64,000 nucleotides of DNA. Source: Mesorhizobium sp. (GTDB lineage: Bacteria > Pseudomonadota > Alphaproteobacteria > Rhizobiales > Rhizobiaceae). The position numbers and the translations under genes were made by a program. The notes beneath the pieces were generated by a model. The model saw only the letters and a list, made by a program, of their open reading frames with translations. It was not told the origin of the DNA and did no database searches. This document shows, piece by piece, positions 1 through 64,000 of this stretch. How positions within the stretch are numbered: the first letter of the stretch is position 1; the number at the start of each line of letters is the position of its first letter. The stretch is from the NCBI RefSeq assembly GCF_024710845.1, contig NZ_JANJTZ010000004.1:62001-126000 (forward strand). Reading direction: 5' to 3'.

Positions 1-154
1 GCTTCATCAGCGAATCGACATTGCCGCGGATCGTCCCATCGCTGGCCTCCATGCGCTGGATCGTCGGCACCGAAAGCCCGGACAATTCCGCAAGCCGGCG
101 CTGGTCGACGCCGAGGAGAGCCCTCGCCGCGCGAAGCTGAGTTGCGGTGATCAC
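1..154 (-). CDS. XRE-family helix-turn-helix regulator, N-terminal fragment cut by the window edge
   Basis: Reading leftwards from a GTG at 154, the frame gives VITATQLRAARALLGVDQ and continues through LAELSGLSVPTIQRME to the window edge. This is the classic Cro/C1-type HTH: the first helix has the ALLGVDQ pattern, LAELSG forms the second helix and SVPTIQRME the recognition helix. About 51 codons are visible and the C-terminus lies outside the window. No in-frame ATG occurs upstream. AGAGG stands about 7 bases before the GTG, so the GTG start is likely. Its target and function cannot be told. It is separated by about 190 non-coding bases from the end of the molybdoenzyme operon. Confidence 0.75.
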   Translation of the reverse strand, partial: MITATQLRAARALLGVDQRRLAELSGLSVPTIQRMEASDGTIRGNVDSLMK

Positions 155-342
155 CGTCCCACCTCTGACCTCAATGCTGAGACATGAACTATGCCGTTCT
201 GATTCTGCATATCAACGGCAATTTGTCCATTCCTGATGTGCAGAGCATCACAACTGATTGAACAACGATCGCCACTCCCGGTCAGGACGAACCACACCGG
301 CGGCGGTCGCAAATCGGACAGGAGGTCGAAAGGTGTGACGGT

Positions 343-2589
343 TCAGACTGCGCGCTCGACGTCCACCAGGCAACTTTGGGCCGCACAGCCCTGGCCGAGA
401 TTGGATGTCCCGATATCGCGGGTAAGCGCATTCGGATTGCCGCTGCGACCGGCATCGGCGCCATCGACATGGAAATCCGCCCCCGTAGGCAGCAGAACGA
501 CACCCGGCAGAACTTCGTCAGAAGGTTCGGCCGACGCCATGCAAGCGCCGCGGGCATTGAAGATCCGCACCAGATCGCCGCTCGCGATGCCCCTGGCGTC
601 GGCATCCTGGCGGCTCATGCGGAGGATCTCGTAGCCGTCGCGCTTGCCGGCGCGCGAATGCGCGGATTGCTCCATCTGGCCGTGAAGCCGCCTCTCCGGC
701 TGCGGCGTCAGGAGATGAAGCGGATGCTGGCGGGATGACTCGTTGCCAAGCCATTCTTCGGGGTCGAGCCACACCGGATGGCCCGGTTGATCCGGATCTC
801 CCATCGCCGCGACAGCGGCCGAATGGATCTCGATCCTGCCCGACGGCGTCTGTAGCGGATTGGCTTGGGGGTCGCGTCGAAACGCTTCGAATGGCACGGG
901 GTCGCGTTCTGGCTCCGGCATGCGTAGAAAGCCGTTGGCGAAAAATGTGTCAAAATCCGGCGCCGCGATGCCGCGCACCGAGAGCCGCTTCCGCGTTTCA
1001 TCCCAGGCCCATCGCAGCCAGTCGTCGCTGTCCCGGCCTTCGGTGAAGGCGTCCTCTAGGCCGAGCCGCGACGCGAGGCCGCGGAAGATTTCGTAATCGT
1101 TGCGCGCCTCGCCCACGGGTTCGATCGCCTTCTGCATCGCCAGCAGGAAGGGATCGCGCGACGAGCCGCCGATATCGTCGCGCTCCAGCGTCGTGGTCGC
1201 CGGGAAGACAATGTCGGCGTGGCGCGCGGTCGCGGTCCAGTACTGCTCGTTGACGATGATGCATTCCGGCCGTCGGAATGCCTGCCTCAGCCGGTTCAGG
1301 TCCTGGTGGTGGTGGAAGGGATTTCCCCCGGCCCAGTAGACGAGCCTGATGTCGGGATAGGTGATCGAGCGGCCGTCGAAGCGTATCGTCTCGCCGGGTT
1401 GCAGCAGGAGATCGGCCATCCGGGCCACCGGAATGTCGAGCCCGACCGGATTAAGCCCGACCGGCAGGCCCCTCAGCGGCGTATCGTAACCCCGATTGCC
1501 GTTGCCGTTCATCGAACCGTAGCCGAATGCATAACCGAGACCCGGCCTGCCGATCTGGCCGAGCGCGGCGGCAAGCGCGATCAGCGCCCAGTACGGCTGT
1601 TCGCCATGACGGGCGCGCTGCAGACTCCAGGTCGCGGTGAGCATCACCTTGCGCCCAACGAGATCGCGGGCAAGGCCAACGATGGCATCGGCCGGCACCC
1701 CGGTCAGTTCCGAAGCCCATTCCGGGTTTTTGACTGTGCCATCCGTCGCGCCGTCCAGATAGGCGCGCAGCCGTTCGAAGCCGGTCGTATAGCGATCGAT
1801 GAAATCCTGATCCTGCGCATCCCATTCGCAGATCAGCCTGATCATCGCCAGGATGAGCGCGGTGTCGCTGTTGGGCCGGATCGGCAGCCACTCGCTGGCC
1901 ACCCCGTCCGGCCTGTCGCCGCCGAAGGGCGAGATCGTGACCACGCGCACGCCATTGGCGGCCAGGCTTCGCATATGTGCCCGGTAGCTGTGTTCGCCCG
2001 AGCCGCCGGACTGCACCGCCCAGTTCTTCGCCGGCAGGCCGCCAAAGGCGACCAGCACATCGGCATTTTGCGCCACCTCCGGCAGCGTCGCCAGCGGCGC
2101 GCGCATCGCCTCGCTCTCGCCGACGACGCGCGGGATGAAGGCCATGGCGGCGCCGAAGCTGTAATTCGTCACCTGCCCGACGAAACCGCCTGCGCAGTTC
2201 AGGAAGCGGTGCAGCAGCGTGCGGGCATGATGCACGCGTCCCGCGCTCGACCATCCGTACGAGCCGCCGAAGATCGCCTGATTGCCATGGGTCTTCCGCA
2301 CACGGTCGATCTCCGCCGCGCCACGATCCAGCGCCTCGTCCCATGAAAGCGGGACGTATTCGTCGTCGCCGCGAGCCGCTCCGCCGTCGCCGGCGAGCCA
2401 GCCGCGGCGGACCAGCGGCTGCGCCACGCGCTGCGAGGAGTAGACCATCTCCGGGAAGGCATGGATCAAGGGGCTGGGATCGGGGTCATGTTCGAAAGGC
2501 GAGACGGAAACCACGCGGCCGCCCTGCACATGGACGCGGAACGCGCCCCAGTGCGCCGCCGAATGCAGCGTCTTCACCTCATCGTTCAA
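343..2589 (-). CDS. bisC: Molybdopterin oxidoreductase of the biotin/TMAO/DMSO sulfoxide reductase type (BisC-like), cytoplasmic
   Basis: 748 aa, matching the roughly 740-780 aa usual for BisC/TorA/DorA enzymes. The N-terminus (LHSAAHWGAF) is BisC-like and has neither a Tat leader nor an N-terminal Fe-S cysteine motif, which points to a cytoplasmic enzyme. GGSYGWSSAGRVHHA (around residue 110) is the region holding the serine molybdenum ligand of this subfamily. The C-terminal molydop-binding domain includes LHLLTPQPERRLHGQ. The family reduces S- or N-oxides (biotin sulfoxide, methionine sulfoxide, TMAO). The start is TTG, overlapping the stop of the upstream ATPase gene as TTGA, with AAGGTG just before it. 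It is last in the operon behind an importer and HyuAB, an unusual partner for a peptide transporter. The exact substrate is not determined; bisC is the closest family name. Confidence 0.82.
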   Translation of the reverse strand: MNDEVKTLHSAAHWGAFRVHVQGGRVVSVSPFEHDPDPSPLIHAFPEMVYSSQRVAQPLVRRGWLAGDGGAARGDDEYVPLSWDEALDRGAAEIDRVRKTHGNQAIFGGSYGWSSAGRVHHARTLLHRFLNCAGGFVGQVTNYSFGAAMAFIPRVVGESEAMRAPLATLPEVAQNADVLVAFGGLPAKNWAVQSGGSGEHSYRAHMRSLAANGVRVVTISPFGGDRPDGVASEWLPIRPNSDTALILAMIRLICEWDAQDQDFIDRYTTGFERLRAYLDGATDGTVKNPEWASELTGVPADAIVGLARDLVGRKVMLTATWSLQRARHGEQPYWALIALAAALGQIGRPGLGYAFGYGSMNGNGNRGYDTPLRGLPVGLNPVGLDIPVARMADLLLQPGETIRFDGRSITYPDIRLVYWAGGNPFHHHQDLNRLRQAFRRPECIIVNEQYWTATARHADIVFPATTTLERDDIGGSSRDPFLLAMQKAIEPVGEARNDYEIFRGLASRLGLEDAFTEGRDSDDWLRWAWDETRKRLSVRGIAAPDFDTFFANGFLRMPEPERDPVPFEAFRRDPQANPLQTPSGRIEIHSAAVAAMGDPDQPGHPVWLDPEEWLGNESSRQHPLHLLTPQPERRLHGQMEQSAHSRAGKRDGYEILRMSRQDADARGIASGDLVRIFNARGACMASAEPSDEVLPGVVLLPTGADFHVDGADAGRSGNPNALTRDIGTSNLGQGCAAQSCLVDVERAV

Positions 2590-3419
2590 GCCGTCACCTT
2601 CGCTTCGGTCCGCCGCCGCCCGAGCATGGGGATGGCAGAGATCAGCTGTTTCGTATAGTCGGCGCTCGGATTTTCGAAGACCTCCTGCGCCCCGCCCTGC
2701 TCGACCACCTTGCCGCGGTGCATGACGAGAAGCCGGTCGCTGATCAGCCGGACGAGATTGAGATCGTGGCTAACGAAGATGAACGCCACGCCGAGCTCCG
2801 AGCGAAGCCTGAGAATGGTCTGGATGACGTGCGCCTGGAGCGACGCGTCGAGCGCCGACGTCGGTTCGTCGAGGAGCACGAGCTTCGGCTTCAGCACGAT
2901 CGCCCTCGCGATATCCACGCGGGCGCGCTGACCGCCCGAGAGCTGATGCGGATAGCTGTTGAGCAGGCGTTCCGGTAGGCCGGCATGCGACGCGGCTTCG
3001 ACGATCAGGTCTCGAATGTTGCGCTTTTCCTCAGGCGTGCCGAGCCGCCGGACCGGGTTGGCGATAGCCTCGAACGCACGGAACCGCGGATTGAGGCTTG
3101 CCAGAGGATCCTGGAAAACCATCTGGAGAAGCCGCCTCTTCGGCGATTTGCCGAACCTGGCGCCGCTCGTTCCAGTGATGTCGGCTCCGTCGAAGATCAC
3201 TCGTCCGTCATCCTGGTCGATCAGCCTGGCGACGATGCGCGACAGTGTCGTCTTGCCGCTGCCGGATTCGCCGACGACGCCCAGGATTTCCGACGGCCGC
3301 ACGTCGAAGGAGACGTCGTCGACCGCATACATCCTGCTGCCGCCGATCATGTAGAATTTGGTCGCGGCCAGAACGCGCAGGATCGGGTTTCCCGTGTGTT
3401 CGGAAGCTCCGATCGTCAT
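2586..3419 (-). CDS. ABC importer ATPase, DppF/OppF type
   Basis: 277 aa. Walker A is GESGSGKTT, the signature is LSGGQRARVDIARA, Walker B is LVLLDEPTSALD, and the switch histidine is in VSHDLN. The C-terminal oligopeptide/dipeptide extension (YTKQLISAIPML) is typical of DppF/OppF. The start used is the ATG at 3419 (MTIGASEH), which overlaps the stop of the preceding ATPase gene as ATGA. The frame stays open upstream but encodes only shadow sequence there. It pairs with the next ATPase to power the DppBC-like permeases of the same operon. The substrate is unknown; the operon context (HyuA/HyuB) suggests a carboxylated or ureide-type compound rather than an ordinary dipeptide. Confidence 0.9.
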   Translation of the reverse strand: MTIGASEHTGNPILRVLAATKFYMIGGSRMYAVDDVSFDVRPSEILGVVGESGSGKTTLSRIVARLIDQDDGRVIFDGADITGTSGARFGKSPKRRLLQMVFQDPLASLNPRFRAFEAIANPVRRLGTPEEKRNIRDLIVEAASHAGLPERLLNSYPHQLSGGQRARVDIARAIVLKPKLVLLDEPTSALDASLQAHVIQTILRLRSELGVAFIFVSHDLNLVRLISDRLLVMHRGKVVEQGGAQEVFENPSADYTKQLISAIPMLGRRRTEAKVTA

Positions 3420-4276
3420 GTCTTCATGCCTTCCGGCTGGTCCGAGTAGTTGCCGGTCATCGGCTTGAGCTCGTCGGCGCTGGTTTTCCCATAGGGCAAG
3501 GCATCGAGCAGCGCCCTCGTATAGGGGTGGGTCGGCGCGGTGAAGATCTGGACCGCGTTGCCCTCCTCCAGGATTCGGCCGCTGTTCATGACGATGCCAC
3601 GGTCGCAATACTCGCTGGCGAGCGCCAGGTCGTGGGTGATGAAGATCACCGCGACGCCGCGCTCCCTGCAGGCGCTGATCAGCATGTCCATGACGATCTG
3701 CTGCGTCGTCACGTCGAGCGCCGACGTCGGTTCGTCCGCGACGATCATCTCGGGCTCGCAGGCCAGCGCCGCCGCGATGCCGATGCGCTGGCACATGCCG
3801 CCCGACAGTTCGGACGGGTAGTTGCGCACGCGGTGCTCCGGCATCGGGATGCCGATCTGGCCCATGATGCCGATAACCTTGCGTAAGGCATCCTTGCGGC
3901 TGACGCCGCTGCGGTCATGCGCGCGCACGATGTCGACGAGCGTGTCGCCCACGCGGCGGATCGGATTGAGGCTGGCCTTCGCATTCTGGAACACCATCGC
4001 GATCCGCCGGCCGCGTATGTTGCGCATCTCGGCTTCGGAGAGGTCCAGGAGGTTCGTGCCGTCGAGCCTGATGCTGCCGGAGGAGATCCGCGCATTGGCT
4101 CCGAGAAGGCCCATGATCGTCATGCCGGTCACCGATTTGCCGGAGCCGGATTCGCCGACCAGCGCCAGGCACTCGCCCCGTTCGAGACCGAACGAGATGC
4201 CGCGCAGGGCCGGCACGATGCCGCCGCTTCCCTCGAAGCCAAGCGCAAGGTTGTCGATTTCGAGCAGTCTCGCCAT
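3416..4276 (-). CDS. ABC importer ATPase, DppD/OppD type
   Basis: 286 aa from the ATG at 4276 (MARLLEIDNL). Walker A is GESGSGKSVTG, the signature ELSGGMCQRIGIA has the SGGM-QR variant characteristic of DppD/OppD, and Walker B is MIVADEPTSALD. The peptide-transporter C-terminal motif is THPYTRALLDALP. Its start overlaps the DppC stop by one base (TGATG), and its stop overlaps the next ATPase start by four, so translation is coupled throughout. It supplies one half of the heterodimeric motor of the importer. Confidence 0.9.
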   Translation of the reverse strand: MARLLEIDNLALGFEGSGGIVPALRGISFGLERGECLALVGESGSGKSVTGMTIMGLLGANARISSGSIRLDGTNLLDLSEAEMRNIRGRRIAMVFQNAKASLNPIRRVGDTLVDIVRAHDRSGVSRKDALRKVIGIMGQIGIPMPEHRVRNYPSELSGGMCQRIGIAAALACEPEMIVADEPTSALDVTTQQIVMDMLISACRERGVAVIFITHDLALASEYCDRGIVMNSGRILEEGNAVQIFTAPTHPYTRALLDALPYGKTSADELKPMTGNYSDQPEGMKT

Positions 4277-5118
4277 CAGCTGCGCCGCCTCGGGTCGATG
4301 ACATCGCGGATGGCGTCCCCCAGAAGGGAGAAGCAGAACACCGACATCGCAAGGGCGAGACCGGGGAAGACGACGACCCACCATTGACCCGAGATCATCA
4401 TCGAGGCGCCCTCCTGGATCATGATGCCCCATTCCGGCGTGGGCGGCGCGACGCCGAGACCGATGAACGCAAGTCCCGCCGTGTTCAGGATTGCCCAGCC
4501 GAGATTGAGCGAGATCTGCACGATCACGGGCGGCAGTGAATTCGGCACCAGGAAGGTGAAGATCACCTGGGCCGTGCTGTTGCCGTTGATGATCGCGGCC
4601 TCGACATAGCCGGTTTCCCGCCTGGCGCTGATTTCGGCGCGCATCAGGCGGAAATAGAACGGCAGATTGATGATCGCCGTCGCCAGCACGATGCTCTCCA
4701 CAGAATTGCCGAGCACGGCAACCAGCGCCATCGCGGCGACGAAGAGCGGAAACGCCATCATCACGTCGACGACCCGGCCGAGGATGCGGTCGAGCCAGCC
4801 CCCCACATAGCCCGACAGCGCGCCGATCGCCGAACCGACGATCGCCGAGAGGCTGACCGCGACGATCGCGATCGCGAAGTCGAGCCTCGCGGCCACGATG
4901 ACGCGGCTGAAGATGTCGCGGCCGAGGTGGTCGGTCCCGAACCAGTAGGCTCCGGACGGCGGACGCAGGACCTCGCGCAAATTGGTCGTCAGCGGGTCGT
5001 AGGGGGCGATATAGGGCCCGATGATCGCCACGATCATCAAGACGACGATCAGGACGGCTGCTACCGCCCCGGCAAGGTTGCGCCGCAGGATGAAGCGGAT
5101 ATCGGCGAAGGAGAGCAT
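4276..5118 (-). CDS. ABC importer permease, DppC/OppC type
   Basis: 280 aa integral membrane protein. An N-terminal transmembrane helix (around residues 15-38) is followed by the DppC-type periplasmic segment with APYDPL and GTDHLGRDIFSRV (around residues 65-80), the family hallmark. The binding-protein-dependent transport domain follows, with about five further helices; the EAA-type loop (EAAIINGNS) contacts the ATPases. It lies 3 bases after the DppB-type gene and one base over the DppD-type ATPase start. It forms a heterodimeric channel with the neighbouring permease. Confidence 0.9.
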   Translation of the reverse strand: MLSFADIRFILRRNLAGAVAAVLIVVLMIVAIIGPYIAPYDPLTTNLREVLRPPSGAYWFGTDHLGRDIFSRVIVAARLDFAIAIVAVSLSAIVGSAIGALSGYVGGWLDRILGRVVDVMMAFPLFVAAMALVAVLGNSVESIVLATAIINLPFYFRLMRAEISARRETGYVEAAIINGNSTAQVIFTFLVPNSLPPVIVQISLNLGWAILNTAGLAFIGLGVAPPTPEWGIMIQEGASMMISGQWWVVVFPGLALAMSVFCFSLLGDAIRDVIDPRRRS

Positions 5119-5121
5119 CGG

Positions 5122-6150
5122 TCAGCCCCGCAGCTTGTAGCGCGGATCGACGATCGCCGAGACGATATCAATGACCAGCGTCATGACGACGAAGAGCGCG
5201 GCGACGATGAGGACGAAGGCCTGAACAGGGGCATAGTCGAGCGCGATCAGCGAATTGACCGCATATGCGCCGATGCCGGGCCAAGCGAAGAGCTTCTCGA
5301 TCATCACATTGGCGCCGAGCATCGTCGAAAGCACCATGCCGGCGGTGGCGAACACCGGCAGCATGGCGTTCGGCAGGGCATATTGGAGCACGACGCGCGT
5401 CCGCGAGATGCCGAACGCCTTGGCGGCGAGCACGTAGTCGCTCTCGAGCGAATCGATCATTGACCCGCGCATCATGCGCAGCAGCGGCGCCACGGCAAAG
5501 ATCGCCATGGATGCAGCCGGCATCAGCAGCTTGCCGAAAGCCATGCGGAAGAGTTCCCAGTCGCCCATCAGCAGGGCATCGATCGTGGCGAAGCCAGTGA
5601 TCGGGTCCGGCGGGATGATCATGCTCGGCCATCGCCCGATCGGTTCGGCCGCGATCCCCCACCGGAAGTAGAAGAAATAGATGAGCAGCAGGCCGAAGAA
5701 AAATACCGGCATGGCGGCAGCGAAGGACGACATGACGCGGCAGAGCTGGTCGAACCACGTATTGCGCCACAGCGCCGCGGCGATTCCCAGCGGCAGCGAG
5801 ACCACGATGGAGATGAAGAACGCCAGCGCCGCGAGTTCCAGCGTCGCCGGCAGCCGCGTCGCGAAATCGGACATCACGGAGCGTCCGGTCTGCATCGAGT
5901 TGCCGAAATTGCCGGTCGCGATCTCGCGCAGATAGATGAGGAACTGTTCGAACACCGAGCGGTCGAGACCCATCTCGCGCCGGATCGCCTCGATTTCGGC
6001 CGGTCCGGCGTTGGGGCTGGTGGCATACTGGATGGCTGGGTCGCCGGGCAGCGCGCGGATCAGGACGAAAGTCACGATCAACACGCCAAACAGTACCGGC
6101 AACGCGGTCCATATCCGCGCCAGGATGGCCTTGGCCAGGGAGCCATTCAT
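5122..6150 (-). CDS. ABC importer permease, DppB/OppB type
   Basis: 342 aa. The N-terminus has the DppB pattern: a first helix (PVLFGVLIVTFVLIRALPGDPA) followed by a long loop with IEAIRREMGLDRS. Five more helices follow, with an EAA loop near LAAKAFGISRTRVV, and the protein ends with IVDPRYKLRG, a typical DppB C-terminus. The ATG at 6150 is 99 bases downstream of the substrate-binding-protein gene, and a strong hairpin fills that gap. It is the partner of the DppC-type permease. Confidence 0.9.
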   Translation of the reverse strand: MNGSLAKAILARIWTALPVLFGVLIVTFVLIRALPGDPAIQYATSPNAGPAEIEAIRREMGLDRSVFEQFLIYLREIATGNFGNSMQTGRSVMSDFATRLPATLELAALAFFISIVVSLPLGIAAALWRNTWFDQLCRVMSSFAAAMPVFFFGLLLIYFFYFRWGIAAEPIGRWPSMIIPPDPITGFATIDALLMGDWELFRMAFGKLLMPAASMAIFAVAPLLRMMRGSMIDSLESDYVLAAKAFGISRTRVVLQYALPNAMLPVFATAGMVLSTMLGANVMIEKLFAWPGIGAYAVNSLIALDYAPVQAFVLIVAALFVVMTLVIDIVSAIVDPRYKLRG

Positions 6151-6192
6151 GCTTGATGCGGCCTTCTCGTGCTTTCCGAAGGTTCCCTATGC

Positions 6193-6223
6193 CCCGTCCG
6201 CGGGCGGTTCGCCTGCGGACGGG
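6193..6223 (-). terminator. Intercistronic hairpin between the binding-protein gene and the DppB-type permease gene
   Basis: CCCGTCCGC (6193-6201) pairs perfectly with GCGGACGGG (6215-6223). The stem continues inward through one G-T wobble and GGCG/CGCC to a three-base loop, about 14 bp in all. No T-tract follows on the minus strand, so it is more likely an mRNA-stabilising or attenuating stem-loop after the binding-protein cistron than a full terminator. Equivalent hairpins follow the other two binding-protein genes of this window. Confidence 0.7.
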
Positions 6224-6249
6224 AAGTTCTGAACCTAACAAGGCGATTA

Positions 6250-7869
6250 TCAGGCTTTTGTCAGGTGGCGAAGCTCGAGCGAACGGTGGAACATATAGGT
6301 GTATCCGCCGACCGCCTCGCTCATCACCGTATCCTGGAACGCCGACCACAGCGGTATGACGGGAACCTCCGTCCGCGCCAGTTCGATCATCCTCATCACC
6401 AGTTCGTCATACTTCTTCGGATCGGTTTCCCACCGCGCCTTGGCGACGATATCGATCATCTCCGGATTGGCGTAGCTGCCGAAGTTCCACCGGGTCTCGC
6501 CCTGGTAGAAGATGCGGAAGAAGTAGTCAGGGCTGCGCAGCCAGGCGCCGGCATTGGCGATGAACAGCGGCAGCTTCTTTTCCGTGAGCAGGGTGCCCAT
6601 CTGGCCGGACGGAACCTTGTCGATGCGCACCTTGATGCCGATCTTGCCGAGGGCTTCCTGCATCAGGGTGGCCACCGGCTCGGCCACGGTCGTGTCGTCC
6701 GCGTCGATGGAGAAAGTGGTCTCGAACCCGTCCGGGAAGCCGGCCTCGGCCAAAAGGCTCTTTGCCTTGTCGAGGTCCTGCGTGAACGGCAGCGGCGAAG
6801 GCCACTGAGTCGAGGTAACTTCTGCCGGACCGCCGAACATCGGCTTGCCCCGCTCGTACAGGACCGCTTCCAGCATGTCCTGGTAAGGCACGCTCCACGC
6901 GATCGCCTGACGCACCTTCACATTGTCGAACGGCGCGATCTTGTTATTCATGGCGATGTAGGTGACGGCCGCCGGGTTCGATACGCCGAGAACCTTGACC
7001 TTGCCCGCGCTGAGCAGGTCGGCGATGTCGCGACCTGGAAGATCGCGCACCAGATCCGCCTCGCCGCGTTCGGCGGCGATGCGCCGGCTCGCTGCCTGAG
7101 GAACGATCTGATAGAGGATTCGCGCGGTGCGTGGCCCGTCGCCGTTCTTCCAGTCGGCGAACGGTTCGAGCACGAACTGCTGGCCCGGCTGGTAGTTGCC
7201 GAGCTTGTAGGGGCCGCCGCCGGCGACATTGGTCTTCAGCCACTCCGTTGCCCACGGATCTTCGGCGGTTGCATGCTCCTTGGCGACCTTTGAGTTGAAG
7301 ATCGCCGGGAACAGCAGCGCCAGATTGGGCAGCGTGAAGCGGTCGGCGCGCTCGACGTGCACCTCGATCGTGCTGCCGTCGACGACGACGAACTGCTTGG
7401 GGTCGGTCATCGAGCCCGTGCCCATCTGATTCTTCGCCGTGGTCACGTTGACGGCGCGGTCGAGCGACCATTTGACGTCGTCGGCCGTAACCGGGCTGCC
7501 ATCGTGGAACGTGGCGCCGGCACGCAGCTTGAAGCGGATCACCTTGCCGTCTTCGACGATCTCGTAGCTTTCGGCCACCTGCGGCACGATGTTGTCGTAG
7601 TCGTAGATGAAGGCGCCTTCCTGGCCCGGTCCGGTCAGAGGCGCCTGGCCGAAGGTCACCAGACGGTCGTAGACGTTCCAGGTGATGTTGACCGACGGGA
7701 TGTTGTAGCCGGTGCCCGCCGGGTCGAGCGTGTTCGGCGCCCCTTCGGCGATGACGCGGATCACGCCGGCCTGGCCCTGGGCCTGGAGCAGACGCGGATG
7801 GAATGTAAGTCCGACAGCGGCTGCGCCGCCGAATGCAAGTCCACTTCTCAGAAAATCGCGTCTATGCAT
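6250..7869 (-). CDS. ABC importer substrate-binding protein, family 5 (DppA/OppA type), Tat leader
   Basis: 539 aa from the ATG at 7869 (MHRRDFLRSG), with GGGAAGG about 8 bases upstream. The leader has a twin-arginine motif (RRDFL), a hydrophobic stretch and a likely cleavage site near LLQAQG, so it is exported folded. The mature part has SBP_bac_5 features: APNTLDPAGTGYN, VPQVAESYEI, RAGATFHDGSPVTADDVKWS. It delivers substrate to the downstream DppBC-like permease. It lies 43 bases after HyuB in the same direction, so the imported compound is probably the HyuAB substrate or a relative of it. This is inferred from context only. Confidence 0.9.
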   Translation of the reverse strand: MHRRDFLRSGLAFGGAAAVGLTFHPRLLQAQGQAGVIRVIAEGAPNTLDPAGTGYNIPSVNITWNVYDRLVTFGQAPLTGPGQEGAFIYDYDNIVPQVAESYEIVEDGKVIRFKLRAGATFHDGSPVTADDVKWSLDRAVNVTTAKNQMGTGSMTDPKQFVVVDGSTIEVHVERADRFTLPNLALLFPAIFNSKVAKEHATAEDPWATEWLKTNVAGGGPYKLGNYQPGQQFVLEPFADWKNGDGPRTARILYQIVPQAASRRIAAERGEADLVRDLPGRDIADLLSAGKVKVLGVSNPAAVTYIAMNNKIAPFDNVKVRQAIAWSVPYQDMLEAVLYERGKPMFGGPAEVTSTQWPSPLPFTQDLDKAKSLLAEAGFPDGFETTFSIDADDTTVAEPVATLMQEALGKIGIKVRIDKVPSGQMGTLLTEKKLPLFIANAGAWLRSPDYFFRIFYQGETRWNFGSYANPEMIDIVAKARWETDPKKYDELVMRMIELARTEVPVIPLWSAFQDTVMSEAVGGYTYMFHRSLELRHLTKA

Positions 7870-7912
7870 GATGATCGCCTTCCCATTGCGGTTACGTTTA
7901 TCGTGGCTTCCC

Positions 7913-9499
7913 TCATCGAGCATCTCCGGAAGAGTGGCCATGCCCACCTCCCCCGGACGATTCGATGACAACCAGATCGCCCCTCGCGATCTGAATGTTC
8001 TGCTTGCCGCGCAGCTTGACCTCATCGCCATCTGCGCGATGGAGCGTTGCGCGGAACGTGGCCCCCGGCTCGCCGCCATCGATACCGTAGGGCGGCACGA
8101 CAGCGCGTTCGAACATGGTGGTTAGCGCCGTCTCATCGCCGCGCATGCGATAGCCTCGCGCGATGCCCTCGCCACCCTTGTGGCGGCCGGCGCCGCCGGA
8201 TCCGCGGCGCAGGCGCTGGAACTCGACGGTGATCGGGTATTCGTTTTCGATCACCTCGGCCGGCGTGTTCATGACGTTCGCAAGATGGACGCGTGTCGAG
8301 GCCATGCCGTCGCGGTCGAAACGGGCGCCCTCCCCGCCGGGATGGACTTCATAGAAGGTCGACCAGCCGGTGGCGGTCCGCGTGCCGAAGATCAGCAGCC
8401 CGGCCGTCGTCGGTCCGCCGCCGCTCAGTTCCGAGGCCGCGATCGGCTCGAAGGCGCGGAAGATCGCATCCGCCAGTCGCTGGCAGGTTTCGTGATTGCC
8501 TCCGACCACTGGACGGTCATAGGCCGCGTCGACGATCGACCCCGGACGCGTGACGACGTTGATCGGGCGGTAACAGCCGCCGGACGGCTGGATATCGGGG
8601 CCATAAAGGGCCCTCATCACGTAGAAGACCGCGGCGCCGGCGATGAACCTCGTCGTGTTGATCGGGCCGGGCACTGAATCGGCGGATTCGCTGAAGTCGA
8701 AGGTCGCCGTTTCGTCCTCGATCGTCACCGTGACCCTGATTGGAACCGGCGCGCCGCCATGGCCATCGTCGTCCATCCAGTCCTCGCCGCGATAGACGCC
8801 GTTCGGGATGGCCCTGATCGCTTCCGCCATCTGGCGCTCGGCCCGCGCGTGAATGGCCTGCATCGCCTCCTTCATCCAGGCGACGCCATGCTTGGCCGCG
8901 AGTTCGTCGAGCCGCCGCCCGGCAACGGTCGTCGCGGCGACCTGGGCGAGGATGTCGCCCTTGCGCTCTTCGGGGCCGCGCACGTTCGCCAGGATCAGAT
9001 CGAGCTTTTCCGCATCGAACCTGTCGGCCGCGACCAGGCGGGTCGGCGGCAGCCGCAGCCCTTCCTGCCAGGCGTCCCGCGCGGCGGCAAAATAGCTGCC
9101 CGGCATCGCGCCGCCGACGTCCGCCCAGTGGGCGAGTGACACGGCGAAAGCGTAGAGCTCGCCTTCCCTGAAGATCGGGCGGATCAGCTTCACGTCCGGC
9201 AGATGATTGCCGCCGATCTCCGGCAGATTGACGATCCAGACATCGCCCGGCTCCATGCGGTCCGCCGGCACGCGCTTGAGGAATTCGCGCACGGTGAAGC
9301 TGAGCACGCCGAGATGGACAGGGACGTCCGCCCCCTGGGCGACGAGGAAGCCTTCCGAGTCCGTCAGAGCGGAGGAATGGTCGCCGGCCTCGCGCAGCAA
9401 TGGCGAACGCGCCGCGCGCATCACCACCATCGACATCTCCTCGGCAATCGCCGTGAGTGCGTTGCGGATGACTTCGAGGGAAACGGGTTCGATGCTCAC
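7913..9499 (-). CDS. hyuB: Hydantoinase/oxoprolinase family protein, subunit B (HyuB type)
   Basis: 528 aa from a GTG at 9499 that overlaps the HyuA stop as GTGA; GGAGG stands 7 bases upstream. Features of the hydantoinase B domain include SPLLREAGDHSSALTD, DVWIVNLPEIGGNHLPDVKL, GGAMPGSYF and GGGGHGH near the end. In characterised relatives, subunits A and B together hydrolyse amide bonds of cyclic ureides or lactams with ATP (5-substituted hydantoins, N-methylhydantoin, 5-oxoproline), and related proteins are acetone or acetophenone carboxylases. This pair therefore probably opens a cyclic amide or ureide, but carboxylation cannot be excluded. Confidence 0.85.
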   Translation of the reverse strand: MSIEPVSLEVIRNALTAIAEEMSMVVMRAARSPLLREAGDHSSALTDSEGFLVAQGADVPVHLGVLSFTVREFLKRVPADRMEPGDVWIVNLPEIGGNHLPDVKLIRPIFREGELYAFAVSLAHWADVGGAMPGSYFAAARDAWQEGLRLPPTRLVAADRFDAEKLDLILANVRGPEERKGDILAQVAATTVAGRRLDELAAKHGVAWMKEAMQAIHARAERQMAEAIRAIPNGVYRGEDWMDDDGHGGAPVPIRVTVTIEDETATFDFSESADSVPGPINTTRFIAGAAVFYVMRALYGPDIQPSGGCYRPINVVTRPGSIVDAAYDRPVVGGNHETCQRLADAIFRAFEPIAASELSGGGPTTAGLLIFGTRTATGWSTFYEVHPGGEGARFDRDGMASTRVHLANVMNTPAEVIENEYPITVEFQRLRRGSGGAGRHKGGEGIARGYRMRGDETALTTMFERAVVPPYGIDGGEPGATFRATLHRADGDEVKLRGKQNIQIARGDLVVIESSGGGGHGHSSGDAR

Positions 9500-11514
9500 A
9501 GCGCGACCTCCATCATGAGGTTGCCGTTGTTGTCGGCGGTCACCCGGTCGCCCGGCGGCACGACGACGGTGGACCACTCGTCCTCGACGACAAGCGGCCC
9601 CTCGATCGCGACGCCGATCGGAAGACGCCGGCGATGGCGTACGAGGACGTCGAAGGTTGTCCCGCTCTCGAACGTCACCTGGCGGGAGCCGAGTTCCATT
9701 GTCGCTTCGGCCTCGTCATTCTCGATGACAGGCGCTTCGTGCGCGTCCTTCCGGGGCGCCAGAACCTCGACGCGCAGCGAGGCCAATTCCCAGGGCTCGC
9801 CGGTGGAATAGCCATAGAGCGCTTCATGCGCCTGCTCGAACTGCCGGTTCAGCCGCTCGCGGTCGTCGAGCGCCGGATGGAGGATCGGCGTCTCGTAACT
9901 CTGGCCGCTGTAGCGGACGCCGGCAGTGATGGAGACGTTGAGGCTCTGTTTCTCGTGTCCCGCGTCGATCATGGCCGCCGACAGCGCGTCGGTCTCCGCG
10001 GCGACCGCCTTGCCCAGCACGCATGCGTCCCACGCTGTCGACTTCATGCCGATGCTCGTCTGGCGCGAATAGCTCATCGTCGCTTCGACGCATCCGAGCG
10101 CGGAGAAACCGGACGAGAAGGCCGGGATCGTGACGCGGGAAATGCCGCACAGCCGCGCGACTTCCGCAACATGCATCGGTCCGGCGCCGCCGAAGGCAAC
10201 AATCCCGAAATCGCGGATATCGCGACCATGCTCCACGGTGGCTCGGCGCAACGCCCGCGCCATGTTGGAATGCACGACCTTGGCGATGCCGGCGGCCGCC
10301 CGGCGCACCGAGACACCCATCGACTCCGCCAGCGGCTTTACCGCGCCTTCCGCCGCGGCCCGGTCGAGCACGACCGACCCGCCGAGCGTGCGCGAGGGAT
10401 TGAGGTAACCGAGAATGAGATCCGCGTCGGAGACCGTAGGCAGGTCACCGCCCTTGCCGTAACAGGCCGGTCCCGGTTCCGCGCCGGCGCTCTCCGGCCC
10501 GACCACCAGCGCCCCGCTGATCAGCCTGGCAATGGAACCGCCGCCGGCACCGATGGAATCGACGGCCACCATCGGCATGCGGATGCGCTGTTCGCCCAGT
10601 TCGCGGTTCGCGGCGATTTCCGCGCGTCCGTTGACGATCAGGCAGACGTCGGTGGTGGTTCCGCCCATGTCGAAGGTGATTGCATGGTCGATGCCCAGTC
10701 TCTGGGCCGCCTGCGAGCTTGCCGCCACGCCTGCGGCGGGGCCTGACATGGCGAGCATGAGCGGGCGTTCGGCAATGAGGGCGGGCGACGCCATGCCGCT
10801 TGCCGAATGCATCAGATGCAGCCGGCTGTGCCCGGGCTTGCGCTGGTCAATCAGCGAAAGATGATGCTTGATCTTGGACATCATCATCGCATTCAGGACT
10901 GTCGTGTTCATCCGCTCGAATTCGCGGAACTCCGGGCTCACCTCATGCGACAGGCTGACATGCGGCAGCTCGGCCCGAAGTGCCGCGCCAAGACGCATCT
11001 CATGGACGGGATTGCGGAACGAGTGCAGGAGGCAGACCGCCACCGTGTCGACACCGGATGCCGCAACCTCGCCGACGACGCGCGCGATCTCGGCATCGGT
11101 GAGAGCCGTCGCGACGTCTCCCTGTGCGGTCAGCCGCTCCTCGACTTCGAAGCGCAGCTCGGCCGGCACCAGCGGATGGGGCCGCGGCAGCAGATCCATG
11201 CGATAAAGGTGGCGCCTCGCGCCGCGGGCAATCTCGATCGTGTCGGAAAAGCCGGCGGTCGCGATCAGCGCGCAGGGACGGAAGCGGTGCTCGACGATAT
11301 CGTTCGTGACGATCGTCGTGCCGTGTACGATTTCGGCAACCTCGTCCCAGCTAAGCCCGACCGCGGAGATCGCGTCGACGATGGCGCGCACGGGCTCCTG
11401 CGGCCGGCTCGGGACCTTGGCCGAGCGCGGAGCCGTCCCGTCGGAAGAAATCGCGATGACGTCGGTGAAGGTGCCGCCAATGTCGATTCCAAGTCTCCAG
11501 CCGCCCACACGCAT
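9496..11514 (-). CDS. hyuA: Hydantoinase/oxoprolinase family protein, subunit A (ATPase, HyuA type)
   Basis: 672 aa from the ATG at 11514 (MRVGGWRLG). An alternative ATG at 11532 would add six residues; neither has a clear ribosome site. The N-terminal ASKHA-type phosphate loop is GIDIGGTFTDV, then VHGTTIVTNDIVEH; DMGGTTTDVCLI and GAGGGSIARL in the middle are the second nucleotide-binding set, and GGAGPMHVAEVARLCG follows. These are the diagnostic motifs of hydantoinase A. It works with HyuB in an ATP-dependent ring opening. First gene of the minus-strand transcription unit. Confidence 0.87.
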   Translation of the reverse strand: MRVGGWRLGIDIGGTFTDVIAISSDGTAPRSAKVPSRPQEPVRAIVDAISAVGLSWDEVAEIVHGTTIVTNDIVEHRFRPCALIATAGFSDTIEIARGARRHLYRMDLLPRPHPLVPAELRFEVEERLTAQGDVATALTDAEIARVVGEVAASGVDTVAVCLLHSFRNPVHEMRLGAALRAELPHVSLSHEVSPEFREFERMNTTVLNAMMMSKIKHHLSLIDQRKPGHSRLHLMHSASGMASPALIAERPLMLAMSGPAAGVAASSQAAQRLGIDHAITFDMGGTTTDVCLIVNGRAEIAANRELGEQRIRMPMVAVDSIGAGGGSIARLISGALVVGPESAGAEPGPACYGKGGDLPTVSDADLILGYLNPSRTLGGSVVLDRAAAEGAVKPLAESMGVSVRRAAAGIAKVVHSNMARALRRATVEHGRDIRDFGIVAFGGAGPMHVAEVARLCGISRVTIPAFSSGFSALGCVEATMSYSRQTSIGMKSTAWDACVLGKAVAAETDALSAAMIDAGHEKQSLNVSITAGVRYSGQSYETPILHPALDDRERLNRQFEQAHEALYGYSTGEPWELASLRVEVLAPRKDAHEAPVIENDEAEATMELGSRQVTFESGTTFDVLVRHRRRLPIGVAIEGPLVVEDEWSTVVVPPGDRVTADNNGNLMMEVAL

Positions 11515-11956
11515 CTCCGAACCGACTTCCATTTTTCGAAACTTTATTCCTTTTTTTCGAATATCCGGTTTTCCGTCAGTCGTGTCAACGGGGCGATTTG
11601 GATTCCGGAGGCCGCTGCACGCCGCGGCCCGGTCGAAGAAGTTAGCGTGGGGAAGCCGGGAACGATTCATCGCCCAGGCTCCGCGGCGCGGAGACGGCGT
11701 ACGAACGGCGCTCAGGCAATGTGCTTGCCGCAAAGTTCTGTTCCCCGACCTGCCGCACCCGACGAAGGGAACGCCGGCAGGTCCTTGTTTCATTATTTGA
11801 CTTCAGATTTCACTCGACTGCTTCGAGAGTCAAGGCGGCCAAGTGCCTCGAGAGTTCATTTTGTGAATTTTTGTTTCATATGTTGAAGTGCTGTTGCAAA
11901 ATGCGCATCGTCGGGGCATGCTGCCGAGGCAATTGCATCGCTTGGAAACCGTGCCC
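11515..11956. other. Divergent intergenic region between hyuA and the maoC-like gene
   Basis: About 440 bases with no supported gene. At the hyuA side, TTCGAA occurs at 11535-11540 and again at 11556-11561, each preceded by a T-run, 21 bp apart. At the other side lie two TTCA-N5-TGAA palindromes (listed separately). The middle (11590-11820) is GC-rich and shows no coding or structural signal that I can support. Confidence 0.6.
11855..11887 (+). promoter_or_regulatory. Tandem TTCA-N5-TGAA palindromes, candidate IclR operator
   Basis: Two perfect short palindromes, TTCA-TTTTG-TGAA (11855-11867) and TTCA-TATGT-TGAA (11875-11887). Their centres are exactly 20 bp apart, about two helical turns. 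They lie 70-100 bases upstream of the maoC-SDR-BKACE operon. IclR-family tetramers commonly bind paired palindromes, and the nearest such regulator is at 14608-15351. A one-mismatch copy (TTCA-TATAA-TAAA) lies before the acyl-CoA dehydrogenase operon at 16030. Assignment to that regulator is inferred. Confidence 0.45.
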
Positions 11957-12787
11957 ATGCCCCTCGATCCCGACCGACTGCTCGACCTGGACCTGCCGGT
12001 TCGCCGGTATTCCTACGAGGATCGCGAACCGATGCTCTATGCGCTGGCAGTCGGTGCTACCGCAGGAGATCTGGGCTTCGTCTACGAGCGCGATCTTAAG
12101 GTCATACCGAGCTTCGCCCAGATCGCGGGCTACGACGATTCCTGGCTCGAGAACGGCGGCATCGATCTCCAGCAGGTCGTTCACGGCAGCCTCGACATCG
12201 AGTTCTTCGACAGCTTCGCCGCGTCCGGCGCAGCGGAGATTCGGACCGGCATCGCCGGGCTGGGCGACAAGGGCCAGGGCCGCGGCGGCATCATCCATCA
12301 GTCGATGGGAATTGCGCAGAATGGACGCCCGGTGGCCAACTGCCTCAGCAGTCTCTTCGTGCGCGGAGCCGGCGGCTTCGGCGGTGACCGTGGCCGCCAG
12401 CCCGATGCGGTCGCCATGCCCGAAGGCGCTCCTCATGCCATCGTCGAAGTCGGAACCGCCACCAACCAGGCAGCCCTGTTTCGGCTGCTCGGCGACAGGA
12501 ACCCTCTCCATATCGATCCGGAATTCGCCCGGGCGGCCGGCTTCGAGACACCGATCCTTCACGGCGCCGCGACCTTCGGCGTTGCCTGCCTGACCGTTCT
12601 CAAGACCTTCTGCGACGGGGAGCCGGGCCGGATGAAACGCTTCGCCGCCCGCTTCTCGGGGCCCGTCTTCCCGGGTGAGACGCTGGTGTTTTCGTTCTGG
12701 CAGACGGACACGGAAATCCGCTTTCGCGCCTCAGCCAAGGAACGAAATGCGCCGGTGCTCGACGGCGGTCGCACGACGATCGGCTGA
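11957..12787 (+). CDS. MaoC-like two-hotdog enoyl-CoA hydratase (hydratase 2 family)
   Basis: 276 aa from the ATG at 11957 (MPLDPDRLLD); a GTG two codons earlier is possible. The N-terminal hotdog half (residues 1-140) has YALAVGATAGDLGFVYERDL. The C-terminal half carries the hydratase-2 motif around DRNPLHIDPEFARAAGFETP followed by ILHGAATFGVA, with the catalytic Asp/His pair of (R)-specific hydratases. The reaction is (R)-specific hydration of trans-2-enoyl-CoA. The following SDR could oxidise the 3-hydroxyacyl-CoA product, so the pair replaces FadB-type chemistry. First gene of a three-gene operon with BKACE. Confidence 0.85.
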   Translation: MPLDPDRLLDLDLPVRRYSYEDREPMLYALAVGATAGDLGFVYERDLKVIPSFAQIAGYDDSWLENGGIDLQQVVHGSLDIEFFDSFAASGAAEIRTGIAGLGDKGQGRGGIIHQSMGIAQNGRPVANCLSSLFVRGAGGFGGDRGRQPDAVAMPEGAPHAIVEVGTATNQAALFRLLGDRNPLHIDPEFARAAGFETPILHGAATFGVACLTVLKTFCDGEPGRMKRFAARFSGPVFPGETLVFSFWQTDTEIRFRASAKERNAPVLDGGRTTIG

Positions 12788-12834
12788 GCGCGCAATCGGT
12801 TCGACTTCCCCAACACGAACAGGACATTCACAGG

Positions 12835-13620
12835 ATGAGTTCATCTGACTATTGGAGTTCGCAGCGCGCCATCGTGACCGCGGGCGCGTCGGGCATCGGA
12901 CTGGCGATCGCGACGGCGCTCCGCGACGCGGGCGCGAATGTCTGGGTCTGCGACATCGCTCAAGACCAGCTCGCGCGTCCCGAGATCACTTCCAGGGGGA
13001 TCAAGGCGCGCCTCTGCGACGTTTCCGACGCCGCGTCGGTCAACGCCTTCGTCGCCGACGCGGCCGCCGACATGGGCGGCATCGACATCGTCATCAACAA
13101 TGCCGGCATCGCCGGTCCCGCAGCACCCCTGCATGAGCTCGACTTCGAAGCCTGGAAGAGGACGTTCGACGTCAACGTGCATGGCCAGTTCCATGTCGCG
13201 CACGCGACGATCCCGCATCTCAAGGCGACCGGCCGGGGCGGCAGCATGGTCTGCATGGCCTCGGTCGCCGGCAAATATGCGTTTCCGCTGCGCTCGCCCT
13301 ACGCGAGTTCCAAAGCTGCCGTGATCTCCATGGCCCGCTGCCTTTCGGTCGAGCTTGGCCCCGACCAGATCAGGGTCAATTCAATCGCGCCCGGCGTCGT
13401 CGCGGGCGACCGTATCCGCCGCGTCTTCACCGACCGCGCGGCCACGAAAGGCATCACCTACGACGAAATGGAAGCACTCGCGCTCAGGGCCGTGTCGATG
13501 AAGACGATGGTCGAGCCGGAGGAGATCGCCGCCCTCGTCCTGTATCTCTGCGGGCCTTCGGGACGACCGATTACCGGCCAGTGCATGAGCATCTGCGGCG
13601 GACTGGAATATACGGAGTAA
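12835..13620 (+). CDS. Short-chain dehydrogenase/reductase
   Basis: 261 aa classical SDR. It has the cofactor loop TAGASGIGLAIA near the N-terminus, VCDIAQDQ after beta-2 (an Asp favouring NAD), INNAGIAGPA, and the active site MASVAGKY with YASSKAA (Tyr/Lys). The C-terminus ends GQCMSICGGLEYTE. It sits 47 bases after the MaoC-like gene and 6 bases before BKACE, so oxidation of a 3-hydroxyacyl-CoA or 3-hydroxy acid to the beta-keto compound fits well. The substrate is inferred from context. Confidence 0.85.
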   Translation: MSSSDYWSSQRAIVTAGASGIGLAIATALRDAGANVWVCDIAQDQLARPEITSRGIKARLCDVSDAASVNAFVADAAADMGGIDIVINNAGIAGPAAPLHELDFEAWKRTFDVNVHGQFHVAHATIPHLKATGRGGSMVCMASVAGKYAFPLRSPYASSKAAVISMARCLSVELGPDQIRVNSIAPGVVAGDRIRRVFTDRAATKGITYDEMEALALRAVSMKTMVEPEEIAALVLYLCGPSGRPITGQCMSICGGLEYTE

Positions 13621-13626
13621 GCGATC

Positions 13627-14556
13627 ATGGCCGACAAGAAGATCATCAGCTGCGCCATCACCGGCGCGACCCACACGCCCACCATGTCGCCCTACCTGCC
13701 GGTGACGCCAGACGCGATCATCGAGCAAGCCATTGGGGCCGCGCAGGCCGGGGCGGCCATACTCCACCTGCATGCCCGCGACCCGCAGACGCAGCGGCCC
13801 ACGGCCGACCTCGACATCTGGATGCATATCCTGAAGTCGATCCGTTCACAGACGGAAGCTGTCCTCAACATGACGACCGGCGGCTCGACATTCATGTCGA
13901 TCGAAGACCGCCTGCGCGCACCGCTCGCCGCGGCGCCCGAACTGTGCTCCTGCAACATGGGATCGATGAATTTCGGCACCTACATGATGAAGGACAAATT
14001 CCAGGGCAAGTGGAAGAACGACTGGGAAGAGGACTACCTCGAGGCCAGCCGCGGCGCGATCTTCCGCAACACCTTCGCCGACATCGAATACATCATGACC
14101 AATCTCGGCGAGCGCGGAACGCGCTTCGAGTTCGAGTGCTATGACGTCGGCCACCTCTACAATCTCGCCCACATGCTCGACCGTGGTTTCGTCAAGCTGC
14201 CGATGTTCGTGCAGATCATCGTCGGGACGCTCGGCGGCATCGGACCTGGTCCCGAGAACCTCAACTTCATGAAGGAGACAGCCGACCGCCTGTTCGGCAA
14301 GGACTACCGCTGGTCGGTGCTGGCCGGCGGCAGGCACCAGATGAACATGGCGACCATGGCCGCGACGATGGGCGGCAATGTGCGCGTCGGCCTGGAAGAC
14401 AGTCTCTATGCGGGCAAGGGAAAACTCGCGACCTCGAATGCCGAACAGGTGAAGATGATCCGCGGCGTGATGGAGAGCCTGTCGATGGAGATCGCCTCGC
14501 CGGCAGAGGCGCGGCAGATGCTGGGGCTCAAGGGCGCCGACCAGGTCGCTTTCTGA
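13627..14556 (+). CDS. Beta-keto acid cleavage enzyme (BKACE, DUF849 / Kce family)
   Basis: 309 aa. The DUF849 fold is clear: N-terminal SCAITGATHTPTMSPYLPVT, the zinc-binding HLHARDPQT (His47 and His49), NMTTGGS, and NMGSMNFGTY. Known BKACE enzymes condense a beta-keto acid with acetyl-CoA and cleave it to acetoacetate plus a shorter acyl-CoA, as in lysine (3-keto-5-aminohexanoate) and carnitine catabolism. Six bases after the SDR, it probably takes the beta-keto acid made by that enzyme or by the aminotransferase at 27488. The length equals that of characterised members. Its substrate is unknown. Confidence 0.88.
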   Translation: MADKKIISCAITGATHTPTMSPYLPVTPDAIIEQAIGAAQAGAAILHLHARDPQTQRPTADLDIWMHILKSIRSQTEAVLNMTTGGSTFMSIEDRLRAPLAAAPELCSCNMGSMNFGTYMMKDKFQGKWKNDWEEDYLEASRGAIFRNTFADIEYIMTNLGERGTRFEFECYDVGHLYNLAHMLDRGFVKLPMFVQIIVGTLGGIGPGPENLNFMKETADRLFGKDYRWSVLAGGRHQMNMATMAATMGGNVRVGLEDSLYAGKGKLATSNAEQVKMIRGVMESLSMEIASPAEARQMLGLKGADQVAF

Positions 14557-14571
14557 AACGACGACGGGGTG

Positions 14572-14600
14572 TCCGGCAGCGCCCACCGCGCGCTGCCGGA
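14572..14600. terminator. Bidirectional hairpin between convergent BKACE and IclR genes
   Basis: TCCGGCAGCGC (14572-14582) and GCGCTGCCGGA (14590-14600) form a perfect 11-bp stem around a 7-base loop. It lies 15 bases after the BKACE stop and just beyond the IclR stop on the other strand. No T-run, so intrinsic termination would be weak, but position and strength suggest a shared terminator. Confidence 0.65.
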
Positions 14601-14607
14601 TATCGCA

Positions 14608-15351
14608 TCAGTCGATACCGCCGAGCGCCTTGCTCAGCCGGTCGGCGTGATCGCGAACGGCCTTGCGCACCTTGTCGAGATGGGGCGGCTTCGCCCGGCT
14701 GGTCGGCAGCGAAATGCCGATGACGCCGAGAAGAGCGCCGTCTACACCGTGGATCGGCGCGGACACGCCGCTCACGCCGACCGCATACTCGTCATAGGCT
14801 TCCGCGACCCCCTTCTCCCGCGCCGCCTCGATCTCCTTGCGCAGGGCCGGAAGGGTGGTGACGGTCTTGTCGGTGAACTTGCGCAGGCGCGGCAGCTTGG
14901 GAAGAAGATTGTCCATGTCGCCCATCAGCAGCGCCTTGCCGAGAGACGAGCAATGGACGGGCGTGCGGCTTCCCAGCACCGACATCGTCTGTACCGCCTG
15001 GGCCGATTCCCGCTTGTCGATGATGACGACGTCCACGCCTTCCAGCACGGCCAGCACCGCCGTCTCCTCGACTTCCCGCTCGAGTTCCTCGAGATGGCGC
15101 CGCGTCCAGGCGCGCAGGTCGAAATTGCGAAACGCGCGAACGCCGATTGCCCACATACGCGTCGTCAGCATGTAGCGGCTGCTGTCGTTTTCCTGACGCA
15201 CGTAACCCAGCTGCGACATCTTTTCGAGCAGGCGGTAGGTCGTGCTCTTGTTCATGTTCAGCGCGCGCGACAGGTCGACCAGCTTCACCGGCTCTCCATA
15301 GGTCGACAGAAGCTCCAGTACCTTCAGCGCCTTCTCAACTGTGGTCGACAA
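14608..15351 (-). CDS. IclR-family transcriptional regulator
   Basis: 247 aa from a TTG at 15351 (LSTTVEKALKV). GGAGGAGGACGGGGA directly precedes it and no better start exists. The N-terminal winged HTH (VDLSRALNMNKSTTYRLLEK) is followed by the IclR effector domain with DKRESAQAV, HCSSLGKALL and the C-terminal GVSGVSAPIHGVDG. It is flanked by the maoC-SDR-BKACE operon and the acyl-CoA dehydrogenase operon. TTCA-N5-TGAA-like palindromes in front of both make it their likely regulator. The effector is unknown. Confidence 0.88.
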   Translation of the reverse strand: MSTTVEKALKVLELLSTYGEPVKLVDLSRALNMNKSTTYRLLEKMSQLGYVRQENDSSRYMLTTRMWAIGVRAFRNFDLRAWTRRHLEELEREVEETAVLAVLEGVDVVIIDKRESAQAVQTMSVLGSRTPVHCSSLGKALLMGDMDNLLPKLPRLRKFTDKTVTTLPALRKEIEAAREKGVAEAYDEYAVGVSGVSAPIHGVDGALLGVIGISLPTSRAKPPHLDKVRKAVRDHADRLSKALGGID

Positions 15352-15531
15352 TCCCCGTCCTCCTCCCGATGGCGATGCACCGCACTGGCCGGTCGCACGG
15401 CGCGCTGCCGTGCCGCGACGGGCGTCGGCGCCGAAGCATCGCAATCAACCGCCCCGAACCATTCTCTTCCCGATCCGCGAACCGATTGCAATGCGAGGCA
15501 TCGCGGTCGGCTCCGGTCGCCTGCCGGAACT

Positions 15532-15930
15532 TCATTCCGGCATCTCTACGCGACCGCCCGCCGCCTTCCAGGCGCTGATGCCACCGGCGATATGGCGGAC
15601 CGGCGCAAGCCCCATGTCCTGAGCGGTCTTCGCCGACAAAGCCGAGCGCCAGCCGGAAGCGCAGTAGAAGACGAACGTCTTGTCCTGCTGGAAGATCTCC
15701 TTGGCATATGGGCTTTCCGGATCGATCCAGAATTCGAGCATGCCGCGCGGGCAATGGAATGCGCCGGGGATCTTGCCGTCACGCTTGAGCTCCCGCGGAT
15801 CGCGCAGGTCGACGAGGACGTAATCCGTATTCCCCAACAGGGCAATCGCATCGGCCGCGTCGATGGCGGCGACCTCGGCATTCGCTCGCTCCAGAAGTGT
15901 CTTGAATCCGGTCGTGATCGTCGACGGCAT
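15532..15930 (-). CDS. Single-domain rhodanese (sulfurtransferase)
   Basis: 132 aa, one rhodanese domain. VLVDLRDPRELKRDGKIPGA is the first conserved region, and the active-site loop FYCASGWRS contains the catalytic Cys90. It ends HIAGGISAWKAAGG, typical of the family. It moves sulfane sulfur to cyanide, thiols or proteins in the cytoplasm. Its place between a regulator and an operon containing a C-S lyase-type enzyme suggests that it deals with sulfur released from the substrate; this is inference. Confidence 0.88.
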   Translation of the reverse strand: MPSTITTGFKTLLERANAEVAAIDAADAIALLGNTDYVLVDLRDPRELKRDGKIPGAFHCPRGMLEFWIDPESPYAKEIFQQDKTFVFYCASGWRSALSAKTAQDMGLAPVRHIAGGISAWKAAGGRVEMPE

Positions 15931-15998
15931 CGGCTCGCCCTTTCCCTTTCTTCGTCATTTTCTGCGCTGTCGCGCCCCGCCAATTGCGCTGGAGCGGC

Positions 15999-16042
15999 TT
16001 GACAGCTGCATCAAAATACAAAATCATAGTTCATATAATAAA
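15999..16042 (+). promoter_or_regulatory. Promoter/operator region of the acyl-CoA dehydrogenase operon
   Basis: TTGACA at 15999-16004, with AATCAT 17 bases later (16022-16027) as one possible -35/-10 pair. A perfect TATAAT lies at 16034-16039 but is badly spaced from that -35. TTCA-TATAA-TAAA (16030-16042) resembles the TTCA-N5-TGAA palindromes before the maoC operon, so an IclR protein may act here. Confidence 0.4.
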
Positions 16043-16101
16043 ACAACATGCGGGGTCCGAAATCCCCGCGCGACTTCGCATTCGACAAGGAAATCAGTGC
16101 C

Positions 16102-17259
16102 ATGCCCCTATTCATGACCGACGAGCAGACGATGATCGCGGAAGGCGTCCGTGCATTCGTCGAAGCCGAACTCCAGCCGCATGAAGCGCTGGTGGAGAAG
16201 CTCGATTCGGTGCCGGACGAGCTGTTTCGCGAGATCCAGCAGAAGGCGATCGCCGCGGGCTACTACGCGCTCAACATGCCCGAGGAGCTCGGGGGCGGCG
16301 GTCTCAACGCAAGCCAGCGCTGCGTCGCGGAGATCGAGTTCGGCCGCACCAGCCGGGCGCTCGCGGTCATCTGCAACCGGCCCGCGCCGATCCTGAAATC
16401 ATGCGTCGGCGACCAGATCGAAACCTATTTGAAGCCGGTCATCACCGGCGAGCGCTGGGAGTGCTTCGCGCTCACCGAACCGGGCACGGGTTCGGACGCG
16501 CGCGCCATCACCACGCGCGCCGTGCGCGACGGCGACGATTTCGTCGTCAACGGCACGAAGCAGTTCATCACCATGGCGATGCGGGCGGATTTCATCATCC
16601 TGTTCGCCGTAACCGGCGTGGAGAAGACGCCGAAGGGCGAAAGCAAGCGCATCACCGCGTTCCTCGTCGACAAGGACACGCCCGGAATCGAGGTGACCCC
16701 GCTCGACGTCGTCTCGAATCGCGGCATGAAGTCCTGCATCATCTCCTTCACCGACGTGCGCGTTCCGGCGCGCAACATCCTCGGCGGCGAGGGAAACGGC
16801 TTCGGCATCGCCAAGAGCTGGATCTTCTCCGGCCGCGTCATGCTGGCCGCGAATTGCATCGGGCTTGCCGAACGGGCCATGAAGATCGCGGCGCAGTGGG
16901 CAAACACCCGCACCGCGTTCGGGCAGCCCATCGGCCGCTTCCAGGGCACCGCCTTCAAGCTCGCCGACATGGCCATGGAGATCCACGCCACGCGGCTGAT
17001 GGTGCTCGACGGCGCGGCCAAGATGGACGCCGGCACGATCACCCAGCGCGAGGCTTCACAGGTCAACCTGTTCGGCTCGGAAATGGCCGGCCGCGTCACC
17101 GACAACGCCCTCCAGATCATGGGCGGCATGGGCATCACCAAGGACATGCCGCTGGAGCGCTTCTGGCGCGATGCGCGCGTCGAGCGCATCTGGGAAGGCA
17201 CCTCCGAGATCCATCGCGACATCATTTCGAAGGACGTGCTGCGGGAATTCGCCGCATGA
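16102..17259 (+). CDS. Acyl-CoA dehydrogenase
   Basis: 385 aa from the ATG at 16102 (MPLFMTDEQT), with AAGGA 10 bases upstream. It has all three ACAD domains: helical N-terminus, the middle FAD-binding CFALTEPGTGSDARAITTRA and FVVNGTKQFIT, and a C-terminal helical domain with ANTRTAFGQPIGRFQGT, IMGGMGITKDMPLERFWRD and ERIWEGTSEIHRD. The last contains the Glu (WEGTSE) that acts as catalytic base in many members. It forms an FAD flavoprotein tetramer that introduces the trans-2 double bond and passes electrons to ETF. It overlaps the next gene as ATGA. Chain specificity is unknown. Confidence 0.92.
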   Translation: MPLFMTDEQTMIAEGVRAFVEAELQPHEALVEKLDSVPDELFREIQQKAIAAGYYALNMPEELGGGGLNASQRCVAEIEFGRTSRALAVICNRPAPILKSCVGDQIETYLKPVITGERWECFALTEPGTGSDARAITTRAVRDGDDFVVNGTKQFITMAMRADFIILFAVTGVEKTPKGESKRITAFLVDKDTPGIEVTPLDVVSNRGMKSCIISFTDVRVPARNILGGEGNGFGIAKSWIFSGRVMLAANCIGLAERAMKIAAQWANTRTAFGQPIGRFQGTAFKLADMAMEIHATRLMVLDGAAKMDAGTITQREASQVNLFGSEMAGRVTDNALQIMGGMGITKDMPLERFWRDARVERIWEGTSEIHRDIISKDVLREFAA

Positions 17260-18038
17260 GTGCCGACCAGCGCATCAAGGTCACGCGCAACGGGGCGATC
17301 CTCGAAATCCTGTTCGACCATCCACCCGCCCACGCGGTGAACCAGAAGTTCAGCCACGACCTGACGGCCGCCATCCAGCTGCTCGAGGACGATCCGGATC
17401 TGAGGGTGGCGATCGTCTCGGCCACCGGCGACCGCATGTTCTCGGCCGGATGGGATCTGAAGGCAGTCGCGGCCGGCGAGACCGGCGAAGATTTCGGACC
17501 TTACGGATTCATGGGCCTGCAGCGCACGAAGATGTCGAAGCCGGTGATCGCGGCGGTGAACGGCCTGGCCGTCGGCGGCGGCTTCGAGTTCTCGCTCTTC
17601 GCGACCCTTGTCATCTGCGCCCCGCATGTCGAGTTCGGCCTGCCCGAGCTTCAGCGCGGCTTCATTCCGGAAGCCGGCGGCCTCTGGCGCGCCCACCGCC
17701 GCCTGCCTCACAACGTGGCCTCCGAACTGCTGTTGACCGGACGCCGGCTCACCGCCGAAGAGGGCCTGCGCCTCGGCTTCGTCAACCGCATCGTGCCGCG
17801 CGAGAGCCTGATGGATACCGCCCGCGACATGGCGGCCGGCATCGTTGCGTCGGCGCCGCTCGCGGTCGCCGCCTATCTCGAAGTTCTGCGCGAGGTCGAG
17901 ACGCTCTCCGACTCCGAGGCCTTCACGAAGCTCTATTCAGGCTTGCCCGCCCGCGACCGCATGCGGGCCTCCGACGACTTCGGCGAGGGCCCGCGGGCCT
18001 TTGCCGAGAAACGCACCCCGCAGTGGAAAGGACGCTGA
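17256..18038 (+). CDS. Enoyl-CoA hydratase, CaiD-like crotonase
   Basis: 260 aa. Crotonase fold with oxyanion-hole segments FSAGWDLKAV and NGLAVGGGFEFS, and the catalytic glutamate region FGLPELQRGFIPEAGG. The C-terminus GPRAFAEKRTPQWKGR is strikingly like CaiD (crotonobetainyl-CoA hydratase). The start overlaps the preceding dehydrogenase stop as ATGA. It hydrates the enoyl-CoA made by the flanking dehydrogenases. The CaiD likeness might hint at a substrate with a bulky or polar gamma substituent, but no CaiB-type CoA transferase is present, so carnitine itself is not favoured. Confidence 0.88.
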   Translation: MSADQRIKVTRNGAILEILFDHPPAHAVNQKFSHDLTAAIQLLEDDPDLRVAIVSATGDRMFSAGWDLKAVAAGETGEDFGPYGFMGLQRTKMSKPVIAAVNGLAVGGGFEFSLFATLVICAPHVEFGLPELQRGFIPEAGGLWRAHRRLPHNVASELLLTGRRLTAEEGLRLGFVNRIVPRESLMDTARDMAAGIVASAPLAVAAYLEVLREVETLSDSEAFTKLYSGLPARDRMRASDDFGEGPRAFAEKRTPQWKGR

Positions 18039-18042
18039 ACAG

Positions 18043-19185
18043 ATGGATTTCGAACTCTCCGAACAGCAGAGGCTGATGCGGGACAGCCTGCGGTCGTTCC
18101 TGACACGCGAGTGCCCGATCGAATATGTCAGGGCGTGCGACGAGGACGAGCGGTTTCCGTTCGAGCTCTACGACAAGCTCGCCGCCGAAGGCTGGCTCGG
18201 CCTGCCGATCCCCGAAGCCTATGGCGGCATGGGCGGAAGCTGTACCGACCTCGCGGTCTTCCTCGAAGAGTTCGCCCGCCACTTCGAAGCCGGAGCGAAT
18301 ATCTTCTATACGACGATCGTCATCGCGACCGACGCGATTACCCATTTCGGCACCGAGGAGCAGAAGCGCGAGCTCTTGCCGAAACTGGCCAGGGGCGAGA
18401 TCCGTTTCGCCTTCTCGCTGTCGGAGCCGAACTCCGGATCCGACGCGGCGAGCCTGCGCACGCGGGCGGTGCTGGAAGGAGACCAATGGGTGATCAATGG
18501 GCAGAAGATGTTCTGCTCCTGCGCCCAGGAAGCCGACTATATCCTGCTGATGGCCCGCTCCGACGCGGAAGCGCCCAAGCACAAGGGCATCACCATGTTT
18601 CTGCTCAACCCCAAGACACCCGGGGTCGAGATCCGCAAGCTCAAGAAGCTCGGCCTGAAACCGATGGATCTGAACGAGATCTTCCTGTCGGACGTGCGCC
18701 TGCCGAAGGACGCCATCATCGGCACGGTGAACAATGGCTGGAGCAATGCGCTGAAGACGCTCGATTACGAGCGCTGCTGCCTGTCGGCCGTCAATGTCGG
18801 CGCCGCGCAGACCGTTCTCGACAAATCGGTCGCCTACACCAACGAGCGCGAGCAGTTCGGCCAGAAGATTTCGAGCTTCCAGCTCACACGCGCCAAGCTC
18901 GCCGACATGGACATGGAGATCGAGGCCGCCCGCCTCCTGCTCTACCGGAGCGCCAATCTCGTCGATCGGGGCATCCCGAACAACAAGGAGAGCGCGATGG
19001 CCAATCTCTATTCCTCGGAGACCTATGTCCGCGCCGCGCTCAACGGCATGCGCATGATGGGCGGCTGGGGCTATCTGATGGAGTTCGACATGCAGCGCCA
19101 TTTCCGCGATTCCAAGCTCGCCGAAATTGGCGGCGGCACGTCGGAGATCCTGCGCATCATCATCTCCCGCGAGATCACGAAGTGA
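18043..19185 (+). CDS. Acyl-CoA dehydrogenase, second paralogue
   Basis: 380 aa from the ATG at 18043 (MDFELSEQQR), four bases after the hydratase stop. It has FAFSLSEPNSGSDAAS (FAD/substrate-binding middle domain), WVINGQKMFCSCAQEAD, and the C-terminal NEREQFGQKISSFQ and MMGGWGYLMEFDMQRHFRD. It ends with LAEIGGGTSEILRIII; Gly replaces the usual Glu of the (Y/W)EGT-type base motif (EIGGGTSE), so the catalytic base may sit elsewhere. CaiA-like in general character. Its divergence from the first dehydrogenase suggests a second oxidation round or a modified chain. Confidence 0.9.
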   Translation: MDFELSEQQRLMRDSLRSFLTRECPIEYVRACDEDERFPFELYDKLAAEGWLGLPIPEAYGGMGGSCTDLAVFLEEFARHFEAGANIFYTTIVIATDAITHFGTEEQKRELLPKLARGEIRFAFSLSEPNSGSDAASLRTRAVLEGDQWVINGQKMFCSCAQEADYILLMARSDAEAPKHKGITMFLLNPKTPGVEIRKLKKLGLKPMDLNEIFLSDVRLPKDAIIGTVNNGWSNALKTLDYERCCLSAVNVGAAQTVLDKSVAYTNEREQFGQKISSFQLTRAKLADMDMEIEAARLLLYRSANLVDRGIPNNKESAMANLYSSETYVRAALNGMRMMGGWGYLMEFDMQRHFRDSKLAEIGGGTSEILRIIISREITK

Positions 19186-20363
19186 CACTGGCAGGCGATC
19201 ATATCGGCACGCTCGCGGTTCATGCGGGTCACGCGCCGGAGGATCATCTGGGGGCGGCGGTGCCGCCCCTCTACCAGAGCGTGACGTTCGTCGCTCCCGA
19301 CAGCGATACGCTGGAAGCGATCAATGACGGACGTCAGCGCGGCTACGTCTACAGCCGCATCCGGAACCCGACCGTATTGGCCGCGGAACAGAGGCTGGCC
19401 GCACTTGAGGGCGCACAATCTGCCGTCCTCTTCGCCTCCGGCATGGCCGCTGTCGCCGGCGCGCTCGATCCGTTCCTGAAGGCCGGCGACGAACTGGTTG
19501 CCCTGCCCGACATCTATGGCGGCACGCTGCGCTATTTCAGCGAGATCCTGCCGCAACGCGGGATCGATGTGCGCTGGGCCCGGTCGCTCGATGCCACCGA
19601 CGTCGCCGCCTGCGTCAGCCCCAGGACGAAGATCATCTACGCCGAGACGCCGACGAACCCGCTGGTTCGGATCGTCGATCTTCCCGCTCTCGCTCAACTG
19701 GCCGTCCAGGCGTCGGCAATGCTCGTCGTCGACGGGACGCTGGGTGGGCCGCTAAACCAGAAGCCGCTTGATCTTGGCACGCACCTGCTCATCCATTCCG
19801 GCTCCAAGTACCTGAACGGCCACGGCGACGTTCTCGCCGGCGCTGTCGTTGGATCGCGTGACCTGACGCGGCGAGTCCGCTCCGCCCAGCAGGCGAGCGG
19901 GGCGGTCATGGATCCCCACGCCGCCTGGCTTCTGATGCGCGGCATGGCGACCTACGAACTGCGCATGCAGCGGCACAATGCCACCGGGCTGGCGGTCGCG
20001 CGCTTTCTCGAACAGCATGGAGCGGTTCGGAAAGTCCATTTCCCGGGCCTCGCCTCGCATCCTGATCACCAATTGGCGCTGCAACAGATGTCCGGCTTCG
20101 GCGGGTTGATCTCCTTCGAGGTTGCTGACGCGCAGGCGGCGCGGCGGGTCGTCGATCGCACGCGCCTGTTCGGCATCGGACCCAGCATCGGCGGCATCGA
20201 GAGCCTCATCAGCCAGCCGGGAAATACCTCGCACCATTCGGTGCCGCCGCAGCGGCGGCTCGAAATGGGCATCACGCCCGGCCTCGTGCGCATCTCGGTC
20301 GGAATCGAAGACGCACGAGATCTCGTTGCAGACCTTGCCCAGGCGCTGGAGGCCACCGAATGA
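19182..20363 (+). CDS. PLP-dependent C-S lyase family enzyme (Cys/Met metabolism, cystathionine/methionine gamma-lyase type)
   Basis: 393 aa from a GTG overlapping the dehydrogenase stop as GTGA. Family hallmarks: HAGHAPEDHLGAAVPPLYQS, YVYSRIRNPTV, FASGMAAVAGAL, YAETPTNPLVRIVD and the Schiff-base lysine in HSGSKYLNGHGDV, with a C-terminus (HHSVPPQRRLEMGITPGLVRIS) of the gamma-lyase/synthase type. Members cleave or form C-S bonds by beta/gamma elimination or replacement. Finding it inside a beta-oxidation operon, coupled to a dihydropyrimidinase, is unusual and suggests C-S cleavage of the catabolised compound. Lyase or synthase activity cannot be told by eye. Confidence 0.88.
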   Translation: MTLAGDHIGTLAVHAGHAPEDHLGAAVPPLYQSVTFVAPDSDTLEAINDGRQRGYVYSRIRNPTVLAAEQRLAALEGAQSAVLFASGMAAVAGALDPFLKAGDELVALPDIYGGTLRYFSEILPQRGIDVRWARSLDATDVAACVSPRTKIIYAETPTNPLVRIVDLPALAQLAVQASAMLVVDGTLGGPLNQKPLDLGTHLLIHSGSKYLNGHGDVLAGAVVGSRDLTRRVRSAQQASGAVMDPHAAWLLMRGMATYELRMQRHNATGLAVARFLEQHGAVRKVHFPGLASHPDHQLALQQMSGFGGLISFEVADAQAARRVVDRTRLFGIGPSIGGIESLISQPGNTSHHSVPPQRRLEMGITPGLVRISVGIEDARDLVADLAQALEATE

Positions 20364-21769
20364 ACGATCTGGTCATCGCCAATGGTCTCGTGGTCCTGCC
20401 CGAAGGGCCGCAAAAAGCCGACGTGATCATTGCCGGCGAGACGATTGTCGGCATCGCGGACCCCGGCACCGGCCGTGGCGCGCGTGTGGTCGACGCGGGC
20501 GGCCGGATCGTGCTGCCGGCTGGTGTCGATCCCCACGTTCACCTGCTTGTCGGATTCATGGGCCAGCGCAGCGTCTACGACTTCGAATCGGGCGGCATCG
20601 CCGCGCTGCGCGGCGGCACGACGGCGATCGTCGATTTCGCGCTTCAGCGGCGCGGCGGCTCGATCCTGAAAGGCTTCCACTACCGCCGAAAGCAGGCCGA
20701 CGAGTTCGTGACGCTGGACTATGGCCTGCACCAGATCGTCACGGACGTGAACAAGGACAGCCTCGCCGAACTGGCGCAATTGCGCGCGGAAGGCGTCGCG
20801 TCGCTCAAGGTCTACATGATCTATGAGGATGACGGGCTGAAGCTGGAGGACGGCCAGCTCTACGCTCTGATGCAGCAGGCGGCGAAAGACGATCTGATGC
20901 TCGTCCTGCACGCGGAGAACGCCGGCATCATCGAGCGCCTGCGCGCCGAAGCGGTCGCGGCCGGCCACACCCATCCGCGCTGGCATGCGGCGACACGCCC
21001 GCCGATCACCGAAGTGGAGGCGATCCAGCGCGCCATCCTGTTCTCCGAGGATACCGGCTGCGGCATCCATATCCTGCATCTGGTCGCCCAGGGCGGACTG
21101 CCGCTCGTAGAGGCGGCGCGCCGCCGTGGGTTGCCGGTCACTGCCGAGACATGCACGCATTACCTAGCGCTCGATGACAGCGCGCTGGAGCGCGACAACC
21201 CACACGAATACGTCATGAGCCCGCCGCTGCGGTCTCTCGAAAACCAGGCAGCACTCTGGGAAGGGCTCAAGTCGGGCGTGCTGTCCGCGGTGACCTCCGA
21301 CGAGGTGTCCTATTCCGCCATGGCCAAGGCGATGGGCGCCGGCTCGTTCGCGACGATCGCCAATGGCTGCACCGGCATCGAAGCGCGGCTGCCGGTGCTC
21401 TACACGCTGGGCGTCGCGCAGGGACGCCTGTCCCTGCAGCGTTTCGCCGAGCTGTTCTCCACCTGGCCCGCCGACATCTTCGGTTTCGGTGACCGCAAGG
21501 GCCGCATCGCACCGGGCTATGATGCCGACCTTGTCGTCATCGACCCGGAGACCCGCCGCATGATGAGCCGGGACAGCGACTACGGCGACATCGGCTACAA
21601 TCCCTACGAGGGCATGGAGCTCACCGGCTGGGCGCGGCAGACGATCTACCGCGGCAAGGTCGTGGTCGAGGATGGAAAGTTCCTCGGCACGCGGGGCCAA
21701 GGACGCTTCCTGAAACGCGGCGCGCCGCGCCGGCCGGACATCGCTCCCGATGGCGGAGCAGCGGCCTGA
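20360..21769 (+). CDS. Dihydropyrimidinase / D-hydantoinase-family cyclic amidohydrolase
   Basis: 469 aa. Binuclear-metal amidohydrolase ligands are visible: HVH (His59, His61) in DPHVHLLV, the lysine that would be carboxylated (Lys150 in ASLKVYM), His184 (LHAEN), His240 (IHILHL) and an Asp in VTSDEVSYS. The last motif has Glu where many hydantoinases have His-Cys (SDHCPF), so the substrate pocket may differ. The family hydrolyses cyclic ureides and imides to N-carbamoyl acids. ATGA overlap with the PLP gene and one-base overlap with the carbamoyl amidohydrolase make a ring-opening plus decarbamoylation module. Confidence 0.9.
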   Translation: MNDLVIANGLVVLPEGPQKADVIIAGETIVGIADPGTGRGARVVDAGGRIVLPAGVDPHVHLLVGFMGQRSVYDFESGGIAALRGGTTAIVDFALQRRGGSILKGFHYRRKQADEFVTLDYGLHQIVTDVNKDSLAELAQLRAEGVASLKVYMIYEDDGLKLEDGQLYALMQQAAKDDLMLVLHAENAGIIERLRAEAVAAGHTHPRWHAATRPPITEVEAIQRAILFSEDTGCGIHILHLVAQGGLPLVEAARRRGLPVTAETCTHYLALDDSALERDNPHEYVMSPPLRSLENQAALWEGLKSGVLSAVTSDEVSYSAMAKAMGAGSFATIANGCTGIEARLPVLYTLGVAQGRLSLQRFAELFSTWPADIFGFGDRKGRIAPGYDADLVVIDPETRRMMSRDSDYGDIGYNPYEGMELTGWARQTIYRGKVVVEDGKFLGTRGQGRFLKRGAPRRPDIAPDGGAAA

Positions 21770-22992
21770 TGAGCACCCTGCGCGCCGACTTCGACGCGAT
21801 CGCCGCCATAGGCCGCGATCCCGAGGGCGGCTGGACGAGACCGGCCTACGGTGCCGGCGAAAGCGAGGCGCATCGCTGGTTCGCGGCGGCGGCCGAGGCT
21901 GCGGGCCTCTCGGTCAGGCAGGACGCTTTCGGCAACTCGATTGCCCGCCGCGAGGGACGTCCTGGGACGCCGGCCATCGCTATCGGCTCGCATCTCGACA
22001 CGGTCACGCGCGGCGGTCCTTTCGACGGCGCGCTGGGCGTGCTCGCAGGCCTGGAAATCGCCCGCCGGGTCGTGCCCGGACCGGACGATCTCGCGCTCGA
22101 AATCATCGCCTTCCGCGACGAGGAGGGCCGCTTCGGCGCCCTGACCGGCAGCCGGGCGATGACGGGCGACCTGCCGGCCGACGCACTGTCGACGATGCGC
22201 GACACCGACGGAACCGGCCTGCGGAGCGCGATGCGGGATGCGGGTTTCCCCGTCGACTCTCCTCTCGCCGCCAGGCGCAACCTGTCGGAACTCGCTGCCT
22301 ATCTCGAGCTCCACATCGAGCAGGGGCCGGTTCTCGAAACAGGCGGCGAGAGCATCGGCATCGTCACGGCGATCGCCGGACAGAAGCGCCTGGCGGTCCG
22401 CTTTGCCGGCACTGCCGGTCACGCCGGCACGACGCCGATGGAGCTTCGCCATGACGCGTTCGCGGCGGCGGCCGAGTTCGCCGTCGGCTTCCGCGACATG
22501 ATCGTAAAGGAAGGGCAAGGCAGCGCGCGCGGCACGATCGGCATCGTCAAGACGAACCCCAATCAGGGCAACGTGATCCCGAGCGACGTGCGCATCGGCC
22601 TGGAGATCCGCGACGCGTCGGCGGAGCTTCTCACCCTGCTGGCGGGACGCACCGTGACGATCGCAGCCAAGACGGCGAAGCGGCACGGCGTAGAGGTCAG
22701 CCACCGTCTTGTCTACGAGGCGGCTCCCGTTCCGATGGCCCCTCGCCTGGTGGACCTCCTGGAGGCCCAGGCCCGCGCGGCCGGACATGCGAGCCGCCGC
22801 TTGCTGTCGGGCGCGAACCACGATGCCGGCATCCTGGGCGCCCACATTCCGGCCGCCATGCTTTTCGTCCCCTCGCGCGGCGGCGTCAGCCACACCCCTG
22901 AAGAACATACCGATTGGCACCACATCGAAGCGGCGGTCGCCGTGCTCGAAGGGTGCGTCCGCCGGCTGATTTCGGCCGAACACACCATATGA
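21769..22992 (+). CDS. M20-family N-carbamoyl-amino-acid hydrolase / allantoate amidohydrolase
   Basis: 407 aa. Metal-binding GSHLDTVTRGGPFDGALGV, EIIAFRDEEGRFG, ELHIEQGPVLE and a C-terminal HTPEEHTDW are typical of the HyuC/AllC/beta-ureidopropionase branch of M20 peptidases. GHAGTTPM marks the dimerisation or lid segment. The expected reaction is hydrolysis of an N-carbamoyl group to free amine, CO2 and ammonia. Its start overlaps the dihydropyrimidinase stop by one base, so it most likely acts on that enzyme's product. Confidence 0.9.
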   Translation: MSTLRADFDAIAAIGRDPEGGWTRPAYGAGESEAHRWFAAAAEAAGLSVRQDAFGNSIARREGRPGTPAIAIGSHLDTVTRGGPFDGALGVLAGLEIARRVVPGPDDLALEIIAFRDEEGRFGALTGSRAMTGDLPADALSTMRDTDGTGLRSAMRDAGFPVDSPLAARRNLSELAAYLELHIEQGPVLETGGESIGIVTAIAGQKRLAVRFAGTAGHAGTTPMELRHDAFAAAAEFAVGFRDMIVKEGQGSARGTIGIVKTNPNQGNVIPSDVRIGLEIRDASAELLTLLAGRTVTIAAKTAKRHGVEVSHRLVYEAAPVPMAPRLVDLLEAQARAAGHASRRLLSGANHDAGILGAHIPAAMLFVPSRGGVSHTPEEHTDWHHIEAAVAVLEGCVRRLISAEHTI

Positions 22993-23002
22993 GCTTTCCC
23001 GC

Positions 23003-24667
23003 ATGACCGACGGAAATCCCCAATCGCCGTTCTGGCCTGCCGGCCTGGACTTTCATCTGCCGGTCGCGCCGGGCAACGCGTTCACCAATCTTCTCAACGC
23101 CACCCGGCGCGATCCCGGACACCCTGCCCTGCTCTACTACGGCGCGGTCACCAGCTACGGCAAACTGCTCGCCGACGCGGAAGCGCTTGCCGGCTATCTC
23201 CAGAACCGCTGCGGCGTGCGCAAGGGCGACCGCGTGCTGATCGACATGCAGAACAGCCCCCAGTTCGTCACCGCCTTCCAGGCGGTCCTGCGCGCCGATG
23301 CCGTCGTCGTACCGGTCAATCCGATGAACATGGCGGCCGAACTGGAGCATTACGTCGCCGACAGCGGCGCATCCGTCGCCATCATCGGCGACGAACTCGT
23401 CGAGCGCTTCGCCTCGCTGGCCAACCGGCCCGAGCATGTGATCGTCGCGCGCTATGCGGACGCAGCGCCCGCCGACTGCAAATACCAGCTGCCCGAGGTG
23501 ATGTTGCGGGCGCCGACCGACCTGCCGACCGAGCGCTTCACCTGGTTCGCCGACGTGATCGCGGCTAGGGAGCAACCTTCCGCGATGACGGCCGGCGACG
23601 ACGACCTCGCGGTGATGCCCTACACCTCAGGCACGACGGGGCATCCCAAGGGATGCATGCAGCCGCACCGGTCGCTGAAGTTCACCGCGGTCGCGCAGGC
23701 GATTTGGTACGGCTTCGACCACAACAGCGTCCTCACCGCCTTCATGCCGCTCTTCCACGTCGCCGGCATGCAGGCGTCGATGGGCGGCGGCCTCTATGCC
23801 GGCGCGACGCTGCTGCTGCTCACCCGGTGGAACCGCGACCTCGTCGCTCCGCTGTTCATCGAGCACGGCGTCACCTTCTGGTCGGCAGCGCCGACGATGA
23901 TCGTCGACGTGATGGCCGGCGACCAGTTCGACGAGCGCGCCTTCGAGAAGCTCAAGGTGTTGACGGGCGGCGGATCCTCGATGCCGACGGCCCTCGCCGA
24001 GCAACTGGAGAAGCGCTACGGGCTGCGCTTCTGCGAAGGCTATGGCCTGTCCGAGACCATGTCGGCCACCCACATCAACCCGACCGCGCGCCCCAAGCCG
24101 CAATGCCTCGGCATTCCGATCTTCGACACCTATTCGCTGATCGTGAAGCCGGAGACGACCGAGGAACTGCCGAATGGCGAAGTCGGCGAACTGCTGATCG
24201 CCGGTCCGCAGCTGATGCGAGGCTACTGGAACCATCCCGAAGCCGATCGCGAGGCTTTCGTCACCATCGGCGGGCGGCGCTACCTGCGCACCGGCGACAT
24301 GGCCTACCGCGACGACGAGGGCTACTATTTCATCGTCGACCGGCTGAAGCGCATGATCAACGTCTCCGGCTACAAGGTCTGGCCGGCCGAATGCGAGGCG
24401 CTGCTCTACCGTCATCCGGATGTGCAGGAGTGCTGCGTGATCGCCGTGTCCGATCCCTATCGCGGCGAGTCGGTCAAGGCTTTCGTCACCCTGCGGCCAC
24501 AGGCGCGCGGGAAGGTCAGCGAGGACGATATCATCAACTTCGCCCGCGGCGTCATGGCCGCCTACAAGGTGCCGCGCGCCGTCGCCTTCGTCGACGCGCT
24601 GCCGCGCTCCGGCAGCAACAAGATCGACTGGCGCCGGCTTCAGGAACAGGAGCAGGCAGCCACGTGA
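23003..24667 (+). CDS. AMP-forming acyl-CoA ligase
   Basis: 554 aa, full-length ANL enzyme. A3 motif YTSGTTGHPKGCMQ, A5-like EGYGLSE, A7/A8 region YLRTGDMAYRDDEGYYFIVDRLKRMINVSGYKVWP, and the C-terminal catalytic lysine in LPRSGSNKIDW. It activates a carboxylic acid to the acyl-AMP and then the CoA thioester. It stands 10 bases after the carbamoyl amidohydrolase and is the only ligase in this operon, so it is the probable entry point to the beta-oxidation enzymes encoded upstream. Similar in layout to medium-chain and CaiC/FadD-type ligases; substrate inferred only. Confidence 0.9.
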   Translation: MTDGNPQSPFWPAGLDFHLPVAPGNAFTNLLNATRRDPGHPALLYYGAVTSYGKLLADAEALAGYLQNRCGVRKGDRVLIDMQNSPQFVTAFQAVLRADAVVVPVNPMNMAAELEHYVADSGASVAIIGDELVERFASLANRPEHVIVARYADAAPADCKYQLPEVMLRAPTDLPTERFTWFADVIAAREQPSAMTAGDDDLAVMPYTSGTTGHPKGCMQPHRSLKFTAVAQAIWYGFDHNSVLTAFMPLFHVAGMQASMGGGLYAGATLLLLTRWNRDLVAPLFIEHGVTFWSAAPTMIVDVMAGDQFDERAFEKLKVLTGGGSSMPTALAEQLEKRYGLRFCEGYGLSETMSATHINPTARPKPQCLGIPIFDTYSLIVKPETTEELPNGEVGELLIAGPQLMRGYWNHPEADREAFVTIGGRRYLRTGDMAYRDDEGYYFIVDRLKRMINVSGYKVWPAECEALLYRHPDVQECCVIAVSDPYRGESVKAFVTLRPQARGKVSEDDIINFARGVMAAYKVPRAVAFVDALPRSGSNKIDWRRLQEQEQAAT

Positions 24668-25131
24668 CCGACCCCGACAGCATCAGCCAGATCTGGCTGG
24701 AAGACTTCATCCCCGGAGCCGTCCTCACCTCGCCTTCAAGGCTCGTGACGACCGACGACATCGACGCGTGGGCGGCGCTCACCGGCGAACGACATCCCGT
24801 CCACATGGACGACGCTTTCGCGCGCGCGGCCGGCTTTCGCGGACGCGTCGCGCACGGGCTTTTCAGCCTCGCCCTGATCGAAGGGCTGAAGGCCGGTCTT
24901 GGCGTCTTCGAGCGAAGCGTCATCGCCTCGCTCGGCTGGAACAATGTGAAGTTCTCCGCCCCGCTCTATCCCGGCGAGAGCGTCCATCTGCGGCTGACAC
25001 TCGTGTCGAAGCGCGACAGTTCCAAACCGGGCAAAGGCATCGCCGAAGAACGCGGCGTTCTCGTCAAGGAGGACGGAACCGAGGTCGTTAGCGGCGACCA
25101 TGTCATCATCCTCCTGTCGCGACCCGACTGA
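24664..25131 (+). CDS. Single-domain MaoC-like dehydratase
   Basis: 155 aa from a GTG overlapping the ligase stop as GTGA. One hotdog domain with the hydratase motif TGERHPVHMDDAFARAAGFRG followed by RVAHGLFSLAL, similar to PhaJ-type (R)-enoyl-CoA hydratases. YPGESVHLRLTLVSKRDS is the second conserved strand. Last gene of the plus-strand operon that begins at 16102. It provides an (R)-specific hydration complementing the crotonase. Confidence 0.87.
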   Translation: MTDPDSISQIWLEDFIPGAVLTSPSRLVTTDDIDAWAALTGERHPVHMDDAFARAAGFRGRVAHGLFSLALIEGLKAGLGVFERSVIASLGWNNVKFSAPLYPGESVHLRLTLVSKRDSSKPGKGIAEERGVLVKEDGTEVVSGDHVIILLSRPD

Positions 25132-25196
25132 CCAGTTGCCAGAGAGTCGGCCGACATTGACTTCTCCTTCCGTCACCCCTAATCAGACATGACAAA

Positions 25197-25211
25197 TTCC
25201 GATTTTCGGAA
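25197..25211 (+). promoter_or_regulatory. Perfect palindrome TTCCGA-N3-TCGGAA upstream of the IclR gene
   Basis: TTCCGATTTTCGGAA is a perfect 6-3-6 inverted repeat about 80 bases before the IclR start at 25289. Related, less perfect elements lie directly after the same gene at 26053-26075, before the next operon. The size and TTCCG/CGGAA character suit an IclR-type operator and autoregulation. Confidence 0.5.
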
Positions 25212-25288
25212 GTTTATATCGCCTCGGAATGCGGGAAACGCGTCGGGCCCCCGGCGACCTCGCTGTCCCGGGAAGGAGTCGGTGGTTC

Positions 25289-26044
25289 ATGTCGGATCAG
25301 GAAGATTCACCGCTCGGCCGCGCCCTGCGGATCATCGAGCTTTTAGCCGGGGCGCCCGAAGGCATGACGCTGAGCGAAATCGCTGCCGCAACCGATCTCG
25401 TCATGACCACCGCGCATCGCCAGCTGGCCACCCTCACCGGACTTGGCGTCGTGCGCAAGACCCGCGCCAAGACCTTCGTCGTCGGCGAGAGGATGGTTCG
25501 TTTCGCGGCCCGGCTCTCCGGCGGAGCGGATGTCGCGACGCTTGCCGAACCGGTGCTGCGCGAGCTTGCCGACAAATTCGGCGAGACGGCGTTTCTCGCA
25601 CGCCTGGACGGGACACATGTGCAGTTGCTGGCCACCGCGCTGCCCGATTCCAAGGGTCAGGCCTACGCCCAGCCAGGCCGCGACATGCCGCTCTACGCGG
25701 CCGCGTCCGGCAAGATCCTGCTGGCGCTTCAGGACGAGGCGTTCATCAGCCAGTTCCTGAAGCTGAAGCGCCACGCCTACACGCCGAACACCAAGACGTC
25801 GGAAGAGGATATTCGCGCCGATATCGCGCGGGCGCGGGCGCGCCACATCGCCGTCTGCGACAACGAGTTCGATCCCGGCATCCTCTCCTATGCCTGCGCC
25901 ATCCTCGATCCGCGCACCAACGAACCCTATGCCATGGCCATCTTCGGCCTTGCCGAGCGGTTTGGAACCGTCAGTTCCGCCACGGTCGAGACACAGCTTA
26001 TCAACGCAGCGGAACGGTTGCGCCGCGGCCTGCAGGCGCACTGA
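25289..26044 (+). CDS. IclR-family transcriptional regulator
   Basis: 251 aa from the ATG at 25289 (MSDQEDSPLG), with GGAAGGAG about 10 bases upstream; an in-frame ATG 20 codons earlier is less likely. Winged HTH: GMTLSEIAAATDLVMTTAHRQLATL. The effector domain has FLARLDGTHVQLL, PLYAAASGKILLAL and the closing PYAMAIFGLAERF. A perfect TTCCGA-N3-TCGGAA palindrome precedes it, and similar half-sites precede the FadB-like operon downstream, suggesting that it controls itself and that operon. The effector is unknown. Confidence 0.88.
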   Translation: MSDQEDSPLGRALRIIELLAGAPEGMTLSEIAAATDLVMTTAHRQLATLTGLGVVRKTRAKTFVVGERMVRFAARLSGGADVATLAEPVLRELADKFGETAFLARLDGTHVQLLATALPDSKGQAYAQPGRDMPLYAAASGKILLALQDEAFISQFLKLKRHAYTPNTKTSEEDIRADIARARARHIAVCDNEFDPGILSYACAILDPRTNEPYAMAIFGLAERFGTVSSATVETQLINAAERLRRGLQAH

Positions 26045-26052
26045 CCCATCAT

Positions 26053-26106
26053 TTCCGACATTCTGGATTACGGAAAAAACTTGCAAAAAACAGAATTTCC
26101 TGTTTT
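26053..26106 (+). promoter_or_regulatory. Candidate operator cluster before the FadB-like operon
   Basis: TTCCGA-CAT-TCTGGA (26053-26067) overlaps TTCTGG-ATT-ACGGAA (26061-26075). Both are imperfect copies of the perfect palindrome before the IclR gene. Then AAAACAG-N6-CTGTTTT (26087-26106) is a perfect 7-bp inverted repeat, possibly a weak terminator for the IclR gene or another protein site. All lie in the 109-base gap before the GTG at 26154. Confidence 0.45.
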
Positions 26107-26153
26107 CTGCGGCTGTCGTCCATTGACGGCTTTTCCGATGTTGGAGATGCGGC

Positions 26154-27491
26154 GTGACTGGTGCCCAACGGCCCCGAATTGGCAGGTTGGACGCCCCGGA
26201 GCCGGCCTCTTCTCCCCTGTGGGGCCGCTATCTCTCGACGGACTGGCTAGGTGACTGCCTTCTTGTGACGCTGGACGACCCTTCGGGTCGCGCCAACAAG
26301 ACATCCGACCTGTTCAAGGCGGAGTTCGAGGCGCTCCTGCGCGCGCTGGAAACGGACCTGGCACCAGCGGGCCTGCTGTTCCGGTCGGCCAAGCCATCCT
26401 TCGGGGTCGGCGGCGATATTGGCCAGGTTCTCGGCTACGCGCAGGGTGGCATCGAAGCCAGCATGGCCGACTCGGAAGCCATCAAATCCCTCTTCCGCCG
26501 CCTTGAAAAACTCCCCTGTCCCTCGGTCGCGCTGCTGGAGGGCACCGCCGCCGGCGGCGGTTGGGAACTGGCGCTCGCCTGCAATACGCGGTTCTGCATC
26601 GCGAAAGACTCGATCCGCCTCGGCCTGCCCGAAGTCGAGTTCGGCCTCGTTCCCGGCGCCGGCGGCATGGTCCGGCTCCCGCATCTGGTCGGGTTGGAAA
26701 GTGCGGGCCGGTTGATCGCGGGCGCCGTCATGCTCTCGCCCGAGAAAGCACTCGCCGCCGGCCTTCTGACTGGACTGGCCTCCGACGGAACTTCCCTGTT
26801 GCGCGCCGGCCTGGACTGGCTCGAACAGCATCCAGACCCGCGCCGCCCATGGGACCGTGCCGGCTATGCCATCGCTCCCTCCCCGTCCTATGGCGGCCCT
26901 GTCGCGGGCGCGCCGGGTGGACAGGCCGCGCCGCGCGCCCTGTTGGCGCTCGCGACCATCGCCAAGGTGCCCTTCGACGAAGCCGCCCTCATCGAGAGCC
27001 GCTGCTTTGCCGAATGCGCCACGTCGAGCGAAGCCCGCGCGCTTGTCGGCCTTGGCTTCTACGACCGCAACCGGCTTCGCCATGCGACGGACGACGAACA
27101 CACCGCCGTTAAGCGGGTTGGCCTGCGCCTGAGCCGTGTGAAAAATGGGCTCAAGGTTCCAGCGGCAATCGCCCCCAAAGATGAAACACCTGACGAGGCA
27201 GAATGTCTCGCCTTCGCCCAGGCCGCCGAAGCGCTGCGCATCCTTATGGACGAAAGCGGCCTGGCGGCGGCCATCGTGAATGTGGCCTCCGTCGAGCATG
27301 CGGGTTTTCCGCGCCGCGCCGGCGGCGCTCTGCGCTTCATCGCCGGGATGGGTGCGCCTGCCTTTCTCGCCCGCGCCGACGCGCTCGCGCGCCGCTTCGG
27401 CGCTCCATTCCACATCGGGATCGCCGCGGACGACGCGGCGCGCCTGCTCTCGGACGCCGAGAGCCGCGATCATCAAGGGGAAACAGGATGA
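26154..27491 (+). CDS. FadB-like enoyl-CoA hydratase lacking the NAD-binding dehydrogenase domain
   Basis: 445 aa from a GTG at 26154 (GGAG 7 bases upstream). Residues 30-305 form the FadB/FadJ hydratase module: FGVGGDI, TAAGGGWELA (Glu138) and GLPEVEFGLVPGAGG (Glu160) keep both catalytic glutamates, and ESRCFAECATSSEARALVG is the FadB-type helical tail. Where the Rossmann dehydrogenase should start there is only KRVGLRLSRVK (residues 320-330). After a short linker, residues 351-425 match the last FadB domain (EALRILMDESG, GFPRRAGGALRFIAGMG). FadB proteins are about 700-730 aa, so roughly 290 residues are missing, with the reading frame intact. It probably hydrates or isomerises but cannot oxidise. 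Confidence 0.8.
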   Translation: MTGAQRPRIGRLDAPEPASSPLWGRYLSTDWLGDCLLVTLDDPSGRANKTSDLFKAEFEALLRALETDLAPAGLLFRSAKPSFGVGGDIGQVLGYAQGGIEASMADSEAIKSLFRRLEKLPCPSVALLEGTAAGGGWELALACNTRFCIAKDSIRLGLPEVEFGLVPGAGGMVRLPHLVGLESAGRLIAGAVMLSPEKALAAGLLTGLASDGTSLLRAGLDWLEQHPDPRRPWDRAGYAIAPSPSYGGPVAGAPGGQAAPRALLALATIAKVPFDEAALIESRCFAECATSSEARALVGLGFYDRNRLRHATDDEHTAVKRVGLRLSRVKNGLKVPAAIAPKDETPDEAECLAFAQAAEALRILMDESGLAAAIVNVASVEHAGFPRRAGGALRFIAGMGAPAFLARADALARRFGAPFHIGIAADDAARLLSDAESRDHQGETG

Positions 27492-28792
27492 AACGACTTC
27501 TCAGCACCGGTCTCAACGCGGGCTCCGACACGGTTGTCGAGGTCGTCGGCGGCAAGGGCGCCTGGTTCGAACTGGCCGACGGGCGCAAGGTGCTGGACGG
27601 CTCGAACTCCGCCGGCGTGCTCGGCCACGCGCATCCCGACATGGTCGAGACGATCCGGCGCGCCGCCGAATATCCGGCGGTGAGCGAAGGCTGGTTCTTC
27701 GGCGAGCGCGAGAAGGCCGCCGAGGACCTGATCGACGTCGCCTTCGCTGAGGAAAAGGACTGGGTCGGCGCGGTCCGCTTCGGGCTGTCCGGCAGCGAGA
27801 TCAACGATCTCGCCCTGTCGCTTGCGCAGGCGGTCACGGGCCGCTCGGCGATCGCGACGCGCGAGCGCGCCTATCACGGCCTGACCGGCCTGGCGCGCGA
27901 CGTGACGGTGCAGCCGCAATGGCATGGCGGGCTGTCGAAGATGTCGGGCGGCGTCAGCCTGCCTGCCCGCTCTGCCGACACCCGCATCATCGCCGCGCCA
28001 ACCGGCTCGCTGTGGGGCGAGCGGGTCTGCGATCTTCCCCCGGAAAGCCAGGAGGAGATCGAGGCGAAGCTGGCGGGAACCGCGGCGGTAATCGTCGACT
28101 ACAGCCAGGGCGGCATCTATCACGACGCCGGCTGGCAGGACATGGTCGCCTCCGCCGCGCGCAAAACGCAGACCCTGTGGATCGCCGACGAGGTCATCCC
28201 GGGCGGCGGCGGCAGCGGCCGCTGGTTCCCTGTCCCGGGCGGCGCGAGCCGCCCCGACATCGTCACGATGGGCAAGTCGCTCGCCGGCGGCATCGCTCCG
28301 ATCGGTGCCGTGATCCTGTCGAAAGAGATGGTCGAGAAACTCGACGGCGCCGCGTGGCAAGCCTACAGCACCTTTCGCGGCCATCCGATCGCGATGGCCG
28401 GCGTGCGCGCCTATCTGCGCGTGATCAAGCGTGACCGGCTGATCGAGCGCGCCGCAGAACTCGCGGCGATGATCGCGCCGCGCCTCGTCGCCATCGCCGA
28501 GAAACACCCGAGCGTCGCCAGGGTCGACGGCCGCGGCATGCACTGGACGATCGAGCTGCACGGCCCGCACTGGAAGCACTGGCGCGCCGACACATCGGCC
28601 GTTCCGGTCGCCTCGCGCGTCTCCGGCCGGGCCTTCGACAACGGCGTGGTGATCGGCACGAGCGGCGAGGAGACTTCGCTGTTCCTCGCGCCGCCGCTGA
28701 TCGTCACGGATGCCGAGATGAACCAGATTCTCGACGTGCTCGACGATGCGCTGTCGGTCGCCGACGAGGCGCTCGCCGGTCGTGCGGCCTGA
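27488..28792 (+). CDS. Class III PLP aminotransferase (glutamate-1-semialdehyde aminomutase-like)
   Basis: 434 aa, ATGA overlap with the FadB-like gene. Fold-type I class III features: GLSGSEINDLALSLAQ, RAYHG, LWIADEVIPGGGGSGRW (the Asp that contacts the PLP pyridine nitrogen) and the Schiff-base lysine in TMGKSLAGGIAPIG. The usual DEV-TGFR signature is replaced by DEVIPGGGGSGR, so the active site may be specialised. Class III enzymes transaminate omega- or beta-amino groups. In this context a beta-amino acid could become the beta-keto acid for BKACE; this is inference. The length is normal. Confidence 0.85.
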   Translation: MKRLLSTGLNAGSDTVVEVVGGKGAWFELADGRKVLDGSNSAGVLGHAHPDMVETIRRAAEYPAVSEGWFFGEREKAAEDLIDVAFAEEKDWVGAVRFGLSGSEINDLALSLAQAVTGRSAIATRERAYHGLTGLARDVTVQPQWHGGLSKMSGGVSLPARSADTRIIAAPTGSLWGERVCDLPPESQEEIEAKLAGTAAVIVDYSQGGIYHDAGWQDMVASAARKTQTLWIADEVIPGGGGSGRWFPVPGGASRPDIVTMGKSLAGGIAPIGAVILSKEMVEKLDGAAWQAYSTFRGHPIAMAGVRAYLRVIKRDRLIERAAELAAMIAPRLVAIAEKHPSVARVDGRGMHWTIELHGPHWKHWRADTSAVPVASRVSGRAFDNGVVIGTSGEETSLFLAPPLIVTDAEMNQILDVLDDALSVADEALAGRAA

Positions 28793-28824
28793 ACCGAAAT
28801 CACAATCTTCAAGGAGGAGCTTCG

Positions 28825-29190
28825 ATGAGCGAAGAAGACCAGATCCGCGCCGTCCTCAAGGACTATTTCGACGGCCTCTATTTCGGCGACATGACGCGCT
28901 TTTCAGGCGCCTTCCATCCTGCCTGCCGCCTGTTCACGGTGACGGACGGCGCGGTGCAGACTATCGACTACGCGCCCTATATGGAGCGCTGCGCCGGTCG
29001 CAAGGCACCGGCCGAGAGCGGCGAACCGCAGGTGGCCGAGATCATCGATCTGACCGTCTCGACCTCCGACACCGCCCACGCCCGCGTCCGCGATGCGTTT
29101 CCACCTCGCACCTTTGTCAACGAACTCAGCCTGGCGAAATCCGAAGGCTCCTGGAAGATCGTCTCGAAGCTCTATCACGCCTTCAGCTAG
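28825..29190 (+). CDS. NTF2-like / SnoaL-like small protein
   Basis: 121 aa, preceded by AAGGAGGAGC. It has the cone-like NTF2 fold pattern: helix EDQIRAVLKDYFDGLYFGDM, FHPACRLFTVTDG, a middle helix, and strands ending FVNELSLAKSEGSWKIVSKLYHAF. It resembles the putative lumazine-binding/NTF2 family found beside catabolic enzymes. No catalytic residues can be assigned. It is 32 bases after the aminotransferase and probably the last gene of this operon. Function unknown. Confidence 0.75.
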   Translation: MSEEDQIRAVLKDYFDGLYFGDMTRFSGAFHPACRLFTVTDGAVQTIDYAPYMERCAGRKAPAESGEPQVAEIIDLTVSTSDTAHARVRDAFPPRTFVNELSLAKSEGSWKIVSKLYHAFS

Positions 29191-29430
29191 CGCGCCCTGC
29201 TTCCAATAACGCCGCCCGGCCGCGGCGGTCCGCCCCGGCCACGTCCGCCCTCGATAACCGGGACTCCCCTCAGTGGCATTGAGACCGCGCCCCGGCCTCT
29301 CCAGTATTTGCCGCGACAAATTCGAACGATTGATAGATTTTTTTCGTATCCCACCACCTGTCGGCCGGTTTCGATATTGACAGGGCATAAAATCTAACGC
29401 TTGTTTGAAATGTCATTAAGGGAGGAACGG

Positions 29431-30705
29431 ATGACGTTTGATATCAACAGGCGCGAACTCGTTAAGGCACTGGGCGCATTCGGCGGCGCCGCGGCCATTG
29501 GTTCGCTGGCGGCACCGAGCCGCGCGCAGGGTGGCCCGATCCGTCTCGGGCTCATCGCACCGCTCAGCGGTTCGCAGGAAATCGTCGGCCGCTATCAGCT
29601 CGCCGGCGCCACGATTGCGGTCAACCAGATCAACCAGGCAGGCGGCATTCTCGGCCGCCAGGTTGAACTCGTGACGCGCGACGACAAGGCCAATCCCGCC
29701 GCCGGCGTCGCCGCGTCGAAGGACTTGGCAGGCAGCGGCGTGAACCTCATGTTCGGCATACTGTCGTCGGGCGTGGCGCTCGCCGTAGCGCCGACCCTTG
29801 CCGACGATAAGTCGGTGCTGGTCGTGTCGGCGGCGGCCGCAAACGAACTGACGCACGAACAGTACACCCGCAACGTGTTCCGCTCGGCCGACCATGCCTA
29901 TGCCCGCCAGCGCGCGCTGGCGAAGCTGGTGCTGACCGACTTCCCCGACACGCTCAACTGGACTGCGATCAATCCGCAGACCGCGATCGGGGCATCCAAC
30001 TGGGATTCGTTCGTCGACGGCATCGCCCAGTATTCCCAGGAGGCAGGCAAGCCCGCCGAGATCACCGAGGCGCTGTGGACCAAGTTCGGCGCGACCGACT
30101 ACAAGAACGAGATTTCCCAGCTGATGCGCAGCAAGTCCGAAGGGCTCTATTGCGGTGTCTACGGCGGCGACGCAGTGACCATGTTCGGCCAGGCGGCGGC
30201 CTACGGCCTGACCAAGAAGTTCAAGGTCATCGTCGACCCCGGCAGCGAGTTCATCATTGCGAATGCAATGGGCAAGAACACGCCTCCCGGCCTGTGGTCC
30301 GGCTTCCACTGGTACCACGGCGCCTACGAAGGCCATAAGATCAACGACGATCTCTACAACGCCTACGTGAAGGAGACGAACGACCCGCATCCGGCCGGCT
30401 ATGTCGGCGAGACGCATACGTCCGTGCTCGCCTACGCCAGCGCGATCCAGAAGGCCGGCAGCACCGAGACGGACGCCGTCATCGCCGCGCTCGAGGATCT
30501 GGAGTTCGATTCCTGCAAGGGCATGCGCAAGATCCGCAAGGAAGACCACCAGTCGATCTGCGACCTGAACTTTGTCCAGTTCGGACCCGACGAGGGCAGC
30601 GACAAGGGCTGGAAGGTCACCGGTCACCGCATCATCAAGGACGAAGGCGTCTCCGAGGCGCCGACGCCGGGCGTTCCGATCGTGTTCAAGCACAAGAAGG
30701 CCTGA
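29431..30705 (+). CDS. Branched-chain amino acid-type ABC substrate-binding protein (LivK-like), Tat leader
   Basis: 424 aa from the ATG at 29431 (MTFDINRREL) behind GGGAGGAACGG. The leader has NRRELVK, a hydrophobic run and a cleavage-like APSRAQGG. The mature protein shows the periplasmic-binding family 6 pattern: IRLGLIAPLSGSQEIVGRY, INQAGGILGRQVELVTRDDK, NLMFGILSSGVALAVAPT. It delivers its ligand to the Liv permeases encoded next. Many relatives bind aromatic or short organic acids rather than amino acids, so the ligand is open. Confidence 0.9.
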   Translation: MTFDINRRELVKALGAFGGAAAIGSLAAPSRAQGGPIRLGLIAPLSGSQEIVGRYQLAGATIAVNQINQAGGILGRQVELVTRDDKANPAAGVAASKDLAGSGVNLMFGILSSGVALAVAPTLADDKSVLVVSAAAANELTHEQYTRNVFRSADHAYARQRALAKLVLTDFPDTLNWTAINPQTAIGASNWDSFVDGIAQYSQEAGKPAEITEALWTKFGATDYKNEISQLMRSKSEGLYCGVYGGDAVTMFGQAAAYGLTKKFKVIVDPGSEFIIANAMGKNTPPGLWSGFHWYHGAYEGHKINDDLYNAYVKETNDPHPAGYVGETHTSVLAYASAIQKAGSTETDAVIAALEDLEFDSCKGMRKIRKEDHQSICDLNFVQFGPDEGSDKGWKVTGHRIIKDEGVSEAPTPGVPIVFKHKKA

Positions 30706-30737
30706 TCGCCTCCCCATTCGATCCGCATCGACAAAAA

Positions 30738-30760
30738 CCCGCCGGCGCCACGCCGGCGGG
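30738..30760. terminator. Intercistronic hairpin between livK-like and livH-like genes
   Basis: CCCGCCGGCG (30738-30747) pairs perfectly with CGCCGGCGGG (30751-30760) around a 3-base loop. A-rich sequence precedes it, giving a T-run only when read on the minus strand. On the coding strand it is probably an mRNA-stabilising or attenuating stem-loop that lets the binding protein be made in excess. Confidence 0.7.
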
Positions 30761-30780
30761 TGACACGGAGGCATCTCGTC

Positions 30781-31665
30781 GTGGTCGACTATGTTCTTAG
30801 TCCGCTGTTCAACGGCCTGTTCATGGCGATGGTGGTGTTCCTTTTTACCACCGGCCTGACCCTCATCTTCGGCATCCTGCGCGTGCTCAACTTCGCGCAT
30901 GGAGGCTTCTTCATGATCGGCGCCTACGTCGCGTTCTCGATCGTGCGGCTTGTCGGCGGCGAAACGTCCGTGCTCGCCTACCTGGCGATCAGCACCGTCG
31001 CGGGCATCGTCGTCGGGCTGCTGGGCCTGGTCGTCGAGCGCGTTATCTTCCGGCCGTTGCAGAAGGTCGACGAGGCCTATTCGCTGATCGCCACCTATGC
31101 GCTGCTCCTAATCACCGAGGGCGCGGTCAAGGCCGTCTGGGGCGTTTCCTTCCACAGCGTCGCCACGCCTGACCTGCTGGGCGGCGCGGTCTTCGCCGGC
31201 GATCTCTTCATGCCGACCTATGCGATCTTCATCATCGCCATCGGCGTTGCCAGCTACGCGCTCCTGGAATGGGTGCTGCAGCACACCGACACCGGCAAGC
31301 TGATGAAGTCGGTCGCGTCCGACCCGTGGATGGCCGGCATGCTGGGCGTCAACGTGCCGCGCTTCTACACCTTCATCGTGGTCCTCGGCTTCTTCCTGGC
31401 GGGCATCGCCGGCGGGCTGCTCTTGCCGAACCAGACGCTCTCGCCCAACCTCGCCAGCACGTTCGTCATCCAGGCGTTCGGGGCCTTGATCGTCGGCGGT
31501 ATGGGCAACATCCGCGGCACGTTCCTGGCCGCGATCATGCTCTGCGTCATCGACTCGTTCGGCTCGCTGCTGTTCTCCGAGGTGCCCGGCCTCTTCTTCT
31601 ACATCGCCATGACGGCTGCGCTGTTGCTGCGGCCGCAGGGCCTCATCGCCGGAGCCCGCCTGTGA
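30781..31665 (+). CDS. Branched-chain amino acid-type ABC permease (LivH-like)
   Basis: 294 aa from a GTG at 30781 with CGGAGG 9 bases upstream. A GTG at 30760 is open in the same frame but lies on the end of the hairpin and lacks a ribosome site. LivH family features: TTGLTLIFGILRVLNFAHGGFFMIGAY near the N-terminus, EAYSLIATYALLL, and VIQAFGALIVGGMGNIRG near the C-terminus. About eight hydrophobic segments. The stop overlaps the LivM-type start as GTGA. Confidence 0.9.
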   Translation: MVDYVLSPLFNGLFMAMVVFLFTTGLTLIFGILRVLNFAHGGFFMIGAYVAFSIVRLVGGETSVLAYLAISTVAGIVVGLLGLVVERVIFRPLQKVDEAYSLIATYALLLITEGAVKAVWGVSFHSVATPDLLGGAVFAGDLFMPTYAIFIIAIGVASYALLEWVLQHTDTGKLMKSVASDPWMAGMLGVNVPRFYTFIVVLGFFLAGIAGGLLLPNQTLSPNLASTFVIQAFGALIVGGMGNIRGTFLAAIMLCVIDSFGSLLFSEVPGLFFYIAMTAALLLRPQGLIAGARL

Positions 31666-32663
31666 GATCGCCGCTCTCCGCTCCGATCGCGCGCGATGCC
31701 GCGATCGCCCTGATCATCGTCGCCGTCCTGCTCGCAATGCCGCTCGTTGCGCCAAAGGGTCTGGTCTTCGTGGTGGGCACGCTGGCGCTGCACATTGTCT
31801 TCGGCCTGTCGTGGAACCTCATGTTCGGCCAGACGGGCCTCGTCTCGTTCGGTCACGCATCGTTCTTCGCCATCGGCGGGTATTTCTACGCACTGGTGGC
31901 GCGCAGCTTTCCCGACCTGCATCCCCTCCTTGGCTTCGCCGGCGCCGGCGCTTTCGGCGTAGCGCTCGCCGTCGTCATCGGCTTGATCGCGCTGCGGCGC
32001 TCGCTTGGCGTCTATTTTGCGATCCTGACGCTGGCCCTGAGCCAGATCGTCTATCTCTTCCTGTCCTCATTTACGCCGCTCGGGCGCGAAGACGGCTTCA
32101 CCGGCATCCGCCGGCCTGTTCTCGACATGGGTCTGTTCCAGGTCGACCTCGCCAAGGGCGACAACTACTACCTCTTCATCATCCTGTTCAGCACCCTCCT
32201 CTGCGCCATCATCTGGTGGGTCCGGCACAGCCAGACCGGACGCGCTTTGCGTGCGATCCAGCAGGATCCGGAGCGGGCGGCCTTCCTCGGCATCAACGTC
32301 GCGGGCAATCGCCTTCTGGCCTTCGCCATCGCCTCGGGCGTGACTGCGGTTGCGGGCGCACTCTACGGTCCCTGGCTGCAGCTTCTGACGCCCGACGTTG
32401 CGCACTGGACGTTGTCGGCGCGGCCGATCCTCTATTCGCTGCTCGGCGGCGTCAGCAGTTTCTGGGGTCCGGTCGCAGGCGCCGCGGGCTTTGCGATCCT
32501 CGAATACGGAACCCGCACGCTGCACGGCTTCTCCGAGATCATCATCGGCTCCATCCTGCTCGCCGTCGTGCTGCTCTTCCCCGGCGGCATCCTGGGCGGA
32601 CTGGAATCGCTGCGGCGCCGCCACGCCACGCCGGCCAGCGCCGCGAAGGAGACTAGGCGATGA
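31662..32663 (+). CDS. Branched-chain amino acid-type ABC permease (LivM-like)
   Basis: 333 aa from a GTG overlapping the LivH stop. LivM hallmarks: SWNLMFGQTGLVSFGHASFF, LRRSLGVYFAILTLALSQI, SQTGRALRAIQQDPERAAFLG and SSFWGPVAGAAGFAILE. Around nine transmembrane segments. The C-terminus ends in a basic tail. The stop overlaps the ATPase start as ATGA. Second half of the channel. Confidence 0.9.
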   Translation: MRSPLSAPIARDAAIALIIVAVLLAMPLVAPKGLVFVVGTLALHIVFGLSWNLMFGQTGLVSFGHASFFAIGGYFYALVARSFPDLHPLLGFAGAGAFGVALAVVIGLIALRRSLGVYFAILTLALSQIVYLFLSSFTPLGREDGFTGIRRPVLDMGLFQVDLAKGDNYYLFIILFSTLLCAIIWWVRHSQTGRALRAIQQDPERAAFLGINVAGNRLLAFAIASGVTAVAGALYGPWLQLLTPDVAHWTLSARPILYSLLGGVSSFWGPVAGAAGFAILEYGTRTLHGFSEIIIGSILLAVVLLFPGGILGGLESLRRRHATPASAAKETRR

Positions 32664-33451
32664 GCGGCGCCGGAACGCCGACAATGCCGCTTCTGGAAGC
32701 GCGCCGGGTGGTCAAGGACTATCCGTCCGTCAAGGTGCTGAAGAACGTCGACCTTTCCGTCTCCGAGGGCGATACGCTGGCGGTGATCGGCCCGAACGGC
32801 GCCGGCAAGACGACCCTGTTCAAGGTCTTGTCGGGAGAGGTGTTCGCCGATTCCGGTTCGGTCCTGTTCCGCGGCGCCGACGTGACGCGCGTGCCCGAGT
32901 GGAAGCGCGTCCGGGCCGGCTTCGGCCGGTCGTTCCAGGTTGCCCGCGTGTTCAAGGACCTGACCGCCGCGGCAAACGTCCTCGTGGCCGTCGAAGCCGC
33001 GTTTCGCAATGCGCCGCCCGGTGGGCGCACGCTTCTTGCATGCGATCCGACCCGAACCGCGCTGGAGCGCGTCGACGAGGCGCTGGACGAAGTGGGACTC
33101 TCCGCCAGGTCGGATGTCGAGGCAAAACTCCTGTCGCACGGCGACAAGAAGCGCCTGGAACTCGCCATGAGCCTGGTGCTCCGTCCCACGATCCTGCTGC
33201 TCGACGAGCCGACGGCAGGCATGTCTCCCGCCGACCGCAAGGCGTCCGTCGACCTGATCGCCTCCGTCAAGGCGCGCCACGGCATGACGGTCGTGCTGAC
33301 GGAGCACGACATGGGCGTCGTCTTCGACCTCGCTTCGCATGTCGCGGTCCTGCACCATGGCGAAATGATCGCCACCGGCAGCCCGGCAGAGGTGCGCGAG
33401 AACCCCCTTGTGCGTAAGATCTATCTCGGATCGGGAGCCGGTCATGCTTGA
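32660..33451 (+). CDS. Branched-chain amino acid-type ABC ATPase (LivG-like)
   Basis: 263 aa. Walker A GPNGAGKTT, Q-loop FGRSFQVARVFKDLT, Walker B ILLLDEPTAGMS, switch HD in TEHDMGVVFDLA. The signature is LSHGDKKRLELAM instead of LSGGQ; LSHG variants are normal for LivG/UrtD ATPases. It ends ENPLVRKIYLGSGAGHA, and its stop overlaps the LivF-type start by 8 bases. Confidence 0.9.
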   Translation: MSGAGTPTMPLLEARRVVKDYPSVKVLKNVDLSVSEGDTLAVIGPNGAGKTTLFKVLSGEVFADSGSVLFRGADVTRVPEWKRVRAGFGRSFQVARVFKDLTAAANVLVAVEAAFRNAPPGGRTLLACDPTRTALERVDEALDEVGLSARSDVEAKLLSHGDKKRLELAMSLVLRPTILLLDEPTAGMSPADRKASVDLIASVKARHGMTVVLTEHDMGVVFDLASHVAVLHHGEMIATGSPAEVRENPLVRKIYLGSGAGHA

Positions 33452-34148
33452 GGCCGGCCCGCTCGACATGTTCTACGGCGACAGCCACATCATCCAGGGC
33501 GTGTCGATTGCCGTTCGAGAGGGCGAAGGCATCGCCATCCTCGGCCGCAACGGTGTCGGCAAGTCGACACTGCTCAAGGGCCTGATGGCCGGCGGACCGC
33601 AGGTGCGTGGGCCGATCCGCCACGAAGGCGCCGAGATCGGCCGGCTCTCGAACTTCGAGCGCGCCCGCCGCGGCTTCGGCTTCGTGCCCGAGGATCGCCG
33701 CATCTATCCCCATCTTACCGTGGCGGAGAACATCGCCATGAGCGGTCATGCCGTTCGCGCCGGCGCCTCGCCGCATACGCTGGACGAGATCTACGGCTTC
33801 TTCCCCATGCTGCGCGGTCTGTCGAACCGGCTCGGCTTCGAACTCAGCGGTGGCCAGCAGCAGGTACTTGCCATCGCGCGCGCGGTCTACGCGCGGCCGG
33901 CCTGCCTGCTTCTCGACGAGCCGACGGAAGGCATCGCGCCGGTCATCGTCGAGGAGATCGCCGAGCGGCTGATCGAGATGCGCCGCGCAAGCGGGCTGAC
34001 GCTCATCCTTGCCGAGCAGAACGTCTGGTTCGCGCGCGCCTGCACGACACGGCTCTATCTGCTCGACAGCGGTCGCGTCGTCTTCTCGGGCAGTTGGCCC
34101 GAGTTCGACGCGCAGCCTGAACTAAGCGCGCGCTACCTCGCGGTGTAA
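33444..34148 (+). CDS. Branched-chain amino acid-type ABC ATPase (LivF-like)
   Basis: 234 aa from the ATG at 33444 (MLEAGPLDMF), inside the end of the LivG-type gene. Walker A GRNGVGKST, LivF-typical FGFVPEDRRIYPHLTVAENI, signature ELSGGQQQVLAIARAV, Walker B LLLDEPTEGIAP, switch AEQNVWFA. It completes a five-component importer. Confidence 0.9.
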   Translation: MLEAGPLDMFYGDSHIIQGVSIAVREGEGIAILGRNGVGKSTLLKGLMAGGPQVRGPIRHEGAEIGRLSNFERARRGFGFVPEDRRIYPHLTVAENIAMSGHAVRAGASPHTLDEIYGFFPMLRGLSNRLGFELSGGQQQVLAIARAVYARPACLLLDEPTEGIAPVIVEEIAERLIEMRRASGLTLILAEQNVWFARACTTRLYLLDSGRVVFSGSWPEFDAQPELSARYLAV

Positions 34149-34173
34149 CGAACGGCAATTGGCAGGAGATCCC

Positions 34174-35004
34174 ATGAACCCGTCCTTCGACTTTTCCGGC
34201 CACGTGGTCATGGTGACCGGCGGGGCGTCCGGCATCGGCCTGGCGACGGCGGAGGCTCTTGCCGCGGCAGGAGCATGCGTCGGGGTCGCCGACCTCCAGT
34301 CGCACGCCGCCCGCGATGTCGTCGAGGCGATTTCCCGCTCGGGCGGCCAGGCGATCGCCCTGCCCCTCGACGTGCGCGACGCGGCAGCGACCGAAGCGGC
34401 CGTCGCCGAACTCGAGGCACGGTTCGGCCCCGTCGGCGGTCTCGTGACGGCCGCCGGCCTGTCGCGCCCGGCGCCGGCGGAAAGCATGGACGAGGCGAGT
34501 TGGGACCTCGTCGTCGATACCAATCTCAAGGGCATGTTCCTGTCGTGCCAGGCAGTCGGGCGGCGGATGCTGGCGCATGGCCGTGGCGCGATCGTGAACA
34601 TCAGTTCGGTCAACGCGCTGGGCGGCTTCGCCGGCCGCTCCAACTACTGTTCGGCGAAATTCGGCGTCACTGGCCTGACCGACGTGCTCGCCATCGAATG
34701 GGGCAGGCGCGGCATCCGCGTCAACGCCGTCGCGCCGAACGGCGTCGACACGCCGCTGGTGCGCAACGGCATTCCGCCCTCCTTCGTGACCGAGGTGCTA
34801 GAAAACCGCACGCCGCTGGGTCGCATGGCAAAGCCGGCGGAGGTCGCCTCCGTCGTTCTGTTCCTCCTGTCCGACGCCGCGTCCTATGTCACCGGCGCGA
34901 CGCTGCCGGTCGACGGCGGCTTGTGCGCCGGCTTCTACACCAACCGCCAGGGCGCCGATCTCGCCTCCGCGGCTCTGCTGAAGGCAGGCGTCTACCAGGA
35001 CTGA
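34174..35004 (+). CDS. Short-chain dehydrogenase/reductase
   Basis: 276 aa from the ATG at 34174 (MNPSFDFSGH) behind AGGAGATCCC. Cofactor loop VTGGASGIGLATA, GVADLQS (Asp, likely NAD), VTAAGLS in place of NNAG, active site NISSVNALGG with YCSAK, and GATLPVDGGLCAGFY near the end. It follows the Liv importer by 25 bases and so probably acts on the imported compound or its product. The substrate is unknown. Confidence 0.85.
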   Translation: MNPSFDFSGHVVMVTGGASGIGLATAEALAAAGACVGVADLQSHAARDVVEAISRSGGQAIALPLDVRDAAATEAAVAELEARFGPVGGLVTAAGLSRPAPAESMDEASWDLVVDTNLKGMFLSCQAVGRRMLAHGRGAIVNISSVNALGGFAGRSNYCSAKFGVTGLTDVLAIEWGRRGIRVNAVAPNGVDTPLVRNGIPPSFVTEVLENRTPLGRMAKPAEVASVVLFLLSDAASYVTGATLPVDGGLCAGFYTNRQGADLASAALLKAGVYQD

Positions 35005-35188
35005 GCGCCCCTCGCGCCTCGGTTGTCGGTATGGCCGGCGGGCCCGGAGGACGTAATCACGCCTCGCAAAAGCGCGCGGAACCGAGCTGCCGGGTGGCGT
35101 GCGACCGCATAGAGCCTCGTAAGTTCTCGCGCGTTCAGTCTCCCCAACAGGGTCGAACGCTTCGCCTTGGCTTGTGTATCTTGGGTTT

Positions 35189-36058
35189 TCAGCCTTCGCG
35201 CTTGTAGGTGCCGTGGCCGGGCTGGAAGGTCTTCTCGTCGAGGAATTGCGACAGGCCCTTGGCGCGGCCGCGCTCGGGGTCGACGAAGGTCGTCTGGTCG
35301 GCCTTGGCGGTCAGGTATTCCGCCGATTCCTCCCAGGTCATCTCGCGCACGTATTTGTAGGCCATCCGCGCCTGGCGCAGCACCGTCGGGTTCTTCGCCA
35401 GCAGCACCTTGCACAGTTCGACGGTGCGCGCGCGCAGCCTGTCGGCCGGCACCGACTCGTTGACGAGGCCTAGCTGCTCCGCCACCTTGCCGCCGAACTG
35501 CTCGCCGGTCATCACGTAGTAGAGCGCCTTGCGGTCGTTCATCAGCGTCGAGATCGCCTTTGAAACCACGCCGCCGGGGATGACGCCCCAGTTGATCTCC
35601 GACAGGCCGAACACGGCGTCGTCGGACGCGATCGCCAGGTCGCAGCAGATCAGCGGCGTGAAAGCGCCGCCGAAGCACCAGCCATTGACCATGGCGATGG
35701 TGGGCTTGGAATAGTGCATCAGCGTGCGCCACTGCCAGGCACGGGTCGAGCGGTAGGCGCGCATGCGCTCGATGTCGCTGACGCCGTCGGTGGCGCGGAA
35801 GAAGTCTTTCAGGTCCATGCCGGCGGAGAACGCCTCGCCCATCCCGGTCAGGACGATGACGCCGCAGCGGTCGTCGATCTCGAGCGCGTCGAGGACCTTG
35901 TTCATCTCCTCCGCCAGGCCGACGCTCATGGCGTTGCGCTTCTCGGGACGGTTGAGCTTCACCCAGGCGATACCCTCCTCGAACTCGACGAGCACGTCCT
36001 TGCCCCAGGGTTCGGGACGGGTCTTGGCGGTCTGGTCCTGGGTCATCGGAGTGCTCAC
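35189..36058 (-). CDS. Hydroxycinnamoyl-CoA hydratase/lyase paralogue 1 (feruloyl/p-coumaroyl-CoA hydratase-lyase family)
   Basis: 289 aa from a GTG at 36058 overlapping the aldehyde dehydrogenase stop as GTGA (an ATG lies four codons later). Crotonase of the HCHL type: LNRPEKRNAMS, FSAGMDLKDFF, MVNGWCFGGAF, the catalytic Glu in FGLSEINWG, and FLDEKTFQPGHGTYKR. HCHL hydrates hydroxycinnamoyl-CoA and cleaves it to an aromatic aldehyde plus acetyl-CoA. By alignment from memory with Pseudomonas HCHL, Tyr75 is Phe, Ser123 is Thr and Tyr239 is Thr here, so the residues that hold the 4-hydroxyl are altered and the substrate may differ from ferulate. Last gene of a four-gene unit. Confidence 0.85.
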   Translation of the reverse strand: MSTPMTQDQTAKTRPEPWGKDVLVEFEEGIAWVKLNRPEKRNAMSVGLAEEMNKVLDALEIDDRCGVIVLTGMGEAFSAGMDLKDFFRATDGVSDIERMRAYRSTRAWQWRTLMHYSKPTIAMVNGWCFGGAFTPLICCDLAIASDDAVFGLSEINWGVIPGGVVSKAISTLMNDRKALYYVMTGEQFGGKVAEQLGLVNESVPADRLRARTVELCKVLLAKNPTVLRQARMAYKYVREMTWEESAEYLTAKADQTTFVDPERGRAKGLSQFLDEKTFQPGHGTYKREG

Positions 36059-37500
36059 GTCTGGCTGACGAACTTGGTGGTGAGGTAGGCGTCCATGCCC
36101 TCGGTGCCGCCTTCGCTGCCGTAGCCGCTCTGCTTCACCCCGCCGAACGGCGTCTCGGGCATGTTGATGAAATTGTTGTTGAGGCCGACCATGCCGGCCT
36201 CCAGCGCGTCCGCAACCATCGTTGCCGTCTTCGACGAGGTGGTGAAGGCATAGGAGGCGAGGCCGAAGGGCAGGCGGTTGGCCTGCTCGATCACCTCGTC
36301 GAAGGTGGAGAAGGGTGAGGTGATCGCCATCGGCCCGAACGGTTCCTCGTTCATCGCCCGCGCCTCCATTGGCACGTTGGCGAGCACCGTCGGCTGGAAG
36401 AAGTAGCCGCGGTTGGCTCCCCGCTCGCCACCGGTGGCGAGCGTCGCGCCGTGCCCGACGGCATCCGCCACCAGCCGCTCCATCGCCGCGATGCGGCGCG
36501 GATTGGCGAGCGGTCCCATGCCGGTGGCGGGGTCGAGACCGTCGCCGACCGTGATGGCGTTTGCGGCACGTGCGAAGCCATCCACGAAACGGTCGTGCAG
36601 GCTCTCGTGCACGTAGAACCGTGTCGGCGAGACGCAGACCTGGCCGGCATTGCGGTATTTCGCGGCGACCATCGCGCGCACCGCGTGGTCGAGATCGGCA
36701 TCCTCGAACACCAGCACCGGCGCATGGCCGCCAAGCTCCATCGTCGCCCGCTTGACGCCGGCCTCGGCGGCGAGCTTCGCCAGATGCTGTCCGACGACGG
36801 TCGAGCCGGTGAAGGTGATCTTGCGGATCGCCGGATGCGCGATCAGCTGCTCCGAGACGTCGGACGGGACGCCGTAGACGACGTTGAGCACGCCCTTCGG
36901 CAGCCCGGCATCGTCGAGCGCCCGCGCCAGTTCGAGCACGGAGGCAGGCGTCTCCTCGGAGGGCTTGATGACCATCGTGCAGCCCACCGCCAGCGCCGCC
37001 GAGATTTTTCGCGCCGGGATGACGATCGGGATGTTCCACGGCGTGAAGGCTGCCACGGGGCCGACCGGCTCCTTCGTCACCAGCCAGCGCGCGCCCGGCA
37101 TGCGCGACGGCACGATGCGGCCATAGGTGCGCCGGCCCTCGTCGGCCGTCCAGTCGAAGATGTCGGCCGCGGCGAGGACCTCCTGCCGGGCCTCCAGCAT
37201 CGGCTTGCCCTGTTCCAGCACCACCCGCGTCGCGATGTGCTCGACGCGCTCGCGCAGCAGGTCCGCCGCCTTGCGGATGATTTTCGCGCGGTCGTAGGCC
37301 GGAAGAGCCTTCCATGGCTTGAACGTCCGTCCGGCGGCGAGCGCTGCCGCGTCGATGTCGTCGCGGCTGGCGTGCGGAAGCGAGGCGATGGCTTCGCCGG
37401 TCGCCGGGTTGATCACGTCCTCGCTGACGCGGTCGCCGGCGTCGAGCCAGCGTCCGTCGACGAACAGCTTAAGCGTTCCGTAGCGGGCGTCTGCGGTCAT
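36055..37500 (-). CDS. NAD(P)-dependent aldehyde dehydrogenase (vanillin/succinate-semialdehyde dehydrogenase-like)
   Basis: 481 aa from the ATG at 37500 (MTADARYGTL), with GGGGGAGGAACC upstream. Catalytic Asn156 (TPWNIP), Glu255 (ELGGHA) and Cys289 (GQVCVSP) are all in place; the cofactor site is FTGSTVVG. Between a CoA synthetase and an HCHL gene, the natural role is oxidation of the aromatic aldehyde released by HCHL to the benzoic acid. A paralogue with the same CVSPTRFYV active-site segment is at 57772. Confidence 0.9.
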   Translation of the reverse strand: MTADARYGTLKLFVDGRWLDAGDRVSEDVINPATGEAIASLPHASRDDIDAAALAAGRTFKPWKALPAYDRAKIIRKAADLLRERVEHIATRVVLEQGKPMLEARQEVLAAADIFDWTADEGRRTYGRIVPSRMPGARWLVTKEPVGPVAAFTPWNIPIVIPARKISAALAVGCTMVIKPSEETPASVLELARALDDAGLPKGVLNVVYGVPSDVSEQLIAHPAIRKITFTGSTVVGQHLAKLAAEAGVKRATMELGGHAPVLVFEDADLDHAVRAMVAAKYRNAGQVCVSPTRFYVHESLHDRFVDGFARAANAITVGDGLDPATGMGPLANPRRIAAMERLVADAVGHGATLATGGERGANRGYFFQPTVLANVPMEARAMNEEPFGPMAITSPFSTFDEVIEQANRLPFGLASYAFTTSSKTATMVADALEAGMVGLNNNFINMPETPFGGVKQSGYGSEGGTEGMDAYLTTKFVSQT

Positions 37501-37530
37501 GGTTCCTCCCCCGCGGCGCAATGTGCCGCG

Positions 37531-39666
37531 TCAGTCCTTCACGAACAGCGCGTCGAGCGCCACCGCGCCCTCGGCGCCGACCATCAGCGGATTGATGTCG
37601 ACCTCCGCGATCGACGGGTCCGACAGCATCAGCCGGCCGAGCGTGACGACGACGTCGGCGATCGCGCCGACGTCGCGCGCCGGCTGCCCCCGGAACGGCC
37701 CAAGCAGCTTTGCGGCCTTGAGCTTGCCGAGTTCGGCGATCACACGCTCGCGGGTCGTCGCCGCGGGCAGCAGCCGGGCATCCTTCAGCGCCTCGATCCA
37801 GACGCCGCCGAGGCCGACCAGCACGACCGGTCCCCATTGCGCATCACGTCGGGCGCCGACTACGATTTCGAGGCCGGGCTTCGCCATCTCCTCGACCAGC
37901 ACGCCGTCCAGCACGAGGCCCGGCTTCGCCGCGGCGACACTGGCGTGCAGCCGGTCCCAGGCGGCGCGCAGGGCTGCCTCGTCGGCGATGTTGACGATGA
38001 CGCCGCCGACGTCGCTCTTGTGTGCGAGCGCGGCCGCCTGCGCCTTGACGACGACCGGGTAGCCAAGACGCTCCGCGGCCGCGACCACATCCGCGACGCT
38101 CGTCGCCATCTCGCCGCGCGGCACGGCGATGCCGAGATCGGCCAACACGCGCTTGCCGGCATATTCTGGAATGACGCCCGTGCCAGGAACTGTGGTCGCG
38201 ACGGTCTCCACAGAGCCGGCGTCGTTGGCCGCAGCCAGCGCGTCGGCATAGGCCGACACCGCCGCCATCGCGCGCATCGCCCGCTCCGGCGAGCGGAAGA
38301 ACGGGATGCCGCTGGCGCGCACCTCGGCCATGAAGCGCTCGTCCAGCGGATAGTCGTCGCCGACGATATTCAGGATGACCGGCTTCGTTGCCGCCGCGTA
38401 GACCGGGATGATCGCGTCCGACTTGGCGACCTGCATCTTCGGCGACCCGCCGGCATAGGAGAGAAGCGCCATGCCGACATCGGGCTGTTTCAGGAGTACC
38501 GCGGCGGATGTGCCGTAGATGGCGGGATTGGCGAAACCCACCGTGCCGATGTCGAACGGGTTGTCGACATGGACGTAGGGCGGAACCAGCGTCTGCATCT
38601 CCGCCTCGATCTCGGGCGACAGGGCCGCGAGTTCGAGCCCGATGCGCTCGCAGAAATCGAAGCAGAGGCCGCGGATGGCGCCCGAATTGGTCACCACGCC
38701 AGCCTTGCCCGGCCTCGGCGTCGGGAAGCGCGACAGGATCGCGAGCACGTCGAACAGTTCGTCCGTCGTCTCGACCAGCGCGATGGCTTCGTTGCGCAGG
38801 ATCGTCTCCATCACCGCATGGTCGCCGGCAAGCGCGCCGGTGTGCGACTGGGCCGCGGCGCGCCCGCGGGCGCTTGATCCGGGATACAGCAGGACGATCG
38901 GAATCCCCCTGGCGCGCGCGCGGCGTGCCGCGTCGAGAAACAGGCCGGGATTGCGGATCTGCTCGACATAGATGCCGATGGCGGCGTTCTGCGGATCGCG
39001 GATCAGGACATCGATGAAATGCTCCGCCCCCAGCGTCGCCTCGTTGCCGGTGGCAATCACGTAGGACACGTCGATGCCCCGCGCGTGCATGGCGAAGCGG
39101 ATGTTGGCGGCCGTCGCGCCGCTCTGCGCCACCACGGCGACGCGGCGTCCTTCCGACGCGAGCGGGCGCACATCCACGGGCTCGAAGGTCAGCGGGATCC
39201 CGTCGGGATAATTGGTGTAGCCCATGCAGTTGGGGCCGAGCAGGGCGATGCCGCTGTCGGTGCACAGCCGCGCCAGTTCGTCCTGCTGCAGCCTGCCCTC
39301 GTCGCCCGCCTCGGCGAAGCCCGACGCGAACACGACCACGGCGCCCATGCCGCGCTCGGCGCAGGCGCCTACGGAGTCGAGGATCGCTGCTTGCGGCACA
39401 ATGAGCACGGCGACGTCGATGCCGTGCGGCAGGTCGCCGATCGCCTTGACGCAGGGCCGGCCCCGGATCTCGTCGCGCGAGCGGCTGACCAGATGGATTT
39501 CGCCCGAATAGCCGAAGGCTTCTAGATTGGCGAGGACGCCGCCGCCGATCGATGCCGGCTCCGGCTGGGCGCCGACGATCGCGATCGAGCGCGGCCTCAG
39601 CAGCCGGTCGATATCCGCCGTTGCCGAGGACGTTGCGGCCGGCTGCGCGGCTTCAGCCCCGGTCAT
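37531..39666 (-). CDS. ADP-forming (acetate-CoA ligase type) acyl-CoA synthetase, two fused subunits
   Basis: 711 aa. The N-terminal CoA-binding domain (LLRPRSIAIVGAQPEPASIGG) and succinyl-CoA-synthetase-like domains carry LLGPNCMGYTN, VVAQSGATAA and the phosphohistidine-type segment QSHTGALAGDHAV. The C-terminal ATP-grasp domain has LADLGIAVPRGEMATS, YPVVVKAQAAALAHKSDVGG and AEVDINPLMV. It makes acyl-CoA with ATP to ADP and phosphate. As I recall, feruloyl-CoA synthetase FerA of Sphingobium SYK-6 is of this kind, so with HCHL and an aldehyde dehydrogenase it is the likely activating step for a hydroxycinnamate. The start overlaps the end of the second HCHL gene by 14 bases. Confidence 0.87.
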   Translation of the reverse strand: MTGAEAAQPAATSSATADIDRLLRPRSIAIVGAQPEPASIGGGVLANLEAFGYSGEIHLVSRSRDEIRGRPCVKAIGDLPHGIDVAVLIVPQAAILDSVGACAERGMGAVVVFASGFAEAGDEGRLQQDELARLCTDSGIALLGPNCMGYTNYPDGIPLTFEPVDVRPLASEGRRVAVVAQSGATAANIRFAMHARGIDVSYVIATGNEATLGAEHFIDVLIRDPQNAAIGIYVEQIRNPGLFLDAARRARARGIPIVLLYPGSSARGRAAAQSHTGALAGDHAVMETILRNEAIALVETTDELFDVLAILSRFPTPRPGKAGVVTNSGAIRGLCFDFCERIGLELAALSPEIEAEMQTLVPPYVHVDNPFDIGTVGFANPAIYGTSAAVLLKQPDVGMALLSYAGGSPKMQVAKSDAIIPVYAAATKPVILNIVGDDYPLDERFMAEVRASGIPFFRSPERAMRAMAAVSAYADALAAANDAGSVETVATTVPGTGVIPEYAGKRVLADLGIAVPRGEMATSVADVVAAAERLGYPVVVKAQAAALAHKSDVGGVIVNIADEAALRAAWDRLHASVAAAKPGLVLDGVLVEEMAKPGLEIVVGARRDAQWGPVVLVGLGGVWIEALKDARLLPAATTRERVIAELGKLKAAKLLGPFRGQPARDVGAIADVVVTLGRLMLSDPSIAEVDINPLMVGAEGAVALDALFVKD

Positions 39667-40516
39667 AGGTCTCCAGACCCGGCTTGAAGGACTTGTCGTC
39701 CAGAAACTGCTTCATGCCCGTGTTGCGGCCGTTCTCGGGGTCGCGGAACTCGGTCTGGTCCGACTTTGCCATCAGGTAGTCGCCGGCCTGATCCCAGGTC
39801 AGATCCTTGACGAAGCGCGCCGCCGTCTTGGCCTGGCGCAGCACATAGGGGTTCTTGCCCATCAGCGTCCTAGCCAGTTCGCGGGTCTTGTCTTTGAGCT
39901 CGGCCGCCGGGACCGCTTTGTTGACGAGCTTCATGTCGGCCGCCTCGCGGCCGGTGAAGGTCTCGCCCGTCATGATGTAGTACATCGCGTCGCGGAAGCT
40001 CATCACCTCGACGACCGCCTTTGTGACGATACCGGCCGGGATGATGCCCCAGTTGATCTCCGACAGGCCGAACACCGCGTCCTCGGAGGCGATGGCCAGA
40101 TCGGAGCCGATCAGGAACTGGAACGCCCCGCCGAAGCACCAGCCGTTGACCATCGAAATCGTCGGCTTCGGATATTGCATCATCCGGCGCCACTGCCAGG
40201 CGGCATTGGCGCGGAACAGGCGCTCACGTTCGATCGGCGGCACCTTGTCGGTGGCGCGGAAATACTCCTTCAGGTCCATGCCGGACGAGAAGGAGTCGCC
40301 CGCGCCGGTCACCACCATCACCTTGCAGCGGTCGTCCGCTTCCAGCGCGTCCATGATCGCGTTCATCTCCCACACGATGCCGGGATTGATTGCGTTGCGC
40401 CGGGCCGGACGGTTGAGCGTGACCCAGGCGATACCATCCTCGAATTCGACGGTGACGTTCTCTCCCCATGCCCCGGACTGCTTTGGTGCACCGGACGCGG
40501 TTTCGGCGGTCTGCAT
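39653..40516 (-). CDS. Hydroxycinnamoyl-CoA hydratase/lyase paralogue 2
   Basis: 287 aa from the ATG at 40516, with GGAG 8 bases before. Same HCHL architecture as the gene at 35189: FSSGMDLKEYF (Met80, and the Tyr equivalent to HCHL Tyr75 at 85), MVNGWCFGGAF, the catalytic Glu153 in FGLSEINWG, and FLDDKSFKPGLETYDRG. The Ser123 position is Gln and the Tyr239 position Met (alignment from memory), so the pocket differs both from classical HCHL and from its paralogue. First gene of the operon, directly downstream of TATCAGG-type palindromes at 40547-40578. Confidence 0.85.
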   Translation of the reverse strand: MQTAETASGAPKQSGAWGENVTVEFEDGIAWVTLNRPARRNAINPGIVWEMNAIMDALEADDRCKVMVVTGAGDSFSSGMDLKEYFRATDKVPPIERERLFRANAAWQWRRMMQYPKPTISMVNGWCFGGAFQFLIGSDLAIASEDAVFGLSEINWGIIPAGIVTKAVVEVMSFRDAMYYIMTGETFTGREAADMKLVNKAVPAAELKDKTRELARTLMGKNPYVLRQAKTAARFVKDLTWDQAGDYLMAKSDQTEFRDPENGRNTGMKQFLDDKSFKPGLETYDRG

Positions 40517-40546
40517 GGGAAGAACTCCGTGAATTTCGATGTTGGA

Positions 40547-40578
40547 TATCAGGTAGCCATATATCCGTCAACCTGACA
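40547..40578 (-). promoter_or_regulatory. Tandem TATCAGG-N3-CCTGATA-type operator of the HCHL operon
   Basis: TATCAGG-TAG-CCATATA (40547-40563) overlaps, by two bases, a second element that on the minus strand reads TGTCAGG-TTG-ACGGATA (40578-40562). A minus-strand TTGACG at 40571-40566 could be a -35, putting both elements over the promoter and 31-62 bases before the HCHL2 start, as expected for a repressor site. One of six such sites in this window. Confidence 0.55.
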
Positions 40579-40585
40579 TGCCTGC

Positions 40586-41311
40586 TCAGCCGCGTCCGAG
40601 AAAGGGCATTCCCACCGGCAGTATCGTCGTCTCGAACAGGTTCACGTCGTCCGGCAACGTCGCCATGATCAGCGCCACCCGGGCGACGTCGGCCGGGTTC
40701 ATCGAATTGGGCCGCGGCCGGTCGGTGATGCCGGGCACCAGCATGCTCTGGGTGGAACCCGGATGCAGCATCGACACCGCGATGCCGTGCTCGCGCCCAT
40801 CGAGAGCGAGCGAACGGGTCAGACCCTCGAGGGCGAACTTGCTCGCGGTGTAGGCGCCCGTATGCTGGCGCGGCACCTTCGCCGAGATGCTGCCGATATT
40901 GATGATCCGTCCCGTGCGCCTTGGGATCATAGTGCGCAGGGCGGCACGGCTGCAGAGGAAGACCGACGTGATGTTGATCCGCAAGACCTCCTCCCAGCGC
41001 GCCAGCGTCATGTCGACCGTCGGCGTGTGGTCGGCGATGCCGGCATTGTTCACCAGGATGTCCGGGTCGCCAAAGGCCTCGCGGCAGCGGGCAAAAAGCG
41101 CCTCGACCTGCCCCTCTTCGGTCACGTCGCAGGCAACCGCGAGCGCCGCGCCGCCGGCTTGCGCGATCGCGCCGGCAAGCTCGTCGAGCTTCGCCGCCGT
41201 GCGCGCGGCCACCACGGTCTTCGCGCCAGCCGCCGCATAGGCTTTGGCAATCTCCCAGCCGATGCCCGAACTCGCGCCGGTGACGATCGCAACCTTGCCT
41301 GTGAGATCCAT
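40586..41311 (-). CDS. Short-chain dehydrogenase/reductase
   Basis: 241 aa. Cofactor loop VTGASSGIGWEIA, VAARTAAKL after beta-2 (basic, so NADP is plausible), NNAGIADHTP, NIGSISAKV with YTASK as the active site, and LHPGSTQSMLV. It lies 18 bases downstream of the LuxR-type gene in the same direction, so the two are probably cotranscribed. A role with the hydroxycinnamate genes is possible but not shown. Confidence 0.83.
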   Translation of the reverse strand: MDLTGKVAIVTGASSGIGWEIAKAYAAAGAKTVVAARTAAKLDELAGAIAQAGGAALAVACDVTEEGQVEALFARCREAFGDPDILVNNAGIADHTPTVDMTLARWEEVLRINITSVFLCSRAALRTMIPRRTGRIINIGSISAKVPRQHTGAYTASKFALEGLTRSLALDGREHGIAVSMLHPGSTQSMLVPGITDRPRPNSMNPADVARVALIMATLPDDVNLFETTILPVGMPFLGRG

Positions 41312-41329
41312 TGTGCTGTCCTTGTCCTG

Positions 41330-42109
41330 TCAGTGCCGTTGGTCGAGCGCGTGAAGGAAATCGGCCAGCCCGCGCCTGTCGCTCACACAGAGCTTACGGT
41401 AAGCGCGGCGTCGATAGGTGATGACGCTGCTGAGCGCGATACCGGTGGCGACGGAGATCTCCCGCTGCGTCCTGCCGAGGAACAGCGCAGCCGCGACCGC
41501 CGCCTCCCGCTCGCTCAGCGCATGGCCGCTGTCGAGCAGGCGGCGCGCGAGCTCGGGCAAGGGCGCGGGCTGTCCGTCCACACTCCGGTGCGCAATCTCT
41601 AGGTGCTTCGTCAGTAGCGCCATGACGAGGGAGGCGGCGCCTTCGAGCGCTTCCACTTCGGCCGGGCTGGAGTGGCCGCTGGCGCGGGTGCGATAAGCGC
41701 TGGCGAAGATCGGGCGTTCGCCGCCAGCATATAGCGTCAACCGCTCGACGACGTCGCCGCGCTCGTAGCATGTCTTGCGGTAGTCCGGGTCGGTAATGCC
41801 GTTCCAGGCTTGTCGGACGAGTTGAACGGAGCCCGCCGTCTGCACCAGCGCGCGCCGTGTGGCACGGTCCCGCTGCCAGTAGTCGCGGGCATAGGCGAGC
41901 GAGGCGCTTTCCGCGAAGTCGGGAATGTCGGGATGCCGCCCCGCCGAGAACAGGTAGCGCGGCGCGCCGTCCCCGACGAGTTCGAAGGCCGAACAGAGGT
42001 CCGTGCCGGCCAGCGTGCGCAGCACGGCCAGGAACCGATCGCCGAACTCCTCCGTCCCGAGGCCGGCGACCGCCGTGACCAGCGCGTCGTTGAAGCTCCG
42101 CGCGCTCAT
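41330..42109 (-). CDS. LuxR-type transcriptional regulator
   Basis: 259 aa. The C-terminal LuxR HTH is clear: LSEREAAVAAALFLGRTQREISVATGIALSSV, then RAYRKLCVSDRRGLADF. The N-terminal 180 residues have no receiver (Asp-containing) or autoinducer motif that I can recognise and look like a small-molecule sensing domain. It is divergent from the VOC gene across a 110-base gap that contains a perfect TGTCCCCC-N5-GGGGGACA palindrome, likely its own site. Probably an activator of the VOC gene or of the SDR that follows it. Confidence 0.8.
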   Translation of the reverse strand: MSARSFNDALVTAVAGLGTEEFGDRFLAVLRTLAGTDLCSAFELVGDGAPRYLFSAGRHPDIPDFAESASLAYARDYWQRDRATRRALVQTAGSVQLVRQAWNGITDPDYRKTCYERGDVVERLTLYAGGERPIFASAYRTRASGHSSPAEVEALEGAASLVMALLTKHLEIAHRSVDGQPAPLPELARRLLDSGHALSEREAAVAAALFLGRTQREISVATGIALSSVITYRRRAYRKLCVSDRRGLADFLHALDQRH

Positions 42110-42130
42110 GGCGCCATCCTCCTTTCTGCC

Positions 42131-42151
42131 TGTCCCCCTACCGGGGGGACA
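42131..42151 (+). promoter_or_regulatory. Perfect 8-5-8 palindrome between LuxR-type and VOC genes
   Basis: TGTCCCCC (42131-42138) and GGGGGACA (42144-42151) are perfect inverted repeats around TACCG. A TTGACA lies 12 bases further on (42163-42168) toward the VOC gene, without a clear -10. The layout, palindrome then -35, suits an activator such as the adjacent LuxR-type protein. Confidence 0.55.
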
Positions 42152-42219
42152 TACGGTGATGCTTGACAGGCTAGCTTCGGGAACCGTCGCGCAGACGACG
42201 AACCACTGGAGGACCTGCC

Positions 42220-42756
42220 ATGACGCCCGCCCCCAAGGTGAAGGGACTTTACCACTATTCCTTTCCGTGCCGCGACGGCGAGGAAACGCGGAAATTCTAC
42301 GAGGATCTGCTCGGCCTGCCGCTGGTCAACTGCATGACCGCCGACAAGGTGCCGAGCACCGGCGAGGAAAAGCCCTACGCGCACTTCTTCTTCGAGATGG
42401 CCGACGGTTCCTACATGGCCTTCTTCGATCTCGGCGAAAACGAAATGCCCCTGCCCTCGCCCAACACGCCGGCCTGGGTGATGCACTTCGCCATGGAGGT
42501 GGAGTCGGTCGAGAAGGTGATGCAGATGAAGGAGCGCCTCCAGCAGGCGGGTGTGAAGACCACCGACGTGGTCGACCACGACTTCATCAACTCGATCTAC
42601 TTCTTCGATCCGAACGGATTGCGCCTCGAAATTACGGCGCGGACGGAGGAGCCGGGATACCTGGAGAAGGCGGCGAACGATGCTCACGCCGCGCTCAGCG
42701 CTTGGACTGAAAAGAAGGCCAAGATGATCGCCGCCAAGAAGGGCAAGGCCGCCTGA
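42220..42756 (+). CDS. VOC superfamily (glyoxalase / extradiol dioxygenase-like) protein
   Basis: 178 aa behind GGAGGACCTGCC. The N-terminal half starts LYHYSFPCRDGEETRKFYEDLLGLPL, and FFDPNGLRLEITART near the C-terminus is the VOC metal-ligand motif (Glu). The His ligand is plausibly in GLYHYS or MHFAMEV. Members include lactoylglutathione lyases, epimerases and extradiol dioxygenases. A C-terminal Lys-rich helix (KKAKMIAAKKGKAA) is unusual. Activity not determined; a ring-cleavage or isomerase role in the surrounding aromatic catabolism is possible. Confidence 0.82.
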   Translation: MTPAPKVKGLYHYSFPCRDGEETRKFYEDLLGLPLVNCMTADKVPSTGEEKPYAHFFFEMADGSYMAFFDLGENEMPLPSPNTPAWVMHFAMEVESVEKVMQMKERLQQAGVKTTDVVDHDFINSIYFFDPNGLRLEITARTEEPGYLEKAANDAHAALSAWTEKKAKMIAAKKGKAA

Positions 42757-42778
42757 CATTTCGTGTCCTCCCAAGGGT

Positions 42779-42801
42779 CGCAGGCGCCTCCAACGCCTGC
42801 G
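42779..42801. terminator. Hairpin between convergent VOC and alpha/beta hydrolase genes
   Basis: CGCAGGCG (42779-42786) pairs perfectly with CGCCTGCG (42794-42801) across a 7-base loop, in the 52-base gap between two convergent stops. It lacks a T-run, so a bidirectional terminator is likely but weak. Confidence 0.55.
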
Positions 42802-42808
42802 GCCGCCG

Positions 42809-43984
42809 TCATCCGTCCAGCAGCCCGTGACGCCGGCTCCAGTCGGTCAACGTGTCGAGACACAGCTTGAGCTGTTCGGGCTGGCCGAGATAGTAGTGCG
42901 TTGCATACGGTATCCGTAGATATTCCTTGTCCGGCGTGGCGAGCGCGGCCGCGATCGTCGGATTGTGCGTCGCCGGCACTGCCTCGTCGGCATTGTTCTC
43001 GATCTGCAGCACCGGCGTACGGCGGATCAGCCGCGCATTCATCGGGCCTTTTGCATTCGACAGGTCGTAGCTCCATTGGCTCAGCCATGAGCGCAGCGTC
43101 GTGTAGCGCGCCAGGCCCACCGGCCCGACATTGACGGCGCGCGGGTCGCCCATGTAGCTCCAGCCCGGCTTGCGGTCATTCGGATCGATCGAAGTGTCGA
43201 ACCAGCGCACGTCGCACATGGTGCGGTGGACGACGAAGGCGCGCTCCTGCTCCGGTCCGCCCCGCCTCCGCAGCCGCTCCAGCGTCTCGAGGCACCAGTC
43301 GGTGATCTTCCGATTGCGCGCCACCTGCGCGGCCCGGAAGCGCGCGACGAACTCCTCCGTATAGGGCGGCTGGTCGGGACAATCCGGCGCATAGATGTCG
43401 AGCGACGGATCGCGCCTGTCCGGGTCGAGCTCGTCGATCACCGAGGGGTCGAGCCACTCCGTCAGCGTCTCCGCGCGCGACAGGTGCGCGGCGATGAAGA
43501 TCACCCCGTCGGCCGGCTTCAACCCGGCTTCGATCAGGTTCACCTCGTCCCCGGCCGGCGTGTGAGTGATCGTCGGGTTCTCCGCTTGTGCCTGGTAGAA
43601 CAGCGACAGCGAGCCGCCGCCCGACCAGCCGACCAGCACGACCTTGGCATAGCCGAGCTCGTTGCGCGCATAGTCCAGCCAGCGGCCGAGGTCGATCGCC
43701 ACCTTCTCCATGATCAGCGCGCTGTCGTTCTTCGGATAGCGGCTCGCGGCGCAGAGCACGTGCAGGCCGCGGTCAGCGAGCGCGGTCGGCATCGGCAACA
43801 GTTGCAGCGTCGAGGTGGGGTGCATGAACACGTAGACCGTCGACGACGGCTGCGCCGGGCGCTGCAGCTGGCCCTCGAGATTGACGCGGCCGGAATTGCC
43901 GGCAAAGCCGTAGGTCTCGGTGAAGCGCGCCGTGTCCGGGAAGGAGACGATCAGCGGCACCCGGGTCCAGGCACGCTCGCTCAT
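42809..43984 (-). CDS. Alpha/beta hydrolase
   Basis: 391 aa from the ATG at 43984 (MSERAWTRVP), overlapping the dienelactone hydrolase stop as ATGA. Nucleophile elbow VGWSGGGSLS (GxSxG), preceded by VYVFMHPTST as an oxyanion-side loop. Late elements are ENNADEAVPATHN (acid) and YATHYYLGQPEQL (His). The long insertion between (residues ~190-290) is a large lid. It could hydrolyse an ester or C-C bond in aromatic catabolism. Last gene of the monooxygenase-IclR-DLH operon. Substrate unknown. Confidence 0.75.
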   Translation of the reverse strand: MSERAWTRVPLIVSFPDTARFTETYGFAGNSGRVNLEGQLQRPAQPSSTVYVFMHPTSTLQLLPMPTALADRGLHVLCAASRYPKNDSALIMEKVAIDLGRWLDYARNELGYAKVVLVGWSGGGSLSLFYQAQAENPTITHTPAGDEVNLIEAGLKPADGVIFIAAHLSRAETLTEWLDPSVIDELDPDRRDPSLDIYAPDCPDQPPYTEEFVARFRAAQVARNRKITDWCLETLERLRRRGGPEQERAFVVHRTMCDVRWFDTSIDPNDRKPGWSYMGDPRAVNVGPVGLARYTTLRSWLSQWSYDLSNAKGPMNARLIRRTPVLQIENNADEAVPATHNPTIAAALATPDKEYLRIPYATHYYLGQPEQLKLCLDTLTDWSRRHGLLDG

Positions 43985-44661
43985 GGTCGTCCGGCTCGGG
44001 CGTCCGCCAGGAAGCGCAGGGTGCGCTCCCAGGCGATCGCCGCCTGCGCGGCGTCGGGCGTTCCCGGCGCCCCACGGTTGAAACCGTGGCCGGCCGGATA
44101 GAGATGAATCTCCGCCTCGGGACATTTGACGCGCACGGTTTCGACATTGCTCAGCGGGATCGAACTGTCCGTCTCGCCATAGTGCATCATCACCGGGCAG
44201 AGCGGCTTCGCGTCGGCGAACTTCGCGATCATGCCGCCGTAGTAGCAGACGGCCGCGTCGAGACCGTCGACCTGGGTCGCCGCCAGGAAGGCCAGCGATC
44301 CGCCGAGGCAGAAGCCAGCCAGCGACACGGCCTCCGTCTCCTCCCGCACGCGCTCGATGGCGGCGCGCGTATCGAGCATGAGTGCGTCCCAATCCAGCGA
44401 TCTCAGGTAGGCGAGCGCGGCGGCGATCTCGTCTGGCGAATAGCCGGACTCGAAGTCCCGCACGAACCTGTCGAACAGCGCCGGCGCGATGGCTACGTAG
44501 CCTTGGGCCGAAAAAGCGTCGCAGACGCCGCGAATGTGGCTGTTGACGCCGAATATCTCCTGCAGCACCACAATGCCGCCGATCGGCGCTCCTTCCGGCG
44601 CGGCGCGATAGGCACCGAGTTCATGACCGTCGGCGGCGCGAAGCCGCAGGTGTTCTCCCAT
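43981..44661 (-). CDS. Dienelactone hydrolase family protein
   Basis: 226 aa from the ATG at 44661, with AAGGA 9 bases upstream. The DLH triad is present: the Cys nucleophile in LAGFCLGGSLAF, Asp in HYGETDSSIPL and His in YPAGHGFNRG. IVVLQEIFGVN near the N-terminus is also typical. DLH opens dienelactones from chlorocatechol or protoanemonin routes; many relatives act on other lactones. Encoded behind the aromatic hydroxylase and IclR gene, so a ring-fission lactone or ester is the probable substrate. Confidence 0.87.
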   Translation of the reverse strand: MGEHLRLRAADGHELGAYRAAPEGAPIGGIVVLQEIFGVNSHIRGVCDAFSAQGYVAIAPALFDRFVRDFESGYSPDEIAAALAYLRSLDWDALMLDTRAAIERVREETEAVSLAGFCLGGSLAFLAATQVDGLDAAVCYYGGMIAKFADAKPLCPVMMHYGETDSSIPLSNVETVRVKCPEAEIHLYPAGHGFNRGAPGTPDAAQAAIAWERTLRFLADARAGRP

Positions 44662-44672
44662 GTCCAAATCCT

Positions 44673-45491
44673 TCAGGCTGATCTGCGGTCGTCGGCGGGT
44701 GGGTCGGCGAAGTCGTCGCGCAGCACGTCGGGCGGACAGCCGAGCTTGCGCGACACGTCCGCGGCGGCGGCATGCACGCGGCGCGCGGTCCGGCCCTGCG
44801 GGTCGATGTCGATGTCGTTCTTCATGCCGAGCGCCGTGACCGCGGCGGCGATCTCGCCGGCATAGTCGAAGATCGGCGCCGAAATCGACGCGAAGCCGGC
44901 ATTGAGCTGGCTGTCCGAGAACGCAAGCTGCCGTTGCCTGATCAGCGGCAGGCTCTCCTCGGCCCGCCGCTTCAGCGTCGCGTCCACCGGTCTTTCGCGG
45001 GTCTCGACATGATGTATCGCCGAGCGCGCCTTGTAGGCGAGGTATACCCGCCCGGTCGCCGCCTGGTAGAGCGGCAGCACATGACCGACGCGCACGGAAA
45101 CCAGCACCTCGACCGTAGCGTCGACCTTGGCGATGATGACCGGACCCCGATTGCCCCATACCGTGAGGAAGACCAAGAGCCCCGTCGCCGACTGCAGCCT
45201 GTCGAGAGCTTCCCGCGATACCTGCGCCACGTCGAGCTGGCGCATCGCCGCCGCGCCGAGCTGCAGGGCGTAGGGCCCGAGCCCGTAGCGCATCGTGACG
45301 GGATCTTGCTCGACGAGACCAGCGTGGGCGAAGCTCGCCATGTAGAGGTGAGCCTTGCTGGCCGGCATATCGGCGAGTTCGGCGATCTTGCTCAGCGGCA
45401 GCTTGCCGCTCGCCGCCTCGAGCACCCTGATCAGGCGGAAGCCCACGTCGATCGACTGGATGCGGCGCTGGTTTCGCACCTTCGCTGTCAT
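44673..45491 (-). CDS. IclR-family transcriptional regulator
   Basis: 272 aa from the ATG at 45491 (MTAKVRNQRR), overlapping the monooxygenase stop as ATGA. The HTH is LSKIAELADMPASKAHLYMAS; the effector domain has GPVIIAKVDATVEV, PLYQAATGRVYLAY and ASISAPIFDYAGE. Unusually, it is embedded inside the operon it probably controls (monooxygenase-IclR-DLH-hydrolase), giving autoregulation by cotranscription. Confidence 0.87.
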   Translation of the reverse strand: MTAKVRNQRRIQSIDVGFRLIRVLEAASGKLPLSKIAELADMPASKAHLYMASFAHAGLVEQDPVTMRYGLGPYALQLGAAAMRQLDVAQVSREALDRLQSATGLLVFLTVWGNRGPVIIAKVDATVEVLVSVRVGHVLPLYQAATGRVYLAYKARSAIHHVETRERPVDATLKRRAEESLPLIRQRQLAFSDSQLNAGFASISAPIFDYAGEIAAAVTALGMKNDIDIDPQGRTARRVHAAAADVSRKLGCPPDVLRDDFADPPADDRRSA

Positions 45492-46711
45492 GCCGTGCTC
45501 ACCAGGGGTCTCGAATTGTCTGGGGACACGGGCACGGTCGTGGCGTCGTAGGTGAACAGCCATTCGTAGCGCTGCCGCACCTTGGACTCCTCCCACTCGG
45601 AATTGACATAGGTCTCCGCAAGCGCGGGATCCGACAGCTGCGGGTTGTGGAACCGGCCGAGATTGGCTTCCGCGCCCTTGACGATCTTGGTGGTTCGCTC
45701 CTTGCGCTCCGCCTCGTAGGAATGGAACGCGGCGTCGTGATCGCCGGCGTTGGCGGCGAGCGCGCGTGCCAGCACGAGCCCGTCCTCGATCGCCATCACC
45801 GCGCCCTGCGCCAGGAAGGGCAGTGTCGGGTGGCAGGCATCGCCCAGAAGCGTGACGCGCCCCTGCGTCCACTGCTTCATCGGCTGGCGCAGCATCAGCG
45901 CCCACTTGTAGGGCGTGTCGATGGCCTTGATCAGCGTGTGCACGTCCTCGTGCCAGCCCTGATAATCGGCGAGGCATTCCTCGACCGTGCCGGCAACCGA
46001 CCAGGACTCGACCTGCCAGTCTGTCCGCTCCACCACCGACACGTAGTTCATCAATTCGCCGCGCCGCAGCAGATAGTGGATGACGTGGCCGCCCGGCCCG
46101 ATCCAGTTGGTGCCGACGGGGCGATGGAAGCGCTCCGGCAGCCGCTCCGTCGCAATCACCCCGCGCCAGGCGACGATGCCGGTGAATGTCGGCTTGTCGG
46201 CGCCGAACAGCACTTCGCGGACCAGCGAGTGCACCCCGTCGGCGCCGATTGCTATGTCCGATGTCGCCTTCGTGCCATCGGCGAAACTAAGCGTCACGTC
46301 GCGGGACGTCTGATCGATGCCGACGCATTTCATGCCAAGCCTGATCGCGTCAGGGGCGATGCGCCTGATGCCGGCGGCGAGCGCCTGGTGCAGGTCGTTG
46401 CGGTGGATCGTGATGTAGGGGAAGCCGTACTGCGCCACCGACAGCGGGCCGAGGTCGAACAGCTTCCAGGTCTTGCCTGTGTTCCAGAGCCGGATCTGCT
46501 TGCCGCCCGGCTCGCTGGCAACGCTCATGATCTCCTTTTCGAGACCGAGCTCGAACAGGATGCGCGTGCCGTTGGCGCTGATCTGGACGCCCGCGCCGAC
46601 CTCGCGCAGTTCGTGCGCTTGCTCGAACACTTGCACGTCAAAGCCCCGCCGCAGCAGCCCGAGCGCTGCGGTCAGCCCGCCGATGCCGCCTCCGACGACA
46701 GAGATCTTCAT
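45488..46711 (-). CDS. FAD-dependent aromatic monooxygenase (salicylate / 3-hydroxybenzoate hydroxylase-like)
   Basis: 407 aa. Dinucleotide-binding GGGIGGLTAALGL at residues 7-19, the DG motif GADGVHSLVRE around residue 157, and the second FAD motif LLGDACHPTLPFLAQGA define a group A flavoprotein hydroxylase. VGAGVQISANGTRIL and WRGVI match the salicylate hydroxylase / 3HB-6-hydroxylase branch. It uses NAD(P)H and O2 to hydroxylate a phenolic acid in the cytoplasm, sometimes with decarboxylation. First gene of the minus-strand operon. The regiochemistry cannot be read from sequence alone. Confidence 0.87.
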   Translation of the reverse strand: MKISVVGGGIGGLTAALGLLRRGFDVQVFEQAHELREVGAGVQISANGTRILFELGLEKEIMSVASEPGGKQIRLWNTGKTWKLFDLGPLSVAQYGFPYITIHRNDLHQALAAGIRRIAPDAIRLGMKCVGIDQTSRDVTLSFADGTKATSDIAIGADGVHSLVREVLFGADKPTFTGIVAWRGVIATERLPERFHRPVGTNWIGPGGHVIHYLLRRGELMNYVSVVERTDWQVESWSVAGTVEECLADYQGWHEDVHTLIKAIDTPYKWALMLRQPMKQWTQGRVTLLGDACHPTLPFLAQGAVMAIEDGLVLARALAANAGDHDAAFHSYEAERKERTTKIVKGAEANLGRFHNPQLSDPALAETYVNSEWEESKVRQRYEWLFTYDATTVPVSPDNSRPLVSTA

Positions 46712-47079
46712 TCCTGGCTCACTCCAAATTGCCTGAAAGCATGAAACGCGGCCATATCGATGTCAATTTCGTTTTGACAGGGTATAATTCCATTTGCTTA
46801 AATCCAACAATCGGATCCGGGCACATGGTCACAGGCGCGGACGCCGGAGACCGAGATGGTCATTGACAATCGATGTATGGTTGCCTGATATAAGGATGCC
46901 ATACGATCTGCCGAATGTGAAGCGTGCAAAGGGCGTGGTTGCCCTTTTTGAAATGATCAAACCGAGTTGGCCCACGGTGAACGACCCCGGGAGGAGGTCT
47001 ACGCCGGTTCGATGTGCCGAGCGGTCGAGACACCGGCGTCCGGGAGCGCTGGAGCGTTGAAGGCCCGGGAGGAGGATTG
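46712..47079. other. Divergent intergenic region between the FAD monooxygenase and tctBAC
   Basis: 368 bases without a supported gene. It holds the tct promoter and its operator (listed separately) around 46863-46905. A minus-strand TTGACA lies at 46766-46761 that could serve the monooxygenase (a poor CATGCT -10 follows). The stretch 46906-47070 shows only the strong GGGAGGAGG ribosome site of tctB at its end. Confidence 0.55.
46863..46891 (+). promoter_or_regulatory. Predicted tctBAC promoter with overlapping operator
   Basis: TTGACA (46863-46868), 17 bases, then TGATAT (46886-46891). The operator half CCTGATA (46884-46890) covers the -10; with TGTATGG (46874-46880) it forms, on the minus strand, TATCAGG-CAA-CCATACA, a weaker copy of the shared palindrome. 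TATAAGG-ATG-CCATACG follows directly. Overlap with the -10 suggests repression. Confidence 0.5.
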
Positions 47080-47529
47080 ATGCTGAAGGTGAAGAGTCCG
47101 CAGGACCTTGGCGCGGGGATAATGTTCCTGCTGATCGGTCTCGCAGGCATCGTTCTCGGCCGCGATCTCGATTTCGGCAGTGCGCGGAACATGGGGCCGG
47201 GATACTTTCCGCTCCTCATCTCCGGTTTCATCGTCCTGATCGGCGCCGTCGTCGCGGGCCGCTCATTTACGCTCGAAGGCCCGGCAATCGAGCGTCTGCA
47301 ACTTCGCCCGATCCTGATGCTGCTCGTCGCGCTCGCCGTGTTCAGCTTTCTCATCAAGGAGATCGGCGTCGTTCTCACCTCAATCCTGATGATGGTCGTC
47401 GCCGCTTATGCGCGGCCGAACGTGAACATCGTCGAAACGGTCATCTTCGCCATCTGCGTTGCGACGTTCGTTGCTGTCGTCTTCGTCTTCGGCCTCAATC
47501 AGCCGATGCCGCTGTGGTGGAACGGCTAG
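47080..47529 (+). CDS. tctB: Tripartite tricarboxylate transporter small membrane subunit (TctB)
   Basis: 149 aa from the ATG at 47080 behind GGGAGGAGGATTG. Four hydrophobic segments with the TctB-typical RNMGPGYFPLLISGF after the first. It ends LNQPMPLWWNG, and the tctA ATG follows immediately after its TAG. It forms the membrane part with TctA and is cation-gradient driven. Substrate not determined; it could be citrate-like or an aromatic acid. Confidence 0.88.
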   Translation: MLKVKSPQDLGAGIMFLLIGLAGIVLGRDLDFGSARNMGPGYFPLLISGFIVLIGAVVAGRSFTLEGPAIERLQLRPILMLLVALAVFSFLIKEIGVVLTSILMMVVAAYARPNVNIVETVIFAICVATFVAVVFVFGLNQPMPLWWNG

Positions 47530-49035
47530 ATGGAGATGTTCGAGCATCTGGCGACGGGCTTCGTCGCCGCCGCCTCCGTGCAGAACCTGGTGTTCTGTCT
47601 GATCGGCGTGCTGCTCGGCACGCTCATCGGCGTGCTGCCGGGCATCGGCCCCATTCCGACGCTGGCGATCCTGTTGCCGATCACGTTCGGGCTCGACCCT
47701 CTTTCGGCGCTGATCATGATGGCCGGCATCTACTACGGCGCGCAGTACGGCGGCTCGACCACCTCCATCCTGGTCAATATGCCCGGCGAGGCGTCCTCGG
47801 TCGTGACCTGTATCGAAGGCCACCAGATGGCCAAGCGCGGCCGCGCCGGTTCGGCGCTCGCCACCGCCGCGCTCGCCTCCTTCTTCGCCGGCTGCGTCGG
47901 CACCGTCTTTCTCGCGGCCTTCGGGCCGATTCTGTCGAAAGTCGCGCAGCAATTCACCTCGCCGGACTACTTCTCCCTCATGGTGCTCGGCCTTGTGATG
48001 GCGGTGGTGCTGGCGCACGGCTCGCTCCTCAAGGCGGTGGCGATGGTGCTGATCGGCCTGCTGCTCGGCCTCGTCGGCACCGACGTCAACAGCGGCCTGA
48101 CCCGCTACACTTTCGGCATCGACGGCCTGTGGGAAGGCATCGACTTCCTGCCCCTCGTCCTCGGCCTGTTCGGCATCGTCGAGATCATCCGCAATCTCGA
48201 GAACCCGCCCGCTCATCGAACGCCGATCTCGACGCGCCTGCGCGACCTGTGGCCGACCCGCGACGAATTCCGTCTAGCCTGGCCCGCGGCGGTTCGCGGC
48301 ACCGGCCTGGGCTCGATCCTCGGCATCCTGCCGGGCGGCGGCGCGGTACTGGCCTCGTTCGCCAGCTACACCGTCGAAAAGAAGATCACGCGCCAGCCCG
48401 AGCGGTTCGGCAACGGTGCGATCGAAGGCGTGGCGGGTCCTGAAGCAGCCAACAACGCCGCCGCGCAGACCTCGTTCATCCCCCTGCTCACGCTCGGCAT
48501 TCCGTCCAACCCGGTCATGGCGATCATGATGGGCGCGATGATCATCCAGGGTATCCAGCCGGGCGCCGCAGTCATGACCGCCCGCCCGGAACTGTTCTGG
48601 GGCATGGTCGCATCGATGTGGATCGGCAATCTGATGCTCGTGGTCATCAACCTGCCGATGCTCGGCATCTGGGTGAAGCTGCTCTCGGTCCCCTACCGGT
48701 TCCTCTATCCGGCGATCCTTCTGTTCTGCGCCGTCGGCGTCTACTCGACCAGCACCGAACCGTTCATGATGGTCCTGATGATCGTCTTCTCGATCTTCGG
48801 CTACGTGTTGATGAAGTTCGGCTGCGAGCCCGCGCCGCTGGTCCTCGGCTTCATCCTCGGCCCGCTGATGGAGACCAATCTGCGGCGTTCGCTGACGCTC
48901 TCGCGCGGCGATCCGATGATCTTTCTCGACCGCCCGATCTCAGCGGGCTTGCTGATCGCCACGTTGCTGGTGATCGCGCTGATCGTCTTTCCGCAGTTCC
49001 GCAAGACCAGGGAGGTGGCTTTCCAGGAGGACTAG
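47530..49035 (+). CDS. tctA: Tripartite tricarboxylate transporter large membrane subunit (TctA)
   Basis: 501 aa with about 11-12 membrane segments. Conserved TctA motifs: LPGIGPIPTLAILLPITFGL, GIYYGAQYGGSTTSILVN and GPEAANNAAAQTSFIPLLTLGIP; the C-terminal ends with FPQFRKTREVAFQED. The start is directly adjacent to the tctB stop. It forms the translocation channel. Confidence 0.92.
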   Translation: MEMFEHLATGFVAAASVQNLVFCLIGVLLGTLIGVLPGIGPIPTLAILLPITFGLDPLSALIMMAGIYYGAQYGGSTTSILVNMPGEASSVVTCIEGHQMAKRGRAGSALATAALASFFAGCVGTVFLAAFGPILSKVAQQFTSPDYFSLMVLGLVMAVVLAHGSLLKAVAMVLIGLLLGLVGTDVNSGLTRYTFGIDGLWEGIDFLPLVLGLFGIVEIIRNLENPPAHRTPISTRLRDLWPTRDEFRLAWPAAVRGTGLGSILGILPGGGAVLASFASYTVEKKITRQPERFGNGAIEGVAGPEAANNAAAQTSFIPLLTLGIPSNPVMAIMMGAMIIQGIQPGAAVMTARPELFWGMVASMWIGNLMLVVINLPMLGIWVKLLSVPYRFLYPAILLFCAVGVYSTSTEPFMMVLMIVFSIFGYVLMKFGCEPAPLVLGFILGPLMETNLRRSLTLSRGDPMIFLDRPISAGLLIATLLVIALIVFPQFRKTREVAFQED

Positions 49036-49089
49036 CCTTCTTTCGGACCAACGAAACGAAATACCGATCTCACTCAGGAGGAGAAGAGA

Positions 49090-50079
49090 ATGTCCAAAGA
49101 CAAGATCATGATCACGCGCCGCGGGGCACTCGCACTCGCAGGCGGCGCCGCCGCACTGCTCGCGCCGAGAGTCGCCTTTGCGCAGACAGCCTATCCCAGC
49201 AAGAACATCAGCTTCATCTGCGCGTTCCCGGCAGGCAGCGGCGCCGACGTCCTAGTCCGCTTCTTCGCCGAGAAGGTCGCGGCTGTTGCCGGCCACACTG
49301 TCATCGTCGAGAACAAGCCGGGCGCCGCGGGCAGCATCGCCACCGAATTCACTGCCCGCGCACCGGCCGACGGCCACACGATCTTCGTACATTCGGGCAA
49401 CTCGATCGCCGGCAACATGTGGCTGATGAAGAAGCCGCCGGTCGATGCCGCCAAGGACCTGCAGACCATCGCCACGGTCAACAAGCAGGCCTTCATGATC
49501 ACCGTTCGTGCCGACAGTCCCTACAAGACGCTGGCCGATCTGGTTGCCGACCAGAAGGCCAAGGGCGACAAGGGCTCCTATGCGGTCAACGCGACCTCGG
49601 GTCGGGTTCTCGCCGAGGAGTTCAAGCAGCTCGCTGGTCTCCAGACGCTGCCCGTCTCCTACGGAACGGCTTCGGATTCCGTCAACGACATGCTGAGCGG
49701 CCAGGTCGATTTCGGTTGCCACGATCCGGTCTTCTCGCTAGCGCAGGTGCGTGGCGGCCGCTTCCGGGTCCTGGCGCTGGGCGCGGCGGAACGCCTGCAG
49801 GGCATTCCCGACATCCCGACTTTCAAGGAACAGGGCTACGACATCGACCAGCTCGGCTGGTGGGGCGCCATGGTTCCGGCGGGTGTTCCTGCCGACATCG
49901 TCACCACGATCAACGGCTGGTTCAACAAGGTCCTCGCCGAGGATGCGACGAAGGAATTCCTGATGAAGCAGGGCGGCGACCCTTACATCTCCACGCCTGA
50001 AGAATCGCAGAAGCTGATGGAAGAAACGATCACCGAATGGAAGCGCCTCGTCGAGGTCGCCAAGATCCCGGCGCAGTAA
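49090..50079 (+). CDS. tctC: Tripartite tricarboxylate transporter substrate-binding protein (TctC/Bug family), Tat leader
   Basis: 329 aa after AGGAGGAGAAGAG. The leader ITRRGALALAGGAAALLAP with RVAFAQTAYPSK looks like a Tat signal. The mature protein has the Bug motifs YPSKNISFICAFPAGSGADV, IVENKPGAAGSIATEFTARA, and PDIPTFKEQGYDIDQLGWWG. It binds a small carboxylate in the periplasm and hands it to TctAB. Bug proteins are ligand-diverse and include aromatic-acid binders, which fits this locus. Confidence 0.9.
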   Translation: MSKDKIMITRRGALALAGGAAALLAPRVAFAQTAYPSKNISFICAFPAGSGADVLVRFFAEKVAAVAGHTVIVENKPGAAGSIATEFTARAPADGHTIFVHSGNSIAGNMWLMKKPPVDAAKDLQTIATVNKQAFMITVRADSPYKTLADLVADQKAKGDKGSYAVNATSGRVLAEEFKQLAGLQTLPVSYGTASDSVNDMLSGQVDFGCHDPVFSLAQVRGGRFRVLALGAAERLQGIPDIPTFKEQGYDIDQLGWWGAMVPAGVPADIVTTINGWFNKVLAEDATKEFLMKQGGDPYISTPEESQKLMEETITEWKRLVEVAKIPAQ

Positions 50080-50102
50080 AGCGCGGGGACCGTCAGCACG
50101 CG

Positions 50103-50126
50103 GGCGCCGGCAGAAATGCCGGCGCC
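50103..50126 (+). terminator. GAAA-loop hairpin after tctC
   Basis: GGCGCCGGCA (50103-50112) pairs perfectly with TGCCGGCGCC (50117-50126), enclosing a GAAA tetraloop. It is followed by TTGCGTTC, only a weak T-rich tail. It lies 24 bases after the tctC stop and 86 bases before the MarR gene, so it may partly terminate or stabilise the tct message. Confidence 0.7.
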
Positions 50127-50212
50127 TTGCGTTCGGGACCCGGTCAGGCTTGCTTGCAGTGCCGGACCATCTCGGTTAGGCCAAAACAGGCAGGCAGGGG
50201 GCAGTAATCGAA

Positions 50213-50689
50213 GTGTCCAGGAGCAAGACCTCAACCGGCGCCGACCGCGAGATCCTGCGGCCGCGCGCCATGTTCTTCCTCAACCAGGCGAACCATGCGG
50301 TGCGCAGCCGGCTGGACGCGGCGCTGGGCGTCATCGAGATGACGGCGATCCAGTATACGGTGCTGAGCGTCATCGGCGCCCGGGCGGGAATGTCATCGGC
50401 CGAGCTGTCGCGGCGCTTCTTCGTCACGCCGCAGACGATGAACGAGCTGATCGCCGCCCTTGAGCGCCGCGGCTTCATCGTCCGCCAGGCCGATCCGGCA
50501 AACCGCCGGATCCTGCGCATGGACGTCACCGTCGCCGGGCGCGAGATGCTGGCGAAATGCGACGCGCTCGCCGACGCGGTCGAGCGGGACGTCTTCGGCG
50601 CTATGCCGGACGAGGACTATCGCAGGCTGGCCGAACTGACGCGCGATCTCGCGCACCATCTGCGCACGCGCGACGAGACCGCCGGCTGA
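50213..50689 (+). CDS. MarR-family transcriptional regulator
   Basis: 158 aa from a GTG at 50213. Winged HTH: VIEMTAIQYTVLSVIGA, MSSAELSRRFFVTPQTMNELIAALERRGFI, with the wing VRQADPANRRILRMDVTVAG. Dimerisation helices at both ends. It is downstream of tctC in the same direction, and its stop is 3 bases from the stop of the convergent amidohydrolase gene. MarR proteins of aromatic catabolism often repress through 16-20 bp palindromes and are released by aromatic acids or their CoA esters, making this the best local candidate for the TATCAGG-N3-CCTGATA sites. Confidence 0.87.
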   Translation: MSRSKTSTGADREILRPRAMFFLNQANHAVRSRLDAALGVIEMTAIQYTVLSVIGARAGMSSAELSRRFFVTPQTMNELIAALERRGFIVRQADPANRRILRMDVTVAGREMLAKCDALADAVERDVFGAMPDEDYRRLAELTRDLAHHLRTRDETAG

Positions 50690-50692
50690 ACC

Positions 50693-51709
50693 CTATCCGG
50701 TCAGCCCGAGCAGTTTCTCGGCATTGCCGTGATAGATCTTGTGGCGCACCTCTTCGGTGACGTCGAGCGTGTCGAGGATCCGCAGCGTCTCGCGGATATA
50801 CATCGGCCCTCCCTCCGGATCGAACGGCGCATCCGAGGCGAATACGACGCGATCCTCGCCGAAAAACTCGATCGCATGCTCGATTGCCTTGCGTGACCCG
50901 AACGAGGCGGTATCGGCGTAGAACTCCTTGAAATACTCCAGATGCGGCCGCTTCAGCGCTTTGAGCACGGGCTTCAGGTCGCGGTCGCTGGTGCGCTTGC
51001 CCATCTGGTCCCAGCCGGGTCCGACACGGCCTTCGAAATAGGGGATCATGCCGCCGGCGTGGTGGGTGATGACCTTGAGGCCGGGAAACTTGTCGAACAT
51101 GCGCGAGAACACCATCCGCGCCATCGTGGCCGACGTCTCGTAAGGCCAGCCAAGCGTCCAGAAGATCTCGTATTCGGAGCGGGTTTCGGTCTCGTAGTCA
51201 GCGAACTCCTGCGTTCTCGCGGGATGAAGGAAGATCGGCTTGCCGGACTTCGCCATATAGTCGAAGAACGGCTCGAACTCCGGCAGATCGACCGGCTTGC
51301 CATTGATGTTGGTGAAGATCTGCACGCCGCCGGCGCCGAGATCCTCGATCGCGCGACGGCTTTCCTCGACGACGGCGTCCGGGTTGTTCATCGGTGCCGT
51401 CGCAATGAAGGTGGGGAAACGATCCGGATACTTCTGCACCAGCTCGGCCATGGCGTCCGAGCCGATCTGCGACAGTTCGAGCGCCACCTCCGGCCCGGCG
51501 AACTTCTCGAGCGGCGGCGAGGCCAGCGACAGGACCTGCTGGTAGTCCGGTCCGAACATGTCCATGACCTCGAAGCGACGGTCGAGATCGGTCATCATCG
51601 GCACGTCGCCCGACCGCTTGGTCATCTGGGTCATGGTGCCGAGCTCCTTGACCAGGCGGTCGAAGAACGGCTTCGGCCAGATGTGGTTGAAGATGTCGAT
51701 CTTCCGCAT
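50693..51709 (-). CDS. Amidohydrolase-2 family protein (ACMSD / resorcylate decarboxylase-like)
   Basis: 338 aa from the ATG at 51709 (MRKIDIFNHIWP), with GGAGGATCGC before it. TIM-barrel metal sites: IFLHPART, VITHHAGGMIPYFEGR and VVFASDAPFDPEGGP. The usual N-terminal HxH is IFNH here, so the first His is replaced by Phe, which may reduce or alter metal binding. Family members decarboxylate hydroxy-aromatic acids (gamma-resorcylate, 5-carboxyvanillate) or hydrolyse lactones. Preceded by a near-perfect copy of the shared palindrome. Reaction inferred only. Confidence 0.82.
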   Translation of the reverse strand: MRKIDIFNHIWPKPFFDRLVKELGTMTQMTKRSGDVPMMTDLDRRFEVMDMFGPDYQQVLSLASPPLEKFAGPEVALELSQIGSDAMAELVQKYPDRFPTFIATAPMNNPDAVVEESRRAIEDLGAGGVQIFTNINGKPVDLPEFEPFFDYMAKSGKPIFLHPARTQEFADYETETRSEYEIFWTLGWPYETSATMARMVFSRMFDKFPGLKVITHHAGGMIPYFEGRVGPGWDQMGKRTSDRDLKPVLKALKRPHLEYFKEFYADTASFGSRKAIEHAIEFFGEDRVVFASDAPFDPEGGPMYIRETLRILDTLDVTEEVRHKIYHGNAEKLLGLTG

Positions 51710-51723
51710 GCGATCCTCCAATA

Positions 51724-51740
51724 TGTCAGGTTACCTGATA
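51724..51740 (-). promoter_or_regulatory. TATCAGG-N3-CCTGATA-type operator before the amidohydrolase gene
   Basis: TGTCAGG-TTA-CCTGATA, one mismatch from a perfect 7-3-7 palindrome. It lies 15 bases before the start codon and next to a possible minus-strand promoter (TTGACC at 51767-51762, 18 bases, CAGTAT). Confidence 0.6.
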
Positions 51741-51783
51741 CTGCATCGGCTGGTGGGGGCGGGTCAACTGGTGGCGAGGCGAT

Positions 51784-53163
51784 TCAGTCGGCCTGGCCCA
51801 GCTTGCCGGGGTTCATGATGCCGGCCGGGTCGAGCGCCGCCTTGATGGCATTCATCACGTCCACCGCCTCGCCGTGCTCGCGACGCAGGTAGGGCAGCTT
51901 CGAGATGCCGATGCCGTGCTCGCCGCTGAACGTACCGCCGATCTCCAGCGCCCGGGCGTAGAGCCGGCCGGCGAGGCGCTCGGCCTCCGCGAGTTCCTCC
52001 GGAATCTCGGGCTTGATCAGGTAGCCGACATGGAAATTGCCGTCGCCGACATGGCCGATGATCTTGGCGGTCAGGAAGGACCGGTCGATGTCGGCGCGGG
52101 CGGCCAGTACCGCCTCGGCGAGCCGCGAGATCGGCACGCAGACGTCGGTCGTGTAGGTCTTGCAGCCCGGCCGCAGGGACTGGTTGGCGTAGATCGTCTC
52201 GTGCCGCGCCTTCCACAGCCGCTCGCGGTCTTCCGGCAGTGTCGACCAGGCGAAGTTTGAGCCGCCGAACTCGGCGGTGATCGCGGCCACCGTTTGCGAC
52301 TGCTCCTCGACCCAGCGCGGGCTGCCGTGAAACTCGAGGAAAAGCGTCGGTGCCCGCTTCAGCCCCAACTTGGAATGCGCGTTTGCCGCATCCACCGCCA
52401 CCTCGTCGAGAAACTCGATCCGCGCGACGGGAATGCCGCTTTGCATCGTGGCGACCACCGCCTCGACCGCGCCGCGCATCGTCTGGAAGGTGCAGATCGC
52501 CGACGCAATCGTCTCGGGGATCGGCTGCAGCCGCACCGTGACCTCGGTGATGACGCCGAGCGTTCCCTCCGCACCGACGAAGAGCTTGGTCAGGTCGTAG
52601 CCGGTGGACGATTTCTTCACCCGCCGCCCGGTGGTGATGATCTTGCCTGTGGGCGTGACCACGCGCAGCGCCAGCACGTTCTCGCGCATCGTGCCGTAGC
52701 GCACCGCCGTCGTGCCGCTCGCCCGGGTCGACGCCATGCCGCCGAGCGTCGCGTCGGCGCCCGGATCGATGGGAAAGAACAGGCCCATGTCGCGCAAGTA
52801 GGAATTGAGCTGCTTGCGCGTCACGCCGGCCTCGACCACCGCGTCGAAATCCTCGCCGTTGACGGCGACGATCCGCGTCATGCGGCTGACGTCGAGCGAG
52901 ATGCCGCCCTTCAGCGGGATCGTATGGCCTTCCATCGACGAGCCCGCGGCAAACGGCGTCACCGCAATGCCGTGCTCGAAACACGCCGCCACCACGCGCT
53001 GCACGTCGTCCTCGCTCTCGGCGAACACCACCGCATCGGGCAGCCGCGTCGGCTGGCGCGACATGTCGTGGCCATGATGCTCGCGCACCGCGTCCGACAC
53101 CGACAGCCGCTCGCCGAAATGCGGCTTGAGATGGTCGATCACCGGTTGCAGCGGACTGGTCAT
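51784..53163 (-). CDS. FAD-linked 2-hydroxyacid dehydrogenase (D-lactate dehydrogenase / GlcD type)
   Basis: 459 aa. The PCMH-type FAD-binding domain has VVFAESEDDVQRVVAACFEHG, FAAGSSMEGHTIPL, FPIDPGADATLGGMASTRASG and SSTGYDLTKLFVGAEGTLGV. The C-terminal FAD-oxidase domain has HVGDGNFHVGYL, GGTFSGEHGIGISK and ALDPAGIMNPGKLG. It oxidises a D-2-hydroxy acid to the 2-keto acid and passes electrons to the respiratory chain. One base after the second ThDP enzyme, so it probably feeds it a 2-keto acid, as a D-mandelate-type dehydrogenase would. Confidence 0.88.
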   Translation of the reverse strand: MTSPLQPVIDHLKPHFGERLSVSDAVREHHGHDMSRQPTRLPDAVVFAESEDDVQRVVAACFEHGIAVTPFAAGSSMEGHTIPLKGGISLDVSRMTRIVAVNGEDFDAVVEAGVTRKQLNSYLRDMGLFFPIDPGADATLGGMASTRASGTTAVRYGTMRENVLALRVVTPTGKIITTGRRVKKSSTGYDLTKLFVGAEGTLGVITEVTVRLQPIPETIASAICTFQTMRGAVEAVVATMQSGIPVARIEFLDEVAVDAANAHSKLGLKRAPTLFLEFHGSPRWVEEQSQTVAAITAEFGGSNFAWSTLPEDRERLWKARHETIYANQSLRPGCKTYTTDVCVPISRLAEAVLAARADIDRSFLTAKIIGHVGDGNFHVGYLIKPEIPEELAEAERLAGRLYARALEIGGTFSGEHGIGISKLPYLRREHGEAVDVMNAIKAALDPAGIMNPGKLGQAD

Positions 53164-53164
53164 G

Positions 53165-54814
53165 TCACGCGCCTGCCGCCGCGCGGTGATAGCGCGAGCG
53201 CTGGATTTCCTTGGCGGTGATGAACTCCAGCAGCACCGGAATCCCGGCCTTCGTCTTCTCGATCCCGCGCCGGATAGCCGGCACGATCTCCTCCGGCGAC
53301 GTCACCCGCTCGCCATAGGCGCCCATCGCACGCGCGAAGGCGGCATAGTCGCCGGAAATGTCCGTCGAGCGGTACTTTTCCGTCGAGACGGGCATGATCG
53401 GCAATTCCATCGCCATCGCGAAATTGTTGAGCAGGATCGAGAGGATCGGGATGCGCTCCCGCACTGCTGTCTCGAAATCCATGCCGGTGAAGCCGATCGC
53501 GGCGTCGCCCCAGACATTGATGCAGAGCGTGTCGGGATGGGCGAGCTTGGCGCCCATCGCCAGCCCAAGCCCGTAGCCGAGCTGGGTCGACTTGCCCCAG
53601 CCGATATAGGTCAGCGGCTCGATCGTCCTCCAGAAAGGCGAGAGCTGGTCGCGCGGACTGCCGGCATCGTGCGTGATGATCGTGTTGGCAACGTCGACCG
53701 TGTGCTGCAGGTCCCACAACACCCGGTAGGGCGACAGCGGCGCGTCGTTCGAAGTCAGTTTCGGCATCCATTCGGCGAGCCAGGCTGCCTGTACCGACGC
53801 GATTTCCGCTGCCGTCTCCGCCGCATCGCGGGCGGGCGTTCCCCGCATATCGAGCTCGGCCAGCACGGCGTCGAGGGTCAGCCCTGCATCGCCCACCAGA
53901 GCCACCCTGGCCTCGATGTCCTTATTGACATGGTCGGGGTCGAGCGTGGCGTGGATGATCGTCATGCCAAGCGGCATCTGCACGCCGAACGCGGTCTCCG
54001 TGAAGGAACAGCCGATGCCGAAGATGAGGTCGGACGCATCCAGGAAATGGCGCAGCGTTTTCGAGATCGCCGCACCGCCCGCGCCGATCGACAGCTCATG
54101 CGTCTCGGGAAACGCGCTCTTGCCTTCGAGGCTGGTCGAAACGGGAATCGCCAGACGCTCCGCCAGCGCCTTCAGCTGCGGCCAGGCACGGCCGTAGTGG
54201 ACGCCCTGTCCAGCGTAGAGCACCGGGCGCTTGGCCGCCAGCAGCAGATCGACCGCCTCCCGCACCGCCGCCGGGTCGGGACCGTAGCGAGTGGCGAGCA
54301 CCGGCCGGTAGTTGAGAGGCTCCGGCACCTCGTGCTGCCACATGTCGTTCGGGATCTCGATCAGCACCGGCCCGCCGCGCCCGTTGCGCAGCCGGCTGAA
54401 GGCGCGGCGGAACACATTGGTCAGCTCCTCGGCCGACGTGATCGGCTCGGCCGACTTGGTGATGCTGCGCATCGAGATGGTGGCGTTGTAGTTGGGATCG
54501 ACATGGGCGAGCCGGCGCTCGTAGCCCATCGGCAGCACCAGCAGCGGCACCGATTCCGCATAGGCCTGAGCGATGCCGCCGTAGGAATTCTCCGTCCCCG
54601 GCCCGAGCTGCATGGCGAAGACGCCGATCCTGCGCCCCGACGACAGCCGCGAGATCGCGTCGGCCATGTGGATGCCGGTACGCTCCTGCCGCACGATGAT
54701 GGGGCGGATGTCGGCCTCGGCGGCGCGTTCCAGCACGTGGTTGACCGGATAGCCGCAGATGAGCTCGACGCCCTCCCGCTTGAGGATTTCCGCAATCGCT
54801 GCACCGAGCTTCAT
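53165..54814 (-). CDS. Thiamine diphosphate-dependent enzyme (acetolactate synthase / 2-keto acid decarboxylase family), copy 2
   Basis: 549 aa from the ATG at 54814 behind AGGAGACGCACG. The N-terminal PYR domain keeps the catalytic Glu in IIVRQERTGIHMADA. The central domain is TPP_enzyme_M. The C-terminal PP domain has GWGKSTQLGYGLGLAMGAK and the ThDP motif GDAAIGFTG through LLNNFAM (GDG-type with Ala for the second Gly). ATGA overlap with the FMN oxidase gene. Likely decarboxylates or ligates a 2-keto acid made by the neighbouring 2-hydroxyacid dehydrogenases; the exact reaction is unknown. Confidence 0.85.
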   Translation of the reverse strand: MKLGAAIAEILKREGVELICGYPVNHVLERAAEADIRPIIVRQERTGIHMADAISRLSSGRRIGVFAMQLGPGTENSYGGIAQAYAESVPLLVLPMGYERRLAHVDPNYNATISMRSITKSAEPITSAEELTNVFRRAFSRLRNGRGGPVLIEIPNDMWQHEVPEPLNYRPVLATRYGPDPAAVREAVDLLLAAKRPVLYAGQGVHYGRAWPQLKALAERLAIPVSTSLEGKSAFPETHELSIGAGGAAISKTLRHFLDASDLIFGIGCSFTETAFGVQMPLGMTIIHATLDPDHVNKDIEARVALVGDAGLTLDAVLAELDMRGTPARDAAETAAEIASVQAAWLAEWMPKLTSNDAPLSPYRVLWDLQHTVDVANTIITHDAGSPRDQLSPFWRTIEPLTYIGWGKSTQLGYGLGLAMGAKLAHPDTLCINVWGDAAIGFTGMDFETAVRERIPILSILLNNFAMAMELPIMPVSTEKYRSTDISGDYAAFARAMGAYGERVTSPEEIVPAIRRGIEKTKAGIPVLLEFITAKEIQRSRYHRAAAGA

Positions 54815-56046
54815 CGTGCGTCTCCTGTCCGGGCCGGCCACGTCCAGGCCGTCGCATGCCGCACCGGCGCATGGCGCGCCTCCGCGGCGGACCGCAGCCC
54901 GGACTGGCCGAGCGCGAGGGTGAATTCTTCGACGAAGCTAGCCGCCATGTGGCGCGCGCCGTCGTCGCCGATGGCCGCCAGCGCCAGCATGAACGCGCGG
55001 GCCGAAAAGCTCGCGTGGGCGCCACAGGCAAGCGCCCGCAGCATGTCGACCCCGGAGGTGACGCCGCTGTCGAGAATGACCGTCATGTCGCACCCGACAG
55101 CTGCGGCGACGGCCGGCAGCATGTCGATCGAGGCCGGCGCTGCGTCGAACTGACGGCCGCCATGGTTGGAGACGATCACGCCGTCCATGCCGAGCGCGCG
55201 CGCCTTCTCGGCATCGGCCGGGTGCAGCACGCCCTTGACCAGCATAGGCCCGCGCCAGGTCTCGCGCAGCCGCGCCAGCACGTCCCAGGCAAAGCCGCCG
55301 CCGACATGGGCGCCCACGAAGGCGGCCGGGTCGCCTCCCCCCGCATAGGCTTCAATGTTGGCGAAGCGCGGCATGCCCCGCCTGGCCAGGGCCCGCATCC
55401 AGGCGGGCGACGCGGCGATGTCCAGCGCGTTGCGATAGCCCACCCGGAAGGGCATCACGAAGCCGTTGCGCAGGTCGCGCGGACGCTTCGAGCGAACGGG
55501 AACGTCGAGCGTCGCCACCAGCACCCGGGCGCCGGCGGCCTGCGCGCGGGCGGCTAGGTCGAAGCTGACGCGATGGTCATCGGCGGCCAATGGATAGAGC
55601 TGGAACCAGGTCACGTCCGGCGCCCATCTGGCGACATCTTCGATGCGCGCGGTCGCCAGCGTGCCGACGAGATAGGGTATGTTCATCCGCTGCGCCGCGC
55701 GCGCGAACAGCTCGGTCGCCCCGGGCCACATCAGCCCGTCCATGCCGATCGGCGCGATGCCGATCGGAGCGGCGTAGCGGTGGCCGAACAGCTCGACCGT
55801 CGGATCGATGCCCTGCGTCTCGATCCCGTAGCGCGGCACGATCTCGATGCCCCGGAGCGCTGACCGGTTGCGGGACAGGCCGCTCTCGTCTCCGGCACCG
55901 CCTTGCAGGAACTCAAAGGCGAAGCGGGGAATCCGCTTGTCGGCGCGCTTCTCCAGGTCCTCGATGGTCGGGAATTTCCGGCGCAGCAGCGGAAGCCGTT
56001 GCGCCAACCGCGCCTCGTGCGTGGCGTGGGGCGTGGCCGTGTCCAC
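54811..56046 (-). CDS. FMN-dependent alpha-hydroxy acid oxidase/dehydrogenase (L-lactate / L-mandelate dehydrogenase type)
   Basis: 411 aa from a GTG at 56046 overlapping the stop of the preceding gene by one base (TAGTG). FMN-dependent family motifs: ADKRIPRFAFEFLQGGAGDE, PIGIAPIGMDGLMWPG, WFQLYPL, LVKGVLHPADAEKARALG and the active site VSNHGGRQFD (His/Arg), followed by DSGVTSGVDM. It oxidises an L-2-hydroxy acid. Between two ThDP enzymes and with an aldehyde dehydrogenase, the resemblance to mdlB (mandelate dehydrogenase) is strong in context; substrate not proven. Confidence 0.88.
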   Translation of the reverse strand: MDTATPHATHEARLAQRLPLLRRKFPTIEDLEKRADKRIPRFAFEFLQGGAGDESGLSRNRSALRGIEIVPRYGIETQGIDPTVELFGHRYAAPIGIAPIGMDGLMWPGATELFARAAQRMNIPYLVGTLATARIEDVARWAPDVTWFQLYPLAADDHRVSFDLAARAQAAGARVLVATLDVPVRSKRPRDLRNGFVMPFRVGYRNALDIAASPAWMRALARRGMPRFANIEAYAGGGDPAAFVGAHVGGGFAWDVLARLRETWRGPMLVKGVLHPADAEKARALGMDGVIVSNHGGRQFDAAPASIDMLPAVAAAVGCDMTVILDSGVTSGVDMLRALACGAHASFSARAFMLALAAIGDDGARHMAASFVEEFTLALGQSGLRSAAEARHAPVRHATAWTWPARTGDAR

Positions 56047-57743
56047 TAATAGCCCACGATGACTTCCAGCAGCGCCTGGCGGCCCGACCGTGTCGCTTCC
56101 AGCGCGCGCCGGATGGCGGCCGGAAGAGCCGCGCCGTCGTCGACGCGTTCGGCATGCGCGCCGTGCGCCCGCGCGATCGCGGCATAGTCGGGCGACGGGT
56201 CGAGCGCGGTGATCGGCATCACGTTGGCCGCTGCCGCACTGCCGTCCGGATACATGTAGAGCGTCGAACGGCGCACCGCGTTCCAGATGCCGTTGTTGAA
56301 GACGACGGTCAGCAGCGGAAGCTTCAGCGCCGCCGCGGTCTGGTGGCAGGCCACGGGATTGGCGAACATGTAGGAACCGTCGCCGATCGTCGCGATCACC
56401 TGCTTGGACCGGTCCCCCAGCTGCGCGCCGAGCGCAGCCGTCAGGCCCCAGCCGAGACCGCCGGAGAGCGGCGTCGAGAAAAAGCTGCGCGGCGCCTCGA
56501 ACCGCATCGCGCTCGGATCGATCCCCAGCTCGTTGAAGAACACCGTGTTCGCGTCGGCGGCATCGGACAGGCATTTGCTGACATAGGCCGGCGACATTGG
56601 CGAGCCGCTGCCGGCCGAAAGCCTCCTCTGCAGCGCGGCGTCGAGCGCGGCACGCGCCGAAGCGACGCGGGCGCGGCGGTCAGCGAAATCCTCGACCGCG
56701 GGCACGCAGTCGCGCATGGCGGCGTCCAGCGCGGCGATGCCGGCATTCAGCCCGCCCGCCAGCGAGATGTCGATGCGGAAGCTGCGCATCGGCAGGCCGC
56801 GGTAGAGCGGCTCCGGGCCGAGCGCGATGACCGTGCAGGTCTCCGGCGGCTGGACATGGTCGGCGATCCAAGGGACCATGGCCCCGGCGACGACGATCAC
56901 GTCGGCGTTGCGAACCCATTCGGTCGGATCCCGGCCGACATGCATCGGATGGCTGGTGGGCAGCGCCTGTCGCGTCGCCCAGAATTCGACCACCGGCAGG
57001 GCAAAACGCTCGGCAAAGCCCGTCAGCGGCTCGAAGCCGCCGCCGACCTCGCCGCTCTGCGTGATGATGACCGGGTTCTTCGCTTGAGAAAGCACCTCCG
57101 CTGCGCGTGCCACGAGGTCCGCTGCGGGCGGTCCGTAGGTCGTCGGCGCGAGGTTCGGGCGGGACGTCGGCGCGACGGCCGCCTCGGCGAGCGCTTCGCG
57201 TGGCAGGCTGACATAGACCGGGCCGCGCGGCTCGCTCATGGCGATGCTGATGGCGCGGTCGATCGCCGGCCCCGCCTGGTCGGCATAGCGCAGCTCGTAG
57301 TCCCATTTGACGATCTCGCGCACCATTCCGGCCTGGTCGCGCATCTCCTGGCCCCAGTGGATCGGGCTCGACCGGCTGCCGAAGCGGCCGCTCTCGGTCA
57401 GCGGCGTGCGCCCCGAGCACATCAGGATCGGCACGTTCTCCGACGCCGCGTTGATCAGCCCCATGACGGAATTGGCGAGACCGACATTGACATGCACCAT
57501 CACGGCGGCCGGCTTGCCCGTCGCCAGATAGTAGCCATGCGCCATGCCCACCGCGACGCCTTCATGCGGAATGACGAACGGTTCCGGCATGGCGATACCG
57601 CTCTCCGGCGCGCGCGCATAGGCCTCAATGATCGAAGGGAAGTCGGTGCCGCCATTGGCGAACAGCACGTCGATGCCGGCCGCCTTCATCCGGCCGAGCA
57701 CCGACTCCGCGGCGAAGGCGCCTTCCGGACGGGTGTGCTTCAT
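56046..57743 (-). CDS. Thiamine diphosphate-dependent enzyme (benzoylformate decarboxylase / acetolactate synthase family), copy 1
   Basis: 565 aa from the ATG at 57743 behind GGGAGGCCGATGCG. Catalytic Glu61 in VIPHEGVAVGMAHGYY; NVGLANSVMGLINAA and ILMCSGRTPL in the PYR domain; the C-terminal ThDP motif GDGSYMFANP through VVFNNGIWN. It lies between an aldehyde dehydrogenase gene (28 bases upstream) and the FMN hydroxyacid oxidase, the same logic as mdlC (2-keto acid to aldehyde). No sign of the FAD site needed by true acetolactate synthase was looked for beyond these motifs. Confidence 0.86.
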   Translation of the reverse strand: MKHTRPEGAFAAESVLGRMKAAGIDVLFANGGTDFPSIIEAYARAPESGIAMPEPFVIPHEGVAVGMAHGYYLATGKPAAVMVHVNVGLANSVMGLINAASENVPILMCSGRTPLTESGRFGSRSSPIHWGQEMRDQAGMVREIVKWDYELRYADQAGPAIDRAISIAMSEPRGPVYVSLPREALAEAAVAPTSRPNLAPTTYGPPAADLVARAAEVLSQAKNPVIITQSGEVGGGFEPLTGFAERFALPVVEFWATRQALPTSHPMHVGRDPTEWVRNADVIVVAGAMVPWIADHVQPPETCTVIALGPEPLYRGLPMRSFRIDISLAGGLNAGIAALDAAMRDCVPAVEDFADRRARVASARAALDAALQRRLSAGSGSPMSPAYVSKCLSDAADANTVFFNELGIDPSAMRFEAPRSFFSTPLSGGLGWGLTAALGAQLGDRSKQVIATIGDGSYMFANPVACHQTAAALKLPLLTVVFNNGIWNAVRRSTLYMYPDGSAAAANVMPITALDPSPDYAAIARAHGAHAERVDDGAALPAAIRRALEATRSGRQALLEVIVGY

Positions 57744-57771
57744 CGCATCGGCCTCCCTGCCGTGACCGGTT

Positions 57772-59241
57772 TCAGACGGTGACGCTGAGCGTCTTGGTGA
57801 CGAGGAAGGCGTCGATGCCCTCCATGCCGACCTCGGATCCGTGGCCGCTTTCCTTGACGCCGCCGAACGGCGTCTCGGGCATCGAGATATTGAACGAGTT
57901 GATGCCCACCATCCCCGCCTCGATCGCGTCCCCCAGCCGCGCGATGTTGGACGCCGACGAGGTGAAGGCATAGGCCGCGAGCCCGTAGGGCAAGCTGTTA
58001 GCCTTGCGCACGGCATCGTCCAGATCGCTGAACGGGTTGAGCACGGCGACCGGGCCGAACGGCTCCTCGCGCATGATCCGGGCGTCCCCCGGTACATCGG
58101 CGAGCACCGTCGGCTCGAAGAAGCTGCCCTCGTTGCCGACGCGCCGGCCCCCGGTCAGCAGCCTAGCGCCCTTGGCGACCGCGTCCTGCACCAGCGCTTC
58201 CACCGCGTCGCGGCGGCGACCGTGGACCAGCGGCCCCATCTGTGTGCTCGCATCCAGCCCGTCGCCGACCTTTATCCTGGCAGCCCGCTCGGCAAAGCCC
58301 TCGCAGAAACCCTTGTAGGACGCGTCCTGCACGTAGAACCGTGTCGGCGACACGCAGACCTGGCCGGAGTTGCGGTATTTGCGCAGCACGCCCATGTCGA
58401 GCGCGGTCGTCATGTCGGCATCGTCGAAGACCAGCACCGGCGCGTGGCCGCCAAGCTCCATCGTGGTGCGCTTCAGCCCGTCGGCGGCGAGCTTGATCAG
58501 GTGCTTGCCGACCGGGATCGAGCCGGTGAACGAGATCTTGCGGATGACCGGCGAGGCCAGCAGATGACGCGAGATCGTGTCCGGCACGCCGAACACCACC
58601 GCGATCGCACCCGCCGGCACGCCCGCGTCCACCAGGCACCGCGCCACAGCGAGCGCCGAGGCCGGAGCCTCTTCGCCCGGCTTGTAGACCATCGTGCAGC
58701 CAGCAGCGAGGGCCGCCCCCATCTTGCGCGCCGCGTTGCCGATCGGGAAGTTCCAGGCGGAGAATCCGGCGGCGGGGCCGACCGGCTCCCGCACGACGGT
58801 GAAGCGCGTGTCGTGCAGCCGGCCGGGAATGACGCGGCCGTAGCTGCGGCGGCCTTCCTCGGCGAACCACTCCATTTCCTCGGAAGCGAAATGCGTCTCG
58901 AGCCGTGCTTCGGCGAGCGGCTTGCCCATCTCGAGCGTGGCGAGGCGGGCGATGTCCTCTTGGCGCTCGCGCATCAGGTCGGCGGCCTTCTTCAGGATCT
59001 TGCCGCGCTCGCGCGGGTTCACGTGGCGCCACGACGCGAAGGCCCGCTCGGCCGCGGCCAGCGCCCGGTCGAGATCGGCGGCGGTCGCGTGCGGCACGAC
59101 GCCGATGGCGCGTCCGGTGGCAGGATTTACGACCGGCTGCGTCTCGCGCGCCGACGCGTCTATCCATTCGCCATCGATGAGGAGTTCAGGCGACACGTAG
59201 CCGCCCGGAACGACGGCAGGGCCTCTGGACACGGCGTTCAT
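57772..59241 (-). CDS. NAD(P)-dependent aldehyde dehydrogenase (benzaldehyde / semialdehyde dehydrogenase-like)
   Basis: 489 aa from the ATG at 59241 behind GAGGAGGACGACTG. Catalytic Asn164 (SAWNFP), Glu262 (ELGGHA) and Cys296 (GQVCVSP); cofactor loop FTGSIPVG. Clearly a paralogue of the enzyme at 36055, sharing the CVSPTRFYV segment. First gene of the mandelate-like operon, directly downstream of a near-perfect shared palindrome. It would oxidise the aldehyde made by the ThDP enzyme. Confidence 0.9.
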   Translation of the reverse strand: MNAVSRGPAVVPGGYVSPELLIDGEWIDASARETQPVVNPATGRAIGVVPHATAADLDRALAAAERAFASWRHVNPRERGKILKKAADLMRERQEDIARLATLEMGKPLAEARLETHFASEEMEWFAEEGRRSYGRVIPGRLHDTRFTVVREPVGPAAGFSAWNFPIGNAARKMGAALAAGCTMVYKPGEEAPASALAVARCLVDAGVPAGAIAVVFGVPDTISRHLLASPVIRKISFTGSIPVGKHLIKLAADGLKRTTMELGGHAPVLVFDDADMTTALDMGVLRKYRNSGQVCVSPTRFYVQDASYKGFCEGFAERAARIKVGDGLDASTQMGPLVHGRRRDAVEALVQDAVAKGARLLTGGRRVGNEGSFFEPTVLADVPGDARIMREEPFGPVAVLNPFSDLDDAVRKANSLPYGLAAYAFTSSASNIARLGDAIEAGMVGINSFNISMPETPFGGVKESGHGSEVGMEGIDAFLVTKTLSVTV

Positions 59242-59275
59242 CAGTCGTCCTCCTCGATCCGATGGCTACGCCAAC

Positions 59276-59304
59276 CTATCATCAGGGTCCCTGATAATTG
59301 TCAA
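59276..59304 (-). promoter_or_regulatory. Promoter with embedded operator for the aldehyde dehydrogenase-ThDP operon
   Basis: On the minus strand TTGACA (59304-59299), 17 bases, TGATAG (59281-59276). The spacer contains CATCAGG-GTC-CCTGATA (59280-59296 on the plus strand), one mismatch from a perfect palindrome. A site between -35 and -10 is the textbook position for a repressor. Confidence 0.6.
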
Positions 59305-59376
59305 GACCAAACCGGCGTCCGCCCGTCGTTGGATTCGCGCTTGTCCGGCACGCCTCTGGATCGCCCGATTGAATGA

Positions 59377-59393
59377 TATCAGGATGCCTGATA
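59377..59393 (+). promoter_or_regulatory. Perfect TATCAGG-ATG-CCTGATA palindrome before the thioesterase gene
   Basis: The only exact 7-3-7 copy of the shared motif, 24 bases before the thioesterase start. Together with the site at 59280-59296 it brackets the divergent intergenic region, so both operons are probably controlled by the same protein. Confidence 0.65.
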
Positions 59394-59417
59394 AACACCC
59401 CAAAGGAAGGGCAATTC

Positions 59418-60350
59418 TTGAGCGAGCGTGAAACTGACATGGGGGGCGGCATGGAAGTCTGGCGCGGCGGCGTCAATGCCTGGGAATGCGACGAGATGGG
59501 CCACATGAACACGCGCTTCTACGTCGCGCGCTGCATGGAGGGCTTGTCCGTGCTCTTCGCGTTCGCCGGACTGCCCGGACTTTTCGCGCCCGGCGCCACC
59601 GCCACGGCACAGGTGGAGGAGATGCATATCCGCTTCCACCGCGAGGCCCAGACGGCGACGCCTCTCTACATGATTGCAGGCTTCTCTAGCGCGGGCGAAA
59701 GCAATGCCGAGGTCGTGGCCTTGCTGCGGCGCGACATCGATGGCGCGCTCGTGGCCACATTCCGCATCGTGCTCAGTGCCTCGACGCCGGCCGGCGAATC
59801 GATTGCCTGGCCGGCGCCGTTCCCCGATCGGGCCGCGGCTCTTGCGATGGAAGTGCCGCCCGAGGCTCGCCCCCGGGGCGTGAAAGCCGGTCCCGTGCCG
59901 TCCCTTGACGCGCCTTCCGCACTCGCCGCCCACAGGCGTATCGCTCTCGGGTCCGTCGCGACGTCCGACTGCGATGCGTTCGGGCGCATGGTCCCCCAGA
60001 AATTCATGGGCGCCGTCGCCGACGGTATCCGCGGCCTGACCGCGCCCCTGCGGGAGATCGTCGCCCGGCACGCCGAAACCGTCCCCGAGCGCTTCGGCGG
60101 CGCGGTGCTTGAATTCCGCATCGTCCATGTCGGCCGGCCCCGCGCCGGCGACGGTTTCGAGGTCCGCTCGGCCTTCACCGGTGCGGACGCAAAGACGCTC
60201 TCGCTCGAACACTGGATGATCGACCCGGTCGGAGGACAGGTCTGGGGCTACATGGAATCGGTGGCGATCGTTTTCGACCTCGACCGCCGCAAGATCGTCG
60301 GCATCACCGAGGCCGCGACCGCCGCCCTGCGGCCCCTGATGCTGGGCTGA
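59418..60350 (+). CDS. Double-hotdog acyl-CoA thioesterase-like protein
   Basis: 310 aa from a TTG at 59418 with GGAAGGG 6 bases upstream. The earlier ATG in frame (59373) is on the operator, and a later ATG (59439) lacks a ribosome site. Two hotdog domains: VNAWECDEMGHMNTRFYVARCMEG (4HBT-type D-E-M-G-H-M-N motif with the catalytic Asp) and GSVATSDCDAFGRMVPQKFMG in the second half. It hydrolyses acyl- or aroyl-CoA. It would release a free aromatic acid or recycle CoA in the neighbouring routes. Confidence 0.82.
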   Translation: MSERETDMGGGMEVWRGGVNAWECDEMGHMNTRFYVARCMEGLSVLFAFAGLPGLFAPGATATAQVEEMHIRFHREAQTATPLYMIAGFSSAGESNAEVVALLRRDIDGALVATFRIVLSASTPAGESIAWPAPFPDRAAALAMEVPPEARPRGVKAGPVPSLDAPSALAAHRRIALGSVATSDCDAFGRMVPQKFMGAVADGIRGLTAPLREIVARHAETVPERFGGAVLEFRIVHVGRPRAGDGFEVRSAFTGADAKTLSLEHWMIDPVGGQVWGYMESVAIVFDLDRRKIVGITEAATAALRPLMLG

Positions 60351-60399
60351 ATCAGCGCGAAGGCATCCGAACCCGCGGGCTTCCTCCCCGCATCCTGCT

Positions 60400-61128
60400 T
60401 CAGCGGAAGCGCTCGGCAAACGCGACGCTGTTGATCAGGGCCGCCAGCTCCTTGCGGGCGGCGAAGGACGTCTCCGGCGCGGTCGACAGGAACGCCTTCA
60501 CGGCGCGCACGGTCGCGGCCGAGTTCTTCGTCAGTTGGCCGACGATCCGCTGCGTTTCCGCCTCCAGCGTATCGGCCCCGGTGACGACGCCGATCAGGCC
60601 GAGCGTCTTGGCCTCCGCCGCCTCCACCGCGTCGCGTGTCAGCACGAGCCGCGCCAATGCGGCGCGCGGGATGCGGTCGGCCAGCGCATTCATCACCAGC
60701 GTCGGCGCGATGTCGTGGTTCATCTCCGGCACCTGGAAACGCGCCGTGTCGGCGGCCACCGCGACGTCGGCCAGCGCAGCGATGGCGCAGCCCACCCCAT
60801 TGGCGCGGCCGCGCACCTGCGTCACGAAGGGCACCGGCACCTCGCGCAGGACCTGGTAGAAATCGAGTACCGGATCTGAGATCAGCCGCCGCAGGTCGAG
60901 CGCCGTGACCTTCGTGCCGGCCGCCGGCATCGCCGCGCTGCGCCCGGTGCAGAAGTCCGCGCCTGCGGCCTTGACCAGCACCACGCGCGTTTCGGGGTCG
61001 AGCGTGCGCAACGCGGCGGAGATTGCCTCCGCCATCGCGGGCGTCAGCGCGTTGCCCTGTTCGGGACGGTTCAGCACGATCTCGAGGACGTGATCGTCGC
61101 GCTGGGTGATGATGACTTCGTTGGTCAA
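60400..61128 (-). CDS. Enoyl-CoA hydratase/isomerase family protein
   Basis: 242 aa from a TTG at 61128 overlapping the upstream stop as TTGA, with AAGGAG before it. Crotonase fold: VLNRPEQGNALTPAM, DFCTGRSAAM (oxyanion loop with Arg-Ser rather than Ala-Asp) and RGRANGVGCAIAALADVA. VPEMNHDIAPTLVMNALA occupies the catalytic Glu segment. The altered active-site segments suggest an isomerase, hydrolase or lyase role rather than a plain hydratase. Coupled to the molybdenum hydroxylase subunit. Confidence 0.83.
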   Translation of the reverse strand: MTNEVIITQRDDHVLEIVLNRPEQGNALTPAMAEAISAALRTLDPETRVVLVKAAGADFCTGRSAAMPAAGTKVTALDLRRLISDPVLDFYQVLREVPVPFVTQVRGRANGVGCAIAALADVAVAADTARFQVPEMNHDIAPTLVMNALADRIPRAALARLVLTRDAVEAAEAKTLGLIGVVTGADTLEAETQRIVGQLTKNSAATVRAVKAFLSTAPETSFAARKELAALINSVAFAERFR

Positions 61129-63500
61129 TGGTCCGCTCCTTCGCTCTGTGTCCGCTCTGCCCGCGCGTCCTGGATCGCCTGCCAGATCCGCATCGGCGTC
61201 GCCGGCATCTCGACATGGCGAACGCCGAGATGGGCCAGCGCATCGACCACGGCATTGATTGTGACGCCGAGTGCCGGCGTGGTGCCGCCTTCGCCGCCCG
61301 GCCGGAAGCCCATCGGATGGTTCACCGACGGCACCTCGCTCAGGTCGGTGACGAAGCTTGGGAAATCGCTGGCGCGCGCCAGCGCATAGTCCATCAAGCT
61401 GGCCGACAGCGCCTGGCCGGTGTCGTCGTCGAAGCGCGACCATTCCAGCAGTGCCTGGCCCGCCCCCTGGACGATGCCGCCATGCGTCTGGCCGTGCACG
61501 ATCATCGGATTGAGCGCGCGGCCGACGTCGTCGACCGAGGTATAGCGCTCGATCGCCCATTCGCCGGTCTCCGGATCGATCTCGATCTCGCACACCGCCG
61601 CGCCGTAGGGAAAGGCGAGGCCCGGCGTGACGGCGTCGGCGGCGGCGCGGAACGGCCCGCGCAACGCCTCGGGCAGGCCGTTGCCGTCCTCGCTCTGGCG
61701 GGCGAGCTCGAACAGGGTCGCCACCCGGTTCGTGCCGGTCACATGAAAGAGGCCATCCGCGAAAACGATGTCCTCCAGCGGCCGCCCGGACATCGCCGCC
61801 AGCACCGATCGCCCGCGCAGCACGATCGTGCCGGAAGCCTGCTGGAATACGATCGAGGCAAAGCGCAGGGACCGGCCGGAATGCGAGCCGCCGCCAGCCA
61901 CCACGAAATCGGTATCGCCGGTCCTGACGCGCACCGCCTCGGGCGGCACGCCAAGCAGGGCGCCGACCAGCTGCGAGAAGGCAGTCTCGTGGCCCTGGCC
62001 GGTGTCCTGCGTCCCGACGATGACATCGATCGTTTCCGCGCTGCCGTCGATGGCGATCTCGGCCCGCTCCCGCGGAATGCCGCTGGTCCCCTCGATGTAA
62101 TTGCCGAAGCCGATGCCGCGGCAGCGTCCGCGCGTCCGCGCCTCGGCCCGGCGTTCCTCGAACCCGTCCCAATCGGCGAGATCCAGCGCCCGCTGCATGA
62201 CCGCTTCGTAGGCGCCGTTGTCGTAGGCCACGCCGAACGGATTGCGGTAGGGCTGGTCCCGCGTGGGGATCATGTTGCGGCGGCGCAGATCGATCCGGTC
62301 GAAGCCATTCTCGCGCGCCGCCAGGTCGATCATGCGCTCGATGGCGTACATCGCCTCGGGTCGGCCGGCGCTGCGGTAGGGAATTGTCGGCGGCGTGTTG
62401 GTCATCACCGCCCGCGCAACGGCCGATGCGATCGGGACGCGGTAGAGGCTGGTCATCAGTTGCACGCCCTTGTTGAGCGGCACGTAGGAGACGGTGTGGG
62501 CGCCGACATTGGCCGTGTTGGTCGAGCGGAATGCGAGGAAATTCCCCTCCGCGTCCAGCGCCAGCTCCGCCTCGATCTCGAGGTCGCGTCCCTGGTAGTC
62601 CGAGAGGAAGGCTTCGGTGCGTTCGGCGACATGTTTCACGGGCCGCCCGATCTGCCGCGCAGCGAGCGCCAGCACGACGAATTCCGGATAGAGCGCGTTG
62701 CGCGTGCCGAAATTGCCGCCGACGTTCGGTGGCGCAACGACGCGCACCAGCCCGGCGTCCACGCCGAGCGTCGCAGCCAATTGGTCGCGCATCATCACGA
62801 CACCGATCCCCGAAGACGCCCGCAGGACATATTGGCCCGTCGCCTTGTCATGGGAGGCAGCGGCACTGCGCGGCTCCATATGCACCCCGGTCACCCGCTG
62901 CACCCGGCTTCTGAAGGACACGCGGTGGGCCGCGTTCGCAAACGCGGCGTCCGTGCCGGAGGGATCGCCGATTACGGCCTCGAGTGCGAGGTTGTCGCTC
63001 ACGTGGCTCCAGAGCAGCGGGGCACCGGGCCGGCTTGCCTCCGTGGCGCGAACGACCGCATCGAGTTCGTCCCACTCGACGTCGATCAGGTCGATCGCGT
63101 CCTTGGCGATGTCGACGCTTTCGGCGATCACAGCCGCGAAAGCCTCGCCGACGAAGCGCACCTTGTCGGACGGCAGCGCATGGTGGGGCGTCCGCGCCCG
63201 CTCCGACCCGTCCGCATTGGCCAGCGCTACATCCGCACCGATTTTCGACGAGCCGATGCTGTGCGGTATCGGCGCAACGCCGGCCGCCGCGATGTCTTTT
63301 CCGGTCAGCACGGCCAGGACACCGGGATGCGCCCTTGCCGCGGTGACATCCAGTCTGGCGATACGCGCATGGGCGTGCGGCGAGCGGACGAACACGGCGT
63401 AGGCGGCGTTCTCGAATGCCAGGTCGTCGGCGAACCTGCCGGCCCCACGCAGCAGGCGATCGTCCTCCGTGCGCCGGATCCCCTCGCCGATCCCCTTCAT
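61125..63500 (-). CDS. Xanthine dehydrogenase-family molybdopterin-binding large subunit, without partner subunits
   Basis: 791 aa from the ATG at 63500 (MKGIGEGIRR) behind AAGGAGGACGATCGG. The CoxL/XdhB-like first domain has LLRGAGRFADDL, VFVRSPHAHARI and VRFVGEAFAAVIAE. The molybdenum domains have PNVGGNFGTRN, GTQDTGQGHETAFSQL and the active-site Glu in RPGGEGGTTPALG. Such subunits (CoxL, 4-hydroxybenzoyl-CoA reductase alpha, isoquinoline or nicotinate hydroxylases) need an Fe-S small subunit and usually a FAD subunit; neither is in the window. A shared palindrome lies 83 bases upstream. Confidence 0.88.
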   Translation of the reverse strand: MKGIGEGIRRTEDDRLLRGAGRFADDLAFENAAYAVFVRSPHAHARIARLDVTAARAHPGVLAVLTGKDIAAAGVAPIPHSIGSSKIGADVALANADGSERARTPHHALPSDKVRFVGEAFAAVIAESVDIAKDAIDLIDVEWDELDAVVRATEASRPGAPLLWSHVSDNLALEAVIGDPSGTDAAFANAAHRVSFRSRVQRVTGVHMEPRSAAASHDKATGQYVLRASSGIGVVMMRDQLAATLGVDAGLVRVVAPPNVGGNFGTRNALYPEFVVLALAARQIGRPVKHVAERTEAFLSDYQGRDLEIEAELALDAEGNFLAFRSTNTANVGAHTVSYVPLNKGVQLMTSLYRVPIASAVARAVMTNTPPTIPYRSAGRPEAMYAIERMIDLAARENGFDRIDLRRRNMIPTRDQPYRNPFGVAYDNGAYEAVMQRALDLADWDGFEERRAEARTRGRCRGIGFGNYIEGTSGIPRERAEIAIDGSAETIDVIVGTQDTGQGHETAFSQLVGALLGVPPEAVRVRTGDTDFVVAGGGSHSGRSLRFASIVFQQASGTIVLRGRSVLAAMSGRPLEDIVFADGLFHVTGTNRVATLFELARQSEDGNGLPEALRGPFRAAADAVTPGLAFPYGAAVCEIEIDPETGEWAIERYTSVDDVGRALNPMIVHGQTHGGIVQGAGQALLEWSRFDDDTGQALSASLMDYALARASDFPSFVTDLSEVPSVNHPMGFRPGGEGGTTPALGVTINAVVDALAHLGVRHVEMPATPMRIWQAIQDARAERTQSEGADH

Positions 63501-63582
63501 CCGATCGTCCTCCTTCGTCGCCGCCGACCTCAATGCGCAAGCACCAAGCATCCGCCGTCTCTCCCCCTGGCAGCGCGGCCTA

Positions 63583-63599
63583 TATCAGGGAGGCTTATA
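63583..63599 (-). promoter_or_regulatory. TATCAGG-N3-CCTGATA-type operator before the molybdenum hydroxylase gene
   Basis: TATCAGG-GAG-GCTTATA: left half exact, right half 5 of 7. It lies 83-99 bases before the start at 63500. No convincing -35/-10 pair could be matched to it. Confidence 0.5.
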
Positions 63600-64000
63600 T
63601 CCAAGCGGCAGCGTATTCAATACGAGCATGCCGAGAATCGTGAGACACGTTCCGCCGCCTCCCGCACCCTCTCCGGACACGACCAGCCATCGATCCGCCC
63701 GCGGCTCGGCTAAGAAGGCAGGATCGTCATCGGCAGAGTGGACAACGCATTGCCGAGGCAAAGGCGAGCGATCGCATCGGCGACAAGGGCCCCATCCGCG
63801 ACAGGGCGGGCGTAAGATTTCGACCGCGGTGGCAAAGTTTGCCGGCGTGTCATGGTGGCCCGGAGGAACACACATCTAAATAAATTTTAAGTTACATTTC
63901 AAGTACTTGATCACAAGAAAATCTTATCGATACCCACAGAGATACCAACATTCCGCACTGGACCATGCTTCCGCGGTATTTTTCTGAAGCCGCAACCGAC
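63600..64000. other. Non-coding right end of the window
   Basis: 400 bases with no supported gene; the open frames here are shadows with no family resemblance. From about 63875 the sequence turns AT-rich (runs such as AAATAAATTTTAAG, and the palindrome CAAGTACTTG at 63899-63908), suggesting a promoter or regulatory stretch for a gene beyond the window, or a boundary of the catabolic region. Confidence 0.5.

Follow-up and report, generated by a model that had tools for sequence, protein, structure and literature searches.

Membrane-bound L- and D-mandelate dehydrogenases are known from Acinetobacter, and HcaR exemplifies MarR-type control of p-hydroxycinnamate catabolism. The mandelate pathway of Pseudomonas putida (mdlABCD) is described in passages of PMC7760541, which also state that Pseudomonas LLC-1 fails to grow on mandelate and carries no gene for the racemase or for (S)-mandelate dehydrogenase. 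CouR is presented, in passages of PMC4737184, as a MarR protein controlling p-hydroxycinnamate catabolism via inverted repeats at four promoters, with the box cATTGA-N5-TCAATg.

A recurrent five-gene operon with two flavin dehydrogenases

The window (the whole stretch of 64,000 nucleotides of Mesorhizobium sp. DNA that was analysed) contains five tightly packed minus-strand genes (59241-51784), coding in this order for an aldehyde dehydrogenase (ALDH), a ThDP enzyme (ThDP1), an FMN hydroxyacid dehydrogenase, a second ThDP enzyme (ThDP2), and an LDHD/GlcD-type FAD dehydrogenase (Table 1). The original prediction of both hydroxyacid dehydrogenase types alongside two ThDP enzymes was borne out for every named type and for their order. 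The FMN enzyme gene has a GTG start and overlaps that of ThDP1 by 1 base; ThDP2 overlaps the FMN enzyme gene by 4 bases and is separated from the GlcD-type gene by a 1-base gap. Because the same ALDH-ThDP1-FMN-ThDP2-GlcD order recurs in seven other genomes (L001/G418, counted as one genome, L002, L003, L004, G389, G390, and G589), the arrangement is not a matter of chance.

Like P. putida mdlABCD, the operon would combine an FMN (S)-dehydrogenase, a ThDP decarboxylase, and an ALDH into a route from 2-hydroxy acid to acid. Unlike mdlABCD, it has an LDHD-type FAD enzyme instead of a racemase, its predicted decarboxylase belongs to PRK08327 rather than to the PRK07092 benzoylformate decarboxylase (BFD) family, and it includes an extra ThDP enzyme and a predicted hydroxycinnamate-linked regulon. 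Pfam searches of the five operon proteins and the adjacent amidohydrolase recovered no MR/MLE (racemase) domain in those six proteins. The use of two flavin dehydrogenases of predicted opposite handedness in place of a racemase resembles the Acinetobacter L-/D-mandelate dehydrogenases. With the bzf cluster of Pseudomonas LLC-1 the operon shares a predicted arylglyoxylate decarboxylase and an aldehyde dehydrogenase; the bzf-type decarboxylase has one of the folds nearest to ThDP1, at 23% identity.

The best one-piece match of the FMN enzyme is the (S)-mandelate dehydrogenase 6bfg, followed by 4-hydroxymandelate oxidase. Among the residues that we take to be key in MdlB (Tyr26, Tyr131, Arg165, His274, and Arg277, MdlB numbering), the last four correspond to Tyr151, Arg188, His295, and Arg298, kept in 10/10 aligned proteins, and the equivalent of MdlB Gly81 is also kept. 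Tyr26 is replaced by Phe46, a position with Phe in eight and Tyr in two of the ten aligned proteins; the aligned 4-hydroxymandelate oxidase likewise has Phe. The FAD enzyme retains the five LDHD metal/substrate residues given in passages of PMC10589216 (Arg347, His398, His405, Glu442, and His443, here Arg320, His371, His378, Glu415, and His416), and the pocket residues named there (Val101, Trp351, Ser365, and Ile407) are altered to Met77, Ile324, Thr338, and Gly380. The best NCBIfam matches are L-lactate dehydrogenase for the FMN enzyme and GlcD for the FAD enzyme, both below cut-off (319.2 bits against 567.9 for TIGR00387 GlcD glycolate oxidase). The earlier suggestion that the two would form a complementary enantiomer pair is supported. 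Literature searches for D-mandelate dehydrogenase with FAD plus benzoylformate decarboxylase, and for benzoylformate decarboxylase with vanillylmandelate, found no paper, and a search for BbmA gave nothing relevant among the matches listed.

Table 1. Genes and operator-like repeats of the predicted regulon and its surroundings (window positions)
Feature	Coordinates	Strand	Evidence or predicted role
ALDH, aldehyde dehydrogenase	57772..59241	-	Pfam Aldedh 521 bits; predicted aryl-aldehyde to aryl-acid step
ThDP1, PRK08327/NF006203	56046..57743	-	predicted arylglyoxylate (benzoylformate-type) decarboxylase
FMN-dependent (S)-2-hydroxyacid dehydrogenase, (S)-mandelate dehydrogenase type	54811..56046	-	Pfam FMN_dh 366 bits
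ThDP2, PRK06154/NF004807, uncharacterised	53165..54814	-	predicted C-C lyase or carboligase
LDHD/GlcD-type FAD-dependent (R)-2-hydroxyacid dehydrogenase	51784..53163	-	488 bits to LDHD chain 8jdc
Amidohydro_2 family protein, possible decarboxylase	50693..51709	-	Pfam Amidohydro_2 143.6 bits
MarR-family regulator, candidate owner of operator	50213..50689	+	Pfam MarR
TctB, TctA, TctC tripartite tricarboxylate transporter	47080..50079	+	Pfam TctB 60, TctA 523.7, TctC 165.3 bits, all over cut-off
FAD aromatic-ring monooxygenase-like, predicted regulon	45488..46711	-	best NCBIfam 3-hydroxybenzoate 6-monooxygenase 287.6 bits, below cut-off 459
p-Hydroxycinnamoyl-CoA hydratase/lyase 1	39653..40516	-	NF006588 411.7 bits, above cut-off 276
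ADP-forming acyl-CoA ligase-like	37531..39666	-	Pfam Succ_CoA_lig, ATP-grasp_5, CoA_binding_2; predicted hydroxycinnamate activation
ALDH of hydroxycinnamate operon	36055..37500	-	Pfam Aldedh 541 bits
p-Hydroxycinnamoyl-CoA hydratase/lyase 2	35189..36046	-	NF006588 411 bits, above cut-off 276
4HBT_2 thioesterase-like protein	59439..60350	+	Pfam 72.8 bits; divergent from operon; operator-like sites upstream
Enoyl-CoA hydratase-like, predicted regulon	60400..61128	-	Pfam ECH_1 107 bits
Molybdenum hydroxylase large-subunit-like, predicted regulon	61125..63500	-	Pfam MoCoBD_1/2
Repeat upstream of ALDH	59280..59296	.	perfect ATCAGGNNNCCTGAT, one of two in genome; conserved
Repeat upstream of thioesterase-like gene	59377..59393	.	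sole perfect TATCAGGNNNCCTGATA in genome; conserved
Repeat upstream of amidohydrolase	51724..51740	.	one mismatch; conserved
Repeat upstream of Mo-hydroxylase/ECH pair	63583..63599	.	two mismatches
Repeat upstream of p-hydroxycinnamoyl-CoA hydratase/lyase operon	40547..40563	.	two mismatches
Weaker repeat between FAD monooxygenase and Tct transporter genes	46874..46890	.	three mismatches

Two ThDP enzymes of different kinds

ThDP1 belongs to PRK08327/NF006203 (644.8 bits, above the curated cut-off of 456). A plain PRK07092/NF005485 BFD assignment was ruled out (177.2 bits against a curated cut-off of 493). Its best PDB matches are BFDs, and its best Foldseek matches are the 4-hydroxybenzoylformate decarboxylases 7orx, 6qsi, and 4q9d, fold matches of limited weight given a predicted model of no more than medium quality (mean pLDDT 70 from nine rows). 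In the tree it groups with the BFDs (support 98/98), of which the BFD-like rows L161-L166 score below the BFD cut-off. Of the BFD catalytic set, which we take to be Ser26, Glu47, His70, and His281 (P. putida numbering), Glu47 and His70 are matched by Glu61 and His84, kept in 12/12 ThDP1/PRK08327 rows; Ser26 falls on Thr33 or Gly32, varying with the alignment, and the His281 segment is deleted. A matching His in one alignment was dropped because it disappeared in a broader alignment and lies outside the BFD segment.

ThDP2 scores 870.9 bits against PRK06154/NF004807, above the curated cut-off of 607, and 272.9 bits against TIGR00118 acetolactate synthase, below its cut-off of 538.35. It forms its own clade (support 100/100), apart from Xsc and Oxc, in a tree that includes both of the long branches, ThDP2 and AHAS, that the program warned of as meeting; the AHAS label is our inference for rows L167-L171, which were the top scorers when glyoxylate carboligase was searched for, none of them reaching the cut-off for that enzyme. 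The fold matches of ThDP2 are almost level: 2-hydroxyacyl-CoA lyases/synthases come first, and a span of 3 Z units (36-39) also takes in HKA synthase, AHAS, oxalyl-CoA decarboxylase, glyoxylate carboligase, and benzaldehyde lyase; the absence of a family from the VIA-align match list was given no weight. The BFD His70 position is Gln. The original prediction had named clustering of both ThDP enzymes with Xsc or Oxc as one outcome that would speak against it; tree and cut-offs rule this out, the scores being 142.3 (ThDP1) and 203.9 bits (ThDP2) against 676.4 for TIGR03457 sulfoacetaldehyde acetyltransferase and, in a whole-genome search, 86.2 and 113 bits against 739.4 for TIGR03254 oxalyl-CoA decarboxylase.

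A second cluster type bears on the division of labour. Five loci (L005-L008 and L183) keep ThDP2 and GlcD and have a nearby BFD in place of ThDP1; all five of these BFDs exceed the curated cut-off of 493 bits (668-718), and in four of the five clusters the BFD is fused to an ALDH. Above that cut-off, BFD occurs in 0/96 evenly drawn genomes of the class, own genome included. With a genuine BFD beside ThDP2 and GlcD in five genomes, ThDP1 is very probably the operon's arylglyoxylate decarboxylase, as far as sequence can tell, and ThDP2 otherwise employed. Counting against our main reading, ThDP1 homologues near 50% identity elsewhere in the class have no tie to a mandelate-like pathway: in 13/13 loci with a called gene, no other operon protein was matched alongside, except for a 32% ALDH in L142.

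The idea of two parallel decarboxylases therefore needs correction and is unlikely, ThDP1 grouping with BFD and ThDP2 in a separate clade. ThDP2 is probably a distinct, conserved lyase or carboligase making or breaking a C-C bond next to a carbonyl. Its relatives are widespread, with at least 80 loci at 71-92% identity, and knowing its reaction would therefore give a function to many proteins. In the host family it occurs (E <= 1e-200) in 5/199 genomes, own included, always in clusters of the types described above (5/5). Among the matches listed, GlcD was not found in the fetched flanks of 72 of 80 ThDP2 loci, mainly Bradyrhizobium with a lone ThDP2, contexts in which no functional lead was found. 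In three Acetobacteraceae loci (L009, L067, and L070), ThDP2 has an MR/MLE protein and an NAD 2-hydroxyacid dehydrogenase in its neighbourhood, an association that is suggestive only (assigned by Pfam for both proteins in L067 and for the MR/MLE protein in L009, and by similarity for the others). Literature searches on PRK08327 and PRK06154 found no paper.

A repeat common to the operon and hydroxycinnamate genes

The inverted repeat TATCAGG-N3-CCTGATA lies upstream of several units: the five-gene operon itself, the amidohydrolase gene, the thioesterase-like gene, the Mo-hydroxylase gene, and, 11 kb from the five-gene operon, the operon for p-hydroxycinnamoyl-CoA hydratase/lyase. This distribution is new in this analysis. 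The 15-mer ATCAGG-N3-CCTGAT has two perfect copies in 5.36 Mb, both between the ALDH and thioesterase-like genes. At two or fewer mismatches, 5 of the 8 genome sites of the 17-mer fall within 40.5-63.6 kb of the window (23 kb); at three or fewer there are 56 sites against 38 for a reversed control, and a weak site is thus little evidence by itself. The motif matrix was trained partly on window sites. The sites are conserved above their flanks in four genomes: invariant columns number 16/17 against 52/203 elsewhere before the Mo-hydroxylase/ECH pair, 16/17 against 47/88 before the hydratase/lyase operon, and 14/17 against 216/380 for the weaker site near the Tct genes. In L006 and L007 the repeat was found only in a form with two mismatches, and in L005 and L008 it was not seen.

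As in the CouR/HcaR regulons, a MarR-type gene is at hand, closest to HcaR among solved structures (best PDB match, 56 bits), and this HcaR-like protein may bind the repeat. Unlike the CouR box, the repeat reads ATCAGG-N3-CCTGAT, and unlike those regulons the predicted one includes a mandelate-like arm. A relative of the MarR protein was not found by tblastn in L002-L004 or six other clusters; the regulator assignment thus rests on near relatives. The closest paralogue of the operon ALDH in the genome is that of the hydroxycinnamate operon (57% identity). The operon and the hydroxycinnamate breakdown genes are probably switched together, judging by the common repeat, which also backs the plant or lignin setting proposed originally: with hydroxycinnamate degradation in the same predicted regulon, a plant-phenolic or lignin-derived substrate is likely.

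The amidohydrolase had been proposed to follow the operon and decarboxylate the aromatic acid. It does adjoin the operon, and its best PDB match, the uncharacterised 3ij6, is followed by 5-carboxyvanillate decarboxylase and ACMSD, a family resemblance on which the decarboxylase role depends. As the 74-base gap behind the GlcD-type gene holds its own operator-like repeat, it is a neighbour and a separate unit of the same predicted regulon rather than a sixth operon gene; it adjoins 4 of the 7 other full operons (L001/G418, G389, G390, and G589) and was not matched in L002-L004. The Mo-hydroxylase-like protein has 13 NCBIfam matches, all below cut-off; in G589, this gene and the thioesterase-like gene were not seen in the 5 kb fetched beyond ALDH. 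DLH and alpha/beta-hydrolase genes come after the monooxygenase gene.

Predicted pathway and competing readings

We give a probability of roughly 0.6 to the reading that the operon serves the breakdown of a ring-substituted aryl 2-hydroxy acid of the mandelate type, within a hydroxycinnamate-linked predicted regulon; the favoured candidate substrate is a substituted mandelate derived from lignin or plant phenolics. The mandelate-like logic of the original prediction (2-hydroxy acid to 2-keto acid to aldehyde to acid) stands up as a pathway reading. The two dehydrogenases would yield one and the same arylglyoxylate, the FMN enzyme by oxidising the (S) and the LDHD-type enzyme by oxidising the (R) hydroxy acid, and would probably hand their electrons to the respiratory chain; ThDP1 would decarboxylate the arylglyoxylate to the aryl aldehyde, and the ALDH would convert it to an aryl acid, joining the aromatic acids from the hydroxycinnamate operon.

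The main rival substrate is an aryl-lactate, e.g., (R)-3-(3,4-dihydroxyphenyl)lactate, which is released together with caffeate from rosmarinate-like esters; in that case the dehydrogenases would make an arylpyruvate, which ThDP1 would convert to an arylacetaldehyde and the ALDH then to an arylacetate. This would explain a regulon that couples a 2-hydroxy acid with hydroxycinnamate and contains alpha/beta-hydrolases, and it is consistent with the repeat common to both operons, the DLH and alpha/beta-hydrolase genes, and the use of D-phenyllactate by mouse LDHD, with an efficiency that passages of PMC10589216 place 4.3-fold below D-lactate. We nonetheless regard it as rather unlikely, since ThDP1 groups with BFDs, a BFD takes its place in five relatives, and the nearest relative of the operon ALDH is its hydroxycinnamate counterpart, for which benzaldehydes are the expected substrates. 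Generic aliphatic 2-hydroxy acids (lactate, 2-hydroxyisovalerate), whose 2-keto acids, formed by LldD-like and LDHD-like enzymes, would go to a decarboxylase and to an acetolactate-synthase-like ThDP2, strike us as improbable: the nearness of the FMN enzyme to mandelate dehydrogenase, the BFD of the second cluster type, and the repeat shared with the hydroxycinnamate genes all argue otherwise, although LDHD takes hydrophobic aliphatic acids (passages of PMC10589216) and the NCBIfam models scoring best, all below cut-off, are those for L-lactate dehydrogenase, GlcD, and, once the model of ThDP2 itself is set aside, acetolactate synthase. There is similarly little to be expected of ThDP2 as the physiological keto acid decarboxylase with ThDP1 accessory (e.g., as a carboligase, or as a decarboxylase acting on compounds with another ring substitution); its retention in both cluster types next to GlcD fits such a role, whereas the Gln at the BFD His70 position, nearest folds that are mainly lyases and synthases, and the BFD in the five clusters without ThDP1 do not.

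Under the preferred mandelate-type reading, ThDP2 might act, e.g., on an aryl alpha-hydroxyketone or diketone, feeding an aldehyde or keto acid into the pathway. We tentatively suggest, with more doubt than confidence, that PRK06154 is a new thiamine-dependent C-C lyase/carboligase for such lignin-derived compounds, in a regulon that would deal jointly with three kinds of side chain: ketone, aryl-C2 (mandelate/arylglyoxylate), and aryl-C3 (hydroxycinnamate). The named genes make aryl-C2 catabolism in the host family testable and give PRK08327 and PRK06154, functionally unnamed families, a concrete pathway setting; the common operator suggests joint switching of mandelate-like and hydroxycinnamate degradation.

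Two thiamine enzymes in a mandelate-like operon

The operon comprises five nearly gapless genes in the order aldehyde dehydrogenase (ALDH), a first thiamine-diphosphate enzyme (ThDP1), an FMN enzyme, a second thiamine enzyme (ThDP2) and a GlcD-type FAD enzyme (GlcD), with successive junctions of a 28-base gap, a 1-base overlap, a 4-base overlap and a 1-base gap, and with an amidohydrolase gene 74 bases beyond the GlcD gene. Pfam bears out the fold of each product; together with the gene layout, these folds uphold the gene set and order of the original prediction with slightly adjusted coordinates, and the mandelate-like operon that it proposed was seen correctly.

ThDP1 exceeds the cut-off of the PRK08327 model and ThDP2 that of PRK06154, neither of which names a function. 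The possibility that both might cluster with oxalyl-CoA decarboxylase or sulfoacetaldehyde acetyltransferase was checked in a tree of 46 proteins: ThDP1 and the PRK08327 cluster grouped with benzoylformate decarboxylases (BFDs; support 98/98), and ThDP2 formed its own clade (100/100), set apart from those two enzymes and from AHAS-labelled rows, with a warning from the tree program that two long branches, those of ThDP2 and AHAS, join each other. Fold comparison with a medium-quality structure model of ThDP1 ranks highest the R. jostii and P. fluorescens 4-hydroxybenzoylformate decarboxylases, together with 4q9d from M. smegmatis; in the alignment, Glu47 and His70 of BFD are kept, and His281 is not. 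ThDP2 has a glutamine at the position of His70. The folds closest to its model (pLDDT 82) differ by no more than three Z units and comprise 2-hydroxyacyl-CoA lyases/synthases, HKA synthases, AHAS, oxalyl-CoA decarboxylase, glyoxylate carboligase and benzaldehyde lyase. The genome also encodes a second PRK08327-type protein (46% identity to ThDP1), near genes for a 32% ALDH and branched-chain-type transporters.

Recurrence and a benzoylformate decarboxylase in place of ThDP1

We scanned a one-genome-per-species collection with ThDP2 and analyzed the best 80 loci, the counts being lower bounds. The complete five-gene order is present at four of these (L001-L004), and also in genomes G389, G390, G418 and G589; counting G418 and L001 as one, at least seven genomes besides the window's own have it. 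Within the host family, ThDP2 occurs at E <= 1e-200 in 5 of 199 genomes (own included), always in such clusters: four have the full operon (the window's own genome, G390, G418 and G589), and the fifth, G556, has a BFD-ALDH fusion plus ThDP2 and GlcD. GlcD was not found in the fetched flanks of 72 of the best 80 loci, mostly Bradyrhizobium with a lone ThDP2, which argues that ThDP2 also lives outside the operon's pathway.

Several other contexts of ThDP2 were seen among L009-L080. Many Bradyrhizobium genomes, in the range L010-L080, carry it without partners (71-75% identity), and one copy (L061, 74%) lies on a contig labelled as a Terriglobia MAG, reflecting either transfer or misbinning. Three Acetobacteraceae loci (L009, L067, L070) place it near genes for an MR/MLE enolase-superfamily protein, an NAD 2-hydroxyacid dehydrogenase, an SDR and a solute-binding transporter, with an amidase as well in the latter two. 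A Rhodobacteraceae cluster (L072) combines it with genes for a thioesterase-like protein, an ECH and a Mo-hydroxylase (48-65% identity) and for a luciferase-like monooxygenase, and lacks the rest of the operon. Genes of a similar luciferase-like kind border the operon in L002-L004.

Four more of the best 80 loci (L005-L008) have ThDP2 and GlcD with an ALDH and a distant ThDP protein; the latter, and that of a fifth cluster (L183), is a BFD by NCBIfam, above the 493-bit cut-off in all five. BFD and ALDH are fused in four clusters and adjoin as separate genes in L007; the FMN enzyme (50-54%) is found only in L005 and L007. By eye, the fusion clusters were also seen to carry TRAP-type transporter genes. 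A BFD above the same cut-off was found in none of 96 evenly drawn genomes of the class, so its company with ThDP2 and GlcD is unlikely to be chance. Judging from these gene contexts, BFD can substitute for ThDP1 while ThDP2 and GlcD remain, an exchange that points to ThDP1 as the putative decarboxylase of the pathway and would leave ThDP2 with a separate task.

Coordinates of operon, neighboring and related features, with BFD scores
Feature	Source	Coordinates	Strand	BFD score (bits)
Five-gene operon	window	59241-51784	-	
MarR protein gene	window	50213-50689	+	
Mo-hydroxylase large-subunit-like gene, member of predicted regulon	window	61125-63500		
BFD-ALDH fusion, 1026 residues	L005	9356-12436	-	718.2
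BFD-ALDH fusion, 1039 residues	L006	2111-5230		681.7
BFD, unfused	L007			702.3
BFD-ALDH fusion, 1042 residues	L008	3004-6132		668.4
BFD-ALDH fusion, 1041 residues	L183	2445-5570		672
Second PRK08327-type gene (L142)	G000:C63	109784-111469		
Rhodobacteraceae ThDP2 cluster	L072	12408-20696		

A predicted regulon shared with hydroxycinnamate genes

An operator-like inverted repeat (TATCAGG-N3-CCTGATA), first spotted by eye in upstream regions, turned out to be specific. Across the 5.36 Mb, the form ATCAGGNNNCCTGAT has two copies, each of them in the stretch that separates ALDH from a divergent thioesterase-like gene; at up to one mismatch it has 12 genome sites versus none for the reversed control. 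At up to two mismatches, TATCAGGNNNCCTGATA has eight, five of them inside 23 kb of the window (0.4% of the genome), preceding the thioesterase-like gene, the ALDH operon, the amidohydrolase, a Mo-hydroxylase/ECH pair and an operon encoding two p-hydroxycinnamoyl-CoA hydratase/lyases, an ADP-forming acyl-CoA ligase and an ALDH. A weaker sixth window site, with three mismatches, lies between a monooxygenase and a Tct transporter; since TATCAGGNNNCCTGATA at three mismatches has 56 genome sites versus 38 for the control, this site leans on conservation. In a four-genome comparison, 14-16 of 17 columns are invariant per site, versus 26-61% of columns elsewhere in the same regions. Some of the window sites served to train the motif matrix, and three of the six lay outside its training set. 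One-mismatch copies lie upstream of ALDH in L002-L004, and a two-mismatch copy upstream of the thioesterase-like gene in L072, from another lineage. The gene order from the hydroxycinnamate operon through the Mo-hydroxylase is kept in G389, G390 and G418.

A candidate regulator is the MarR protein encoded between Tct and the amidohydrolase, whose closest solved structure is HcaR (56 bits); searching around the clusters in L002-L008, L072 and L183 turned up no relative. The MarR regulator CouR is described as controlling several p-hydroxycinnamate operons via inverted repeats (PMC4737184).

Dehydrogenases and substrate

The top single-piece match of the FMN enzyme is (S)-mandelate dehydrogenase (215 bits), followed by 4-hydroxymandelate oxidase; two L-lactate oxidase chains (720-736 residues) have higher scores, although their matches are split into four pieces. 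All ten aligned proteins share the substrate and catalytic residues of the FMN enzyme, and eight have phenylalanine at the Tyr26 position. The FAD enzyme is nearest to mouse LDHD, which PMC10589216 describes as an Mn-dependent enzyme that dehydrogenates hydrophobic D-2-hydroxy acids. Of the residues named there, the five for metal and substrate are all conserved and the four of the pocket all differ (e.g., Trp351 to Ile and Ile407 to Gly), changes that would suit a bulkier side chain.

The closest relative of the operon ALDH in the genome is that of the hydroxycinnamate operon (57%), which presumably acts on the hydroxybenzaldehyde produced by the lyase. The best-fitting candidate for the substrate is a ring-substituted aryl-C2 acid such as a substituted mandelate, derived from lignin or plant phenolics; the rival we take most seriously is an aryl-lactate derived from hydroxycinnamate esters. 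The locus thus reads as a mandelate-like operon inside a predicted hydroxycinnamate-linked regulon, which the original prediction lacked, with ThDP2 as an additional thiamine enzyme that probably has a separate task.
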